Assembly (NCBI GenBank): GCA_017469275.1
Contig: JAFUGT010000071.1
Span: 1 to 51,460, forward strand
Length of the DNA stretch: 51,460 bases
DNA from: Lachnospiraceae bacterium
GTDB taxonomy: Bacteria > Bacillota > Clostridia > Lachnospirales > Lachnospiraceae
Direction: 5' to 3'
The translations under genes were made by a program, and so were the position numbers. This document shows positions 1 through 51,460 of this stretch, piece by piece; position 1 is the stretch's first letter; every line of letters starts with the position of its first letter. The notes under the pieces are model-generated. The model was not told where the DNA came from, did not search any database, and was given only the letters and a program-made list of their open reading frames with translations.

Positions 1-128
1 AAGTTGTTGCGTGGCTCTAAGACACTCAGATAGATGATACCGCTGTTGGTATTGGTCAGTATGGTTTGCTTGACCTTCTTGCCATTATCGTAGGATATGC
101 GAAGACAGTTAAGGTGACGGTGAAATAA
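1..128 (+). other. possible 3' end of an unidentified coding region
   Basis: An open frame from 21 to a TAA at 126-128 encodes a hydrophobic stretch (GQYGLLDLLAIIVGYAKTV) and ends just before a good terminator, so it may be the last residues of a gene entering from the left. The same frame has a TAA at 18-20, and the other two forward frames also stop by about position 36, so the gene is either frameshifted or this reading is wrong. No family is recognised. Confidence 0.3.
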
Positions 129-185
129 GATAGGCTAAGCATTACAATTAAACAAAAGAATTATTAAGTGATATTCTTTGTAACA

Positions 186-228
186 ATCCCTGATATTGCC
201 TTTGACTGGCGGTATCAGGGGTTATTAT
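186..228 (+). terminator. intrinsic terminator
   Basis: CCCTGATA (188-195) pairs with TATCAGGG (213-220), with a further inner GCC/GGC pairing, followed by a T-rich tract. It would end transcription of whatever gene enters from the left and isolates it from the diguanylate cyclase gene. Confidence 0.7.
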
Positions 229-235
229 GTTTTCG

Positions 236-264
236 TTGACATTGTGGTTTTGGATACATATAAT
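236..264 (+). promoter_or_regulatory. sigma-A promoter of the GGDEF gene
   Basis: A consensus TTGACA (236-241) and consensus TATAAT (259-264) are separated by 17 bases. The start codon at 344 lies about 75 bases beyond the predicted transcription start. No operator-like palindrome was seen beside it. Confidence 0.75.
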
Positions 265-343
265 AATTTGAAGTGATTTATAGATAAATCAATTATCCGG
301 ATACGAAATACTCCGGGCAAAAAGATAATGAGGGAAATTTTAT

Positions 344-1423
344 ATGTTGATGGATATGATTCTGCGTCATTTTGTGACTGTTTTTCTAATAATTCTATTC
401 AGTATCATACTTTGGCCAAGAAAAAAATTCAAAAATACATATAACATGTTTTTCTGGATAACTGTAATCAGCTGCTTTATTCTCGTGCTGGAGGATATTC
501 TTGAGACTATTGCTTCGAAAGATCCTTCCATGAGATTTTTCAGAATACTTTTTTCTGTGATCGGATATAATTTTAGGACAAATGCTGTACTGGGACTTTT
601 GTTCGTGATCGTGAAGCCGGAAAAAAGAAAACCATATTTGTGGATTCCTGCCATAATCAATCTATTGGTTTGCTGCACAGCATTTTTTTCGGGAGTTGCA
701 TTTGGATATGATGAAAATTACTCATTTTACAGAGGTCCTTTAGGATACATTGTTTTTATTGTACCGGTACTTTATCTGCTGTCCCTTTTGTGGACCACCT
801 TCATGCGTTTTTCAGAAAGAAACGGTATTGAAAGATTTGTGTCTTTGACATGTGCTGTTTTCTGCCTTCTAGCAGCTTTCATGGATACAGTGAGGGGAGG
901 AACCAGCCTGAATGAAGCTATTATGATCAGCAGCATTTTCTTTTACATTGTTCTTTATTCCCATGAGAATCGAAGAGATACTCTTACCGGACTGTTCAAT
1001 CGAAAAGCTTTTTATGACGATTGTACCACATATGGCAGAAATATTTATGCTGTTGCATCAATAGATATGAATGGTCTTAAAACTCTGAACGATACAAAGG
1101 GACATAATGAAGGAGATAAGGCATTATCAAAGATAGGGGAGTGCATAAATGAGGTGATTGATCGTACTTCAATGGCTTACAGGATTGGAGGAGATGAATT
1201 TGTTATCCTATTCTTCAATGACAGGGAGAATGAGATCATTGAGACGGAACAACAGATTAAAGAGAATGTTGCAAAATATGGCTACAGCGTTTCCATTGGT
1301 CATTCCTTGAGGGAATCTGACAAGGAATTAGAGGAGACAATAAAAATATCTGACAAAATAATGTATGAGGATAAGGCAAGATATTACAGTACAAGCGGGG
1401 TGGATCGGAGAAAAAGGCATTAA
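344..1423 (+). CDS. membrane-bound diguanylate cyclase (GGDEF)
   Basis: 359 residues. Hydrophobic segments fill roughly residues 5-210, about six to seven membrane passes. A cytoplasmic GGDEF domain follows (about 215-350), starting at the typical DTLTGLFNRKAF entry motif and carrying an intact GGDEF signature at residues 282-286. GGDEF domains make c-di-GMP from two GTP. The RxxD product-inhibition site normally found five residues before GGDEF is absent, so feedback inhibition through that site is not expected. The N-terminal membrane region is probably the sensor, but its ligand cannot be read. The start at 344 is preceded by AGGG at a workable distance; ATGs at 350 and 356 are alternatives. 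It is a single-gene unit with its own consensus promoter and a terminator behind it. Confidence 0.9.
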   Translation: MLMDMILRHFVTVFLIILFSIILWPRKKFKNTYNMFFWITVISCFILVLEDILETIASKDPSMRFFRILFSVIGYNFRTNAVLGLLFVIVKPEKRKPYLWIPAIINLLVCCTAFFSGVAFGYDENYSFYRGPLGYIVFIVPVLYLLSLLWTTFMRFSERNGIERFVSLTCAVFCLLAAFMDTVRGGTSLNEAIMISSIFFYIVLYSHENRRDTLTGLFNRKAFYDDCTTYGRNIYAVASIDMNGLKTLNDTKGHNEGDKALSKIGECINEVIDRTSMAYRIGGDEFVILFFNDRENEIIETEQQIKENVAKYGYSVSIGHSLRESDKELEETIKISDKIMYEDKARYYSTSGVDRRKRH

Positions 1424-1458
1424 ATACATTAAAGACAAATTAAATACGGACTGTGATA

Positions 1459-1509
1459 AAATCGTCTATAAGATATAATAAAAAATAATCCTATAGACGA
1501 TTTTTTTTG
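1459..1509 (+). terminator. intrinsic terminator after the GGDEF gene
   Basis: ATCGTCTATA (1461-1470) pairs with TATAGACGAT (1492-1501) and runs into a long T tract. The loop is about 21 bases. Confidence 0.8.
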
Positions 1510-1535
1510 TAACAAAATAGTAATTCGTGTATCAT
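1507..1535 (+). promoter_or_regulatory. probable promoter of the ECF sigma operon
   Basis: TTGTAA (1507-1512), 17 bases, then TATCAT (1530-1535) gives a housekeeping-type promoter about 45 bases before the sigma start codon. It overlaps the end of the preceding terminator's T tract. Confidence 0.5.
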
Positions 1536-1580
1536 ACATATAGAAACAGAAAATAATTGCTGTTTTTCCGGAGAAAGATA

Positions 1581-2075
1581 ATGGATATAGAGGAAATCTA
1601 CAACAAATATTTTACAAGTGTATATCGTTTTGCAAGGAAACTGTCCGGGGATGCGAATATGGCAGATGAACTTACACAGGAAACATTTTTTGCGGCACTT
1701 AAGAATATAGAAAAGTTCCGTGGAGATTGTGATATTCGTGTGTGGTTATGTCAGATTTGCAAAAACTGTTACTACGGTCATCTTAGAAAGGGTAAGCGGC
1801 TTGAGCCTTTAAATGAAGAAGAGCTGGTAAGTTTGGAAGCATCAGAAAATGTTGAAGGACAGGTCGTAGATAAGGATACGGCATACCGGATTCATAAGAT
1901 ACTTCATGTTATGGAAGAACCTTACAAGGAAGTATTCTCCCTGCGTACCTTTGGGGAACTTTCATTTAAGGATATAAGCAGGCTGTTCGGCAAGACGGAG
2001 AGCTGGGCAAGAGTGACCTATTACCGGGCTAGAAAGAAGATTATGGAGGAATTGTCAGATGAAGATAACATGTGA
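1581..2075 (+). CDS. ECF-type RNA polymerase sigma factor
   Basis: 164 residues, normal for an ECF sigma factor. Region 2 is at about residues 10-75, with the typical ADELTQETFFAAL core-binding/-10 recognition segment. Region 4 is at about 110-160, ending in a helix-turn-helix (ELSFKDISRLFGKTESWARV) for the -35 element. ATG 1581 is chosen because GGAGA lies six bases before it; an upstream TTG at 1557 has no ribosome site. The end overlaps the anti-sigma gene by 17 bases, implying translational coupling and stoichiometric production. Its target promoters and inducing signal cannot be read from the window. Confidence 0.92.
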   Translation: MDIEEIYNKYFTSVYRFARKLSGDANMADELTQETFFAALKNIEKFRGDCDIRVWLCQICKNCYYGHLRKGKRLEPLNEEELVSLEASENVEGQVVDKDTAYRIHKILHVMEEPYKEVFSLRTFGELSFKDISRLFGKTESWARVTYYRARKKIMEELSDEDNM

Positions 2076-2835
2076 TGTGATTGAGGATCTGCTGCCCCTT
2101 TATGTGGATGATGTGGCAAGCGGCGACAGCAGGGCACTTATAGAGGAACATTTAAATGAGTGTGAAAGCTGCAGGAAGACATTGGAAGATATGAGAAAGG
2201 ATATTGACATCTTACATTCTGATAATGATGAAATTGGGCAGAATGACAAAATGATAATCCTGCGATTGAAGAAGAAAATTATGAAAAGGATTGCTGCTGT
2301 TATAGTCGTGGCTGTAATTTTGGTCATGCTTGTGTGTGTAGGTAATTATTTTTACCATGACTATAATGTATATGTGGATTATGAGGATTCCGGTGTGTAT
2401 GTGGAAAATAACATATTATATGGGATCCGACAGACAGGTGGGGTATGTATGATGGAGTCGTCAGATGGAACAGATGGAAAGATAGCTTTTTTCTATCTTT
2501 TAGATTCTCCATTTGATCATGATGAAAGTAATGGTAGTGATGACCGGATAAGGATTATTATGGATATGAACCTTACATGGCCCGATGGAGCAGAAGCAAT
2601 AGTTACAGATGAGGAAGAGGCTGAAAAATTTAGGGAAAAGGGGATAACAGATTTTGCTGTTCTGCCTGAGATAACTATACCTGAAAATGTTGATAGATTA
2701 TATTACATTGAAAAGGATCAGATAAAAAATATAGATGATGCCAATGAACTGTTTCGTAAAGGAAAAGATGAGAATGCGGAAGAACTTGTGAGAATTGCAA
2801 AAGAGAATTCCGTTCTTTTGTGGGAGAGAAAATGA
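2059..2835 (+). CDS. zinc-finger (HC2-type) membrane anti-sigma factor
   Basis: 258 residues. The N-terminal cytoplasmic part carries a ZAS/HC2-like motif with C5, H31, C35 and C38. One transmembrane helix lies at about residues 78-97, and the remaining ~160 residues are predicted outside the cell. In this family the N-terminus holds the cognate sigma until an envelope signal acts on the outer domain. The extracellular part is unlike any sensor I recognise and has an acidic patch near its middle. The start codon lies inside the sigma gene with GGAGG upstream. Function is inferred from pairing and topology. Confidence 0.82.
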   Translation: MKITCDVIEDLLPLYVDDVASGDSRALIEEHLNECESCRKTLEDMRKDIDILHSDNDEIGQNDKMIILRLKKKIMKRIAAVIVVAVILVMLVCVGNYFYHDYNVYVDYEDSGVYVENNILYGIRQTGGVCMMESSDGTDGKIAFFYLLDSPFDHDESNGSDDRIRIIMDMNLTWPDGAEAIVTDEEEAEKFREKGITDFAVLPEITIPENVDRLYYIEKDQIKNIDDANELFRKGKDENAEELVRIAKENSVLLWERK

Positions 2836-2842
2836 TGCATAG

Positions 2843-3088
2843 AGAATTGAAAAAAGGCAGGTTCAATATAATATTGAAACAGAACTTATGAACGGTCATC
2901 CGATTATCTGTTCTATGACACCGGGAGATTTTACGAAAGCAGGGCATTTCATTGTTCTTACCGGTATGAATGAGGATGGAACGATAAGGGTAAATGATCC
3001 CAATTCGCCGTCAAATAGTAGAAAGGACTGGGATATAGACAGGCTAATGGGGCAGATGTGTGCTGCGTGGGCGTATGAGCTTTATTAA
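2843..3088 (+). pseudogene. C-terminal remnant of a C39-like cysteine peptidase
   Basis: The frame is open from just after a stop at 2840-2842. From about 2888 it reads like the end of a C39-like (peptidase_C39_2) domain: GHPIICSM, then GHFIVLTG with the catalytic histidine, then NDPNS with the third catalytic residue. The N-terminal half with the catalytic cysteine is absent, and the preceding anti-sigma gene stops only seven bases upstream, so a deletion has joined the two. ATG 2888 could still be translated into 66 residues, but without the cysteine this would not be an active peptidase. No clear ribosome site precedes it. Confidence 0.7.
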
Positions 3089-3146
3089 CGGGGATTTGTG
3101 ACGGCTTCGTTATTTATATAATAATAGTTATACTTTTTGCAATATC

Positions 3147-3175
3147 TTGATAAAAAGAATCCAAAGGAGTATAAT
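3147..3175 (+). promoter_or_regulatory. promoter of the AAA/DUF4143 ATPase gene
   Basis: TTGATA (3147-3152), a 17-base spacer and consensus TATAAT (3170-3175), about 50 bases before the start codon at 3227. Confidence 0.65.
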
Positions 3176-3226
3176 AAAAGAAATTTTGGGTAAAACTAAC
3201 CAAAATATCTTTTAGAGGTGATAAGC

Positions 3227-4486
3227 ATGGATAAAGAAATAGCACGAGACTATTATCTTGAGCAACTTATAAAGCGTAAAGATAACGGATTGATTAAAAT
3301 TGTAACAGGAATAAGAAGGTGCGGAAAGTCCTATCTGCTTCGGACTATATTCAAGAATCATCTGATAGAGAGCGGAGTGGATGAAGATCATATTATAGAA
3401 ATGGCATTTGACCTGTTTGATAATATTGAATATCGTGATCCTAAAGTATTTTATCCATGGGCAAAGGGACGTCTTAAGGATGAAGATAAATATTATTTCC
3501 TTTTGGATGAGATACAACTACTTGATGAGTTTGTAAGTGTGCTTAATGGTCTTGCCGACAAAAAAAATTGCGATGTTTTTGTAACCGGAAGTAATGCAAG
3601 GTTTCTGTCAAAAGATATAGCAACCGAATTTGGAGGCAGAGGTGATGAGATAAGAATGTATCCACTTTGCTTTTCTGAATTCATGACAGTATTTGAGGGA
3701 AATCGATATGATGGCTTTAATGAATATATAACCTATGGGGGAATTCCTCTTGTTGTGTTGGCAGAAACTGAGGATCAGAAAATAGCATTGCTTGATAATT
3801 TGTTTAAAGAAACATATATAAATGATATTGTAAGGCGGAATAAGATCAGAAATGTTGGAGAGATGGAGGCTTTGTTGGATATACTTTCTTCCTCGATAGG
3901 GGCACTCACTAATCCCAATAAACTTCAAAAAACATTTAAGAGTGTCAATAAGTCCAAAATTACAGCCACAACTATTACTAAATATATTGAATATCTGGAA
4001 GATGCTTTTTTGATAGAGGAGGCAGTAAGATATGATATTAAGGGGAAATCCTATATTGGTACTCCATTAAAGTATTACTATATGGATATGGGGCTTAGAA
4101 ATTCGAGAATTAACTACCGGCAGATGGAAGTAACTCATTCCATGGAGAATGTAATCTATAATGAGCTTAGAAAAAGGGGATTTAGTGTAGATGTAGGAAA
4201 TCTTACAATTGTGGAAAATGGTAAGGAAGGCAAACCTGTAAAAAAACATTTGGAAGTTGATTTCATATGTAAAAAAGGTTCGAAAAAGTATTATATCCAG
4301 TCAGCATATATATTGGGGACAACAGAAAAAGTGAAACAGGAAATAAGACCTTTTTTGAAAATAAATGATTCCTTCAAGAAAATACTTATTACATCGGATA
4401 CGCCTAAACCATTCTATAATGAAGAGGGGATATTGATGATGAATGTATATGATTTTTTGATGGCTGAAGATTCATTGGAGCTATAA
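3227..4486 (+). CDS. AAA_14 / DUF4143 family ATPase
   Basis: 419 residues, the usual size of this family. A P-loop with GxxxxGKS form (TGIRRCGKSYLL) is near residue 30, and a Walker B-like FLLDEIQ is near residue 90. A C-terminal DUF4143 domain ends with a nuclease-like EVDFICKK stretch. The family is common in anaerobes and its cellular role is unsettled; the C-terminal region resembles restriction-endonuclease folds, but I do not claim nuclease activity. ATG 3227 is chosen over an in-frame GTG at 3218 because AGAGGTG sits just before it. It is a single-gene unit with its own promoter. Confidence 0.85.
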   Translation: MDKEIARDYYLEQLIKRKDNGLIKIVTGIRRCGKSYLLRTIFKNHLIESGVDEDHIIEMAFDLFDNIEYRDPKVFYPWAKGRLKDEDKYYFLLDEIQLLDEFVSVLNGLADKKNCDVFVTGSNARFLSKDIATEFGGRGDEIRMYPLCFSEFMTVFEGNRYDGFNEYITYGGIPLVVLAETEDQKIALLDNLFKETYINDIVRRNKIRNVGEMEALLDILSSSIGALTNPNKLQKTFKSVNKSKITATTITKYIEYLEDAFLIEEAVRYDIKGKSYIGTPLKYYYMDMGLRNSRINYRQMEVTHSMENVIYNELRKRGFSVDVGNLTIVENGKEGKPVKKHLEVDFICKKGSKKYYIQSAYILGTTEKVKQEIRPFLKINDSFKKILITSDTPKPFYNEEGILMMNVYDFLMAEDSLEL

Positions 4487-4546
4487 TGATGAAATAAAGG
4501 TTTTCTCAGCAAATCTTTTATGTGATGTTATATAAAAAGGTGAAAG

Positions 4547-5245
4547 ATGTTTTGTGAAAGGGATAAGATGAATTGCAAAAAATACATTTTTACGATAGAG
4601 CAGAACGATATAACAATCGAACACTTTATTAAGCGGTATCATTTTGACGAGAAGGACAGGGAGCTTCTGCTGGCGACAGGAAGATTTCTTTCCGAGCTCA
4701 ATACAGTGGAGGCGTGGATTGCCTATAATGATAGTGGAGTGGTATGTACGGCAACACTTGGAGATAAGTATGACAGGCTGCTTGATGTGGTGGCGGAGTC
4801 CCAGCATTTACTCCTTGCATACAGTATGGAATGCTTTGCCATGGAGTTTCTGTCGAAGACCTATGAGAAGATGAATGAGACTGTATTTCAGGAAACTGGA
4901 AAGTGGATGGGTGAGTATCATTTTCTTGGTGATGATGATTTTCAGGATATAGAAAAATACCTTCAGGAGTTTTCAGGTGACGGGCTTTCGGAGCATGCAC
5001 TTTCGTGGGAAAATGGGATGCTGCATCCTTTAAAGAGCGTTATATTCACCGCAGAATATAAGGAGAAACGGGAGGACAGTGGGTGCCATAAATGTGAGCT
5101 TTGCGAGAATGTAACCTGCAGCTTTCGCCATGTGGTACAGAAACCGCCTAGAAGAAAGAATAAGGTGGAGATTGATGTCAGTAATACGGTGTATTCTTAT
5201 GGGATTTCACAGATATTTGGAAAAAAGGGAATTAGTGATTTTTGA
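4547..5245 (+). CDS. MetH-activation-domain-like corrinoid-associated protein
   Basis: 232 residues. No strong catalytic signature is visible. The C-terminal third has a cysteine cluster (CHKCELCENVTC) and, before it, a GMLHPLKSV segment like the LxPSKSV segment of clostridial proteins related to the reactivation domain of B12-dependent methionine synthase. The next gene, 78 bases downstream, is a corrinoid adenosyltransferase, which supports a corrinoid link. ATG 4547 has AAGGTG upstream; ATG 4568 (preceded by AAGGG) is an alternative. Alternatively it is a hypothetical protein with a metal-binding tail. Confidence 0.5.
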   Translation: MFCERDKMNCKKYIFTIEQNDITIEHFIKRYHFDEKDRELLLATGRFLSELNTVEAWIAYNDSGVVCTATLGDKYDRLLDVVAESQHLLLAYSMECFAMEFLSKTYEKMNETVFQETGKWMGEYHFLGDDDFQDIEKYLQEFSGDGLSEHALSWENGMLHPLKSVIFTAEYKEKREDSGCHKCELCENVTCSFRHVVQKPPRRKNKVEIDVSNTVYSYGISQIFGKKGISDF

Positions 5246-5323
5246 TAGATACATTCACGTGTAAGGTTAGGATATGATAGTGATAGAAAGAAATTTTAGA
5301 GATTTTTGAGAAAGCAGGGTAAA

Positions 5324-5950
5324 ATGATACATTTATATTCAGGTGACGGAAAAGGTAAGACAAGCATTGCAGTAGGAATGGCTATCCGTATGGCAGGTGC
5401 CGGAGGGCATATTATATTTGCACAGTTCATGAAAGGAAATGAGAGCTCTGAACTTAATATATTGAGACAGCTTCCTCAAGTGAAGGTGCTTAAGGTTAAT
5501 AAGGAGTTTGGTTTCTTTAATGAAATGAGTGATGAGGATAAGGCAGAGATTACAGGACTGCATAATGAAATTATTGAGGAGATTGAGGAATTTGTTGAGC
5601 AGATAAAGAGTAATGAGCAGAGTAATCCGGAGCATGATGAAGTCCCAAAATGTGAAGGTAATTCAGAGCACAATGTAGTACAAGGGTATAAAGGTGATGC
5701 AAGAAAGGATGCATGCCCCCAAGTTATAATAGTTCTGGATGAAATCACATATCCATGCAGATGGAATCTGATTGATGAAAAATTGGTCAGAAAGCTTCTT
5801 AAAGAACTTCCTGATTGTGCTGAGCTTGTTATGACAGGTCGGGATCCTCTTGATTATATGATTGAAGCAAGTGATTACTGGTCTGATGTTGAGATGAAGA
5901 AACACCCATATGAGAAAGGGGTCAGTGCAAGGTTGGGGATAGAATATTGA
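5324..5950 (+). CDS. cobO: cob(I)yrinic acid a,c-diamide adenosyltransferase (CobO/BtuR type)
   Basis: 208 residues. The N-terminal P-loop GDGKGKTS is the signature of this family, which transfers the adenosyl group of ATP to cob(I)alamin or cobyrinic acid diamide. VLDEITY matches the family's Walker B region, MTGRDP its late motif, and it ends in the typical GIEY. Family members are usually about 170-200 residues; here an acidic, low-complexity insert of roughly 35 residues (about 100-135) interrupts the middle. ATG 5324 is used because AGCAGGGT precedes it; the upstream TTG 5306 is less likely. It probably forms an operon with the preceding corrinoid-associated gene. Confidence 0.87.
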   Translation: MIHLYSGDGKGKTSIAVGMAIRMAGAGGHIIFAQFMKGNESSELNILRQLPQVKVLKVNKEFGFFNEMSDEDKAEITGLHNEIIEEIEEFVEQIKSNEQSNPEHDEVPKCEGNSEHNVVQGYKGDARKDACPQVIIVLDEITYPCRWNLIDEKLVRKLLKELPDCAELVMTGRDPLDYMIEASDYWSDVEMKKHPYEKGVSARLGIEY

Positions 5951-5954
5951 ATAA

Positions 5955-6188
5955 GACGTATTGCAAGAAACATTTATAAAGTATATGACAAAATCACCTG
6001 AATTTAAGTCTGATGATCATAAAAAGGCGTGGTTGATTAAGGTATCACAGAATAAATGTAAAGAATTCCTTAGATTTCACAAAAGACATGCCGCAGTCCC
6101 TCTTGAAGAGGTGGAGGAAAGCATAGGTGTAACGGATGGAATGGATAATATAATAACACACGAAGATGCAATTCTCGTAAAGCAATAG
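5955..6188 (+). pseudogene. remnant of an ECF sigma factor (region 2 only)
   Basis: Immediately after a stop codon, the frame begins DVLQETFIKYM, the second half of a sigma region 2. It continues through the KAWLIKVSQNKCKEFLR helix and stops at 6188. The N-terminal start and all of region 4 are missing and there is no start codon with a ribosome site. It differs in sequence from the intact ECF sigma at 1581, so it is not a recent duplicate. It most likely marks an old deletion. Confidence 0.7.
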
Positions 6189-6227
6189 GTTAGAATGCTT
6201 TGAGTACAATTTTAAACGGAGTTAAAA

Positions 6228-8090
6228 ATGAACATACTTAATCTGGAAAACATTTCAAAAACATACATGGAAAAACCGGTACTTAATAATGTTTGTATCG
6301 GTATTGACGATTCGGATAATATAGGTGTCGTGGGTGCAAATGGTACAGGTAAGTCCACACTCCTAAAAATTGCAGCAGGGAAGGTGGAGCCTGATGAGGG
6401 CAGAGTGGTAATGGGTAATGGTATCAGAATTTCCTATCTTCCTCAAAACCCTCAGTTTGACTTGAATAAGACGTTGCTTGAAAATATTACAGATTCCATA
6501 TATGCGGGTAATGATCATTGGGATAAAATGGGTGAGATTAAAGCGAATCTTGCCAAGTTCGGAATAGAGGATCCGGAGTGTAATCCATCGGTGCTTTCCG
6601 GGGGACAAAGAAAAAGAGCCGCATTGGTATCGGCTATAATGACACCTGCTGATCTGTTAATATTAGACGAGCCCACGAACCATTTAGACTCGGAAATGAT
6701 AGAGTGGCTGGAAAACTATCTTCACAGGTATAACGGGGCAATTCTTATGGTTACCCATGACAGATATTTTCTCGATGAAGTGACCACTCAGATCATAGAG
6801 GTGGATAAGGGGAATTCATATCGATATACGGCTAATTATTCAGGATATCTGGAACTTAAGGAACAACGCCTTGATTATGAAAAAGCGGCAGAGAGGAAGG
6901 CTGCTGCTCTATATAAAAAAGATCTGGCTTGGATAAGACGTGGTGCAAGAGCGCGTTCAACAAAGCAGAAGGCTCACATCAAAAGGTTTGAGGAACTTCG
7001 AGACAGAAAGCGGCCGGAGGAGGAACGATATGTTGAGTTGAGTTCTTTGCCTTCCCGTATGGGGAATAAAACCATTATACTTGATAGTATATCAAAGGCA
7101 TATGGAGAAAGGACACTATTTAAGGACTTTACTTATACCTTTAATAAGTTGGACAGAATTGGTATTATTGGGCCAAATGGTTGTGGAAAGTCCACTCTGC
7201 TAAAGTGTATGATTGGTGAGATTGCTTTAGACAGTGGAAGTATTGAAATCGGGCAGACCATTCAAATCGGATATTTTGGACAGGAGAATGAATTTGAAAG
7301 ACAATCAGTAGATAATAAATATGATATTCCGGATGAAGATACCCGGGTCATTGATTATGTTAAGGAAACAGCAGAGTATATTGAGACATCAGAAGGCATT
7401 GTATCGGCATCATCTATGTGTGAGAGATTTTTGTTTAATGCAGATATGCAGTATGCTCCAATAAAAAAGCTGTCAGGTGGAGAAAAACGAAGATTGTATC
7501 TGTTAAAGGTGCTTATGGGTGCACCTAATGTAATAATTTTAGATGAGCCTACCAATGATCTTGATATTCAGACTTTGAGGATTTTGGAGGATTATCTTGA
7601 CAGTTTTGCCGGAATTATTATCACAGTATCCCATGATAGATATTTTCTTGACAGGGTTGTGACAAGAATATTTTCATTTGAGCCGGGAGGAAATATACTT
7701 CAGAGTGAAGGTGGTTATTCGGATTATCTTGAACGCAACAGTCATTTAGAAACTCCGGCGGGTGATAAAGGTCAGGTCAAATCAAGTAAATTGAAAAATA
7801 GTGATGGCAATAGCAGTGATTCTAAGAAAAACAAAAAGTATCGTGCTCCGAGAGAGAAAACAAAGTTGTCATTTAACGAACAGAAAGAGTATGATACAAT
7901 AGAATCAGAGATTGATGAGTTAGAAAGCAGAAATGCAGAATTAGATAGTCTGATAGCAAATTCTGCAACAGATTTTGTTAAGTTGACAGAGTATACAAAG
8001 GAAAAAGAAGAATTGGAATTGAAGATAGAAGAAAAACTTCTAAGGTTTGTAGAATTACAGGAAATGGTTGATAAATTTAACGTAAAATAG
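6228..8090 (+). CDS. ABC-F family ATPase (Uup/YdiF-like)
   Basis: 620 residues with two complete ATP-binding cassettes and no membrane segments. Cassette 1 has GANGTGKST (about residue 37), LSGGQRKRAAL and LILDEPTNHLD; cassette 2 has GPNGCGKST, LSGGEKRRLYLL and IILDEPTNDLD. Between them lies the charged linker characteristic of ABC-F proteins, and the C-terminal 100 residues form a predicted coiled coil as in Uup. ABC-F proteins act on ribosomes or nucleic acids rather than in transport. Whether this one gives antibiotic protection cannot be told. GGAG lies upstream of ATG 6228. Confidence 0.92.
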   Translation: MNILNLENISKTYMEKPVLNNVCIGIDDSDNIGVVGANGTGKSTLLKIAAGKVEPDEGRVVMGNGIRISYLPQNPQFDLNKTLLENITDSIYAGNDHWDKMGEIKANLAKFGIEDPECNPSVLSGGQRKRAALVSAIMTPADLLILDEPTNHLDSEMIEWLENYLHRYNGAILMVTHDRYFLDEVTTQIIEVDKGNSYRYTANYSGYLELKEQRLDYEKAAERKAAALYKKDLAWIRRGARARSTKQKAHIKRFEELRDRKRPEEERYVELSSLPSRMGNKTIILDSISKAYGERTLFKDFTYTFNKLDRIGIIGPNGCGKSTLLKCMIGEIALDSGSIEIGQTIQIGYFGQENEFERQSVDNKYDIPDEDTRVIDYVKETAEYIETSEGIVSASSMCERFLFNADMQYAPIKKLSGGEKRRLYLLKVLMGAPNVIILDEPTNDLDIQTLRILEDYLDSFAGIIITVSHDRYFLDRVVTRIFSFEPGGNILQSEGGYSDYLERNSHLETPAGDKGQVKSSKLKNSDGNSSDSKKNKKYRAPREKTKLSFNEQKEYDTIESEIDELESRNAELDSLIANSATDFVKLTEYTKEKEELELKIEEKLLRFVELQEMVDKFNVK

Positions 8091-8177
8091 TCAGCAGATA
8101 ATATGTAGAATTATGTAAAAAAATAAAAATATGAGGAAAGGAATAACCGGTTATAAGACGGTTATAAGGGGTTTAGT

Positions 8178-9374
8178 ATGCAGTATAGAAAGGATAAATA
8201 CGGAAATGATATATCCATACTTGGCTTTGGGTGTATGAGATTTACCAAGAAGGGTAATTCCATTGACATTGATAAGGCAGAGAAGGAGATAATGGCGGCT
8301 TATAAGGCAGGGGTGAACTATTACGATACAGCATACATTTATCCGGGCAGTGAGGTTGCAATCGGTGAGATTTTTGAGCGGAACGGTATTCGCGAAAAAA
8401 TTAATATTGCTACAAAATTACCACAGTATATGATTTCAAGCCAAGCTGCCATAGATAAATATTTCAGCGAAGAACTTTCAAGGCTTAGGACAAATTATGT
8501 TGACTATTATCTTATGCATCATTTGACAGATGTTTATATGTGGCAGAAACTTAAGGATATCGGGATTCTTGACTGGATAAAAGAGAAGAAGGATAGCGGA
8601 CAGGTAAGAAATATAGGCTTTTCATATCATGGCAATTCCGATAATTTTATCAGGATTTTAGATGATTATGACTGGGATTTCTGTCAGATACAATATAACT
8701 ATCTTGATGAAAACACCCAGGCAGGAGCAGTAGGACTTAAAGCGGCGGCAGAAAAAGGCATTCCGGTTGTAATTATGGAGCCCCTTCGTGGAGGCAAACT
8801 TGTCAATATGCTGCCTGATTCGGCAAAAAAGAGTTTCGCTGAAAGTGAGCGTAAATGGACTCCCGCTGAATGGGCTTTTCGCTGGTTATATAACCAGCCG
8901 GAGGTTACCTGTGTGTTGTCGGGTATGAACTCCATAGAGATGGTGGAGGAGAATTGTAAGACGGCGGATGAAGCGGTTGCCGGGCATTTCACCGAGAATG
9001 ATTTCAAACTCTTAGAGAAGGTCACAAAGCAGATTCGTGAAAATGAGAAAGTGGGCTGTACAGGGTGTCGATATTGTATGCCTTGTCCCAAGAATGTAGA
9101 TATACCGGGTATATTTCGCTGTTATAACGCAATGTATACGGAGTCTAAGAATGCAGGAAGATTTGAGTTTGCACAGACTGTAGGACTTACAAAGGAGCCG
9201 GCATTTGCCAGCCAATGTATAGAGTGCGGTAAATGTGAGAAGCATTGTCCACAGAATATCCCCATAAGGGAAAAACTCAAGGAAGCGGATAAGGCATTAA
9301 GACCATTCCCATTTAAGGTTGGAATTAATATTGCAAGAAAATATATGTTACGTAAGGTTAAAGGCGTAAAATAG
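8178..9374 (+). CDS. aldo/keto reductase with C-terminal 2x[4Fe-4S] ferredoxin domain
   Basis: 398 residues. The first ~280 form an AKR barrel (GFGCMRF start, YDTAYIYPGSE with the catalytic Asp/Tyr, later HH region and NIGFSYHG). From about residue 294 comes CxxCxxCxxxCP, and from about 348 a second CxxCxxCxxxCP cluster, enough for two [4Fe-4S] clusters. This fusion is widespread in clostridia and probably links a NAD(P)H-type reductase to ferredoxin electrons. The substrate is unknown. AAGGGG lies upstream of ATG 8178. Confidence 0.9.
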   Translation: MQYRKDKYGNDISILGFGCMRFTKKGNSIDIDKAEKEIMAAYKAGVNYYDTAYIYPGSEVAIGEIFERNGIREKINIATKLPQYMISSQAAIDKYFSEELSRLRTNYVDYYLMHHLTDVYMWQKLKDIGILDWIKEKKDSGQVRNIGFSYHGNSDNFIRILDDYDWDFCQIQYNYLDENTQAGAVGLKAAAEKGIPVVIMEPLRGGKLVNMLPDSAKKSFAESERKWTPAEWAFRWLYNQPEVTCVLSGMNSIEMVEENCKTADEAVAGHFTENDFKLLEKVTKQIRENEKVGCTGCRYCMPCPKNVDIPGIFRCYNAMYTESKNAGRFEFAQTVGLTKEPAFASQCIECGKCEKHCPQNIPIREKLKEADKALRPFPFKVGINIARKYMLRKVKGVK

Positions 9375-9476
9375 CTTCCCTTAATTTATCAGAATGCAGG
9401 TTCATTTACAATTGCTTTTAAGAGGAAAATATGATACGATTAACCGAGTTTATTATGCTTGGAAGGAGTTTTGATT

Positions 9477-10763
9477 ATGAAGAAATATACAGAGATGACA
9501 AAAGAAGAATTACAAAAAGAACTTGATGTACTTAATGAGAAGTACAAAGAATATCAGGGGATGGATCTGGCTCTTGATATGAGCCGCGGTAAGCCTTGTC
9601 GTGAGCAGCTTGACATTTCGATGGGAATGATGGATGCACTTAATTCTCACGTTGACCTTTCCTGCGAGGATGGAACCGACTGTCGTAATTATGGACTGCT
9701 TGACGGTATCCCGGAGGCAAAAGTGCTCATAGGTGATATGATGGAGAATCATCCGGATAATATAATCATTTATGGTAATTCTTCTCTGAATGTTATGTAT
9801 GATACAGTAGCTCGTGCAATGACACATGGTATAATGGGACATACTCCCTGGTGCAAACTCGACAAGGTGAAATTCCTTTGTCCTGTTCCCGGATATGACA
9901 GACATTTTGCTATAACAGAATATTTTGGTATTGAAATGATTCCTGTTCCTATGACCTCTAAGGGTCCTGATATGGATATGATTGAAGAACTGGTTTCAAA
10001 AGACGAAGCTATAAAGGGTATATGGTGTGTACCGAAGTATTCTAATCCGCAGGGATATTCTTATTCCGATGATACGGTAAGAAGGTTTGCAAGATTAAGA
10101 CCGGCAGCACAGGATTTCAGAATTTTCTGGGATAATGCGTATGGTATTCATCATTTATATGATGACAAGCAGGATTATCTTGTGGAGATTCTTGCTGAGT
10201 GCAAGAAAGCCGGTAATCCGGATCTTGTATATAAATTTGCATCAACTTCAAAGATTACATTTCCGGGAAGTGGAATTGCTGCACTTGCAACATCCCTTAA
10301 TAATATGGAAGATATTAAGAAGCAGCTTAAGAATCAGACAATCGGTCATGATAAAGTTAATCAGTTGAGACATGTCAGATTCTTCAAAGATATTCATGGA
10401 ATGACTGAGCATATGAAGAAGCATGCAGATATAATAAGACCTAAGTTTGAAGCAGTGCTTGAGATATTAGACAGAGAACTGGGTGAACTTTCTATCGGTA
10501 CCTGGACAAAACCTAACGGTGGATATTTCATCAGTTTCGATTCCTTAGAGGGTTGTGCGAAGGATATTATCTCAATGGCCAAGAAAGCAGGTGTTACAAT
10601 GACAGAAGCTGCAGCAACCTGGCCGTATCATAAGGATCCGCATGATTCGAATATACGTATAGCACCTACATATCCACCTATCGAGGATCTCAAACTTGCA
10701 ACAGAATTATTTACACTTTGCGTTAAGATTGTAAGTGCTGAGAAACTGTTAAAAGAAGCATAG
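9477..10763 (+). CDS. PLP-dependent class I aminotransferase (AspC-like, PF12897 type)
   Basis: 428 residues. The N-terminal MSRGKP segment and the overall pattern match the clostridial group annotated as putative aspartate or alanine-glyoxylate aminotransferase. The PLP-binding lysine is K259 in FASTSKITFPGSG, with the cofactor-binding IFWDNAY before it and NGGYFISF and RIAPTYPP near the end. Amino donor and acceptor are not certain; aspartate/oxoglutarate is the family default. ATG 9477 is chosen because GGAAGGAG stands immediately upstream. Single-gene unit closed by a terminator. Confidence 0.88.
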   Translation: MKKYTEMTKEELQKELDVLNEKYKEYQGMDLALDMSRGKPCREQLDISMGMMDALNSHVDLSCEDGTDCRNYGLLDGIPEAKVLIGDMMENHPDNIIIYGNSSLNVMYDTVARAMTHGIMGHTPWCKLDKVKFLCPVPGYDRHFAITEYFGIEMIPVPMTSKGPDMDMIEELVSKDEAIKGIWCVPKYSNPQGYSYSDDTVRRFARLRPAAQDFRIFWDNAYGIHHLYDDKQDYLVEILAECKKAGNPDLVYKFASTSKITFPGSGIAALATSLNNMEDIKKQLKNQTIGHDKVNQLRHVRFFKDIHGMTEHMKKHADIIRPKFEAVLEILDRELGELSIGTWTKPNGGYFISFDSLEGCAKDIISMAKKAGVTMTEAAATWPYHKDPHDSNIRIAPTYPPIEDLKLATELFTLCVKIVSAEKLLKEA

Positions 10764-10798
10764 AAATAGCTAAATTATTAATAAGCATCAGATATAAT

Positions 10799-10841
10799 AA
10801 TCCGGTATCAGTCTTTTATAGAGCTTTGATACCGGATTTTG
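10799..10841 (+). terminator. intrinsic terminator of the aminotransferase gene
   Basis: TCCGGTATCA (10801-10810) pairs with TGATACCGGA (10828-10837), followed by TTTTGATTT. It lies between two convergent genes and may also act on the cardiolipin synthase transcript. Confidence 0.85.
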
Positions 10842-10914
10842 ATTTACAAAGAAATATTAAGAGATTTGGAGAGGGGTTAAAACGTATGCAGCCAAAAGGC
10901 TCCGTGGTATTATA

Positions 10915-12570
10915 TCACAGCAACGGCGCATAAAGTCGCAGCAGGGAAAGCCATAGTCTGTATGGCTTGTTGAGTTTGAGACAATATTCATATGTCATCT
11001 CTTCGGACTGTTCTATAGTATCTAATATATCTTCTTTAATATCTTCAATTACTTCACAACGATAAAGATATGTTGCACATTCAAAATGGAGATAGAGACT
11101 TCTGTAATCGAGATTAATTGAGCCGACTATGGCATATCTGTCATCTGCAACCATCATTTTGCAGTGAACAAATCCCGGAACATATTCGTATATTTTGACT
11201 CCGGCTTTGGTAAGGGGTTCGTAAAATGAGCGTGTTACCATGAATACAGCTTTCTTGTCGGGTATTCGTGGAGTGATTATTCTCACATCCACACCGCTCC
11301 TGGCGGCAAGTGTCAAAGCGGTAATCATTTCATTATCCACTATCAGATATGGTGTCGTTATATACACATAATTTGTTGCACGATGAATCATATTGAGATA
11401 TACATTTTCAGCAACAATCTCATCAAAGAGAGGATTATCTGCGTAGGGCTGAACAAAACCATTTCCGTTTATCACCTTATATGATTGCTCGATAGTATGT
11501 TCCGTAGCAGTATTGTCTGTTATATTATTGTCATGCTTTCTTTCATTATCGTTATCGGAGCTTTTTGCGTTAATTGTGCATCGGTATTTTTCGTAATCTA
11601 CGTCTTCGCCGGATAAATGCTGCCAGAACTGAAGAAACATTACAGTGAAATTCCAGGTGGCATCTCCTTTAAGCATGACACCGGTATCTTTCCAGTAACC
11701 GCCAAGACGTTGACGTTTGTTGATATATTCATCAGCAAGATTAATTCCACCCGTAAATGAAGTTATACCGTCAATCACCATTATTTTTCTGTGGTCGCGG
11801 TTATTAAGCCTGAGTGAAAGGGTTGGCTTGAAAGGATTGAAGCAGAAGCAGTCAATGCCATAACTCTTTAGCTGTTCAGGATAGTCTGAAGGGAGAGTTC
11901 TTATACTTCCCATGTCATCATAGATTATCTTTACTTCAACACCGGAGCGCACTTTATTTTTGAGAATGTCAAGTATACTGTTCCAGAAAATTCCGTCATG
12001 GATTATAAAATATTCCAGAAATATGAATTTTTCAGCTTTTTCCAGTTCTGTAAGCATAGCAATAAACATTTCTTCGCCTGACGCAAAATAAGAAACTTCG
12101 GTATTTTCATGTACCGGATATCCGGCGAGATTATAGATATAGCGAGATTGGGGTGAGGCGTGGTGGCTTATGGAATCTATATGTTCGAATACTTTATCAT
12201 CCTGATAAAGATGAGTCTTTGATTCAGTCACAGCCTCTAATATACTTTTTCGGAAAGAACGTCTGGTGTTATTGACCGATAGTATGAGATAGAAAAGACC
12301 ACCGAACACCGGTATAAACAGGATGGTGATACACCAGGCAAGTTTGTATGCAGGATTTATAGGGCGATTGATTATATATATAACGACAATGATGCTTATG
12401 AAAGACATGAAAGCCTGAATACCTATATAATGTTCCCTGAATTGCAGATAGGCATAGATAAGAAAAGTAATCTGTAACAGTACAAGAAAAACGACCCATG
12501 CCAATTTTCTTGTAAAGAGGGCATAGTCGCCACGCTTTCTTTCTTTGTCGATGACCTTCTGTTTGCTCAT
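10915..12570 (-). CDS. cls: cardiolipin synthase (phospholipase D family)
   Basis: 551 residues. Two hydrophobic pairs within the first 100 residues anchor it in the membrane. Two HKD motifs carry the catalysis: H260/K262/D267 and H469/K471/D476. The enzyme condenses two phosphatidylglycerols to cardiolipin. It is longer than the usual ~480-510 because of a polar Asn/Asp-rich insert around residues 335-362 between the two halves. GGAGGGTG precedes the start. It starts 16 bases after the methyltransferase gene, so they are co-transcribed and the upstream NAGPA-domain gene is probably the first gene. Confidence 0.93.
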   Translation of the reverse strand: MSKQKVIDKERKRGDYALFTRKLAWVVFLVLLQITFLIYAYLQFREHYIGIQAFMSFISIIVVIYIINRPINPAYKLAWCITILFIPVFGGLFYLILSVNNTRRSFRKSILEAVTESKTHLYQDDKVFEHIDSISHHASPQSRYIYNLAGYPVHENTEVSYFASGEEMFIAMLTELEKAEKFIFLEYFIIHDGIFWNSILDILKNKVRSGVEVKIIYDDMGSIRTLPSDYPEQLKSYGIDCFCFNPFKPTLSLRLNNRDHRKIMVIDGITSFTGGINLADEYINKRQRLGGYWKDTGVMLKGDATWNFTVMFLQFWQHLSGEDVDYEKYRCTINAKSSDNDNERKHDNNITDNTATEHTIEQSYKVINGNGFVQPYADNPLFDEIVAENVYLNMIHRATNYVYITTPYLIVDNEMITALTLAARSGVDVRIITPRIPDKKAVFMVTRSFYEPLTKAGVKIYEYVPGFVHCKMMVADDRYAIVGSINLDYRSLYLHFECATYLYRCEVIEDIKEDILDTIEQSEEMTYEYCLKLNKPYRLWLSLLRLYAPLL

Positions 12571-12586
12571 TATTCACCCTCCTATA

Positions 12587-13453
12587 TCATTTCCCATATT
12601 CCCATCTTCCGGCTGCTCCGCATGGGAGAATAAGCCCGTTAGAAGATACAGGAAGACCGACTTCATCTGACATAACACTTCCACCGTGGTGAGCCACTAC
12701 TTCTGTCTGAATCATGTATGTAAGTACGGCCGGTGCAAGTCCTGTGGTATATGAATTTACAAGGAAGAAGAGTGGTTTATCGCTCAAAAGCTGCTGGCAA
12801 AGACTAATAAATGGATGTATCTTTTCTTCAATCTTCCATATTTCACCCTTGGGACCTCTTCCGTATGAAGGTGGATCCATGATTATGCCATCATAATGAT
12901 TTCCACGTCGTATCTCTCGTTCGACAAATTTGACACAGTCATCAACTATCCAGCGTATTGGAGCCTCGGATAGTCCTGAGGCGGAAGCATTTTCTTTTGC
13001 CCATGTAACCATACCTTTTGACGCATCAACGTGTGTAACTGCTGCACCTGCAGCTGCAGCAGCGCATGTGGCACCGCCTGTATATGCGAAAAGATTCAAT
13101 ACTTTAATCGGTCGGTCAGCATTTACTATTAAATTGGAAAACCAATCCCAGTTAGCGGCCTGCTCAGGAAAAAGTCCGGTATGCTTGAAACTAAATGGTT
13201 TTAGGTGAAATGTGAGTTTTTTATAGTGTATAGACCATTGTTCCGGTAAATCAAAGAATTCCCAGCTGCCGCCGCCCTTAGCACTTCGGTGATAATGCGC
13301 ATTTAATCTCTTCCAGGAGGGGTGTTTCTTTGGGGTATTCCAAAGCACCTGTGGGTCAGGTCTTAATAATATATATTTTCCCCAGCGCTCTAATTTTTCT
13401 CCGCATGAGGTGTCAATTACTTCATAGTCTTTCCAATTATCTGCTGTCCACAT
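12587..13453 (-). CDS. class I SAM-dependent (RNA) methyltransferase, RlmI/RlmK-like
   Basis: 288 residues. The SAM-binding motif I is VLNLFAYTGG (about residue 118), with DASKGMVTWAKENA as motif II and IIMDPPSYGRG as the catalytic motif typical of large-subunit rRNA m5C/m2G methyltransferase relatives. There is no N-terminal PUA domain, so it is the short form and the RNA target is unknown. AAGGAGAAATC precedes the ATG. It is the middle gene of the leftward envelope group, which is an odd partner for an RNA enzyme, though co-transcription need not mean shared function. Confidence 0.82.
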   Translation of the reverse strand: MWTADNWKDYEVIDTSCGEKLERWGKYILLRPDPQVLWNTPKKHPSWKRLNAHYHRSAKGGGSWEFFDLPEQWSIHYKKLTFHLKPFSFKHTGLFPEQAANWDWFSNLIVNADRPIKVLNLFAYTGGATCAAAAAGAAVTHVDASKGMVTWAKENASASGLSEAPIRWIVDDCVKFVEREIRRGNHYDGIIMDPPSYGRGPKGEIWKIEEKIHPFISLCQQLLSDKPLFFLVNSYTTGLAPAVLTYMIQTEVVAHHGGSVMSDEVGLPVSSNGLILPCGAAGRWEYGK

Positions 13454-13531
13454 GATTTCTCCTTAATATTATACGTTTCATTTGTTTGTATCATTCATTA
13501 TAAACGGAAGAGTCGCAAGTGTTTTACATCA

Positions 13532-14968
13532 TTAATTAGCAGGCTCAGCTTGTATCACATTGGAATCATTATCGCTGTCTGAAATGGAATTAGTGTTCTT
13601 TAACTTAGTATCAGATGCGGCTTTAACTAATATTGCATTAGGCATGTAACGGCCTCTTCCGGTTACTGATGATGATTTCGTTATGAATTTGCCTTTATAA
13701 TACATAACGGATGAACTGCCGCCATCTAAATTCATTCCCTGATATGCGTGATAACGCAACATTATATTGGCACAATCTTCTACAGTACACCCGATACTGT
13801 GCGCCTGACGGCCGTCTACAACAAGGAGAAGCATTGTGCCGTCTTTTGTCTGCCCGATTGTGGAGCGGGGTTGGATACCCATTCCGTATGTTCCGTCTAC
13901 AACACTTTCTCCGTCAATTATTAACCCCGGATAAAATTCCATGGCCCAACGGTATTCTGACTGCATTCCTTCAGTAAATGCAGATATATACATACGTTCA
14001 TCTTTTTCTTTGACACCGAAATACTTCCATGCAGGTTCTTCATGGTGTGAACTGTAATCAACTCCGTCAATTACAAGGCATCCTTTTACCTGGGAACCGA
14101 AACTTTCCCCCTTTGGGTCTACAAAGCCACTGGCGTTAATACCAAGAATTGCGTCATTATCACTACAGAAAGAGTCTATTTCCTGACCAAATGAACCGAG
14201 TGATTTTGATTTTGCCATGAATACCTGTTCAGGTCTTTTGACTATAGCCATTTTTCCCTGATAGCCGCTTCCCTTAACTTCGATGATCAGAAGGTTGTTA
14301 GGGATATCTATAACAAAGATATTATCACCTTCACATGTTTTTAATTTGAGTTTGCCATTGAAATCCTCTAAGACCAGGTTATCTATACCTTTTTTGATTA
14401 TATCAGGATTTTCCTTGATGTAATTGATGAATGAGTCACTCTTGAGTTCCCAGTATTTTTTGAAGAATTCCTTATTATCGAACTCTTCTTCGATGACTTC
14501 ATCCACGTCATCCCAAGAACTGGCGAGATCCTCTTGTGCTTTGCGTCCTTTATTGTATTTACTCATGACATCTGCGACTATATGTTCCGGAAAGAACCAT
14601 GTAGCAAGCCATTGATGAGTGTTGGTGGTCATGGCTGTCTCTATATATATTGTTCTCCATTTAGCGATAAACGGTATATTGGAATACACAAATGTAAGAT
14701 ACATAAGGATAATGATTGAGAAAGCAATTCCGGCACGCAGAAAATGATTGCGTAGCTTTATAATCTTATCAGCAGGTTTATCCTTGACCGTATAAGGTTC
14801 TGATGAGGTACTGGCTATATCATCTGGCGAGATTAATGGATTAGATATAAATGTTGATTTGCCTGAAGAAGGTTGTTTCTTTGATGATTTGCCCTGATGT
14901 AGTTCTTCAAAGGAAACGACCTCTTGTTCATTGTTTGAATCGGAATTGCGTGAGTTATTATCATTCAT
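13532..14968 (-). CDS. membrane-anchored phosphodiester glycosidase (NAGPA/DUF2233 domain)
   Basis: 478 residues. The first ~75 are polar, low-complexity and cytoplasmic. One membrane helix follows at about 76-98, and the rest should be outside the cell. The C-terminal ~230 residues are a NAGPA domain: GINASGFV, LVVDGRQAHSIGCTVEDCA and MNLDGGSSSVMYY are the conserved segments. The domain is known for removing GlcNAc from phosphodiester-linked sugars and is found in proteins linked to wall glycopolymers or exopolysaccharide; the substrate here is unknown. AGGAGT precedes the start. It is followed by the methyltransferase and cardiolipin synthase genes on the same strand. Confidence 0.85.
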   Translation of the reverse strand: MNDNNSRNSDSNNEQEVVSFEELHQGKSSKKQPSSGKSTFISNPLISPDDIASTSSEPYTVKDKPADKIIKLRNHFLRAGIAFSIIILMYLTFVYSNIPFIAKWRTIYIETAMTTNTHQWLATWFFPEHIVADVMSKYNKGRKAQEDLASSWDDVDEVIEEEFDNKEFFKKYWELKSDSFINYIKENPDIIKKGIDNLVLEDFNGKLKLKTCEGDNIFVIDIPNNLLIIEVKGSGYQGKMAIVKRPEQVFMAKSKSLGSFGQEIDSFCSDNDAILGINASGFVDPKGESFGSQVKGCLVIDGVDYSSHHEEPAWKYFGVKEKDERMYISAFTEGMQSEYRWAMEFYPGLIIDGESVVDGTYGMGIQPRSTIGQTKDGTMLLLVVDGRQAHSIGCTVEDCANIMLRYHAYQGMNLDGGSSSVMYYKGKFITKSSSVTGRGRYMPNAILVKAASDTKLKNTNSISDSDNDSNVIQAEPAN

Positions 14969-15028
14969 TAAAGTGTACTCCTAATTATCATTATGTATAA
15001 AGAAAAATATGAATAAATAGTGTTAACA

Positions 15029-15091
15029 TAATATGTATTATATACAATATGTAGGAAATAATCAACTACATATTGTATAATAACATATTAA
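15029..15091. repeat. nested inverted repeat over the envelope-operon promoter
   Basis: TATACAATATGTAG (15041-15054) and CTACATATTGTATA (15066-15079) are perfect 14-base inverted arms around an 11-base gap. Outside them, further half-sites TAATATGT (15029-15036) and ACATATT (15083-15089) continue the symmetry to within a base. No T tract follows on either strand, so it is a better candidate operator than a terminator. Confidence 0.6.
15037..15065 (-). promoter_or_regulatory. promoter of the NAGPA-methyltransferase-cls operon
   Basis: Read on the minus strand, TTGATT (15065-15060), 17 bases and consensus TATAAT (15042-15037) lie about 70 bases before the NAGPA-protein start. The -35 falls in the loop and the -10 at the edge of the palindrome at 15041-15079. 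Confidence 0.55.
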
Positions 15092-15127
15092 TTTTCTTAT
15101 TACATAATGCATAAAATGCATAATATT

Positions 15128-16633
15128 TTACTCTGCAAACTGATTGATGAATCTCTTAAAGGCAAGCCGCCCTTCGTCATTTCTCTTATATACGCCTGCA
15201 TCTTCTAAAACGTGTGAGAATACATCGGCAATCTCGTCCTGAACAATTTTATGAATATTATCTGCAGTTAAATTATCATATTTTTTCATCCATTCTTCTG
15301 CCCAGTCGGCATGTGGAGCAGTCTGTTCGTCATTACGAAGGTCTTTCCCGGTAAGAATGGCATCCTCTAATGCAGCCATTTCTTTTTTGAGCCTTGCCGG
15401 GAGTACGGCAAGCCCCATAACCTCAATAAGACCAATGTTTTCACGCTTTATATGGTGATATTTCTGATGAGGATGGTATACACCTAAGGGATATTCTTCC
15501 GTAGTAATATTGTTTCTTAATACAAGATCGATTTCGAATAAGTCTCCTCGTTTTCTTGCAATTGGGGTAATTGTATTGTGAGGTGTACCATCTGTCTCGG
15601 CAAGTATAAATGCTTCTTCGTCTGTATATCCTCTCCAAATGCTTAGAATTTGCGCTGATGCTTCTACAAGTTCTTCTATATTTTCAGATTGTAATCTGAT
15701 AGTGGAAAGAGGCCATTTGATTGTACCGGCATGGACACCCGGGTATTCTTTCATTGTGAATTCAGTTTCGTAAGGAGCTCTTACCATTGCAAATTCATAG
15801 CCGCCACCCTGAAAATGGTCATGGGTAAGAATTGAGCCACCGACAATAGGAAGATCGGCGTTAGAACCTGCAGTATAATGAGGAAACTGCCTTACAAAGT
15901 CTAAAAGTTTAGCAAAGCAGGCTTTGTCTATCTTCATTGGAGTATGCTTCTCGTTGAATATGATACAGTGTTCATTGTAGTATACATACGGAGAATATTG
16001 CATATAATATGATTCCCCTGAAAGCGTAATGGGTATTATACGATGATTTTGTCTTGCAGGATGGGAAAAATGACCGGCGTAACCTTCATTTTCATGACAT
16101 AACAGACAGGCCGGATAGTCGGATTTTTCGGTGTTTATTCCTTGTGCGGCCTTTGCTATATCGCGAGGATCTTTTTCCGGTTTTGAAAGGTTTATCGTGA
16201 TATCCATTAAACCGAATTCGGTATCCGATGTCCATTTTTCATCCTTCGCAATCCTATCGTTTCTAATATAGTTGGTAGCACGGGAAAAATCGTAGTAAAA
16301 CTTAGTTGCATCCTGTGGTGAATTCTCGTAGCGTTTTGTAAATTCACTTCTGATTACTGATGGGGCGGGAGTGATAAGTCCCATGATTTTTGTGTCGAAC
16401 AGATCACGGTTGGTTATGGTATCTTCTATAAACCCTTTTTCAACTGCATAGTCTAACATATCGTTTAATATGAGATGTATATCGCGGGTGTTGTGCGTGT
16501 CTTCCTTTTTGTAGGAATTTAATTTGAACAGTTCCAACAGACGGTTTGTGACATATATAATATCCGCTGTATCTACTAATCCTTTGTCGATTCCATAATT
16601 AACTAACTCTGTAATAAGATTATTGATGTTCAT
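15128..16633 (-). CDS. galT: UTP-hexose-1-phosphate / galactose-1-phosphate uridylyltransferase
   Basis: 501 residues, the long firmicute type of GalT rather than the ~350-residue enterobacterial type. HDHFQGGGYEF contains the active-site histidines characteristic of this group. It exchanges UMP between UDP-glucose and galactose-1-phosphate, the second Leloir step. AAAAGGAGG precedes the start. It is the last gene of the GH42-galK-galT operon, 89 bases after galK. Confidence 0.95.
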   Translation of the reverse strand: MNINNLITELVNYGIDKGLVDTADIIYVTNRLLELFKLNSYKKEDTHNTRDIHLILNDMLDYAVEKGFIEDTITNRDLFDTKIMGLITPAPSVIRSEFTKRYENSPQDATKFYYDFSRATNYIRNDRIAKDEKWTSDTEFGLMDITINLSKPEKDPRDIAKAAQGINTEKSDYPACLLCHENEGYAGHFSHPARQNHRIIPITLSGESYYMQYSPYVYYNEHCIIFNEKHTPMKIDKACFAKLLDFVRQFPHYTAGSNADLPIVGGSILTHDHFQGGGYEFAMVRAPYETEFTMKEYPGVHAGTIKWPLSTIRLQSENIEELVEASAQILSIWRGYTDEEAFILAETDGTPHNTITPIARKRGDLFEIDLVLRNNITTEEYPLGVYHPHQKYHHIKRENIGLIEVMGLAVLPARLKKEMAALEDAILTGKDLRNDEQTAPHADWAEEWMKKYDNLTADNIHKIVQDEIADVFSHVLEDAGVYKRNDEGRLAFKRFINQFAE

Positions 16634-16722
16634 GGCAAGTCCTCCTTTTCATTACTATGTTTGATCGTATTATTACTATTATTGTGGCTTATTAATTCTT
16701 ATGCTCTTTAAGAGAAAGCGGT

Positions 16723-18003
16723 TTACATAACTTTGATTCCGCCGTACTTACGGATTTTTAATACGTTGCAGGAATTATCTCCGAATATTTCATCCATTGT
16801 TGCTTTGTATTCAGTAACAGCCTCATTTTTAACAAATGCCTGAATCGTTCCGGCAAAGCCGCCCCCATGAACTCTCGCAACTCCATTATCACCTAAAGTC
16901 ATTTCACTGAGCATTAAGGCGATGGACATGTTCTGTTTATCAACCTGATGGTTGGTATATACATTTTGAAGGTACTTATAAGATGAGTCGCCGGATTTTT
17001 TAACTGCAGTTAAAAAACTGTCTATATCATTATTGTTAAGTGAATTTACTTCCTGTCTGACGCGCTTATTTTCCTCGTAAAAATGGATGGCACGAAGAAA
17101 TGCTCTGTCACCGCATTTTTCTCTGATATAAGAGGCATGAGAGAGGATATCCTCCTCAGGTATTTCGTTAAGTACACTTTTGTTAAAACAAGCGGCTACA
17201 GCTTTCATCTCTGCCGGAACAGCCGCATAATCAGGGGTAAGATCGGCGTGGGAACCTTTGGTGTCTGTGATACACAGACTGTAGCCTGCATTATCAAGAT
17301 CAAAGGTTATCTTTTCTACAACGGGATCTTCCAGATTGGCAAAATCAATGTGACACAGACTGCCTACTGAACACGCCATCTGATCCATCAGTCCGCATGG
17401 TTTTCCGAAATATACATTTTCCGCATACTGTCCGATCATTGCAATCTCAACTGCAGAGATTGACATTTTATTATACAGCCCTGAAAGTATAGTTCCAATA
17501 AGTGTTTCAAAGGCTGCGGAGGAAGAAAGGCCTGAACCGGATAGAACATTACTGGTCACGTATGCATTAAAACCACCGATGTTATGTCCGTTCTCTTTGG
17601 TTTTGGCAATTACCCCTCTTATCAGGGAGTGTGTAGTTCCTTCTTCGCTATCTGTCTTAGCTAAATTATCGAGGTCAATAGTTATCATATCATAGCCCTC
17701 TGATAATATATTGACTTTGTTATTGTCAGTCTTTGCAACAACAGCTATTGCATCGTCATTAATGGAAGCCGCGAGAACCTCTCCGTGTTGATGATCTGTG
17801 TGGTTACCGCCAATTTCGCTTCTGCCCGGTGCGGAGAAAATGCCGTCAACATTTTCCCCAAATAGTTTCTTGAAATTGTTAAGTGCTTCGATATATCTGG
17901 CTTTCTGACCTTCTACAAGGTTGCTGTCTACATAGATGTCTATTAGACGCTCATCTAGTTCACCACTTTTTAATCTGTTAATAAATGTTTCTACCTTTTT
18001 CAT
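16723..18003 (-). CDS. galK: galactokinase
   Basis: 426 residues. GHMP-kinase features in order: the galactokinase signature region GRSEIGGNHTDHQHG (about residue 61), the ATP-binding LSGSGLSSSAAFE (about 155), and the C-terminal GGGFAGTIQAF. It phosphorylates galactose to galactose-1-phosphate. AGAGGAGG stands before the start. It follows the GH42 gene by 53 bases and precedes galT, so the operon takes galactose released in the cytoplasm into the Leloir pathway. Confidence 0.96.
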   Translation of the reverse strand: MKKVETFINRLKSGELDERLIDIYVDSNLVEGQKARYIEALNNFKKLFGENVDGIFSAPGRSEIGGNHTDHQHGEVLAASINDDAIAVVAKTDNNKVNILSEGYDMITIDLDNLAKTDSEEGTTHSLIRGVIAKTKENGHNIGGFNAYVTSNVLSGSGLSSSAAFETLIGTILSGLYNKMSISAVEIAMIGQYAENVYFGKPCGLMDQMACSVGSLCHIDFANLEDPVVEKITFDLDNAGYSLCITDTKGSHADLTPDYAAVPAEMKAVAACFNKSVLNEIPEEDILSHASYIREKCGDRAFLRAIHFYEENKRVRQEVNSLNNNDIDSFLTAVKKSGDSSYKYLQNVYTNHQVDKQNMSIALMLSEMTLGDNGVARVHGGGFAGTIQAFVKNEAVTEYKATMDEIFGDNSCNVLKIRKYGGIKVM

Positions 18004-18056
18004 TTTGACCTCCTCTAATTAATAATGTTATTTTAGTTAATTGCAAAATTGTCTGA

Positions 18057-20039
18057 TCAGTTTTCTTCAATGATTACAAGATCCCAGTGCTTTAATATTA
18101 TTCTTTCTCCGGTTTTAACAGGAGTGTTTCCTATAAGCTCTTTTCCATCATCACCATCATAAATGAATTCCTGATTATTGGATGAATAATTGAAAAAGTA
18201 TTGTACTTTCTTTCCGAAATCATTAGTTCCCTCTTTGCGAATAATAGGAAAAGTATAGTATGGCAGAGGAATGACTGCTACTTCGCACAGTTTTCTTATG
18301 ATTGCCTTTAATCCGTCTTTTTCTATATAGCATCCCAGGTAGGTTGCGCTTCCGTTGGAATACCTTTTGTGAGTTATAGCAGAATAAATGTTCCAAAAAG
18401 TGTGTTTATAAGAGGCCCAGACTTCAGCGTCAATTGGTCGTAAAAGTTCCATCCATTCAGAAACCTCATAAGTTTTACCATCAAACTCCAAAGACACATT
18501 TCTGGGTATTGTGTACTGATCATAGGTTGCACCGATACATTCTGTAAGTAAATGCGGTTGCGCATCATGATATATTTTTATCTCAGAATCGGAAAAACCA
18601 CTTCTAAAGCCAAGAAGCATATGACCACCGTTCTTAACATAGGTGTTCAATTTGCGCAACGTTTCCTCCGTTGCTGAATATAATGCCGGAACTAGTAAAA
18701 GAGGGTAGTCCTCAAAAGAATCATTTACAGATATAAGGTCGCATTCCAAATTCATTTCATAACAGCAGTCATACATCCAACGCAATATGTGGTTATAATC
18801 TAATGTATCACTTATGGGAAATTCGTCAAGACCTGTTAGGCTGGAATTATCGATAATTATTGCAGCTTTACACTTTTTTGTAAGGTTGCGCAAATGTTCT
18901 TCTATTTTAAGCATTTCTTTGCGCCATTCTGATATTTCCCTGTACGGTGCATTGGGAAGCAAATCATGGCTTAATATTCCTTTCCAATATGATTCAAAGG
19001 AATTATGAATTGAGTGCCAGTGCCAATACATAACACTGTTGGCACCGCTGGCGAGATGAGAGTAAGCCTGTAATCGTAACTGGCCGGGATATGCAACCCA
19101 GTCATATCTTCCTTGAGCTTCAGTTTCAAGAACGAGATAATTATCTTTTTTTAATGATCGTCCGACAGCTCCTCCAAAAGCTATCATTGCTCCGTCGAGT
19201 TTGTCTTGAGACAAATGATATATGTCAACACCGGCTACATCCATGCATAAAGCGGCATCAAATTGATTTACTTCAGGTTGTATACCATAAGAGTAATCAA
19301 TCCAGGAATAATCGAAATTATGTGTGATAAATTGTCCTTCGTGTATATATTCACGTACGATATTAGATTGCCAAGTAAGAAAATCCGTTATCACATCTCT
19401 TAAAAAGCGTTTATAAGCCGCTGAAAGACTACCGTTGATGGTACCTCTTATATCAGGGAAATCATCCCAGGAGGCTATGCGGTTACTCCAGTAATCAAGA
19501 CCGAATTCCTGATTGAAATCTTCAATATCGGGGTATTTTTCTTTCATTTTTTCAATAAATAGCGCCTGAGTTTCCAAAGATGCAGCACCTGCGGAACGGG
19601 TTTCGTTGTCAAGCTGATATCCGATTACCATAGGATGATCTTTAACCTGTTCCATCAGCTTTCTGATTATTCTTTCTGCATATCTGAGATAATCAGGATT
19701 GGTAATGTCAGTGAGTTGTCTGTGTCCGTAAAGCTCTTGTCCATTTTTGTTATATGAGAGTATTTTGGGATACTTTTTTGCAAGCCATGCCGGAATTGCA
19801 TAGGTAGGAGTGCCGATTATTACATTTATATTATATCGTGATGCAGCATCCAACATTCTGTGTAAATGAGTAAAATCAAATATTCCATCTTCAGGTTCCC
19901 ATGTGCTCCAGGTGGATTCAGCAATGCGAATGACATTAAATCCTGCTTCCTTCATCATTTGAAAATCAGTTTCTATGCGGTCATAAGGCATATATTCATC
20001 ATAGTAGGCTGAACCAAAGAGTATTGAATCGACATTCAT
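18057..20039 (-). CDS. ganA: GH42 beta-galactosidase
   Basis: 660 residues, standard for GH42, and no signal peptide, so it works in the cytoplasm. The acid/base glutamate is E146 in YQLDNETRSAG; the nucleophile is probably E305 in LVLETEAQGRYDW. A trimerisation domain (DLISVNDSFEDYPLLLVPALY) follows the barrel. GH42 enzymes in galactan loci cleave beta-1,4-galacto-oligosaccharides to galactose. AAGGAGG precedes the start. It is the first gene of a leftward operon with galK and galT, transcribed from a promoter carrying a LacI-type operator at its start point. Confidence 0.94.
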   Translation of the reverse strand: MNVDSILFGSAYYDEYMPYDRIETDFQMMKEAGFNVIRIAESTWSTWEPEDGIFDFTHLHRMLDAASRYNINVIIGTPTYAIPAWLAKKYPKILSYNKNGQELYGHRQLTDITNPDYLRYAERIIRKLMEQVKDHPMVIGYQLDNETRSAGAASLETQALFIEKMKEKYPDIEDFNQEFGLDYWSNRIASWDDFPDIRGTINGSLSAAYKRFLRDVITDFLTWQSNIVREYIHEGQFITHNFDYSWIDYSYGIQPEVNQFDAALCMDVAGVDIYHLSQDKLDGAMIAFGGAVGRSLKKDNYLVLETEAQGRYDWVAYPGQLRLQAYSHLASGANSVMYWHWHSIHNSFESYWKGILSHDLLPNAPYREISEWRKEMLKIEEHLRNLTKKCKAAIIIDNSSLTGLDEFPISDTLDYNHILRWMYDCCYEMNLECDLISVNDSFEDYPLLLVPALYSATEETLRKLNTYVKNGGHMLLGFRSGFSDSEIKIYHDAQPHLLTECIGATYDQYTIPRNVSLEFDGKTYEVSEWMELLRPIDAEVWASYKHTFWNIYSAITHKRYSNGSATYLGCYIEKDGLKAIIRKLCEVAVIPLPYYTFPIIRKEGTNDFGKKVQYFFNYSSNNQEFIYDGDDGKELIGNTPVKTGERIILKHWDLVIIEEN

Positions 20040-20126
20040 AAATAAGTCCTCCTTAATTATGCTTATCTAAAATTTAGCTTAAGCAAGAATGATAAACAAA
20101 AAAATTAAAAAAATATAAATTAATCG

Positions 20127-20155
20127 TTGACAAAATGCGCAACAAGTGTTACTCT
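20127..20155 (+). promoter_or_regulatory. promoter of the lacI-type regulator gene
   Basis: TTGACA (20127-20132), 17 bases, then a weak -10 TACTCT (20150-20155). The shared operator starts about nine bases after the predicted transcription start, so autoregulation is likely. Confidence 0.5.
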
Positions 20156-20170
20156 AAACATGTTGATAGA

Positions 20171-20185
20171 CAACCGATTGCGCAA
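20171..20185. promoter_or_regulatory. LacI-family operator O1 (GH42 operon / lacI divergent region)
   Basis: CAACCGATTGCGCAA, containing the imperfect palindrome TTGCGCAAtcggTTG with a central CG step as usual for LacI/GalR-family sites. It covers the predicted start point of the GH42-galK-galT transcript and lies just after that of the regulator gene. The identical 15 bases recur at 21432 and 31872. Confidence 0.8.
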
Positions 20186-20214
20186 AGTGTAGCACAGTTG
20201 TTATTATTTGTCAA
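20186..20214 (-). promoter_or_regulatory. promoter of the GH42-galK-galT operon
   Basis: On the minus strand, consensus TTGACA (20214-20209), 17 bases and an extended -10, TGC then TACACT (20191-20186). The predicted start point near 20179 lies inside the operator at 20171-20185. Confidence 0.65.
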
Positions 20215-20231
20215 GACAGGAAGTGTAAATA

Positions 20232-21242
20232 GTGAATTACGATAATGTTCAAGAGAAGATTACAATTGCAGATGTGGCAGAAGCGTTAGGCATTTCTAAG
20301 ACAACTGTTTCAAGAGCAATCTCAGGCAAAGGGCGTATCGGCGAGGAGACAAGAAAGAGAGTACTTGAGTATATAGAAGAGAACAATTATAGACCAAGTC
20401 CAACAGCAAAAGGACTTGCTGAATCCAAGACATATAATATATGTTGGGCAATGCCCGGAGATTCGAATGTAACCTCGCTTCCTTTTTTTCAAAGATGTAT
20501 GGTTGGAATTAATGATGTTGTGGTGTCTAAGGACTATGATATATTAATTTCCATGATATACGAAGATAATAATGCGCAATTAAAAAGAATTGTTAATAAT
20601 CAAAAGGTTGATGGAGTAATATTAGGTCGTACCCTTGTTAATGATGTTAATGCACGATTTCTCAAAGAAAGCGGAGTTCCCTTTGTTGTTATAGGAAGTA
20701 CTTCAGAGAAGAATGTAATCCAGATTGATAATGATCATGTCAAGGCCTGCAGAGAGCTTACATCTATTCTTGTTATGAAGGGTACTAAAAAATTTGCTCT
20801 TATCGGCGGTAATCCTGAACATGTTGTCAATAGGACAAGACTTGAAGGCTTTAAAGAAGGTCTGGAAAGTCAGAATGTTAAAATGGATGAAGATAATATA
20901 TTTATGAATTGTGAGAAAGAATCAGATGTAGAACGAGCAGTCGAACAAGCGTTATGCAACAATGTTGACTGTATACTATGCATGGATGATCTGATATGTT
21001 ACGAAACTATTGGGAAACTTCATAAAGATGAAATAACGATACCTGATAGTATTAAAATTGCTTCTTTCTATAATAGTCAGATGTTGGAGAATGTACAACC
21101 TGCTATTACAGCTCTGCAATACGATCCCAGAGAACTTGGGTCGGTAGCAGCAAAGACTCTGTTTGACTATATTGAAGGAAATGAAGTGAAAGAGAAAGTT
21201 TTATTAAGCTATGAAGTATTATTAAAAAATTCCACACAGTGA
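20232..21242 (+). CDS. LacI/GalR-family transcriptional repressor of the galactan locus
   Basis: 336 residues. The N-terminal DNA-binding domain has the classic pattern ITIADVAEALGISKTTVSRA (about residues 11-30) and the hinge-helix NNYRPSPTAKGLA (about 55-67). The rest is a periplasmic-binding-protein-like ligand domain. The inducer is presumably galactose or a short galacto-oligosaccharide. The GTG start at 20232 has AGGAAG upstream and no ATG fits the HTH better. It is divergent from GH42-galK-galT and next to the transporter, and the shared 15-base operator at both promoters and at the secreted galactanase is its likely target. It ends at a strong terminator. Confidence 0.93.
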   Translation: MNYDNVQEKITIADVAEALGISKTTVSRAISGKGRIGEETRKRVLEYIEENNYRPSPTAKGLAESKTYNICWAMPGDSNVTSLPFFQRCMVGINDVVVSKDYDILISMIYEDNNAQLKRIVNNQKVDGVILGRTLVNDVNARFLKESGVPFVVIGSTSEKNVIQIDNDHVKACRELTSILVMKGTKKFALIGGNPEHVVNRTRLEGFKEGLESQNVKMDEDNIFMNCEKESDVERAVEQALCNNVDCILCMDDLICYETIGKLHKDEITIPDSIKIASFYNSQMLENVQPAITALQYDPRELGSVAAKTLFDYIEGNEVKEKVLLSYEVLLKNSTQ

Positions 21243-21275
21243 TTTTTTAATTATCTTATACCCTCCCTATTTAAA

Positions 21276-21312
21276 GGGCCTCAGGAATACCAGAACCTGA
21301 GGCTCTTTTTTA
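21276..21312 (+). terminator. intrinsic terminator after the lacI-type gene
   Basis: GGGCCTCAGG (21276-21285) pairs with CCTGAGGCTC (21296-21305), with one G-T pair, followed by TTTTTT. It separates the regulator from the transporter, which therefore has its own promoter. The rest of the 21243-21545 gap holds that promoter, operator O2 and the ribosome site. Confidence 0.9.
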
Positions 21313-21390
21313 ATGATAATATATAGCTAATTCCTATAATAAGTAGTAATACCGGGGAGGTTTTACATAAAAAATATTTTTGAAAAAGTA

Positions 21391-21419
21391 TTGACAGGGA
21401 AATATGACTGTGATATATT
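21391..21419 (+). promoter_or_regulatory. promoter of the galacto-oligosaccharide transporter operon
   Basis: Consensus TTGACA (21391-21396), 17 bases, then an extended -10, TGA followed by TATATT (21414-21419). Operator O2 begins 12 bases after the -10, at about +6. Confidence 0.75.
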
Positions 21420-21431
21420 ACAAACATAGAA

Positions 21432-21446
21432 CAACCGATTGCGCAA
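21432..21446. promoter_or_regulatory. LacI-family operator O2 (transporter operon)
   Basis: CAACCGATTGCGCAA, identical over 15 bases to O1 and O3, placed at about +6 of the transporter transcript. Bases following it (GCGCAAATTTGCAAC) give a degenerate second half-site. Confidence 0.8.
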
Positions 21447-21545
21447 ATTTGCAACACGAGGGCCATTAGGTGTACAAATCGTTTGAATGATGCGTGATGG
21501 TGGAGAAAATAATACATATACATTTTATTCAAGGAGGACATTTTT

Positions 21546-22862
21546 ATGAAGAAAAAAGGTTTAGCTTTATTGATGGCGGCAACCCTTGCTTTTGGAGCAC
21601 TTGTAGGCTGTGGAGGAGGAGAAGCTTCACCGGCGGCAGAAGACAGTACACAGGCCGCTGACGACAGTGCTGCCTCAGACGATTCGGCACCTGCAACAAA
21701 CGAAGATGCAGTCGCTAATTTGGTGGCAGCTACCAAAGACACAGTTGCAATGGCTGTATGGGCTTCAGAAGAGGATCAGGAGTTTACACAGGGACTTATC
21801 GATAGTTTTAAATCACAATATCCGGATGTGACTTTTGATATTACTCTTGGTGCTAAGTCAGAGGCAGATGCTAAGGATGATGTACTTGCAGACGTTGAGG
21901 CTGCACCTGATGTATATGCCTTCGCTGATGATCAGATTAACGAACTTGTCAATGGCGGAGCACTTCAAGAGGTTGTCAGCACCTACACATATGATGTTAA
22001 GGATGAGAATCTTGCAGGTTCGGTTGAAGCTGCAACACTTAATGGTAAGCTGTATGCTTATCCAATGACAGCAGATAATGGATATTTCTTATATTATGAC
22101 AAGTCAGTTTTCTCTAATGTAGATTCATTAGATTCAATGATTTCAGAAGCAGATGCAGCCGGTAAGAAGATCGCTATGATGGTATCAAACGCTTGGTATA
22201 ATTATGCGTTTTTCAAAGGTGCAGGATTTGATGTGTCACTTAATGAGGATGGTGTTACCAATACATGTAACTGGAACGCATCCGGAGCAACAGATGTTGC
22301 GCAGGCAATTATCGACCTTGGAAAGACGGGAACATTTATTGATGCCAAGGAAGATGCAGATATTGTAACAGGTATTACAGACGGAACGATCGCAGCAGCA
22401 GTTTCAGGTGTATGGAACGCAGATGCAATTAAAGAAGCATGGGGCGACAATTTTGCAGCTGCAAAACTTCCTACATTCACATGTGGTGGTAAACAGGTTC
22501 AGATGTCATCATTCTCAGGTTATAAGATGATCGGTGTTAATCCTCATTCTAAGAATGTTGGTTGGGCTATGCTCCTCGCAGAATACCTTACAAATGCAGA
22601 AAATCAGGTAGCTCGTTTTGAAGCCAGAGGACTTGGTCCTGCTAACACAGAAGCAGCAGCTTCAGAAGCAGTTCAGGCTTCTCCGGCAATCGCAGCACTT
22701 GCAGAGCAGGCAGCATATGCAACTCCTCAGCGTGTTGGTGGTAACTACTGGGATCCTGCCAATACACTTGGTCTTACATTGATTTCAGGTAATCCGGACG
22801 GGACAGATCTTCAGACATTACTTGATAATGCAGTAGAAGGTATTACAGCTCCTGTAGAGTAA
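21546..22862 (+). CDS. ganS: sugar ABC transporter substrate-binding lipoprotein (MalE-like)
   Basis: 438 residues. A lipoprotein signal ends in LVGC (Cys22), followed by an acidic Ser/Asp/Ala-rich linker to about residue 55 and then a maltodextrin-type solute-binding domain. The protein would sit on the outer face of the membrane and deliver oligosaccharide to the two permeases encoded next. Its position between the galactan regulator and the galactanase genes points to beta-1,4-galacto-oligosaccharides, equivalent to GanS/CycB of Bacillus; binding specificity is inferred. AAGGAGG precedes the start. Confidence 0.9.
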   Translation: MKKKGLALLMAATLAFGALVGCGGGEASPAAEDSTQAADDSAASDDSAPATNEDAVANLVAATKDTVAMAVWASEEDQEFTQGLIDSFKSQYPDVTFDITLGAKSEADAKDDVLADVEAAPDVYAFADDQINELVNGGALQEVVSTYTYDVKDENLAGSVEAATLNGKLYAYPMTADNGYFLYYDKSVFSNVDSLDSMISEADAAGKKIAMMVSNAWYNYAFFKGAGFDVSLNEDGVTNTCNWNASGATDVAQAIIDLGKTGTFIDAKEDADIVTGITDGTIAAAVSGVWNADAIKEAWGDNFAAAKLPTFTCGGKQVQMSSFSGYKMIGVNPHSKNVGWAMLLAEYLTNAENQVARFEARGLGPANTEAAASEAVQASPAIAALAEQAAYATPQRVGGNYWDPANTLGLTLISGNPDGTDLQTLLDNAVEGITAPVE

Positions 22863-22897
22863 TTAATCAGACAGATGGTAATTATATAACAACATAT

Positions 22898-22927
22898 CGG
22901 GCAGTACGTAATATGCTGCCCGAATTT
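22898..22927 (+). terminator. intercistronic hairpin after the binding-protein gene
   Basis: CGGGCAG (22898-22904) pairs with CTGCCCG (22916-22922), followed by only AATTTT. This is a weak terminator or 3'-end stabilising hairpin between binding-protein and permease genes, a usual way of making more binding protein than permease. Confidence 0.65.
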
Positions 22928-22972
22928 TGTAGAAAAAAATAGTGGTTTTTCGATAAAATGAGAGGAGATCTT

Positions 22973-24430
22973 ATGAAAGATAACACAAATAAAAAGGAAC
23001 GTTTTTCATTCGTCGGTTATTTCAAAGATCTGGTTACGGCAATTGCCAAAGGCGATTGGTCTGTCAAACTCTCCATGCTTTTTATGGGAGCAGGATATAC
23101 ATTTCATAAGCAGGTTATAAAAGGTATCCTTGTTACAATAATCGAAATTGCTTTCATCATGATGTGTATTTTCTATGCTGCCCCTAATCTTGCAAAGTTT
23201 GGAACGCTGGGAACAGTTCAGTTTGAACAGGTACTTGATCCGTTGACATTACAAACAACAGTTAATGATTATGATAATTCATTTACAATTTTGCTTAATT
23301 CTATTATTGCATTATTCCTAATAGTGTGTTTTGTATTCTTCTGGATTAGCAATATGAAGTCTGTATATCGTCTGCAGGTAATCGACAATGCACCGGATTC
23401 ATTATTAAAAAAACGTATTAATACATTTATAGAAGATATTAATTCTTTATTTTCAGAGAAGTTTCATCTAACATTACTTGCACTTCCTACATTGGGCGTA
23501 ATATTGATGAATATTATTCCAATCTTTGTAATGATTGCCATAGCATTTACCAATTACGATCAGTCACATATGCCACCAAATGCACTGTTTACATGGGTTG
23601 GTTTTGCCAATTTCAAAAATATACTTGCTAACTCAATGACAGTAACTTTTGGATATGCTTTTAAGAAAATACTGGGATGGACATTGTTATGGGCGGTGCT
23701 TGCCACACTGACAACATTTATATTTGGAGTTCTTTTGGCGATGTTCATTAACAGTAGGACAACCAAATGGCCCAAGATGTGGAGAACACTTTTTATTGTG
23801 GCAATTGCGGTACCTCAGTTTGTGACTTTATTACTTGTAAGATATTTCTTCGGAGATACAGGTATTGTCAATTCGATTTGCAGTAATTTAGGTGTAACTG
23901 AATTTTTGAAAAGTGTGGGGTTGGTTAGTCAACATCTCAATTATATTCCATTTCTTTCATCCGAGCATTGGGCAAAATTCATGATAGTAATGATTAATAT
24001 ATGGGTTGGTGTGCCTTATCAGATGCTGATTGCAACAGGTGTACTTATGAATATTCCGGGTGATCAGATAGAAAGTGCAAAGATTGACGGTGCTAACAAG
24101 TTCCAGACTTTTGTCAGTATAACAATGCCATACGTACTATTTATTCAAGGTCCTTCACTTATAACAGACTTTGTTAAGAATATTAATAACTTTAATGTTA
24201 TTTATCTTTTAACCAACAATTCATTTATTACACCGGATCAGGCACTTGCCAATTCAAATGCAAAAGAAGTGGACCTTCTTGTAACATGGTTGTTCCGACT
24301 CACTAATGAATATTACAACTATAAGATGGCTTCTGTAATAGGTATTATTGTGTTTATTATAAGTGCAGTATTCACGATTCTATCATTTACCAGAATGATA
24401 GCAGGAGATAGAGAGGGGGATTATCAATAA
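22973..24430 (+). CDS. ganP: sugar ABC transporter permease (MalF-like)
   Basis: 485 residues with about eight membrane helices. The ~130-residue N-terminal extension with extra helices is typical of MalF/GanP. The EAA-loop, contacting the ATPase, is NIPGDQIESAKIDGANKFQTF region near the C-terminus. ATG 22973 is chosen because AGAGGAG lies just before it, rather than ATG 22958. The stop codon overlaps the start of the next permease by one base (TAATG). The substrate is inferred from context as galacto-oligosaccharides. Confidence 0.9.
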   Translation: MKDNTNKKERFSFVGYFKDLVTAIAKGDWSVKLSMLFMGAGYTFHKQVIKGILVTIIEIAFIMMCIFYAAPNLAKFGTLGTVQFEQVLDPLTLQTTVNDYDNSFTILLNSIIALFLIVCFVFFWISNMKSVYRLQVIDNAPDSLLKKRINTFIEDINSLFSEKFHLTLLALPTLGVILMNIIPIFVMIAIAFTNYDQSHMPPNALFTWVGFANFKNILANSMTVTFGYAFKKILGWTLLWAVLATLTTFIFGVLLAMFINSRTTKWPKMWRTLFIVAIAVPQFVTLLLVRYFFGDTGIVNSICSNLGVTEFLKSVGLVSQHLNYIPFLSSEHWAKFMIVMINIWVGVPYQMLIATGVLMNIPGDQIESAKIDGANKFQTFVSITMPYVLFIQGPSLITDFVKNINNFNVIYLLTNNSFITPDQALANSNAKEVDLLVTWLFRLTNEYYNYKMASVIGIIVFIISAVFTILSFTRMIAGDREGDYQ

Positions 24431-25272
24431 TGAAGAAGAAAGTTGGATCGTTTTTCCATCATTTATTACTTATAATCCTTGTGGTTATATGGCTTATCCC
24501 GATTCTCTGGCTTGTGGTTACGGCCTTTAGCGGTTATCCGGGAATTAATAAGACACATTTCTTCCCGGAAACGTGGACAATTAGTAACTTTACAACATTG
24601 TTCTTAAAACCTGATTCAGTTGTACAATACGGAAGATGGTTTTCAAATACACTGATAATTGCAATATTTACTTGTATCATTTCTACAGTGTTTGTGCTTA
24701 TGGTAAGTTATGCATTCAGTTGTATGAGATTTAAGGGAAGAAAGACATTAATGAGTTTGTCACTTATACTTAATATGTTTCCGGGTGTTCTTTCGATGAT
24801 AGCTGTGTATTTTGTATTGAAGTCATTAGGGCTTACCAATAGTCATCTGGGAATGATCATTGTATACTCGGCAGGCTCGGGACTTGGATATCTGATTGTT
24901 AAAGGATTTATGGATACAGTTCCTGTTTCACTTCGTGAGGCGGCAAGACTTGAGGGTGCATCGGAGTTGCAGATATTTACCAAAATTATGCTTCCGATTT
25001 GTAAGCCGATCATCGTTTATCAGGTTATTAATTCCTTCCTGTTGCCTTGGGGTGATTTCGTTTTTGCGAAATTGATGCTGAATTCAGGTATTTCAAAGGA
25101 TTATACAGTAGCGATTGGTCTTTACAATATGTTAGACAGATCCTTGGTTAACCAGTATTTTTCAATATTCTGTGCAGGCGGCTTTATAGTTTCAATTCCT
25201 ATCTCAATTCTCTTCATAATAATGCAGAAATTTTACGTAGAAGGTGTTACAGGCGGTTCTGTTAAGGGTTGA
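24430..25272 (+). CDS. ganQ: sugar ABC transporter permease (MalG-like)
   Basis: 280 residues and six predicted membrane helices, the standard MalG size. The EAA-loop EAARLEGASELQIFTKIMLP is intact. It overlaps the preceding permease gene by one base, showing tight translational coupling. No ATPase gene is present in this operon or elsewhere in the window, so the importer should borrow a shared MsmX-type ATPase. A strong terminator follows. Confidence 0.92.
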   Translation: MKKKVGSFFHHLLLIILVVIWLIPILWLVVTAFSGYPGINKTHFFPETWTISNFTTLFLKPDSVVQYGRWFSNTLIIAIFTCIISTVFVLMVSYAFSCMRFKGRKTLMSLSLILNMFPGVLSMIAVYFVLKSLGLTNSHLGMIIVYSAGSGLGYLIVKGFMDTVPVSLREAARLEGASELQIFTKIMLPICKPIIVYQVINSFLLPWGDFVFAKLMLNSGISKDYTVAIGLYNMLDRSLVNQYFSIFCAGGFIVSIPISILFIIMQKFYVEGVTGGSVKG

Positions 25273-25320
25273 TATGCTGTACTAAATGTGTCTGGACATT
25301 TGTTTCAAGACAGTAATTAT

Positions 25321-25376
25321 GCACCCGGCTTATCCCTATCGTTAGATTGAAGCTGCGGATGAGTCGGGTGTTTTTA
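25321..25376 (+). terminator. intrinsic terminator of the transporter operon
   Basis: CACCCGGCTTATCC (25322-25335) pairs with GGATGAGTCGGGTG (25357-25370), with two mismatched or wobble positions, followed by TTTTTATA. Confidence 0.8.
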
Positions 25377-25453
25377 TATCCGGAAGTAGTAAAATGAAGG
25401 ATAAAAAAAGGATTATATAGTAATTATGAATATTTTTATTAAGGAGAGTAGCG

Positions 25454-27295
25454 ATGGACAATACATTTGTTGTTAATATTATTCATCGTCCGGAAATGGT
25501 TCCTGAGTATGCGGAAAAAGTTACCGGACAGGGTAAAGCGGAAGATATCGGCAGAAAAGCATTACTGACTGAATCGTTGGATATCTTCAAATTTCAACAG
25601 GAGACTGCACATAAGAATGGACTGAAAGTTACTATTCAGATGACTTATGCCAGTCTGTTTAATGATGAGGCATGTGAACTTGCGAAAAAAGATCATGAAC
25701 AATATGGAGACGAGATAGCTCTCTCGTTATTGGGATTACCATGTAAGGAGTTTCGAGAGAAATATAAAACCAAAGATTTTTGTATATGGATGTTCTCTAT
25801 GGAGGACAAAAAGAGTATTGTGGATGATGTATTTGGAAAGTTTTATGACCGGTTTGGATTCTATCCTGAATCCACAGGCTCTTATTACATGGATGCAGAA
25901 CTTACGAATTACATTAAAGAAAAATATCCTATGGTAAAATGTGCAGTTGCAACATGTTGGGAGGAAGGACCTAAGGCATATCATACCTGTAATAATTCCT
26001 GGTATACATTGTTTGATGGTGGTCCGTGGAATCCATGGATTCCTTCAAAGCAGAATACACATGCGCCTGCTGCAAATGAAGCAGAGGACAGTGGTATTGT
26101 TGCCATACCTCATTTGTCAAGGGATCTTCTTGCATGTTATGACGGCAATGGTTCCAATTTCGGAACACATCCGCAAAATGTTTTGCGTGGAATGATTTAT
26201 GATACAAAAACATGGGAATATCCCTATCTTTATAATCTGATAGACCAATACAGATATTTGGCAAAATTTAATAATGGCTATTCTTATAACATGATGTTTG
26301 TAGGCCCCGGATGGCTTAATAAGATGGGTAGATGGGAGCAGCCTTATGAACTTCTTAAAAAGTCATATGAGGATGGAATGGCTTATTATGGGGAACTCAA
26401 GAAGAAGGGTGAACTCATTGATATGACGATGGCGGAGTTCGCAGATTTCTATCGCAAGAACAAGTCGTATGAGGAGCCGGAGTGTGCATTATGGAAGGAT
26501 ATTCTATACGGCTCTGATAAACAGCTTTTCTGGTATGCTGACCCATATATGAGAGCTTGTGTTAATATGGATCAAGGTGGTGCTGTTGTTGATTTGAGAC
26601 CATATGCATCTAAGATCAAATGGGAGGTTGGAATCGGAACTAAGCATGTACAGGATGCATCATATCCATTTCTGATACAGGAAAAATACAGAGCAGGTTA
26701 TTTTACTCACTATGCGGGTGAGGGTACTGTTCGGTCAGCAAAAGTCTCTTATAACGGAGAGGAAGTAGACCTTTGCCTTTGCAGAACTCATGCAACTTTT
26801 TCACAGGAAGGAAAGAAGAGAATTCTTACACTTGATCCTGTTGAAATAGAGTTTTATGATCTCACGGTTAAGATTGGAACAAGAATTATTTTTGAAGAAG
26901 GTTCATCTAACATACAACATGAAAGAACGATTCTTGAAATGAGCAACCCTGATGCAGAGGTTGAAATAAATGAATATATAGTTGCCTGTTATGGAACAAC
27001 AGAATATCCTGAAGATATGACGGGGATTACTCTCGGGGTTATAGGCGATAATGGTGAAAAGACAATTAATTACGAATACAAATGTCGGGATGAGAAATTA
27101 GAAGGTGCTTCAGATGCTTTTGCAGTAATTCCGGCAATTGATACAAAGGTTTCTCTTTCAACTGATTCAAAAGAAGGATTAGGATATATAGAGGAGGGAT
27201 ATGCATTTTCACCTATGTTTAAACTTGGATATAAAAAGCATATTTCTGATAAGGAGGTAATTAAGACATGGCTCAATCTGGAAAAGGCAAATTAA
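25454..27295 (+). CDS. uncharacterised 613-residue cytosolic protein of the galactan locus
   Basis: I do not recognise a family. It has no signal peptide and no membrane helix, so it is predicted cytoplasmic. The N-terminal ~380 residues alternate strands and helices in a barrel-like way and are rich in aromatic residues (NNSWYTLFDGGPWNPWIP, WYADPYM), as in carbohydrate-binding clefts. HGLKV-like QMTYASLFND, HEQYGDEIALSLLG and GSYYMDAEL loosely recall barrel-type glycosidases or NodB-like deacetylases, but no diagnostic catalytic motif could be fixed. The last ~230 residues look beta-rich (KISF-type strands). AAGGAGAG precedes the start. The next gene starts inside its end. Position between transporter and GH53 suggests a role in galactan-derived sugar metabolism; that is inference only. 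Confidence 0.75.
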   Translation: MDNTFVVNIIHRPEMVPEYAEKVTGQGKAEDIGRKALLTESLDIFKFQQETAHKNGLKVTIQMTYASLFNDEACELAKKDHEQYGDEIALSLLGLPCKEFREKYKTKDFCIWMFSMEDKKSIVDDVFGKFYDRFGFYPESTGSYYMDAELTNYIKEKYPMVKCAVATCWEEGPKAYHTCNNSWYTLFDGGPWNPWIPSKQNTHAPAANEAEDSGIVAIPHLSRDLLACYDGNGSNFGTHPQNVLRGMIYDTKTWEYPYLYNLIDQYRYLAKFNNGYSYNMMFVGPGWLNKMGRWEQPYELLKKSYEDGMAYYGELKKKGELIDMTMAEFADFYRKNKSYEEPECALWKDILYGSDKQLFWYADPYMRACVNMDQGGAVVDLRPYASKIKWEVGIGTKHVQDASYPFLIQEKYRAGYFTHYAGEGTVRSAKVSYNGEEVDLCLCRTHATFSQEGKKRILTLDPVEIEFYDLTVKIGTRIIFEEGSSNIQHERTILEMSNPDAEVEINEYIVACYGTTEYPEDMTGITLGVIGDNGEKTINYEYKCRDEKLEGASDAFAVIPAIDTKVSLSTDSKEGLGYIEEGYAFSPMFKLGYKKHISDKEVIKTWLNLEKAN

Positions 27296-27480
27296 ATTAT
27301 CGTTGTCCGCTATGCTTTATGAGAGATTTGGATATAGATATGTTCTACGACAAAGACAAGAAAGAATATTACTGTCTGCGTTGTCAATATACCGGTGATG
27401 AGGCGGATGTTCTGGCAAAGAATGAAATTATACGTATAAAGTACGGGAGAATGTATGATCGCATAACAGACTTTGATTAA
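27268..27480 (+). CDS. small zinc-ribbon protein
   Basis: 70 residues. Two CxxC knuckles (CPLC near residue 13 and CLRC near residue 37) form a probable zinc ribbon, followed by a basic/acidic helix. It overlaps the end of the 613-residue gene by 28 bases in another frame and has its own GGAGG upstream of ATG 27268, which supports real translation. Function unknown; possibilities are a regulator, a chaperone or a partner of the upstream protein. Confidence 0.72.
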   Translation: MAQSGKGKLNYRCPLCFMRDLDIDMFYDKDKKEYYCLRCQYTGDEADVLAKNEIIRIKYGRMYDRITDFD

Positions 27481-27500
27481 AATATTAATAATAAATGCGT

Positions 27501-27515
27501 TTCGCAATTACCTAA
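27501..27515 (+). repeat. leader box copy 1 (TTCGCAATTACCTAA)
   Basis: A 15-base sequence in the leader of the cytosolic GH53 gene, 33 bases before its start codon. Near-identical copies stand before ribBA (36903) and before a HAD phosphatase (46014). Confidence 0.55.
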
Positions 27516-27548
27516 ATGTTATTATGTTGTGAAAGGAGTAGCATTATA

Positions 27549-28652
27549 ATGGATTTTATAAAAGGAATGGATGTTTCGACTTTGATAGAGGAAGAGGCAT
27601 GTGGGGCAAAATACTATGATCATGGTGAACCGGGAGAATTGCTGCAAATCCTTAAAAAATACGGGTGCAATTCTGTTAGACTTAGATTATGGAATGATCC
27701 TTACGATGAAAATGGAAATCCTTACGGAGCCGGAACCAATGACCTTACAAAAACCATTGCTCTTGCCAAGAGGGCAAAATCACTTGGAATGAGTGTATTG
27801 ATTGATTATCATTACAGTGATTTTTGGGCTGATCCGGGAAAACAAGTTGCACCTAAAGCTTGGAAGAGTTATAATACGGATGAATTGGAAAATGCGGTAT
27901 ACGAATATACCAAAGAAACTATGTTAAAGCTCAAGGCTGAAGGAGTATTACCGGAGTTAGTACAGGTAGGTAATGAGATAACTAACGGTCTTTTGTGGCC
28001 TACCGGGAAAAAACCGGAGTTTGATAATATCGCAAGATATGTAAGTGCAGGTATTCGCGCTGTCAGGGAAGTGTCTGATAAAACACTCATAATGATACAT
28101 CTTGACAATGGTGGTTTTAATGATATGTATGTAGAATGGTTTGATAACTACTTAAAGCGTGGAGAAGATTTCGATATTATAGGACTTTCGTATTATCCGT
28201 TTTGGCATGGAAGCATAAATGAGCTTGACTATAATATGAATGATATGGCTAAGAGATACGGAAAGAAGATATGTATTGCCGAAGTTTCTATGGGATTTAC
28301 TATGGAAGATTATCGCTCATATGAGCAATTGCCGTTGGAACAGCTTAAAGGTATGGCAACGAAAGAGGAGCTTACAAAGAATCTTGATTATCAGATGACG
28401 AAACAGGGACAAAGCGATTTTATTAAGGATATTATGACAAGAATATCTAAAGTATCCGGTGGAATTGGTTTTTATTATTGGGAACCCGGATGGATTCCTG
28501 TTCCGGGTTGTGGATGGGCTAATGAGGCAGCTCTTGAATTTACCGGTGAGAAAGGCCCCGGTGGTAATGAATGGGCTAATCAGGCTTTGTTTGATTATGA
28601 TGGCAATGCGTTGCCTGCGTTAGAGACTATCAGGGATTTTACTTTTAGCTGA
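27549..28652 (+). CDS. cytosolic GH53 endo-beta-1,4-galactanase
   Basis: 367 residues, essentially a bare GH53 barrel. Catalytic residues are the acid/base E143 in VQVGNEITNG and the nucleophile E245 in CIAEVSMGF. The family hallmarks VRLRLWNDPYDENG and DYHYSDFWADPGKQ are intact. It has no signal peptide, so it should act on imported galacto-oligosaccharides. ATG 27549 is chosen because AAAGGAG lies ten bases before it; an upstream TTA/ATG reading lacks one. It shares the catalytic fold with the secreted enzyme at 31979 but none of its accessory modules. Confidence 0.93.
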   Translation: MDFIKGMDVSTLIEEEACGAKYYDHGEPGELLQILKKYGCNSVRLRLWNDPYDENGNPYGAGTNDLTKTIALAKRAKSLGMSVLIDYHYSDFWADPGKQVAPKAWKSYNTDELENAVYEYTKETMLKLKAEGVLPELVQVGNEITNGLLWPTGKKPEFDNIARYVSAGIRAVREVSDKTLIMIHLDNGGFNDMYVEWFDNYLKRGEDFDIIGLSYYPFWHGSINELDYNMNDMAKRYGKKICIAEVSMGFTMEDYRSYEQLPLEQLKGMATKEELTKNLDYQMTKQGQSDFIKDIMTRISKVSGGIGFYYWEPGWIPVPGCGWANEAALEFTGEKGPGGNEWANQALFDYDGNALPALETIRDFTFS

Positions 28653-28696
28653 GAAAATAGATATTTATAGTGTATAGTTCTTGGTATCATTTATTA

Positions 28697-28710
28697 CCTC
28701 ATTAATGAGG
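28697..28710. repeat. palindrome at the ribosome site of the sensor-GGDEF gene
   Basis: CCTCATTAATGAGG is a perfect 14-base palindrome whose right arm is part of the GAGGAGGA ribosome site (28707-28714) before ATG 28720. It could be a small hairpin limiting initiation or a protein-binding site. Confidence 0.5.
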
Positions 28711-28719
28711 AGGATAGTT

Positions 28720-30654
28720 ATGAAGAAGATTGCTGTAATTATGGAAAGCTGGGTGAGGTGTTTTACTTTTGCCTGGCCTTCCGGAATGTTAAAAAGAATT
28801 AGGGAAATTGATGAAGAAATCAATATCTATATATTTAACTGCTCAGCTAATTGGAGTAGTGATCTTCTTTACAATAAGGGAGAATATAATATTTTTAATC
28901 TGCCGGATTTTTCCGATTTTGACGGTATTATACTTGATCTTAATAATACGAAGGATGAAAATGTAAGAAACAGGGTTATTGAAAGAACAAGATTATCCGG
29001 AGTTCCTGCAGTAGTTATCAACAATCAATATGATGGTTTATATTCAGTTGGGATTGATAATTATAATGCAATGAAGAGAATGGTGGATCATCTTTATCGG
29101 GAGCATAAATGCAGAAGATTCTGGTTTATTATGGGGCCTGATAATAATTATGAAAATAATGAGAGATCAAAAGCCCTTAGAGACTACATGGAAGATAATA
29201 GCATTCCTTCAGATGACTATTCTTTTTATTATGGTGATTTTGATTATAACAGCGGTGTACTTGGTTTTAACGAATTGTTGGATAAGTTCGGTAAACTTCC
29301 GGACGCCATTATGTGTGCTAACGATAATATTGCAGTCGGTTTTATTTCAGAAGCTGAAAAGCATGGATATAAAGCGCCTAAGGACTTCCTTATAACAGGC
29401 TTTGATGATTTAGATAAATCAAGATATTATATACCCAGAATTTCGACGATCAGTTATATTCGTGAAGATATAGGATATAAATGCATAGATATGTTTTTAA
29501 ATATCTGGTCAGGTGTTGAACTTCCTGCAAAATGCTATACGGATTCCCGTCCTATATTTTGGGAAAGTTGTGGTTGTCCTTCGGCGATATCTGTAAAAAC
29601 CAGAAATAAGATGAAAAGTAATATCTTATGGGAAATAGAAAGAGAATATTTTGAGGGTAATGTACTTACATTGGATTCAAAACTTGCCGGCTGTGAGACG
29701 ATAGATGAGATGGCAGAATGTATACTGGAAAGTGTTCCGACATTTAATTGTGATGCTATGTATTTCGTTATGGACAAGCATTTGGTTGATATCAACAATA
29801 TGGAGATTGAAGATGTAGATATTGATAAGATCTCCAATTATGATGATCATTTTTTAGTTGAAGGCTATCCTGAAAAAATGACGATATTGTTCTCTTATGA
29901 AAAAGGAAAGAGGACAAAAATTCCGGAGGATAGAAAAGTAATAGATGGACTTTTTCCGGCATTTGATCTGGAGTCGGGCGGGGCGAATTTTTTGTTTTTG
30001 CCCCTACATTTTCGCGATAAATGTATAGGATATTTTGCCATAAAAAATGCTATATATCTTATGGAGAAGCAATTTTTATTTGAAATAGTTAATGCGATTA
30101 TTACAGGTATTGAACAGCTCTATGCAAAACAGAAATTGGCAAGAATGAATAGGGCACTGTCACTACTGTATCATCATGATGCAATGACCATGGTCTACAA
30201 TCGGTTTGGTTTTGCACATTATGCACATAGATTATTTGATGAAGCAAAAGAGAGCGGCAAAGCAATATCCGTCATTTATTATGATCTGGACAGATTGAAA
30301 TATCTAAATGATAATTATGGTCATGATATGGGAGATAAAGCCATCAAAACTGTGGCTCAATTGATCAAAACATATTCTTCAGATAAAGCATTGGTGTTCA
30401 GACTTGGCGGTGATGAATTCCTGGCATTGGATTATTATATTTCCGAAGAATTAGTCAAAGAAACGATTGATAAGGTTAAGGAAGAACTGCGTCGGATAAG
30501 TAAAGATGATAGTTACCCGATTGACCTTTCGGTCAGTGTGGGTTATGCTATTAGTAATCCTTTAACTAATGAGGAATTGGATTTCTATGTGAACATGGCA
30601 GATGATATAATGTATCAATCAAAGGTCGAAAGAAAAATGAATAGACGAGATTGA
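28720..30654 (+). CDS. LacI-like sugar-sensor domain fused to GGDEF diguanylate cyclase
   Basis: 644 residues, predicted soluble and cytoplasmic. Residues 1-300 resemble the effector domain of LacI/XylR-type regulators (start KIAVIMESWVRCF, then PAVVINNQYDG, PDAIMCANDNIAVGF and LITGFDDLDKSRY), but no helix-turn-helix precedes it. A middle region (about 300-470) may be GAF-like. The C-terminal GGDEF domain (about 480-640) has YYDLDRLKYLNDNYGHDMGD and an intact GGDEF at residues 563-567, so it should be catalytic; the RxxD inhibitory site is missing. ATG 28720 follows GAGGAGGA. It lies between the cytosolic GH53 gene and galE, so it may sense galactan sugars and set c-di-GMP level. Confidence 0.88.
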   Translation: MKKIAVIMESWVRCFTFAWPSGMLKRIREIDEEINIYIFNCSANWSSDLLYNKGEYNIFNLPDFSDFDGIILDLNNTKDENVRNRVIERTRLSGVPAVVINNQYDGLYSVGIDNYNAMKRMVDHLYREHKCRRFWFIMGPDNNYENNERSKALRDYMEDNSIPSDDYSFYYGDFDYNSGVLGFNELLDKFGKLPDAIMCANDNIAVGFISEAEKHGYKAPKDFLITGFDDLDKSRYYIPRISTISYIREDIGYKCIDMFLNIWSGVELPAKCYTDSRPIFWESCGCPSAISVKTRNKMKSNILWEIEREYFEGNVLTLDSKLAGCETIDEMAECILESVPTFNCDAMYFVMDKHLVDINNMEIEDVDIDKISNYDDHFLVEGYPEKMTILFSYEKGKRTKIPEDRKVIDGLFPAFDLESGGANFLFLPLHFRDKCIGYFAIKNAIYLMEKQFLFEIVNAIITGIEQLYAKQKLARMNRALSLLYHHDAMTMVYNRFGFAHYAHRLFDEAKESGKAISVIYYDLDRLKYLNDNYGHDMGDKAIKTVAQLIKTYSSDKALVFRLGGDEFLALDYYISEELVKETIDKVKEELRRISKDDSYPIDLSVSVGYAISNPLTNEELDFYVNMADDIMYQSKVERKMNRRD

Positions 30655-30686
30655 AGTTAAAACTATGATATCAGGAGGAAGAGAGT

Positions 30687-31703
30687 ATGAGAATTTTAGT
30701 TACCGGAGGAGCAGGTTATATAGGGAGTCATACCTGTGTAGAGCTGTTAAATGCAGGCTATGAGGTTGTGATTCTTGATAACCTCTACAACTCAAGTAAG
30801 AAAGCAGTGGATAGGATACAAGAGATAACAGGTAAGTCTGTAAGTTTTTATGAGGATGATATGCTTGATGCAGATGCTTTAGAGCAGTTGTTTACAAAGG
30901 AAAAAATAGATTGTGTTATTCACTTTGCGGGACTTAAGGCTGTAGGTGAATCTGTTGCAAAGCCGCTAGAGTATTACAAGAACAATATTCAGGGAACTCT
31001 TACTTTGGTTGAGGTGATGAGAAAACATGGTTGTAAGAATATCATTTTTTCTTCATCAGCTACAGTATATGGCGATCCTGCATTTGTTCCTATCACTGAA
31101 GAATGTCCTAAGGGTACACCGACAAATCCATATGGGTGGACAAAAAGTATGTTAGAGCAGATATTAACTGATCTTCATACTGCAGATGAGGAATGGAATG
31201 TTATTCTTCTCCGATATTTCAATCCGATAGGAGCTCATAAGAGCGGTAAGATTGGAGAAGATCCCAAGGGAATTCCTAATAATCTTCTTCCTTATGTTGC
31301 TCAGGTAGCTATAGGAAAATTGGAGTGTGTCGGAGTATTTGGTAACGATTATGATACACCGGATGGAACGGGAGTGCGTGATTATATTCATGTAGTGGAT
31401 CTTGCTAATGGACATGTTAAGGCTATAGACAAGATAAAGGAAAATCCCGGAGTTAAGGTGTATAATCTGGGCACAGGCAATGGATACAGTGTTCTGGATG
31501 TTATCAAAGCATTTTCAAAGGCTTGTGGACATGAGGTACCATATCAAATCAAACCCAGAAGACCGGGTGATATTGCAACCTGTTATGCGGATGCAAGTCT
31601 TGCCAGGAAAGAGCTTGGCTGGGAGGCACAGTATGGTATAGAGGAAATGTGTGCTGATTCTTGGAAGTGGCAGAGTATGAATCCGAATGGATATAATGAT
31701 TAA
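30687..31703 (+). CDS. galE: UDP-glucose 4-epimerase
   Basis: 338 residues, standard length. NAD-binding GGAGYIGS at residues 7-14, catalytic S124 in SSSATVYG, and Y149/K153 in NPYGWTKSM. It interconverts UDP-galactose and UDP-glucose, completing the Leloir pathway begun by GalK and GalT in the leftward operon. CAGGAGG precedes the start. It follows the sensor-GGDEF gene by 32 bases and ends at a terminator. Confidence 0.96.
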   Translation: MRILVTGGAGYIGSHTCVELLNAGYEVVILDNLYNSSKKAVDRIQEITGKSVSFYEDDMLDADALEQLFTKEKIDCVIHFAGLKAVGESVAKPLEYYKNNIQGTLTLVEVMRKHGCKNIIFSSSATVYGDPAFVPITEECPKGTPTNPYGWTKSMLEQILTDLHTADEEWNVILLRYFNPIGAHKSGKIGEDPKGIPNNLLPYVAQVAIGKLECVGVFGNDYDTPDGTGVRDYIHVVDLANGHVKAIDKIKENPGVKVYNLGTGNGYSVLDVIKAFSKACGHEVPYQIKPRRPGDIATCYADASLARKELGWEAQYGIEEMCADSWKWQSMNPNGYND

Positions 31704-31750
31704 AGGTGAATTAAATAATATTTTTTAATTATGGTTACAGGTAAGTTTAA

Positions 31751-31786
31751 GGATGCGCATCCTATAAGGTGTGTGTCCTTTTTTTC
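31751..31786 (+). terminator. intrinsic terminator after galE
   Basis: GGATGCGCATCC (31751-31762) pairs, with wobble pairs and one bulge, with GGTGTGTGTCC (31768-31778), followed by seven T residues. Confidence 0.75.
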
Positions 31787-31825
31787 TTGTACAAAATTAC
31801 AAAATTAATTATGCACATTGCATAA

Positions 31826-31854
31826 TTGCCATATGATACAAATCGTGTTAATAT
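31826..31854 (+). promoter_or_regulatory. probable promoter of the secreted GH53 gene
   Basis: TTGCCA (31826-31831), 17 bases and an extended -10, TGT then TAATAT (31849-31854). Operator O3 starts about eight bases beyond the predicted start point, the same geometry as at the other two promoters. An alternative -10 TATACT lies at 31860-31865. Confidence 0.5.
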
Positions 31855-31868
31855 AAGCATATACTAAA

Positions 31869-31895
31869 GCGCAACCGATTGCGCAACTGTTGCGC
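31869..31895. promoter_or_regulatory. LacI-family operator O3, apparently doubled
   Basis: GCGCAACCGATTGCGC (31869-31884) contains the 15-base core shared with O1 and O2 and is the most symmetrical of the three. It overlaps a second palindrome, GCGCAACTGTTGCGC (31881-31895), which shares its right half-site. Lies about 85 bases before the secreted galactanase start codon. Confidence 0.8.
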
Positions 31896-31978
31896 TACAT
31901 GTTATACGTGAAAAGAAAATTGAGTGTATGTCAATAGCGCGTAGTTGACATAATACTCAAAACATAAGGAGGTTATTT

Positions 31979-34900
31979 ATGAGGAAATTTTTCAAAAGAT
32001 TTACTGCCGGGGTAATTGTTGCTGCAATGGTAACATCAGTGGTACCTACATTACCGGTTATAATTTCGAATGCTGAAGAAGCACAGTGGAAGACAACGGA
32101 ACTTGTTGCAAATGGAGATTTTGAATCATGTACTGATTCCGAGATTAGCAGTTGGAGTGTTAGTTCATGGCTGGCAAGTAATGGCTTATGGCATGCTGAC
32201 CTTAGTTCAGATGAATATTCTAACAACGCTTCGACAGCGTTAAAGACTAATAATGATTCTGATGATATATCTTCAATGGGGATAAGTCAGAAAATATCTG
32301 TAGAAAAAGCCGGTATGTATAAAGTTAGCGTTCGTTCTATGGGAACAGCAAATGTGAAATCCGGTATTTCTTTGACTATATCAGATGGTACCAATACAAA
32401 GAGCGTTGAGTTAAATGAAACTGATGAATGGGGAAAGTGGGTTACATCAGAAACAGAGGGAATATCCGTTTCTGATGAAAGCATGTTGACTGTCTCTTTG
32501 AATGGTTCTGTTCCTTCAAAATATTATGGTTACATAGACGATGTCATTATATCATATGCAGAGGAGCAGGCATCGGATGAACCGGCCGGATTTGTCGAAA
32601 AAGATGGTTGGGAATGGATTGATTCAGAGAAAATAGTAAATGGTGATTTTGAAACCGGTGATACCTCAGATTGGACAATTACAAATGATTCGTTTGCTAT
32701 AGATAACGGAACGAAGAATAGTGGAGATTATGCGATTAAGACAAAATGGTCTGATAGTGATCCGGTTGAAACTTCCGTTACACAAACTGTCAAATTGGAT
32801 ACAGGTTGGTATTACCTTTCATATGCTCAGGAGGGTGATAGTAATGTGTCCGGACTTACTGTTTCTATAGGAGATATCTCGTCAGTATGCGAAGCAACAA
32901 CCGGATGGGATGATTGGAAAACATGCTATCTGGAACAATTCTATGTTTCAGAAGAGAAGGATTATACAATAAGTATAACTGGTTCGGTTCCGGCCGGATA
33001 TTGGGGAAGCATTGATGATATTATTCTCTATAAATATTCTGAAAAACAAGAAGATACTACAATATATGGCGCAGAAATATCAGTAGATAAAGTAGAGAAT
33101 CTTTCAGATGATTTCATGCTTGGAACAGATATATCAGCCGTTCAGTCTATTTATGATAGCGGTGCTTCTTATTGGGATGAGGATGGAAATAAGTTGGATG
33201 AAGCAGGGTTCTTCAGACTTTTGGCAGATCATGGTGTTAATTGGGTTCGTATACGTGTATGGAATAATCCTTATGACGCTAACGGTAACGGATACGGAGG
33301 CGGTAATAATGATATTGAAAAAGCACTAAAAATGGGAAAATATGCTACTGATGCCGGAATGAGAGTTTTAATAGATTTTCATTATTCGGATTTCTGGGCT
33401 GACCCGGGCAAACAGCAGTCTCCTAAGGCGTGGAAAGAATATACGATTGAACAGAGGGCAAATGCGGTATATAAATTTACAAAGGACTCTCTTGAAAGTT
33501 TAAAAGAGGGCGGAGTAGATGTAGGAATGATTCAGGTTGGTAATGAGACTACTGCAGGAGCTATCTGTGGTATTTCTCAGAATGACTGGGAAAATTCCTC
33601 AAAGATATTTGCCGCAGGAAGTAAGGCTGCCAGGGATGTAGATGAAGACATTCTTGTAGCAGTTCATTTTACCAATCCTGAGAAACAATTATATTCTTCA
33701 TATGCAGAGAAACTGGATACATATGAGGTGGATTATGATGTTTTTGCAAGTTCATATTATCCATCATGGCATGGGTCTCTTAGTAATCTTAAGTCGGAAC
33801 TTGATAAGATAGGAAATACATACGGTAAGAAGGTTATTGTTGCAGAGACTTCTTATGCATGGACCCTTGAAGATGGCGATGGACATGAGAATACTATAAG
33901 GAAAGGTAATAATGATTCAGGTAACGATATGCTATATCCGTTTTCTGTTAATGGTCAGGCAAAATGGGTAAGAGATGTTATTGACACGGTTAATAAAACA
34001 ACTAATGGATCTGGAGTATTCTACTGGGAAGCAGCATGGATTCCTGTACATAAATATGAAGAATCAGCAGAGGATGCAGCAGAAGTTTTGGAAGCTAATA
34101 AACAAAAATGGGAGCAATTCGGTTCGGGATGGGCTTCAAGTTATGCCAGCGAGTATGATCCGAATGATGCCGGCAAATGGTATGGTGGTTCAGCCATAGA
34201 TAATCAGGCATTCTTTGATTTTGACGGAAAAGTTCTTCCATCGCTCAATGTTTATAATTATATAAAGAGCGGAGCGGCAGCAGAAATAGTAAATGTAGAT
34301 TATATAGAGCCTGTGAGTGCTACGGTTATTTACAACGACAACTTATCTGATAACATAAAGAGTGCTCTTCCGGGTAAGGTTAAGGTTGTAATGAGCGATG
34401 CAACTTCGAAAGAGGTTGATGTTACATGGAGTGACGAAGCTATTAGCAAGGTAACCGGAGTTGGAAAATATGAAATTAGTGGTGAGATTGAAGACAGTGA
34501 TGTGAATGCTTTGTGCGTTTTGGATATCATGCCGGAAAATCTGCTTGCTGATTTCAATTACAGTTTTGAAAATGATGATGAAGGTTGGGAAATAGTAGGA
34601 AGTGGATGCAACGTTACAAAAGACGATGTATATGAAGGAGAAAAAGGTCTGCACTACTGGAAAGAAACAGCAGATACATTTACCGCACAACAAACCATTA
34701 GATTAGAGCCGGGAGTATATTCGCTTACAGCCTGTGCGGAAGGTTATGAAGGAGACGAAGGGATTCTGTTTGCACAGGTCGGTGAGGATGAACAACTTAA
34801 ATCAGAATTTCAACTTTCCGGTTGGGCAAGTTCTTCATCAAAAGATTCACCAAATTGGAAGAAGCCACTGATAGAGAATATTACCGTTAAGAAAAACAGT

Positions 34901-35833
34901 GAGTTTACATTCGGTGTAACAATGAATTATCAGGATGGAGGTTGGGGAACAATTGATAACTTCTATCTCTTTAAGACGGATGATGTAGACGATACAACTG
35001 ATAAAGAAAAAGAGGAGGCAGAAAAGGCAGCAAAGGAAGCAGCGGAAAAGGCAGCAAAGGAAGCAGCTGAGAAGAAGGCGGCAGAGGAGAAAGCAGCAGC
35101 TGAAAAGAAGGCAGCAGAGGAGAAAGCAGCAGCCGATAAGAAAGCGGCAGAGGAGAAAGCAGCAGCTGAAAAGAAGGCAGCAGAGGAGAAAGCGATAGCC
35201 GAGAAGAAGGCTGCACAGGCAGTTGGCGCGGCATTGGATTTTGCCTCGACAAGTACAAAGTATAACATAGTTACATCTCCTGTATCGGCTTCAAGTACAC
35301 CGACAGTCGAGTTTTCCGGAACAACGAATAATACATCGGCAGTTGTAACAATTCAGAATACAGTTAAAGATGCATATGGAGTAGAGTATGCGGTAACTAA
35401 AATTTCTGATAATGCATTTAATTCAAACAAGGTCATCACAGATGTGACTATCGGAGCAAATATAACAGAAATTGGAAAATACGCATTTAAGAATTGTAAG
35501 AAATTAGAACGTGTAATTATTCATGGTGACAAAATAACAAAAATTGATGAAGGTGCATATAACGGAGCAAAGTCACTCAAGTCAATTGATATGTCAAAAT
35601 GTAAGTTGAAGGTAATTGGAAAGAATGCTTTTAGTAATTGCAGGAAGTTAAGCAGCATCAAAATTAATGGTAATAAACTTGAAACCGTTGGGAAAAACGC
35701 GTTCAAGAATATTAAGAAAAACGCCATGATTACCATATATGCAAAGGATAAAAAGACATATAAGAAGGTAGTTAAGCTTATTAAGAAATCCGGTGCCAAG
35801 AATGTCAAGTACAAATACATTAAAAGAAAATAA
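31979..35833 (+). CDS. ganB: secreted modular GH53 endo-beta-1,4-galactanase with CBMs and LRRs
   Basis: 1284 residues. Modules in order: signal peptide (about 1-36); two related beta-sandwich modules (about 40-195 and 215-355), each beginning NGDFE and ending G-IDD, probably CBM61-like galactan binders; GH53 barrel (about 380-765) with acid/base E523 in IQVGNETTAG and nucleophile E623 in VIVAETSYAW; a bacterial Ig-like module (about 775-855); a third CBM-like module (about 855-1000) ending GGWGTIDNFYLF; a 75-residue Ala/Glu/Lys-rich spacer (about 1006-1080); and BspA-type leucine-rich repeats (about 1125-1284). No LPXTG, SLH or membrane tail is visible. AAGGAGG precedes the start. Regulated by O3. 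Cuts galactan outside the cell. Confidence 0.93.
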   Translation: MRKFFKRFTAGVIVAAMVTSVVPTLPVIISNAEEAQWKTTELVANGDFESCTDSEISSWSVSSWLASNGLWHADLSSDEYSNNASTALKTNNDSDDISSMGISQKISVEKAGMYKVSVRSMGTANVKSGISLTISDGTNTKSVELNETDEWGKWVTSETEGISVSDESMLTVSLNGSVPSKYYGYIDDVIISYAEEQASDEPAGFVEKDGWEWIDSEKIVNGDFETGDTSDWTITNDSFAIDNGTKNSGDYAIKTKWSDSDPVETSVTQTVKLDTGWYYLSYAQEGDSNVSGLTVSIGDISSVCEATTGWDDWKTCYLEQFYVSEEKDYTISITGSVPAGYWGSIDDIILYKYSEKQEDTTIYGAEISVDKVENLSDDFMLGTDISAVQSIYDSGASYWDEDGNKLDEAGFFRLLADHGVNWVRIRVWNNPYDANGNGYGGGNNDIEKALKMGKYATDAGMRVLIDFHYSDFWADPGKQQSPKAWKEYTIEQRANAVYKFTKDSLESLKEGGVDVGMIQVGNETTAGAICGISQNDWENSSKIFAAGSKAARDVDEDILVAVHFTNPEKQLYSSYAEKLDTYEVDYDVFASSYYPSWHGSLSNLKSELDKIGNTYGKKVIVAETSYAWTLEDGDGHENTIRKGNNDSGNDMLYPFSVNGQAKWVRDVIDTVNKTTNGSGVFYWEAAWIPVHKYEESAEDAAEVLEANKQKWEQFGSGWASSYASEYDPNDAGKWYGGSAIDNQAFFDFDGKVLPSLNVYNYIKSGAAAEIVNVDYIEPVSATVIYNDNLSDNIKSALPGKVKVVMSDATSKEVDVTWSDEAISKVTGVGKYEISGEIEDSDVNALCVLDIMPENLLADFNYSFENDDEGWEIVGSGCNVTKDDVYEGEKGLHYWKETADTFTAQQTIRLEPGVYSLTACAEGYEGDEGILFAQVGEDEQLKSEFQLSGWASSSSKDSPNWKKPLIENITVKKNSEFTFGVTMNYQDGGWGTIDNFYLFKTDDVDDTTDKEKEEAEKAAKEAAEKAAKEAAEKKAAEEKAAAEKKAAEEKAAADKKAAEEKAAAEKKAAEEKAIAEKKAAQAVGAALDFASTSTKYNIVTSPVSASSTPTVEFSGTTNNTSAVVTIQNTVKDAYGVEYAVTKISDNAFNSNKVITDVTIGANITEIGKYAFKNCKKLERVIIHGDKITKIDEGAYNGAKSLKSIDMSKCKLKVIGKNAFSNCRKLSSIKINGNKLETVGKNAFKNIKKNAMITIYAKDKKTYKKVVKLIKKSGAKNVKYKYIKRK

Positions 35834-35863
35834 TTGTCCTTACGAGCTCATTTAAAATAAGGG

Positions 35864-35891
35864 TTGACAACAACCTTTAACGAGTTATAAT
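35864..35891 (+). promoter_or_regulatory. promoter of the riboflavin operon
   Basis: Consensus TTGACA (35864-35869) and consensus TATAAT (35886-35891) with a 16-base spacer, about 20 bases before the FMN riboswitch. Confidence 0.8.
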
Positions 35892-35911
35892 GACATATGT
35901 GTTAACCGAAT

Positions 35912-36042
35912 ATTCTTCAAGGCGGAGTGAAAGTCTCCACCGGCGGTGTGTGAATAATAATCATATTCATAAGCCCGCAAGCCACATGGCATGAACCGGT
36001 GTGATTCCGGTGCCGACAGTATAGTCTGGACGAGAGAAGATG
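35912..36042 (+). ncRNA. FMN riboswitch (RFN element)
   Basis: The conserved segments occur in the right order: TTCTTCAAGGCGG, GTGAAAGTCTCCACCGGCGGT, AAGCCCGCAAGCC, TGATTCCGGTGCCGACAGT and AGTCTGGACGAGAGAAGA, with the closing P1 stem TCTTC/GAAGA. Binding of FMN should favour the terminator at 36089, stopping riboflavin synthesis when the cofactor is plentiful. Confidence 0.97.
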
Positions 36043-36088
36043 TAATGATAGGTATTTGATATGAGTATTATATTGGGTATGTGATCAT

Positions 36089-36122
36089 AAAGCCTCGAAG
36101 AAATATTTCTTCGGGGCTTTTG
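36089..36122 (+). terminator. riboswitch-controlled terminator
   Basis: AAGCCTCGAAGAAA (36089-36102) pairs with TTTCTTCGGGGCTT (36106-36119), with one G-T pair, followed by T residues. It lies between the FMN aptamer and ribE and is the expression platform. Confidence 0.9.
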
Positions 36123-36149
36123 TTAGGTTTGGAAAGGATGTGACAAACT

Positions 36150-36863
36150 GTGTTTACGGGAATAATTGAAGAGATTGGAAAAATTACCGGAGTAAGCAAG
36201 GGAGCAAAATCTTCAAAACTTACCATTAAGGGAGATGTAATCTTTCGGGATATGAATATTGGTGATTCCATTGCGGTAAATGGAGTATGTCTTACGGTAA
36301 CTTCCAAAAGCTCTGATACATTTACTGCCGATGTAATGGCGGAAACTTTAAGAAGATCATCCCTTGGAAAACTAAATATTGGAAGTTATGTAAACCTTGA
36401 AAGAGCCATGGCTGCCAATGGCAGATTCGGCGGGCATATAGTTAGTGGTCATATTGACGGCACCGGAGTGATAGAAAGCTTTGTGAAAGAAGATAATGCT
36501 GTCTGGGTAACGGTTAAGGCAGATAGTAGACTGCTCAAATATATAATTGAAAAGGGTTCGATAGCGATTGATGGCATTTCGTTGACTGTTGCCTATGTGG
36601 ATGACAGATGTTTTAAAGTTTCTCTTATACCTCATACGGGAGCAAATACAACGCTTCTGGATAAAAAGGCAGGCGATGTGGTCAATCTTGAAAATGATAT
36701 AGTGGGCAAATATGTTGGGAAACTGTTGAGATTTAATGATGTGGAGCGTGATGGGATATCAGATAAAAATGAAATAGAGAACAGAGTGGATTCTTCAGAT
36801 AATAATCGAAGAAACAGTTCCGGTCTTACTATGGATTTCCTCGCAAATAATGGTTTTATATAA
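36150..36863 (+). CDS. ribE: riboflavin synthase (alpha subunit)
   Basis: 237 residues. The typical start FTGIIEEIG is followed by two lumazine-binding repeats (GDSIAVNGVCLTV about residues 34-46, and GSIAIDGISLTV in the second half). It dismutates two dimethylribityllumazines into riboflavin. GTG 36150 is the start because the conserved N-terminus begins there; AAAGGATG lies upstream. A ~35-residue polar C-terminal tail extends beyond the usual ~200 residues. First gene after the FMN riboswitch, a place more often held by ribD. Confidence 0.94.
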   Translation: MFTGIIEEIGKITGVSKGAKSSKLTIKGDVIFRDMNIGDSIAVNGVCLTVTSKSSDTFTADVMAETLRRSSLGKLNIGSYVNLERAMAANGRFGGHIVSGHIDGTGVIESFVKEDNAVWVTVKADSRLLKYIIEKGSIAIDGISLTVAYVDDRCFKVSLIPHTGANTTLLDKKAGDVVNLENDIVGKYVGKLLRFNDVERDGISDKNEIENRVDSSDNNRRNSSGLTMDFLANNGFI

Positions 36864-36872
36864 AGAAATAAT

Positions 36873-36917
36873 ATGTACAAAGGCAAAACAAATAAAAGGA
36901 GTTTCGCAATCACCTAA
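36873..36917 (+). repeat. leader box copy 2, long form
   Basis: ACAAAGGCAAAAC then AATAAAAGGAG followed by TTCGCAATCACCTAA (36903-36917), before ribBA. The whole ~45-base segment is similar to that at 45984-46028 before a HAD phosphatase gene. Confidence 0.6.
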
Positions 36918-36947
36918 AATGAACTTATAACAGGAAGGAGAAATAAT

Positions 36948-38147
36948 ATGTCAGATTTTAATACACCGGAGGAGTTGGCTGCCGAGCTGAAAGCAGGTAA
37001 ATGTATAGTGGTATTAGATGATGAGAACAGAGAAAATGAAGGAGATGTGATCTGTGCTGCCGAGTTTGCAACAACGGAAAATGTTAATTTCATGGCAAGC
37101 TTCGCAAAGGGGCTGATTTGTATGCCGATGGGTCCGTCATACACGGATAAACTGCATTTACCACAGATGTGCATAACCAATACCGACAACCATACAACCG
37201 CATTTTCTGTGTCGGTTGATCATGTGAGTACCACAACAGGTATCTCTGCGCTAGAACGTGGTATAACTGCCAGAAAGTTTGTTGAAGAGGATGCCAAGCC
37301 GGAAGATTTCAGAAGACCGGGACATATGTTTCCGTTAGAGGCAAGACCGGGCGGAGTCATTGAACGTCAGGGACATACTGAGGCGACTGTTGATTTCATG
37401 AAACTGGCAGGACTTAAACCGGTCGGATTATGCTGTGAGATAATGAAAGACGACGGTACGATGGCAAGAAGGGATGATCTGTTTGAATTTGCAAAGAAGC
37501 ATAACTTAAAGATTGGTACGGTGAAAGATCTTATTCAGTATCGTAAGGAGCATGAGGTGTTTGTTGAGTGTGTAGCAAGAGCCAAAATGCCTACCAGATA
37601 CGGAGAGTTCATGATATACGGCTATGTCAATAAATTAAATGGTGAACATCATGTAGCCCTTGTTAAAGGAGATATCTCAGATGGAAAACCTGTGCTGTGT
37701 CGTGTTCATTCGGAGTGTCTTACGGGTGATGCATTAGGATCTGCAAGATGTGATTGCGGACAGCAGTACGATGCTGCAATGAAGATGATTGCCAAAGAAG
37801 GTCGCGGGGTGTTGTTGTATCTCAGGCAGGAGGGAAGGGGAATTGGTCTTATCAATAAGATAAGGGCTTATGAACTTCAGGATCAGGGCAGGGATACGGT
37901 AGAGGCAAATCTTGAACTTGGTTTCCCTGAAGATGCCAGGGATTATACAATAGGGACTCAGATACTTGTTGATCTTGGTATTAAGGAGCTTCGTCTTATG
38001 ACTAATAATCCGCTTAAAGTATATGGCCTTGAAGGTTACGGCTTAAGCATTGTTGAGCGTGTTCCCATAATTATGGAGCCGGGAAAATATGATGCATTTT
38101 ATCTGAAGACCAAGCAGGATAAGATGGGGCACATTTTGAATATGTAA
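36948..38147 (+). CDS. ribBA: bifunctional DHBP synthase / GTP cyclohydrolase II
   Basis: 399 residues. The N-terminal ~200 form 3,4-dihydroxy-2-butanone-4-phosphate synthase, with [13 protein letters not shown] near the start and [12 protein letters not shown]. The C-terminal ~200 form GTP cyclohydrolase II, with [20 protein letters not shown] (zinc cysteines) and [12 protein letters not shown]. It provides both branches of riboflavin synthesis. AGGAAGGAG precedes the start. A repeated leader box lies 30 bases before the start. Confidence 0.96.
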
Positions 38148-38246
38148 ATTATATTTGAGCTTTGTAAAACGTTTTGTACGAACAGATTATAATGCAATAA
38201 ATGCTAAGTAATATAAAAATATTAACGATAGAAAGGAAATTATATT

Positions 38247-38708
38247 ATGAAAACATTAGAAGGAAAGTTAGTAGCAAAGGACATGAAAGTGGGCATTGTT
38301 GCCTCAAGATTTAACGAGTTTATCGTATCAAAGTTAATTGGTGGTGCTTTAGACGGGTTGACACGTCATGACGTACCGGAAGATAACATTACTCTTGCAT
38401 GGGTGCCGGGAGCATTTGAAATACCTGTTGCTGCCAAGAAGATGGCGGAATCCGGAAACTATGATGCGGTTATATGTTTAGGTACGGTAATTCGCGGTGC
38501 AACAAGTCATTATGACTATGTATGTAATGAAGTGTCTAAAGGGGTTGCTCAGGTTTCATTACAGACGGGTGTTCCTGTTATGTTCGGAATAGTTACAACA
38601 GAGAATATTGAACAGGCCATTGAGCGTGCAGGAACAAAAGCCGGTAACAAGGGCTATGATTGTGCGCTTGGTGCAATTGAAATGGTTAATCTTTTAAAGC
38701 AGATGTAA
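38247..38708 (+). CDS. ribH: 6,7-dimethyl-8-ribityllumazine synthase
   Basis: 153 residues, standard length. ASRFNEFI near residue 20, [14 protein letters not shown], and [15 protein letters not shown] with the catalytic histidine are all present. It joins the RibA- and RibB-derived precursors to lumazine, the substrate of RibE. GAAAGGA precedes the start. Third gene of the riboswitch-controlled operon. Confidence 0.96.
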
Positions 38709-38802
38709 GAATAATAAAATGGGCTTGTAATTGGAGCTTCATTTTATATAATGGCATATGATGACACAAAAATATTGATAGTCGACACGAAAAGGATTAG
38801 TT

Positions 38803-39594
38803 ATGTCAGCATTATTGTTTTTTGATATTGATGGAACCTTGATCACCCTTGATAAACGACATATTATGCCGGAAAGTACCAGACAGGCGCTTAATAAAGC
38901 AAAGAGCAATGGTCATAAGATTTTTATTAATACAGGCAGAGTCAAATCTGCAATAGATAAACATTTACTCGAATTTGGTTTTGACGGATTAGTGTGTGGA
39001 TGCGGTACTTATATTGAATACGAGGGTAATGAAGTATTTTATAAGAGTATACCTGAAAATTTATGTATCAAGTATGCGAATATGCTTCATGGCATCGGTT
39101 ATGAGACCCTTTTTGAAAGTAGAGACAGACTGTTTATAGACGGTGATCATGGACCGGGAACATTCATGAACTATATATTCGAATATTTTTCTGAGAACAG
39201 TGATGAACCCATCAGAGAATATACCCATCCCAAGTTCAGATTTGACAAATTTACAACAAGCGGTAAAGAAGGCAGCAAACAAGGTGTTTTTGAAGAAATG
39301 TTTTGTGAGGATTTTAATCTTATTCCTCACGGCAATATTGTAACTGAAGCAGTTCCAAAGGGCTGTTCTAAGGCGACCGGTATTAGTTTTTTAATGAATG
39401 AACTTGATGTATCCATAGATAACTGTTATGCTTTTGGTGATTCAATAAATGATATGGAAATGTTAAAGTTCGTGGGACATTCTGTAGGCATGGGTAATTC
39501 CGTGAAAGAGTTATTTGACGTAGTAGAACATAAAACGACCGATATAGAAGATGACGGTATTGCTAATGCTTTGAGTTTCTATAATTTGATATAG
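38803..39594 (+). CDS. Cof-type HAD phosphatase
   Basis: 263 residues. HAD motif I is FFDIDGTLIT at the N-terminus, and motif IV is AFGDSINDMEML near residue 210; a C2B cap lies between. Such proteins hydrolyse sugar phosphates, nucleotides or cofactor phosphates such as FMN. Its position 94 bases after ribH makes a flavin-phosphate or riboflavin-precursor phosphatase possible, but a separate unit is equally likely. AAAAGGA precedes the start. Confidence 0.87.
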   Translation: MSALLFFDIDGTLITLDKRHIMPESTRQALNKAKSNGHKIFINTGRVKSAIDKHLLEFGFDGLVCGCGTYIEYEGNEVFYKSIPENLCIKYANMLHGIGYETLFESRDRLFIDGDHGPGTFMNYIFEYFSENSDEPIREYTHPKFRFDKFTTSGKEGSKQGVFEEMFCEDFNLIPHGNIVTEAVPKGCSKATGISFLMNELDVSIDNCYAFGDSINDMEMLKFVGHSVGMGNSVKELFDVVEHKTTDIEDDGIANALSFYNLI

Positions 39595-39632
39595 TAAAAA
39601 TACCACTATTGATTTTTGATTGAGGCGGTAAT

Positions 39633-41456
39633 ATGTTTAGATTAAACAACAGACAATTACATATTATTATTGTTTTCCTGATTGTTTCGGCTATGTTGTT
39701 AGGAACATTGCTTGTAGTACGTAAAGATAGCAGTATTTTTATGAGAGGGAAGGTGTCCGGACTTGACAGCTTTTCAGATGGATGGATTGCGTCATATGAG
39801 ACCTTAGATGATGCAAAGTGGAGAAAATACGGTGAAACGGAGGACGATACGAAAAAAAAGATCATAACAGAAGTTTTGAATCTTCCAAACTCATTTGCAG
39901 TTAAGGCAAACAATTATGTTTCACTTAGTCACAAATTACCCGACTTTTCCGACGATAAGCAATATATGGTGTTTTATTCTAAGAACCAGTATATTATGAT
40001 TACCGTAAATAAAGAGGTCATATATGAAACTGACGAAGCGGATCTGGAATTTCCCTTCCATGTTGTTCCTGTTGATTATCAATATAGGAATTCTACCGTT
40101 ACTATCAAAGTAAAGAATGAAAAAAACGATAATGTTACATTTGATGAAATCAGAATCGGTAATTATACGGAATTATTGTCAGCTGCTATTAAAGAAAATG
40201 GCTGGTTTGTGTTCTATGGGCTGTTTTTGATCATATTGAGTTTAGCGGTTTTTGTAATCAGCTATTCTATAAAAACAGATATTACAAAAAAATATATGTT
40301 AAATTATATTGGTGGAGAAGCAGTTGTTGCAGGGCTTTTGTTTATTGTAGAAAGTACATTGTTCAGAACTTTAATAAGATGGGAACTGATCAATTATTTT
40401 TTGCGGTCAGCACTTATTATTATTGTGTCTGTTATGCATCTTTTGGTAATAAGAAGTCTGATAAGGAAAACGCGTATTCTTCCTGTGTTTGACATAGGTG
40501 CAGTTTTTTACAGCATAGAGTTTATCAGCGTTGTGATTTTCGCATGGTTTAGATTGATATCAATCAATCTGGTTTATCTGATTACAATAATTCTTGCTGT
40601 CTCCGGATTGATAATATATACCATGCTGATAGGCAGTGTGTCTTATGATTACAGACAGCGGCAGGAGCGCCCCGTTTTTATATCTAATCTGATTTTAGTC
40701 TGTGGAGTAATATTTGAAATGATAATATATATTACTCATGCAGATAATATAGCTTCGGGTATTCCGATTATTACAGGAAGTTTGATATATTTTGTGATTC
40801 TTGTCGTATATGGAATCAGAAATGCTTTGTTCATTGATACACCGAAGGATAATCCTGAAGATACTGAGAAGATTGTCAGACAGCAGGTGATAGAAAGCTT
40901 GAATCCCAATCTGTTATTTGCCTCGTTTCAAACTCTTCAGTCATTGATAAAAAACGGTTCCGAAAATAGTACGAAGATGATATATTATATATCGGTCTAT
41001 GTTATGAATAATTTGAAGGCTATGAGCAACAGAGGAGAAATAATACCATTTAATGAAGAGTTAGAACATATTATGGCATACCTCAATCTGCAGCGTACCA
41101 GAAACAATAAGTTTTCATTTGTTTTGGAAAGCAAAGTGAAGGATTTCAAAATCCCCAGAAATACCATTGAACCTCTTGTGGAAAATGCAGTGAAATATGG
41201 AATAGCAGGAAAAAACAATACAGGTAATGTTGTTTTGCGAAGTTATACCAGAGAAGACGGATATGCTATACAGATAATAGATAATGGTATCGGTTTTGAT
41301 GATAAGAATTTGAAAAAAACGAGTCCTACATCGATAAAAAGTTTGTTTGAACTTTTGGAAGTTAAATGTCAGGCAAAGACGGAAATTATTTCAAAAGAAG
41401 GTAAGGGTACGGTAATTACAATCATATTGCCTATGATAGAAAATGAATTATTGTAA
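39633..41456 (+). CDS. LytS-like 7TM histidine kinase with degenerate phospho-acceptor box
   Basis: 607 residues. One N-terminal membrane helix (about 8-30), an extracellular beta-rich domain (about 35-185), seven membrane helices (about 190-395) as in 7TMR-DISM receptors, then a His_kinase/HATPase_c module. In this family the acceptor motif is NPHFLFN; here N424-P425-N426-L427-L428-F429-A430, so the histidine is replaced by asparagine. The ATP-binding N box (EPLVENAVKYGI) and G1 box (DNGIGFDD) look intact. No response regulator is adjacent. It could bind ATP and signal without autophosphorylation, or act with another kinase. GAGGCGG precedes ATG 39633. Confidence 0.82.
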   Translation: MFRLNNRQLHIIIVFLIVSAMLLGTLLVVRKDSSIFMRGKVSGLDSFSDGWIASYETLDDAKWRKYGETEDDTKKKIITEVLNLPNSFAVKANNYVSLSHKLPDFSDDKQYMVFYSKNQYIMITVNKEVIYETDEADLEFPFHVVPVDYQYRNSTVTIKVKNEKNDNVTFDEIRIGNYTELLSAAIKENGWFVFYGLFLIILSLAVFVISYSIKTDITKKYMLNYIGGEAVVAGLLFIVESTLFRTLIRWELINYFLRSALIIIVSVMHLLVIRSLIRKTRILPVFDIGAVFYSIEFISVVIFAWFRLISINLVYLITIILAVSGLIIYTMLIGSVSYDYRQRQERPVFISNLILVCGVIFEMIIYITHADNIASGIPIITGSLIYFVILVVYGIRNALFIDTPKDNPEDTEKIVRQQVIESLNPNLLFASFQTLQSLIKNGSENSTKMIYYISVYVMNNLKAMSNRGEIIPFNEELEHIMAYLNLQRTRNNKFSFVLESKVKDFKIPRNTIEPLVENAVKYGIAGKNNTGNVVLRSYTREDGYAIQIIDNGIGFDDKNLKKTSPTSIKSLFELLEVKCQAKTEIISKEGKGTVITIILPMIENELL

Positions 41457-41553
41457 TTCTTTGAAAAAGCGATAAAATATTATATAATAACATTCTGTAA
41501 TTTTGCGATGAATGCACGTAGATGCGGGATGATAGTATGAGATGAGGGTAGAT

Positions 41554-42396
41554 ATGAATAATGATGAAATGAATAATGGTGTTAAAAAAAACAGTAACAA
41601 GAAAAATATGGGGTTTGCGGACAGATTCATTACTGCGATGTTTCTTCCGGGAGAATACCCTTCGCTTATAAAGTTAACAAGTGTAAAAATAGTAACATAT
41701 GTTGCCTTTCTTGTTCTTTTGTTAAGTCTTATTCAGTATGTGATTCCTGTTATGGCAGCTGTTGCCGGATATGGAGGGGTTCGTAGTTTTATTATTGATG
41801 AGCTTCCTGATTTTTCGTTGCAAAACGGAGAGTTTTCCTTATCCGACAAATATGAAAAAAATGATGAGGATGCAGGTATATATATACTTGTGGATACTGA
41901 TGTAGAGAAATTCACTGCAGAAGATGTGGATCGGGATTTGCTTCAGGTGATGCTCGTAAGTCGCAGCAATATGATAATGTATAATAATCTGACCGGTATT
42001 AACGGAATAGTTCAGGAACAGAAATTTTCAGAGTTCAAAGATGTTGTTATCAACAATCAGAGCATAGCCGGCCTTGCTCCTGTTATATATATTGGAATGT
42101 TTGGCATGTTCGTTTTTATGTATTTATTTACCTTGGTCAGATATCTTTTGTCAGCCTTTTGTTATGCCCTGATATTATATATTTTAACAAAGATTACCGC
42201 TGCCAATACAACCTTCGGAGTGATATATAAGATAGCTGTTTTTGCCCAGACTATCGGCTCAATCGTATCGGCATTAGCTAATTTCATCGGTACTCCGGTT
42301 TTTGTAATGGCAGGAAGTATGTTTGCAATGATAGTGACGGTTTTGATAATGAATCGGGCTTACTTTAAGATAGTACCGCCTCCAAAAGCTCGTTAA
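41554..42396 (+). CDS. DUF1189-like membrane protein
   Basis: 280 residues. A membrane helix at about 45-70, an extracytoplasmic domain starting with the LPDFSLQNGEF segment characteristic of DUF1189 proteins, then three or four more helices (about 170-270). Function of the family is unknown. ATG 41554 is chosen as AGGG lies before it; ATG 41542 is possible. It follows the kinase-like gene by about 100 bases and may be co-transcribed. Its end overlaps the end of the convergent CYTH gene by 32 bases. Confidence 0.72.
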   Translation: MNNDEMNNGVKKNSNKKNMGFADRFITAMFLPGEYPSLIKLTSVKIVTYVAFLVLLLSLIQYVIPVMAAVAGYGGVRSFIIDELPDFSLQNGEFSLSDKYEKNDEDAGIYILVDTDVEKFTAEDVDRDLLQVMLVSRSNMIMYNNLTGINGIVQEQKFSEFKDVVINNQSIAGLAPVIYIGMFGMFVFMYLFTLVRYLLSAFCYALILYILTKITAANTTFGVIYKIAVFAQTIGSIVSALANFIGTPVFVMAGSMFAMIVTVLIMNRAYFKIVPPPKAR

Positions 42397-42856
42397 TCTG
42401 TTCTTTTGTCATTGAACTTAAAGAGGAATTATGAAATGTGCCTTCATTAGTAACTTCACGTTCGAACCAGAAAGGTGGGTTATAGTTGTTGGCCATTTCA
42501 ATATTAGGAAATTCAACCTCAGCTAAAATTAATCCCTCAAGATCTTTGTGAAACACATCTAATTCTATAGTCAGATTATTATCTTCGGGAATTTTATATC
42601 TGGTCTTGGATATAATTATTCCCTCTGTTTTTGTCAGCAGCTTTTCATATGCTTCTTTGGTAAGCGGAAATTCCTCCTCCTGTCTTGTCATAAATCCGGG
42701 ACCTTTATAAGTCAGTATATAGACATCATCTTTTTTTCTGATTCTGAGAACAGGGGCAGTTATAATATAGGCCTGCTCCAATTCACTAGAGGGATGCTCG
42801 GTGTAGTTTTTAGGCATCATTTTGCGGTTGACTAAAAATTTTCTTTCTATCTCCAT
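42365..42856 (-). CDS. CYTH-domain protein (inorganic triphosphatase/ThTPase type)
   Basis: 163 residues. The N-terminal EIERKFLV is the ExExK metal/triphosphate motif; later come LRIRKKDD, YILTYKG and ELDVFHKDLEGLILAEVEFP, all typical tunnel strands. Bacterial CYTH proteins of this size usually hydrolyse inorganic triphosphate or thiamine triphosphate; cyclase activity is less likely. AAGGAGATT precedes the start. It has its own promoter and is convergent with the DUF1189-like gene. Confidence 0.87.
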   Translation of the reverse strand: MEIERKFLVNRKMMPKNYTEHPSSELEQAYIITAPVLRIRKKDDVYILTYKGPGFMTRQEEEFPLTKEAYEKLLTKTEGIIISKTRYKIPEDNNLTIELDVFHKDLEGLILAEVEFPNIEMANNYNPPFWFEREVTNEGTFHNSSLSSMTKEQINELLEAVLS

Positions 42857-42887
42857 GGTTAATCTCCTTTATATATATTTAAATGAA

Positions 42888-42916
42888 ATTATAACAGAAA
42901 ATGCATGGTTAACCAA
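42888..42916 (-). promoter_or_regulatory. promoter of the CYTH gene
   Basis: On the minus strand TTGGTT (42916-42911), 17 bases and consensus TATAAT (42893-42888), about 30 bases before the start codon. Confidence 0.6.
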
Positions 42917-42917
42917 C

Positions 42918-42946
42918 TTGTATTGATGATAATATCATTTTATGAT
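42918..42946 (+). promoter_or_regulatory. promoter of the DJ-1 family gene with palindrome in the spacer
   Basis: TTGTAT (42918-42923), 17 bases and TATGAT (42941-42946). The spacer contains the perfect 13-base palindrome ATGATAATATCAT (42926-42938), a possible repressor site. Confidence 0.5.
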
Positions 42947-42990
42947 ATATTTATTAATAAATTTTTGAGTGTCATAAGGAGGTTACAAAG

Positions 42991-43542
42991 ATGAAGAAAG
43001 CGTATTTATTCTATGCGGAAGGTTTTGAAGAAGTAGAGGCCTTGACGGTGGTTGATCTTTTAAGACGTGGTAAAGTCGACTGCGTAACGGTATCGGTTTC
43101 GGGAGATTATGATGTTACAGGTTCCCATGGTATAACGATTCGTGCTGACAGATTATTTGATGAGAGAGATCTTAGTGATGCCGATATGTTGATTTTGCCG
43201 GGTGGAATGCCGGGAACCAATAATCTTAAGGCGCATACCGGACTTGATAAATTAATAAGAATATATGCAGAAGCAGGAAAATATCTTGCGGCGGTATGTG
43301 CAGCACCTACGGTATATGGGGAAAAGGGACTTTTAGAAGGTAAGAATGCAACTTGTTACCCGGGTCTGGAAGCTGGACTTCTTGGAGCCAATGCAAAGAC
43401 TGATTCTGTAGTACATGACGGACAGTTTATTACCAGTCGTGGAATGGGTACATGCATTGATTTTGGACTTAAGCTGTTAGAATTATTAGAAGGTAAGGAA
43501 GTATCCGATAAGGTGGGAAAGGCTGTAGTATATCTAAGTTGA
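42991..43542 (+). CDS. DJ-1/PfpI family protein
   Basis: 183 residues. The family's glutamate is in AEGFEEVEA (E15-E17 region) and the nucleophilic cysteine in AAVCAAPTVYG near residue 103. Proteins of this group have been described as glyoxalases/deglycases, thiamine-synthesis-like or stress chaperones; I cannot choose. AAGGAGG precedes the start. The helicase gene follows directly and may be co-transcribed. Confidence 0.9.
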   Translation: MKKAYLFYAEGFEEVEALTVVDLLRRGKVDCVTVSVSGDYDVTGSHGITIRADRLFDERDLSDADMLILPGGMPGTNNLKAHTGLDKLIRIYAEAGKYLAAVCAAPTVYGEKGLLEGKNATCYPGLEAGLLGANAKTDSVVHDGQFITSRGMGTCIDFGLKLLELLEGKEVSDKVGKAVVYLS

Positions 43543-43575
43543 TTGTTATATTACCAAAGGGAAACAGGTAGCAGT

Positions 43576-45936
43576 ATGTATGAAATCAGTGTTTCAGTCC
43601 GCGGAATAGTTGAATTTCTTTTTCGGGAAGGTGATATCACAGGAGGAGAGGGGACGTTTTCCAAGGACGCCATGCAGGCGGGAAGCCGTATACACAGAAA
43701 GATTCAGGGAAAAATGGGACTTAATTATCAGGCGGAAGTTCCATTAAAAATCAATATAGAAAGACCGGATTTTGTTCTTATAATCGAGGGTAGAGCTGAC
43801 GGAATTTTAACTGAAGATAATTTTGTTACTATAGATGAGATTAAGGGCGTATATAAGAAATTAGAAAATCTTGTAGAACCTGTTTATGTACATAAGGCTC
43901 AGGCTATGTGTTATGCATATATATATGCATTAAAGGAAGGATTGTCTGAGATAGCGGTCCAAATGACTTATTGTAATTTAGACACAGAGCAGATTAAAAG
44001 ATTTAAGGAAACATTTACTTTTGAAGAGCTGAAAATCTGGTTTGAGGATATGACTGATGAGTATTGTAAATGGATGCAGTTTGACGTAGATAACAGAAAA
44101 CTGAGAAATGACTCCATTGAAATTTTAGAGTTTCCATATGATTATCGCCCGGGACAGAAAAACATGGCTGCCATGGTGTATCTATCCATTAAAGACAGGA
44201 AGAATCTTTTTGTACAGGCACCGACAGGTATAGGGAAAACGATGGCTGCACTTTTTCCGGCAATACAGGCTATGGGTAACGGATATGCCGAGAAAATGTT
44301 CTATCTTACAGCTAAGACGATTGCAAGAAGTGTAGCACTTGACGGACTTACCATATTGAGGAATAATGGTCTGCATTTTAGAAGTGTATTGATAACCGCA
44401 AAAGAAAAAATATGTCCAATGGATGAAACTAACTGTGATCCGGACTACTGCCCGTATGCAAAAGGACATTATGACAGGATCAATAAGGCGATGTATGATT
44501 GTCTTGTTAATGAGGATAATATCACACGGGATGTACTGCTTTCATATGCAGATAAACACATGGTGTGCCCTTTTGAAATGGGACTTGATGTGAGTCTGTA
44601 TGTAGATGGAATAATATGTGATTACAATTATGTATTTGATCCGAGAGTTCGGCTTAGAAGGTATTTTGGAGAAGGTGCCAAGGGTGAATTTGTGTTTCTG
44701 ACAGATGAAGCCCCTAATCTTGTGGAAAGAGCCTCTGCCATGTACAGTGCGTGTATATACAACGAGGACTTTTTGAAAATGAGAAAACTGCTCATGCCAT
44801 TTAATTCAAAGATTTGCAAGCTGCTTGCAGGGTGCAATAAGGAGCTGTTAGAGATTAAGAAAATGTGTGAGAGTGAGAAGGGGTATGTAATAGTTTCTGA
44901 TATAGATTCCCTTTATCTGAAATTACTGAGACTTCATGCACATTTGGAATCATTTATGGAAGAGAGCAAAGAGATTAATGCCCTTAAACCGCATAAGGAC
45001 GAGATACTCGAATTTTATTTTCAGATCAACCAATTTCTTAACATATATGAATTGATGGATGAAAGCTACGAAATATATGGCGAGCAGGTTGATTCCTCTT
45101 CATTTATGCTGAAACTTTATTGCATTCATCCGGCGAATAATCTGTCGGAGTGTATAGAAAAGGGCAACGCAACAATCTTCTTTTCCGCAACGATGCTGCC
45201 TATCAATTATTATAAGGAGCTGCTTCATAATGATGAGGAAGATGCAGCAATATATATTCCTTCCCCCTTTCCAAAGAAGAACAGACAGATCATGGTGGGA
45301 AATGATGTTAGCAGCAGGTATAAGCTGCGAACACCTGCCATGTATGAGAAGATAGCGAAATATATTGACATTATGGTGCATGGAAAACAGGGTAATTATA
45401 TGGCTTTTTTCCCGTCCTATAAGATGATGAATGATGTATATGAATGTGGATGTGCCATAGGTCTTTTTGGGGATATAGAAGTTATTGTTCAGGATTCTCA
45501 TTTATCCGAGCAGGAAAGAGATGAATTTATATCAAGGTTCAGAGAAGAGGAGAAACCTGTGTTGGGATTTTGCATTTTGGGTGGAATATTTTCTGAGGGA
45601 ATTGATCTTGCGGGAGAGCATCTGATAGGAGCAGCTATAGTAGGAACAGGGCTTCCCATGGTATGCAATGAAAATGAGATCAAATTGAATTACTTTTCCG
45701 ACAGGGAAGATAAAGGGTTTGAATATGCGTATCTCTATCCTGGAATGAATAAAGTGCAACAGGCAGCGGGACGAGTCATTCGTACAATGGATGACAGGGG
45801 AGTTATATTACTCCTGGACGAAAGGTTTGTGACACGTCAGGTGGTGGATACATTTCCCGCAGAATGGGAGGATTACAGGGTAGTCAATCTTAATACTGTA
45901 TCAGCAGAGCTTGAAGATTTCTGGAATCAAAAATAA
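43576..45936 (+). CDS. PD-(D/E)XK nuclease fused to XPD/DinG-like iron-sulfur helicase
   Basis: 786 residues. The N-terminal ~190 residues carry a RecB/Cas4-like nuclease core: D75 (GRADG), E88-x-K90 (DEIKG) and Q109-x3-Y113 (QAMCY). The helicase follows: Walker A APTGIGKT (about 215-222), an iron-sulfur cysteine set (CPMDETNCDPDYCPYA plus a later VCPFEM), and late motifs GIFSEGIDLAG and QAAGRVIRT. Motif II reads D377-E378-A379-P380-N381, where relatives have DEAHN. It should unwind and cut damaged or branched DNA. ATG 43576 is used, CAGG upstream; an earlier TTG at 43543 overlaps the DJ-1 stop. The iron-sulfur type suits an anaerobe. Confidence 0.88.
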   Translation: MYEISVSVRGIVEFLFREGDITGGEGTFSKDAMQAGSRIHRKIQGKMGLNYQAEVPLKINIERPDFVLIIEGRADGILTEDNFVTIDEIKGVYKKLENLVEPVYVHKAQAMCYAYIYALKEGLSEIAVQMTYCNLDTEQIKRFKETFTFEELKIWFEDMTDEYCKWMQFDVDNRKLRNDSIEILEFPYDYRPGQKNMAAMVYLSIKDRKNLFVQAPTGIGKTMAALFPAIQAMGNGYAEKMFYLTAKTIARSVALDGLTILRNNGLHFRSVLITAKEKICPMDETNCDPDYCPYAKGHYDRINKAMYDCLVNEDNITRDVLLSYADKHMVCPFEMGLDVSLYVDGIICDYNYVFDPRVRLRRYFGEGAKGEFVFLTDEAPNLVERASAMYSACIYNEDFLKMRKLLMPFNSKICKLLAGCNKELLEIKKMCESEKGYVIVSDIDSLYLKLLRLHAHLESFMEESKEINALKPHKDEILEFYFQINQFLNIYELMDESYEIYGEQVDSSSFMLKLYCIHPANNLSECIEKGNATIFFSATMLPINYYKELLHNDEEDAAIYIPSPFPKKNRQIMVGNDVSSRYKLRTPAMYEKIAKYIDIMVHGKQGNYMAFFPSYKMMNDVYECGCAIGLFGDIEVIVQDSHLSEQERDEFISRFREEEKPVLGFCILGGIFSEGIDLAGEHLIGAAIVGTGLPMVCNENEIKLNYFSDREDKGFEYAYLYPGMNKVQQAAGRVIRTMDDRGVILLLDERFVTRQVVDTFPAEWEDYRVVNLNTVSAELEDFWNQK

Positions 45937-45983
45937 TCTTGTTTTCATATATAACGTGTGATAAACTCAAGCAAGGTATGTAA

Positions 45984-46028
45984 TATGCACAAAGGCAAAA
46001 CCGAGAATAAGAGTTCGCAATTACCTAA
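45984..46028 (+). repeat. leader box copy 3, long form
   Basis: TGCACAAAGGCAAAAC followed by AATAAGAG and TTCGCAATTACCTAA (46014-46028), 28 bases before the HAD gene start. Matches the segment before ribBA along most of its length. Confidence 0.6.
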
Positions 46029-46056
46029 TCATTATTTAGATCAAAAAGGAGAACCA

Positions 46057-46899
46057 ATGAAAAGACTATTTGTAAGTGATTTGGATGGCACGCTTCTCAA
46101 TAAAGCGGCAAATCTTAATGAGGAAACTGTGCAGATAATTAATGATTGCATCGAAAATGGAATCGATTTTACCATATCTACTGCGAGAACTCCGGCAACG
46201 GCTCTTAAGATACTGAAACCACTTAATCTGAAGCTGCCCGTTAGTTTGATGAATGGTGTGCTTATATATGATATTGTTAATGATAATTTTATCAAAGAGG
46301 AATGTATGGAGGAACTTGTTGTGATGGTTGTTCTTGGCCTTATTAAGACCAGAGGACTTTCGTGTTTTCTCTATGCGGTTAAAGATGGTGAATTTACAGC
46401 TTATTATGATAGTGTTGAATCTACTTCAATGAATTATTTTCGTAACGAGTGGATCATGAAATATGACAAGAAATTTACAGAGGTAGAGGATTTGAGTCTT
46501 GTGGCAAAAGATCATATTTTATCCTGTATGTTACGTGAGAAGAAAGACAAGTTGGAGGGATTAAGAAGAGAACTTACAGTTGTGAAAGGTGTCAAGACAG
46601 AATTTTATCCCGATGTGTATAATAGTGAATATTATATATTAGAGATATACAGTGATGCTGCTTCTAAGAAAGATGCTATAGAATATTTGAGAAAATATGG
46701 CGGATATGACAGCGTTACCGGTTTCGGAGATAATCTTAATGATGTCTCCTTATATGAGGCGTGCGATTATTTTTATGCAGTGAGCAATGCTCATCCGGAG
46801 ATACAGAATATGGCCAATTCTGTTATTCCTTCCAACGAGGAAAATGGTGTTGCAAAATATCTTAGTCATTTGCTAGACAATATAGGTGAACCGGATTAA
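46057..46899 (+). CDS. Cof-type HAD phosphatase
   Basis: 280 residues. Motif I FVSDLDGTLLN at the N-terminus, motif II STARTPATA, motif IV TGFGDNLNDVSLYEA near residue 235, with a C2 cap between. Substrate unknown; the family dephosphorylates sugar phosphates and cofactors. ATG 46057 is chosen because AAAAGGAG lies directly before it and motif I starts at residue 5; an upstream reading from 45958 would run through the repeated leader box and lacks a ribosome site. Confidence 0.88.
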   Translation: MKRLFVSDLDGTLLNKAANLNEETVQIINDCIENGIDFTISTARTPATALKILKPLNLKLPVSLMNGVLIYDIVNDNFIKEECMEELVVMVVLGLIKTRGLSCFLYAVKDGEFTAYYDSVESTSMNYFRNEWIMKYDKKFTEVEDLSLVAKDHILSCMLREKKDKLEGLRRELTVVKGVKTEFYPDVYNSEYYILEIYSDAASKKDAIEYLRKYGGYDSVTGFGDNLNDVSLYEACDYFYAVSNAHPEIQNMANSVIPSNEENGVAKYLSHLLDNIGEPD

Positions 46900-47025
46900 A
46901 AAGATTTAAATATACATGGAGCTGAATGTAGCATGAAAGACAAATAACATTGATTGCTCTATGATTACACAAAGTAAATAAGCGTTTTTCAAACGCCTAA
47001 ATATAGTTTAAATGTGAGGTATATG

Positions 47026-48405
47026 ATGGAAAACATAACTGTTAAAGACATTGTGGAAATGACCGGAGGAGTTCTTCTTTGCGGAGATGAAAATACCGTG
47101 ATAAAGGATGTCTGTATTAATTCCAAAGAAATTAAGGAGGGGGATCTTTTCGTTCCGATTATAGGAGAAAATGTTGACGCCCACAGGTTTATAGAATCTG
47201 CTTTGGAAATTGGTGCAGCGTCTTTGACATCTGAACATGACGGAGTAGTACTTGCGGAGAAGCCCTATATAAGAGTGGATAATACTCAGGATGCTCTTCA
47301 GAGAATCGGAACGGGTATCAGAACACGCAATCTTAACATACCAATTGTTGCCGTTACAGGAAGTGTGGGAAAAACCACTACACGTACAATGATTGCACAT
47401 GCACTCTCAGCGGGTAAAAAGACATATCAGACGGAGAAAAACTTCAATTCGCAGATCGGAGTTCCCATCACTTTATCACGAATGAGCAGCGATGATGAAA
47501 TTGCAGTACTTGAATTGGGAATCAGCGAAGACGGGCAGATGGATGTTCTGTCTGAGATGGTAAGACCTGATATGGCGGTTGTGACTACAATAGGCGTAGC
47601 TCATATTGAATTCATGAAGACAAGGGAAAATATCAGAAAGCAGAAGTTATTAATTGTTCATTCTATGAAAAAGGACGGTGTATTGTTCTTAAATGGAGAT
47701 GATGATATGCTTCAGGATGCGGTGGATACAGAGCATTTAAGTTGCAGAACAATTTTCTACGGGACTGATAACTGGTGCGATTATTATGCTAAGGATATAG
47801 TATATCATGATGATCATACCACATTTACATGCGTTCATGGAGTGCAACAGATTGAAGTATATCTGAAAGCTTTTGGAAAACATAATGTTGCCAATTGTGT
47901 TGCGGCACTTGCGGTTGCTAATGAGAATGGCGTAGCTTTAGAAAAAGCGGTTGCTCATATGGCTTCCTATGAAGGACCACGTCAGAAGATTATTCGTACG
48001 GAAGGTAAATTCACCATGATAGATGATACCTATAATGCAAGTCCTGATTCCATGAAAGCAAGTATCAATGTTCTTTGTGATATGCCCTGTAATGGTAAAA
48101 GAGTTGCGGTGCTTGGAGATATGCTGGAATTAGGTGAGAATTCTGAAGAATATCATAGAGATATAGGTAGATATCTTCTCAGCAAACCTGTAGACGAGGT
48201 ATATGTTATCGGAGAACTGGCATTTCATATACAGGATGAGATGAAAAAGAGTGCATCGGATAAGGTAAGGGTATACTCGTTTTCAGATAAGGAAGAAGCT
48301 GCCATGAGTCTTGTGGCGATTCTTCAGCCTGAGGATATTTTACTTGTTAAGGCGTCTAACGGAATGCATCTGGATGAACTTGTCAACATACTGAAATCCT
48401 CATAA
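47026..48405 (+). CDS. murF: UDP-N-acetylmuramoyl-tripeptide--D-alanyl-D-alanine ligase
   Basis: 460 residues. ATP-binding GSVGKTTTRTMI near residue 114, Mur ligase middle-domain VLELGISEDGQMD, GKHNVANCVAALAVA, and the C-terminal DTYNASPDSMKAS, which is diagnostic of MurF. It adds D-Ala-D-Ala to the peptidoglycan precursor in the cytoplasm. Start between ATG 47023 and 47026; the second gives better spacing to GAGG. Upstream, GCGTTTttcAAACGC (46982-46996) is a hairpin in a leader resembling the repeated box. Confidence 0.93.
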   Translation: MENITVKDIVEMTGGVLLCGDENTVIKDVCINSKEIKEGDLFVPIIGENVDAHRFIESALEIGAASLTSEHDGVVLAEKPYIRVDNTQDALQRIGTGIRTRNLNIPIVAVTGSVGKTTTRTMIAHALSAGKKTYQTEKNFNSQIGVPITLSRMSSDDEIAVLELGISEDGQMDVLSEMVRPDMAVVTTIGVAHIEFMKTRENIRKQKLLIVHSMKKDGVLFLNGDDDMLQDAVDTEHLSCRTIFYGTDNWCDYYAKDIVYHDDHTTFTCVHGVQQIEVYLKAFGKHNVANCVAALAVANENGVALEKAVAHMASYEGPRQKIIRTEGKFTMIDDTYNASPDSMKASINVLCDMPCNGKRVAVLGDMLELGENSEEYHRDIGRYLLSKPVDEVYVIGELAFHIQDEMKKSASDKVRVYSFSDKEEAAMSLVAILQPEDILLVKASNGMHLDELVNILKSS

Positions 48406-48475
48406 ATTAAGATATAGCAAGTGTTAAGAATATTGATATAAGGTATTTATGATTTAACGTCTGCTTCAATGTTTG

Positions 48476-48504
48476 TTGACTTTGATGATGATAAATGTTA
48501 TCAT
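48476..48504 (+). promoter_or_regulatory. rubrerythrin promoter
   Basis: TTGACT (48476-48481), 17 bases and TATCAT (48499-48504). The -10 is covered by a Fur-family palindrome. About 70 bases of leader follow before the start codon. Confidence 0.65.
48489..48503. promoter_or_regulatory. Fur/PerR-like operator
   Basis: TGATAAATGTTATCA is a 15-base palindrome matching the Fur-family 7-1-7 consensus TGATAATnATTATCA at nearly every position. It overlaps the -10 of the rubrerythrin promoter. PerR control of rubrerythrins is known in clostridia, so PerR is the best guess. Confidence 0.6.
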
Positions 48505-48577
48505 TTAACAAGCATTTGCTTGACGCTGATACATATATGTACCGGCATAAATTAATATATTTTAGGAGGTATTTTGT

Positions 48578-49117
48578 ATGAAATTTGTATGTAGTGTATG
48601 TGGATATGTTTATGAGGGAGATCAGGCACCGAGCGAGTGTCCTGTATGTCATGCCCCTGCTGATAAGTTTAAGGAAATGAGCGGAGATCTTACATGGGCT
48701 TCTGAACATGTAGTAGGTGTTGCTCAGGGAGTAAGTGAGGATATTATTGCGGATCTTCGTTCTAACTTTGAAGGTGAGTGTTCAGAGGTTGGTATGTATC
48801 TTGCAATGTCAAGAGTTGCTTACAGAGAAGGATATGCTGAGATAGGAATGTACTTTGAAAAGGCAGCTTATGAGGAGGCTGATCATGCAGCGAGATTTGC
48901 TGAACTCTTAGGAGAAGTTGTAACAGATTCTACTAAGAAGAATCTTGAGATGAGAGTTGATGCAGAGAATGGAGCTACTAACGGTAAGACAGATCTTGCT
49001 AAGCGGGCTAAGGCTGCTAATCTTGATGCAATTCATGATACAGTTCATGAAATGGCAAGAGATGAGGCTAGACATGGTAAGGCATTTAAGGGATTACTTG
49101 ACAGATATTTCGGCTGA
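48578..49117 (+). CDS. reverse rubrerythrin (rubredoxin-like domain first)
   Basis: 179 residues. The N-terminal rubredoxin-like knuckles C5/C8 and C21/C24 bind one iron; a ferritin-like four-helix bundle follows with the ExxH di-iron ligands ([33 protein letters not shown]). The domain order is opposite to classical rubrerythrin, as in clostridial reverse rubrerythrins that reduce hydrogen peroxide. TAGGAGG precedes the start. A peroxide-responsive operator on its promoter supports oxidative-stress defence. Confidence 0.95.
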
Positions 49118-49154
49118 TTGGATATCTTTTAGAATTTAACCACAGTTAATTTTT

Positions 49155-49188
49155 GAGAGGATGAGTGAAAAATTCATCCTCTTTTTTT
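49155..49188 (+). terminator. intrinsic terminator after rubrerythrin
   Basis: GAGGATGA (49157-49164) pairs with TCATCCTC (49174-49181), followed by TTTTTTT. Confidence 0.92.
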
Positions 49189-49259
49189 GTGCATTTTGTC
49201 ATGAAAGTTCCGTTTTTTAATTCAATGCTTGTCGATACTAGAGAAAATTTTTTAAAAAG

Positions 49260-49288
49260 TTGCAAAATGGTTATTTTTGGAGTAGTAT
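49260..49288 (+). promoter_or_regulatory. promoter of the Lys/Ala-rich protein gene
   Basis: TTGCAA (49260-49265), 17 bases, TAGTAT (49283-49288). A leader of about 90 bases follows; it holds the hairpin GTAACTG (49335-49341) / CAGTTAC (49349-49355) shortly before GGAGG and the start at 49383. Confidence 0.5.
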
Positions 49289-49382
49289 GAACATTGAACT
49301 TAGGCAACATGTGTTATTAACATACATAAAAAGTGTAACTGATTTAAGCAGTTACCAGTTAAAAAAATGGAGGATTTATATC

Positions 49383-49892
49383 ATGGCAACAAAGAAAGAA
49401 GAGCAGGTTAAGGCCGCTATGGCTAAGGTTGAGGCAGCTAAGAAGGCAGCAGCTACAAAGGAAACTACAGAGAAGAAAGCACCTGCTAAGAAAGCTACAA
49501 CAACAAAGGCAGCAGCAGAGAAGAAAGCACCTGCTAAGAAGGCTACAACAACAAAGGCAGCAGCTACAAAAGAAGCAGCAGAGAAGAAAGCACCTGCTAA
49601 GAAGGCTGCAACAACAAAGGCAGCAGCAGAGAAGAAAGCACCTGCTAAGAAAGCTACAACAACAAAGACTACAGCTAAAAAGGCACCTGCTAAGAAAGCA
49701 GCAGTTAAGAAGATAACAGAGACTGTATATGTTCAGTGCTTTGGTTATGAAATTACAACAGATGATATCAAGGCTAAGGTTGCAGAGGCAGTTGGTAAGA
49801 AGTCTGTAAAGGAACTTAACATTTACGTTAAGCCTGAAGAAGGAATGATCTACTATACTGCTGATGGTGAGCAGGGAAGCGTTAATCTTTAA
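49383..49892 (+). CDS. histone-H1-like Lys/Ala-rich protein with DUF6465-like C-terminus
   Basis: 169 residues. About residues 20-115 are tandem degenerate repeats of [16 protein letters not shown] type, strongly basic and disordered, as in histone H1 C-terminal tails and bacterial nucleoid proteins. The last ~50 residues form a compact acidic domain ([19 protein letters not shown] onward) found in Lachnospiraceae proteins labelled DUF6465. DNA or RNA binding is likely, but not shown. ATG 49383 is chosen because TGGAGG lies before it. The underlying DNA is a near-perfect tandem repeat and may vary in copy number. No terminator follows, as an IS element begins 35 bases later. Confidence 0.82.
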
Positions 49893-49990
49893 TTGATTAA
49901 GCATAAGATTATAAGAAGCATCGGGATTGAGGTGACCCCCAAAAGTTAGACTTTTTAAGCGTAGCAGTTTTTTGGCTGCTACGCTATTTT

Positions 49991-50809
49991 TTATGCAGCC
50001 AAGAGGGTAAGCCTGTATTGAACAGGACTCATCCATCCTAGTCTCTCTTTAATTCGTTGTTCGTTGTAATACTTTATAAACCGTTCTATTTCAGATTTTA
50101 ATTCCTCATAACTATAATAAACTACACCATAGTAAATTTCTTGCTTAAGCAAACCAAAGAAGTTTTCCATTACAGAATTATCAAGACAGCATCCCTTTCT
50201 TGACATGCTCTGGAAGATTCGTTCTTCCTTAAGACGATTTGTATAAGCTTTCATTTGATAAGCCCAGCCTTGATCAGAATGGAAGGTTCTTCTGTAGGGG
50301 CAATCTGATGTGATTTCTATCGCCTGTTCAAGTGCATCCATTACATTTTTTGCAGATGGATGCTTAGCTATTCCAAAACTAAGTATCTCTCCATTGCACA
50401 TATCCATAAAGGGATCCAGATAAAGTTTATGCATTGTCATATGACCTTTTGCATCAATTTCATAATACTTGAACTCAGTAGTATCTGTTGTGATTTTTTG
50501 GTGAGGTATATGAGTGTTAAAACGTCTTCTTATACGATTCGGAGCTACTGTACCAACTTTACCCTTGTATGAACTGTATTTACGGCTTTTACGTGTAAAT
50601 GAGGTAACTTGTAACCCAAGCTTTTGCATTATACGCTGTACTTTCTTCTTGTTTACACTATATCCCTGATTTCTTAATTCACCTAATACTCTGCGATATC
50701 CATAATCTTTATTAGACTTTCGTATATCAAGAATTTTTTCTTCAATTTCTTTGTCTGGATTTTCTCTATCGAATCTCTTTTGCCAATACATAAAGGTTGC
50801 TTTGGGCAT
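49991..50809 (-). CDS. IS3-family transposase OrfB (DDE catalytic part)
   Basis: 272 residues from the first ATG. rve integrase core with the DDE triad in TTDTTEF, FHSDQGWAY and ENFFGLLKQE. The same frame stays open upstream of 50809 and reads KNERTALVINSLRGEF then LKDLLSYTG, a normal OrfB N-terminus without its own start codon, so the protein is probably made as an OrfAB fusion by -1 frameshifting. All catalytic residues are present, so it looks intact. Confidence 0.9.
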   Translation of the reverse strand: MPKATFMYWQKRFDRENPDKEIEEKILDIRKSNKDYGYRRVLGELRNQGYSVNKKKVQRIMQKLGLQVTSFTRKSRKYSSYKGKVGTVAPNRIRRRFNTHIPHQKITTDTTEFKYYEIDAKGHMTMHKLYLDPFMDMCNGEILSFGIAKHPSAKNVMDALEQAIEITSDCPYRRTFHSDQGWAYQMKAYTNRLKEERIFQSMSRKGCCLDNSVMENFFGLLKQEIYYGVVYYSYEELKSEIERFIKYYNEQRIKERLGWMSPVQYRLTLLAA

Positions 50810-50832
50810 ACCTGTATAAGAGAGAAGGTCTT

Positions 50833-51405
50833 TTAGTTTGAACTCTCCTCGGAGGCTGTTGATGACGAGCGCCGTTCTCTCATTTTTGCCTCGTCCTCTA
50901 AACGCAGTCTCCTCAGTTCTTTTAAAAAGGCGTTCTCTATTCTAAGTTTTAATAATTCATCTTCTAATTCTTTAACGTGCTCAACCGATGTATCAATATT
51001 TATTGAAGTATCGGCAGTTTTTTCATTTTTTTGTTTACCCAAGGTTGTCTTACGCCCCCGCTTTCGTGATCTAAGTGCATCAGGCCCCGCTATTCTAAAC
51101 TCATTAACCCATCTGGTAATCAGTGAGCTATTGTTAATTCCTAATGATAAAGCCAGTTCCTGATATGATAATTCACTTGATAAATATGATTCTACCACAC
51201 TTAGTTTAAATTCAAAAGAATACTGTTCATTTTTACGAGAACGTCTTAATCCATCATCTCCTAATTCCTTATAGTTATGCACCCAGTTATACACCTGGCG
51301 TTTGTTCTTAACCCCATACTTTTCAGTCAGATAGGTATAGCCACCTTCACCACGTAAATATGCATCTACGACCTTTTTCTTAAACTCAAAACTGTATTTT
51401 GGCAT
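50833..51405 (-). CDS. IS3-family transposase OrfA (helix-turn-helix part)
   Basis: 190 residues. Two successive helix-turn-helix units (SFEFKKKVVDAYLRGEG and SFEFKLSVVESYL segments) are followed by a coiled coil (VKELEDELLKLRIENAFLKE) for multimerisation, the IS150-type arrangement. GGAGGTCGG lies upstream of ATG 51405. A run of five A in the coding strand near 50882-50886 (codons GCA AAA ATG) lies where OrfB is -1, so it is the likely slippery site. Confidence 0.87.
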   Translation of the reverse strand: MPKYSFEFKKKVVDAYLRGEGGYTYLTEKYGVKNKRQVYNWVHNYKELGDDGLRRSRKNEQYSFEFKLSVVESYLSSELSYQELALSLGINNSSLITRWVNEFRIAGPDALRSRKRGRKTTLGKQKNEKTADTSINIDTSVEHVKELEDELLKLRIENAFLKELRRLRLEDEAKMRERRSSSTASEESSN

Positions 51406-51460
51406 AAAAATACCGACCTCCAATCGTTAGATTTGGGTCTAACTTTTGGGGGTCGGTACA

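Follow-up and report, generated by a model that had tools for sequence, protein, structure and literature searches.

A gene at positions 28720-30654 of the window, the 51,460-nucleotide stretch of DNA analysed here, encodes a protein in which a LacI-type sugar-binding fold, a GAF-like domain, a long helix and a GGDEF domain are predicted to follow one another. This gene, the sensor cyclase gene, lies in a plus-strand row (21546-31703) of genes for a GanS-like protein, two permeases, a 613-residue protein, a GH53 galactanase, the sensor cyclase and galE. The features of the locus are as follows.

15128-18003 (-): galT and galK, by domain scan
18057-20039 (-): GH42 beta-galactosidase, by Pfam
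20232-21242 (+): ordinary LacI-family repressor with a helix-turn-helix, by Pfam
21546-22862 (+): GanS-like solute-binding protein (SBP_bac_8; 89.5 bits with the NCBI GanS model, far below its cut-off of 700)
22958-24430 (+): ABC permease (BPD_transp_1), GanP-like by position
24430-25272 (+): open reading frame for an ABC permease, GanQ-like by position and reading, with homologues in the same order
25454-27295 (+): conserved 613-residue protein (P613) with no family match
27516-28652 (+): GH53 galactanase (Pfam 1.3e-123), directly upstream of the sensor cyclase gene, with no hydrophobic N-terminus by hydropathy and no signal peptide
28720-30654 (+): sensor cyclase gene, 644 residues, by open reading frame, Pfam, AlphaFold2 and Foldseek
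28720-29589 (+): LacI-type sugar-binding fold without a helix-turn-helix, residues 1-290, by Pfam, phmmer and Foldseek to LacI and CcpA cores
28750-28776 (+): loop signature W11..W19, with both tryptophans in 20 of 85 aligned rows, all within the clade of the window protein
29566-29577 (+): SCGC motif where the sensor fold ends, residues 283-286, each residue present in 81-83 of 85 homologues
29617-30153 (+): GAF-like domain, residues about 300-478, by predicted fold (Pfam GAF weak)
30076-30174 (+): long helix joining the GAF-like domain to GGDEF, residues 453-485, by DSSP of the model
30172-30636 (+): GGDEF domain, residues 485-639, by Pfam and residue alignment; the GGDEF motif lies at 30406-30420
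30687-31703 (+): NAD-dependent epimerase of the GalE type (Pfam), beginning 32 bases after the sensor cyclase gene
31979-35833 (+): large GH53 protein with CBM_4_9, Big_4 and LRR_5 domains (Pfam), secreted according to a reading of its N-terminus

The open reading frame spans 28681-30654 (+), and translation from the ATG at 28720 yields the 644 residues. Pfam matched Peripla_BP_3 over residues 122-270 (2e-19), Peripla_BP_1 over residues 68-262 (1.1e-12) and GGDEF at 3.4e-31 (108.6 bits against a curated cut-off of 23.8). No helix-turn-helix family of the kind that marks a LacI/GalR transcription factor was matched by Pfam at E≤1, in contrast to the neighboring repressor (20232-21242), which does carry one. 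Consistent with the profiles, a Foldseek search with an AlphaFold2 model built from six sequences (window, L006, L007; mean pLDDT 78.8) was headed by LacI and CcpA cores (∼290 columns, E 4e-14), with target-normalised TM scores of 0.62-0.80 among the LacI-type matches listed. The best solved sequence relatives of residues 1-290 were the ancestral LacI 9nt3 (the best phmmer match, 5e-19) and CcpA; 9nt4 is the same ancestral sequence as 9nt3, solved with D-fucose. The original prediction had placed the gene between a galactanase and galE and had read its N-terminal ∼300 residues as a LacI/XylR-like domain without a helix-turn-helix, and both descriptions are borne out, the latter by profile and by the PBP-like fold of the model. 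It was wrong, however, in describing the sensor as fused directly to the cyclase, because a separate GAF-like domain of ∼180 residues sits between the LacI-type fold and GGDEF. Further, the highest 19-residue Kyte-Doolittle mean of the window protein is 1.1 (values above 1.8 occur in 3 of 85 homologues), so that by hydropathy a membrane segment is not likely and the protein would be soluble; a membrane-bound or exported PBP receptor was ruled out on the same maximum.

To compare individual residues we used an alignment of 85 full-length homologues, from which duplicate rows (L089 and L116, overlapping loci) and matches below 195 bits or spanning fewer than 500 residues had been left out. The positions that align with the sugar anchors of LacI are R149 (84/85), N201 (78/85) and D229 (84/85); their counterparts in Escherichia coli LacI, R197, N246 and D274, are presumably the residues that hold the sugar. 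The loop with W11 and W19, which by analogy with LacI we take to line the cleft (the pLDDT of the model is low in this loop), is covered by 24 of the 26 clade rows, 20 of which have both tryptophans. The four that do not are L050, L055 and L057, which are the three clade rows whose genomes lack GH53, and L045, which is accompanied in its genome by a second copy with both. Because L148, L205 and L206 keep both tryptophans in genomes without GH53, the signature is no proof of the ligand, and as a predictor of GH53, a use that was found after the fact, it was rejected.

The middle part of the protein (residues about 300-478) matched no Pfam family, and a profile search of PDB sequences gave nothing of note. 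Among 48 homologous middle segments, two were matched by Pfam GAF, weakly (best E 0.031). A separate model of this part (four sequences, pLDDT 71.5) had GAF-containing structures as its top Foldseek matches, namely PDE6 (best E 2.5e-05), ptsP GAF domains, PDE5, phytochromes and Lcd1 with cAMP, and the isolated GAF domain 3ci6 was matched at E 8.6e-04 with a TM score to the target of 0.57 and an rmsd of 5.1. The full-length model also aligned over its middle part and GGDEF domain with Dcsbis (4zmu), which we take to have a GAF domain, and with an Idiomarina phytochrome cyclase (5llw). With moderate confidence, the middle domain is thus predicted to have a GAF fold, and it may carry a second input.

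We next considered the catalytic site. The window protein has D522, D524, N530, D539, the GGDEF motif (residues 563-567) and K635; the pattern DxD, N, D, GGDEF, K comprises the catalytic and metal residues of a diguanylate cyclase. Of these, D522, N530 and D539 are present in all 85 homologues and K635 in 84, and the letters of the motif itself are kept in 83 (G563), 83 (G564), 84 (D565), 84 (E566) and 78 (F567). A degenerate GGDEF domain was ruled out by the kept catalytic residues, in agreement with the intact motif that had been predicted. The predicted lack of an RxxD inhibition site also holds, since the corresponding positions are S554 and A557 and RxxD occurs in one of the 85 aligned homologues. 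The Hypr type of GGDEF, which makes cGAMP, has serine in place of aspartate at the base-contacting residue that corresponds to D539; this change is absent from the alignment, where D539 is kept in 85/85, and a cGAMP-type GGDEF is therefore disfavored.

The place of the gene beside galactan genes recurs elsewhere. Three homologues in Gan rows, L037, L038 and L006, share 49-62% identity with the window protein. L037 has the order LacI, GanSPQ, P613, GH53, sensor, galE; L038 shares this order except that a GH42 gene precedes GH53 and galE is absent behind the sensor; in L006, whose contig starts at GH53, the row is confined to GH53, sensor and galE. (G1092, with locus L204, and L006 may belong to the same species.) In L194, from another family (genome G867), LacI, GanSPQ, P613, GH53 and the sensor follow in the same order, and here the sensor gene (L194:7946-9409, minus strand) ends after the GAF-like part, without GGDEF; the second gene behind it encodes a protein with an HD domain (HD_5). 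In L195 (G520), GH42, LacI and GanSPQ are followed by three other genes and then by the sensor cyclase and a GH13 gene; this stretch is without GH53, of which the genome has one elsewhere. In L061 the sensor gene adjoins a GH53 gene and is broken into two open reading frames, with GGDEF on the separate one after the break. The six operon rows (window, L006, L037, L038, L194 and L195; rows L164 and L163 stand for the last two in the tree) form one clade with support of 99-100. P613 matched nothing in Pfam, NCBIfam or PDB sequences, yet its counterparts in the Gan operons of L037 and L038 are 85-89% identical to it, and that in L194 is 77% identical; from this sequence conservation it is likely an unrecognised part of galactan use. 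A hairpin with a T-run lies 3′ of galE (31749-31780), and it is only suggestive because such sites are no commoner than in shuffled sequence: counts in the promoter and terminator scan did not clearly exceed those of shuffles (72 vs 64.3; 8 vs 8.4).

In relatives of the window protein, sensor, cyclase and galactanase are joined in one polypeptide. Single open reading frames of 1127-1143 residues encode the LacI fold, the GAF-like part, GGDEF, GH53 and a C-terminal part with no Pfam match where it was scanned. Seven are full length (L054, L059, L060 and L143 by Pfam; L214, L215 and L216 by BLAST), and one of them lies in a single-contig genome (G708). Three more are incomplete: L065 and L150 are cut at the 5′ end by contig ends, and genome G285 has the halves on two contigs (L058 and L197), which we infer to be one gene. 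Pairwise identity among the seven full fusions is 49-81%, and all of them retain the GGDEF motif together with the two glutamate motifs of GH53, whose glutamates we take to be catalytic. Such fusions occur in 5 of the 397 genomes of the window's family (G285 not counted) and in 1 of 392 in an order-wide draw; in the genus of that carrier they were present in 4 of 60 genomes, that genome included. In the tree, the fused clade (nine rows, support 100) lies within a subclade of 22 rows (support 100), and the operon rows fall in the other subclade, of 18 rows (support 91). The order of parts also differs, GH53 lying before the cyclase in the operon and behind it in the fusion. A coincidental neighborhood was ruled out by the place that the sensor keeps beside GH53 or Gan genes elsewhere and by this second clade fused to GH53. 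A more distant member, L152:8914-13218, combines a LacI-type fold, GGDEF and a GH3 glycosidase in a single open reading frame of 1435 residues; this type was found in one of the two genomes of its genus.

On a family-wide scale, the sensor cyclase was matched at E≤1e-50 in 72 of the 397 genomes of the window's family, and a class-wide draw gave 20 of 391 genomes at E≤1e-40, five from the same family and 15 from three other families; the two relatives that bear a name are Lachnospiraceae. GH53 is present in 23 of the 26 genomes that carry the wider clade (both subclades) vs 62 of the 371 others (p 4e-14), a comparison over 397 family genomes that is not corrected for ancestry. Sensor and GH53 counts were taken as one 397-genome draw, judged from the genome handles, and the broken gene L061 and the 5′-cut fusion of G006 were counted as clade carriers by similarity rather than by tree. 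When the 10 physically linked genomes were set aside, 13 of 16 clade carriers still had GH53 (p 7e-8); among the other carriers of the sensor family, 12 of 46 did. Within single genera the association was not significant, with GH53 in 2 of 4 carriers vs 1 of 22 in the own genus (p 0.052) and in 11 of 12 vs 31 of 42 in a second genus (p 0.26), so some of the family-wide association may be due to lifestyle or ancestry. This genus scan covered 80 of 86 genomes, six g292 non-carriers of low completeness having been left out, and a g292 carrier was a genome with a match at E≤1e-150 covering the sensor part (12 of 60), weaker members counting as non-carriers.

Four further proteins with such a sensor are encoded in the own genome, two with GGDEF and two with EAL. 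The latter, L117:6961-10320 (-) and L119:133-3495 (-), have the LacI-type sensor in front of an EAL phosphodiesterase, that is, of the opposite output. L151:8974-13023 (-) encodes 1350 residues with EAL, a LacI-type sensor and two GGDEF stretches, and by eye its N-terminal part is hydrophobic.

The galactan links could instead reflect where plant-fibre bacteria keep a sensor for a more general sugar signal, such as glucose, maltodextrin or a common hexose phosphate. We consider this alternative unlikely, although several clade loci speak for it. Genes of alpha-glucan metabolism adjoin five of them (a phosphorylase gene at L041, GH13 at L054, GH13 at L195, GH77 and GH13 at L205, and GH77 at L206), a GH13 gene lies two genes away from a sixth (L149), and a gene of the fucose kinase/pyrophosphorylase type adjoins L044. 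The survey that the original prediction had called for, of whether homologues always sit in glycan loci, gave a negative answer, since many clade members lie among housekeeping genes (mostly judged by eye), and the three W11/W19 members in GH53-negative genomes point the same way. Against a general signal, two separate clades are tied to galactan, one by operon and the other by GH53 fusion, and the co-occurrence with GH53 persists in the unlinked genomes.

In the own genome, a c-di-GMP-I riboswitch (56.6 bits, C56:5726-5801) lies ∼100 bases before L193:5901-7946 (+), which encodes a 682-residue protein with fn3 and weak transglutaminase-like matches. A PilZ protein near the riboswitch scored 24.5 bits against the Pfam cut-off of 22.5 when scanned directly, whereas a whole-genome search at E≤1e-3 had returned no PilZ protein. 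With a riboswitch and a PilZ protein in the own genome, c-di-GMP can be read there.

Overall, we consider it probable that the window protein is a soluble, cytoplasmic one-protein receptor in which a LacI-type fold binds a galactan-derived sugar and controls c-di-GMP synthesis. We infer the ligand, the sign of control (raising or lowering synthesis) and the output. Galactan fragments made outside the cell would enter via the Gan-type transporter and then be used by GH53, GH42 and Leloir enzymes; an imported galacto-oligosaccharide or galactose, the most likely ligand, would bind the LacI-type fold in the cytoplasm. Closure of the cleft on the sugar could act through the GAF-like domain and the helix to change the GGDEF dimer and hence the level of c-di-GMP, which the riboswitch and the PilZ protein could then read. 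The physiological output would perhaps be attachment or surface behavior on plant fibre. The original prediction of a switch from cytoplasmic sugar to c-di-GMP is accordingly upheld in part: the soluble LacI-fold input, the intact cyclase motif, the kept place in the Gan operon, the GH53 fusions and the family-wide co-occurrence with GH53 favor it, and the intervening domain, the homologues outside glycan loci, the clade members beside alpha-glucan or fucose genes, the lack of galE behind the sensor in L038, the non-significant comparisons within genera and the one operon homologue without GGDEF do not.

That last homologue, L194, which keeps the operon place, the sensor and the GAF-like part, would suit a LacI-type fold that is a mere carbohydrate-responsive scaffold or competitor, with a cyclase output incidental to the galactan locus. 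However, the window protein, L006, L037, L038, L195 and the fused open reading frames retain GGDEF with both the motif and the active-site residues, and in L061 GGDEF persists even after the gene break, so we regard such a role as very improbable. Least probable of all is that the protein responds chiefly to a nucleotide or another ligand bound by the GAF-like domain, the LacI-type fold being a minor or lost site: a GAF-like fold does separate sensor from cyclase, and the cAMP-binding GAF of Lcd1 is among its matches, but R149, N201 and D229 are nearly invariant in the 85 homologues, compared with one invariant column in the 48 GAF-like segments.

In the fused relatives, where receptor, cyclase and galactanase share one polypeptide, a single molecule could, tentatively, detect galactan fragments, emit the messenger and destroy the signal. 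It would be a self-terminating flux sensor, in which hydrolysis clears ligand beside the receptor and the signal tracks flux; the messenger or the cyclase might in turn influence the hydrolase. The operon of the window would then be a two-gene version, and the GH3 protein L152 suggests that such proteins may have arisen more than once.

The window protein resembles LacI/GalR repressors (ancestral LacI 9nt3-9nt5, CcpA and CelR, 5ysz) in its sugar-binding core fold and anchor positions but differs from them in having no helix-turn-helix and a cyclase as output. Its middle part and GGDEF domain give long Foldseek alignments with the GAF-GGDEF cyclases Dcsbis and the Idiomarina phytochrome cyclase; unlike these, it has an extra LacI-type domain in front and no known chromophore. 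Architectures of this kind are already known. In the sections of a 2022 review cited here (PMC8846402), Periplas_BP, which is of the LacI type, is listed among the putative sensors of c-di-GMP proteins with no validated role, SBP_bac_3 is the only member of the PBP clan described as studied, with RmcA as the example, and for sugars the case given is EIIA-Glc, a PTS protein of Vibrio cholerae. The PBP-clan proteins covered there share with the window protein a fold of the Venus-flytrap type as input to GGDEF. They are, however, treated as periplasmic, whereas the window protein has no membrane segment by hydropathy, a LacI-type fold, and a row of sugar-degradation genes or, in its relatives, a hydrolase fusion. 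c-di-GMP is also coupled directly to a glycoside hydrolase in the case of GlgX, a glycogen-debranching enzyme that it activates (PMC9530166, in the part cited here); there the messenger binds the enzyme, whereas the GH53 fusions carry cyclase and hydrolase on a single chain. A HAMP-GGDEF protein labelled "GH53" by a server, in the part of PMC5457731 cited here, is not the same thing, and the part of PMC10333796 cited here mentions neither LacI nor a hydrolase. In the open-licence literature we found no study of a LacI-type member of this architecture, of a LacI-type cyclase in a galactan locus or of a cyclase-glycosidase fusion. It is the fusions of sensor, cyclase and hydrolase that are most novel and that could surprise.

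Little is known about how the sugars of plant fibre are linked to c-di-GMP in the Clostridia that live on it, and a soluble LacI-fold protein with a clear genetic context allows a guess at the ligand. A single polypeptide that combines receptor, cyclase and glycosidase would be an example of a second messenger coupled to catabolic flux, and this layout could be used as a sensor module that converts sugar into a messenger signal.

Two minor observations concern the remainder of the window. A second GGDEF gene, without a LacI-type sensor, lies at 344-1423 (+). Following the galactan locus, an FMN riboswitch at 35909-36045 (+) precedes riboflavin genes, which were named by reading.
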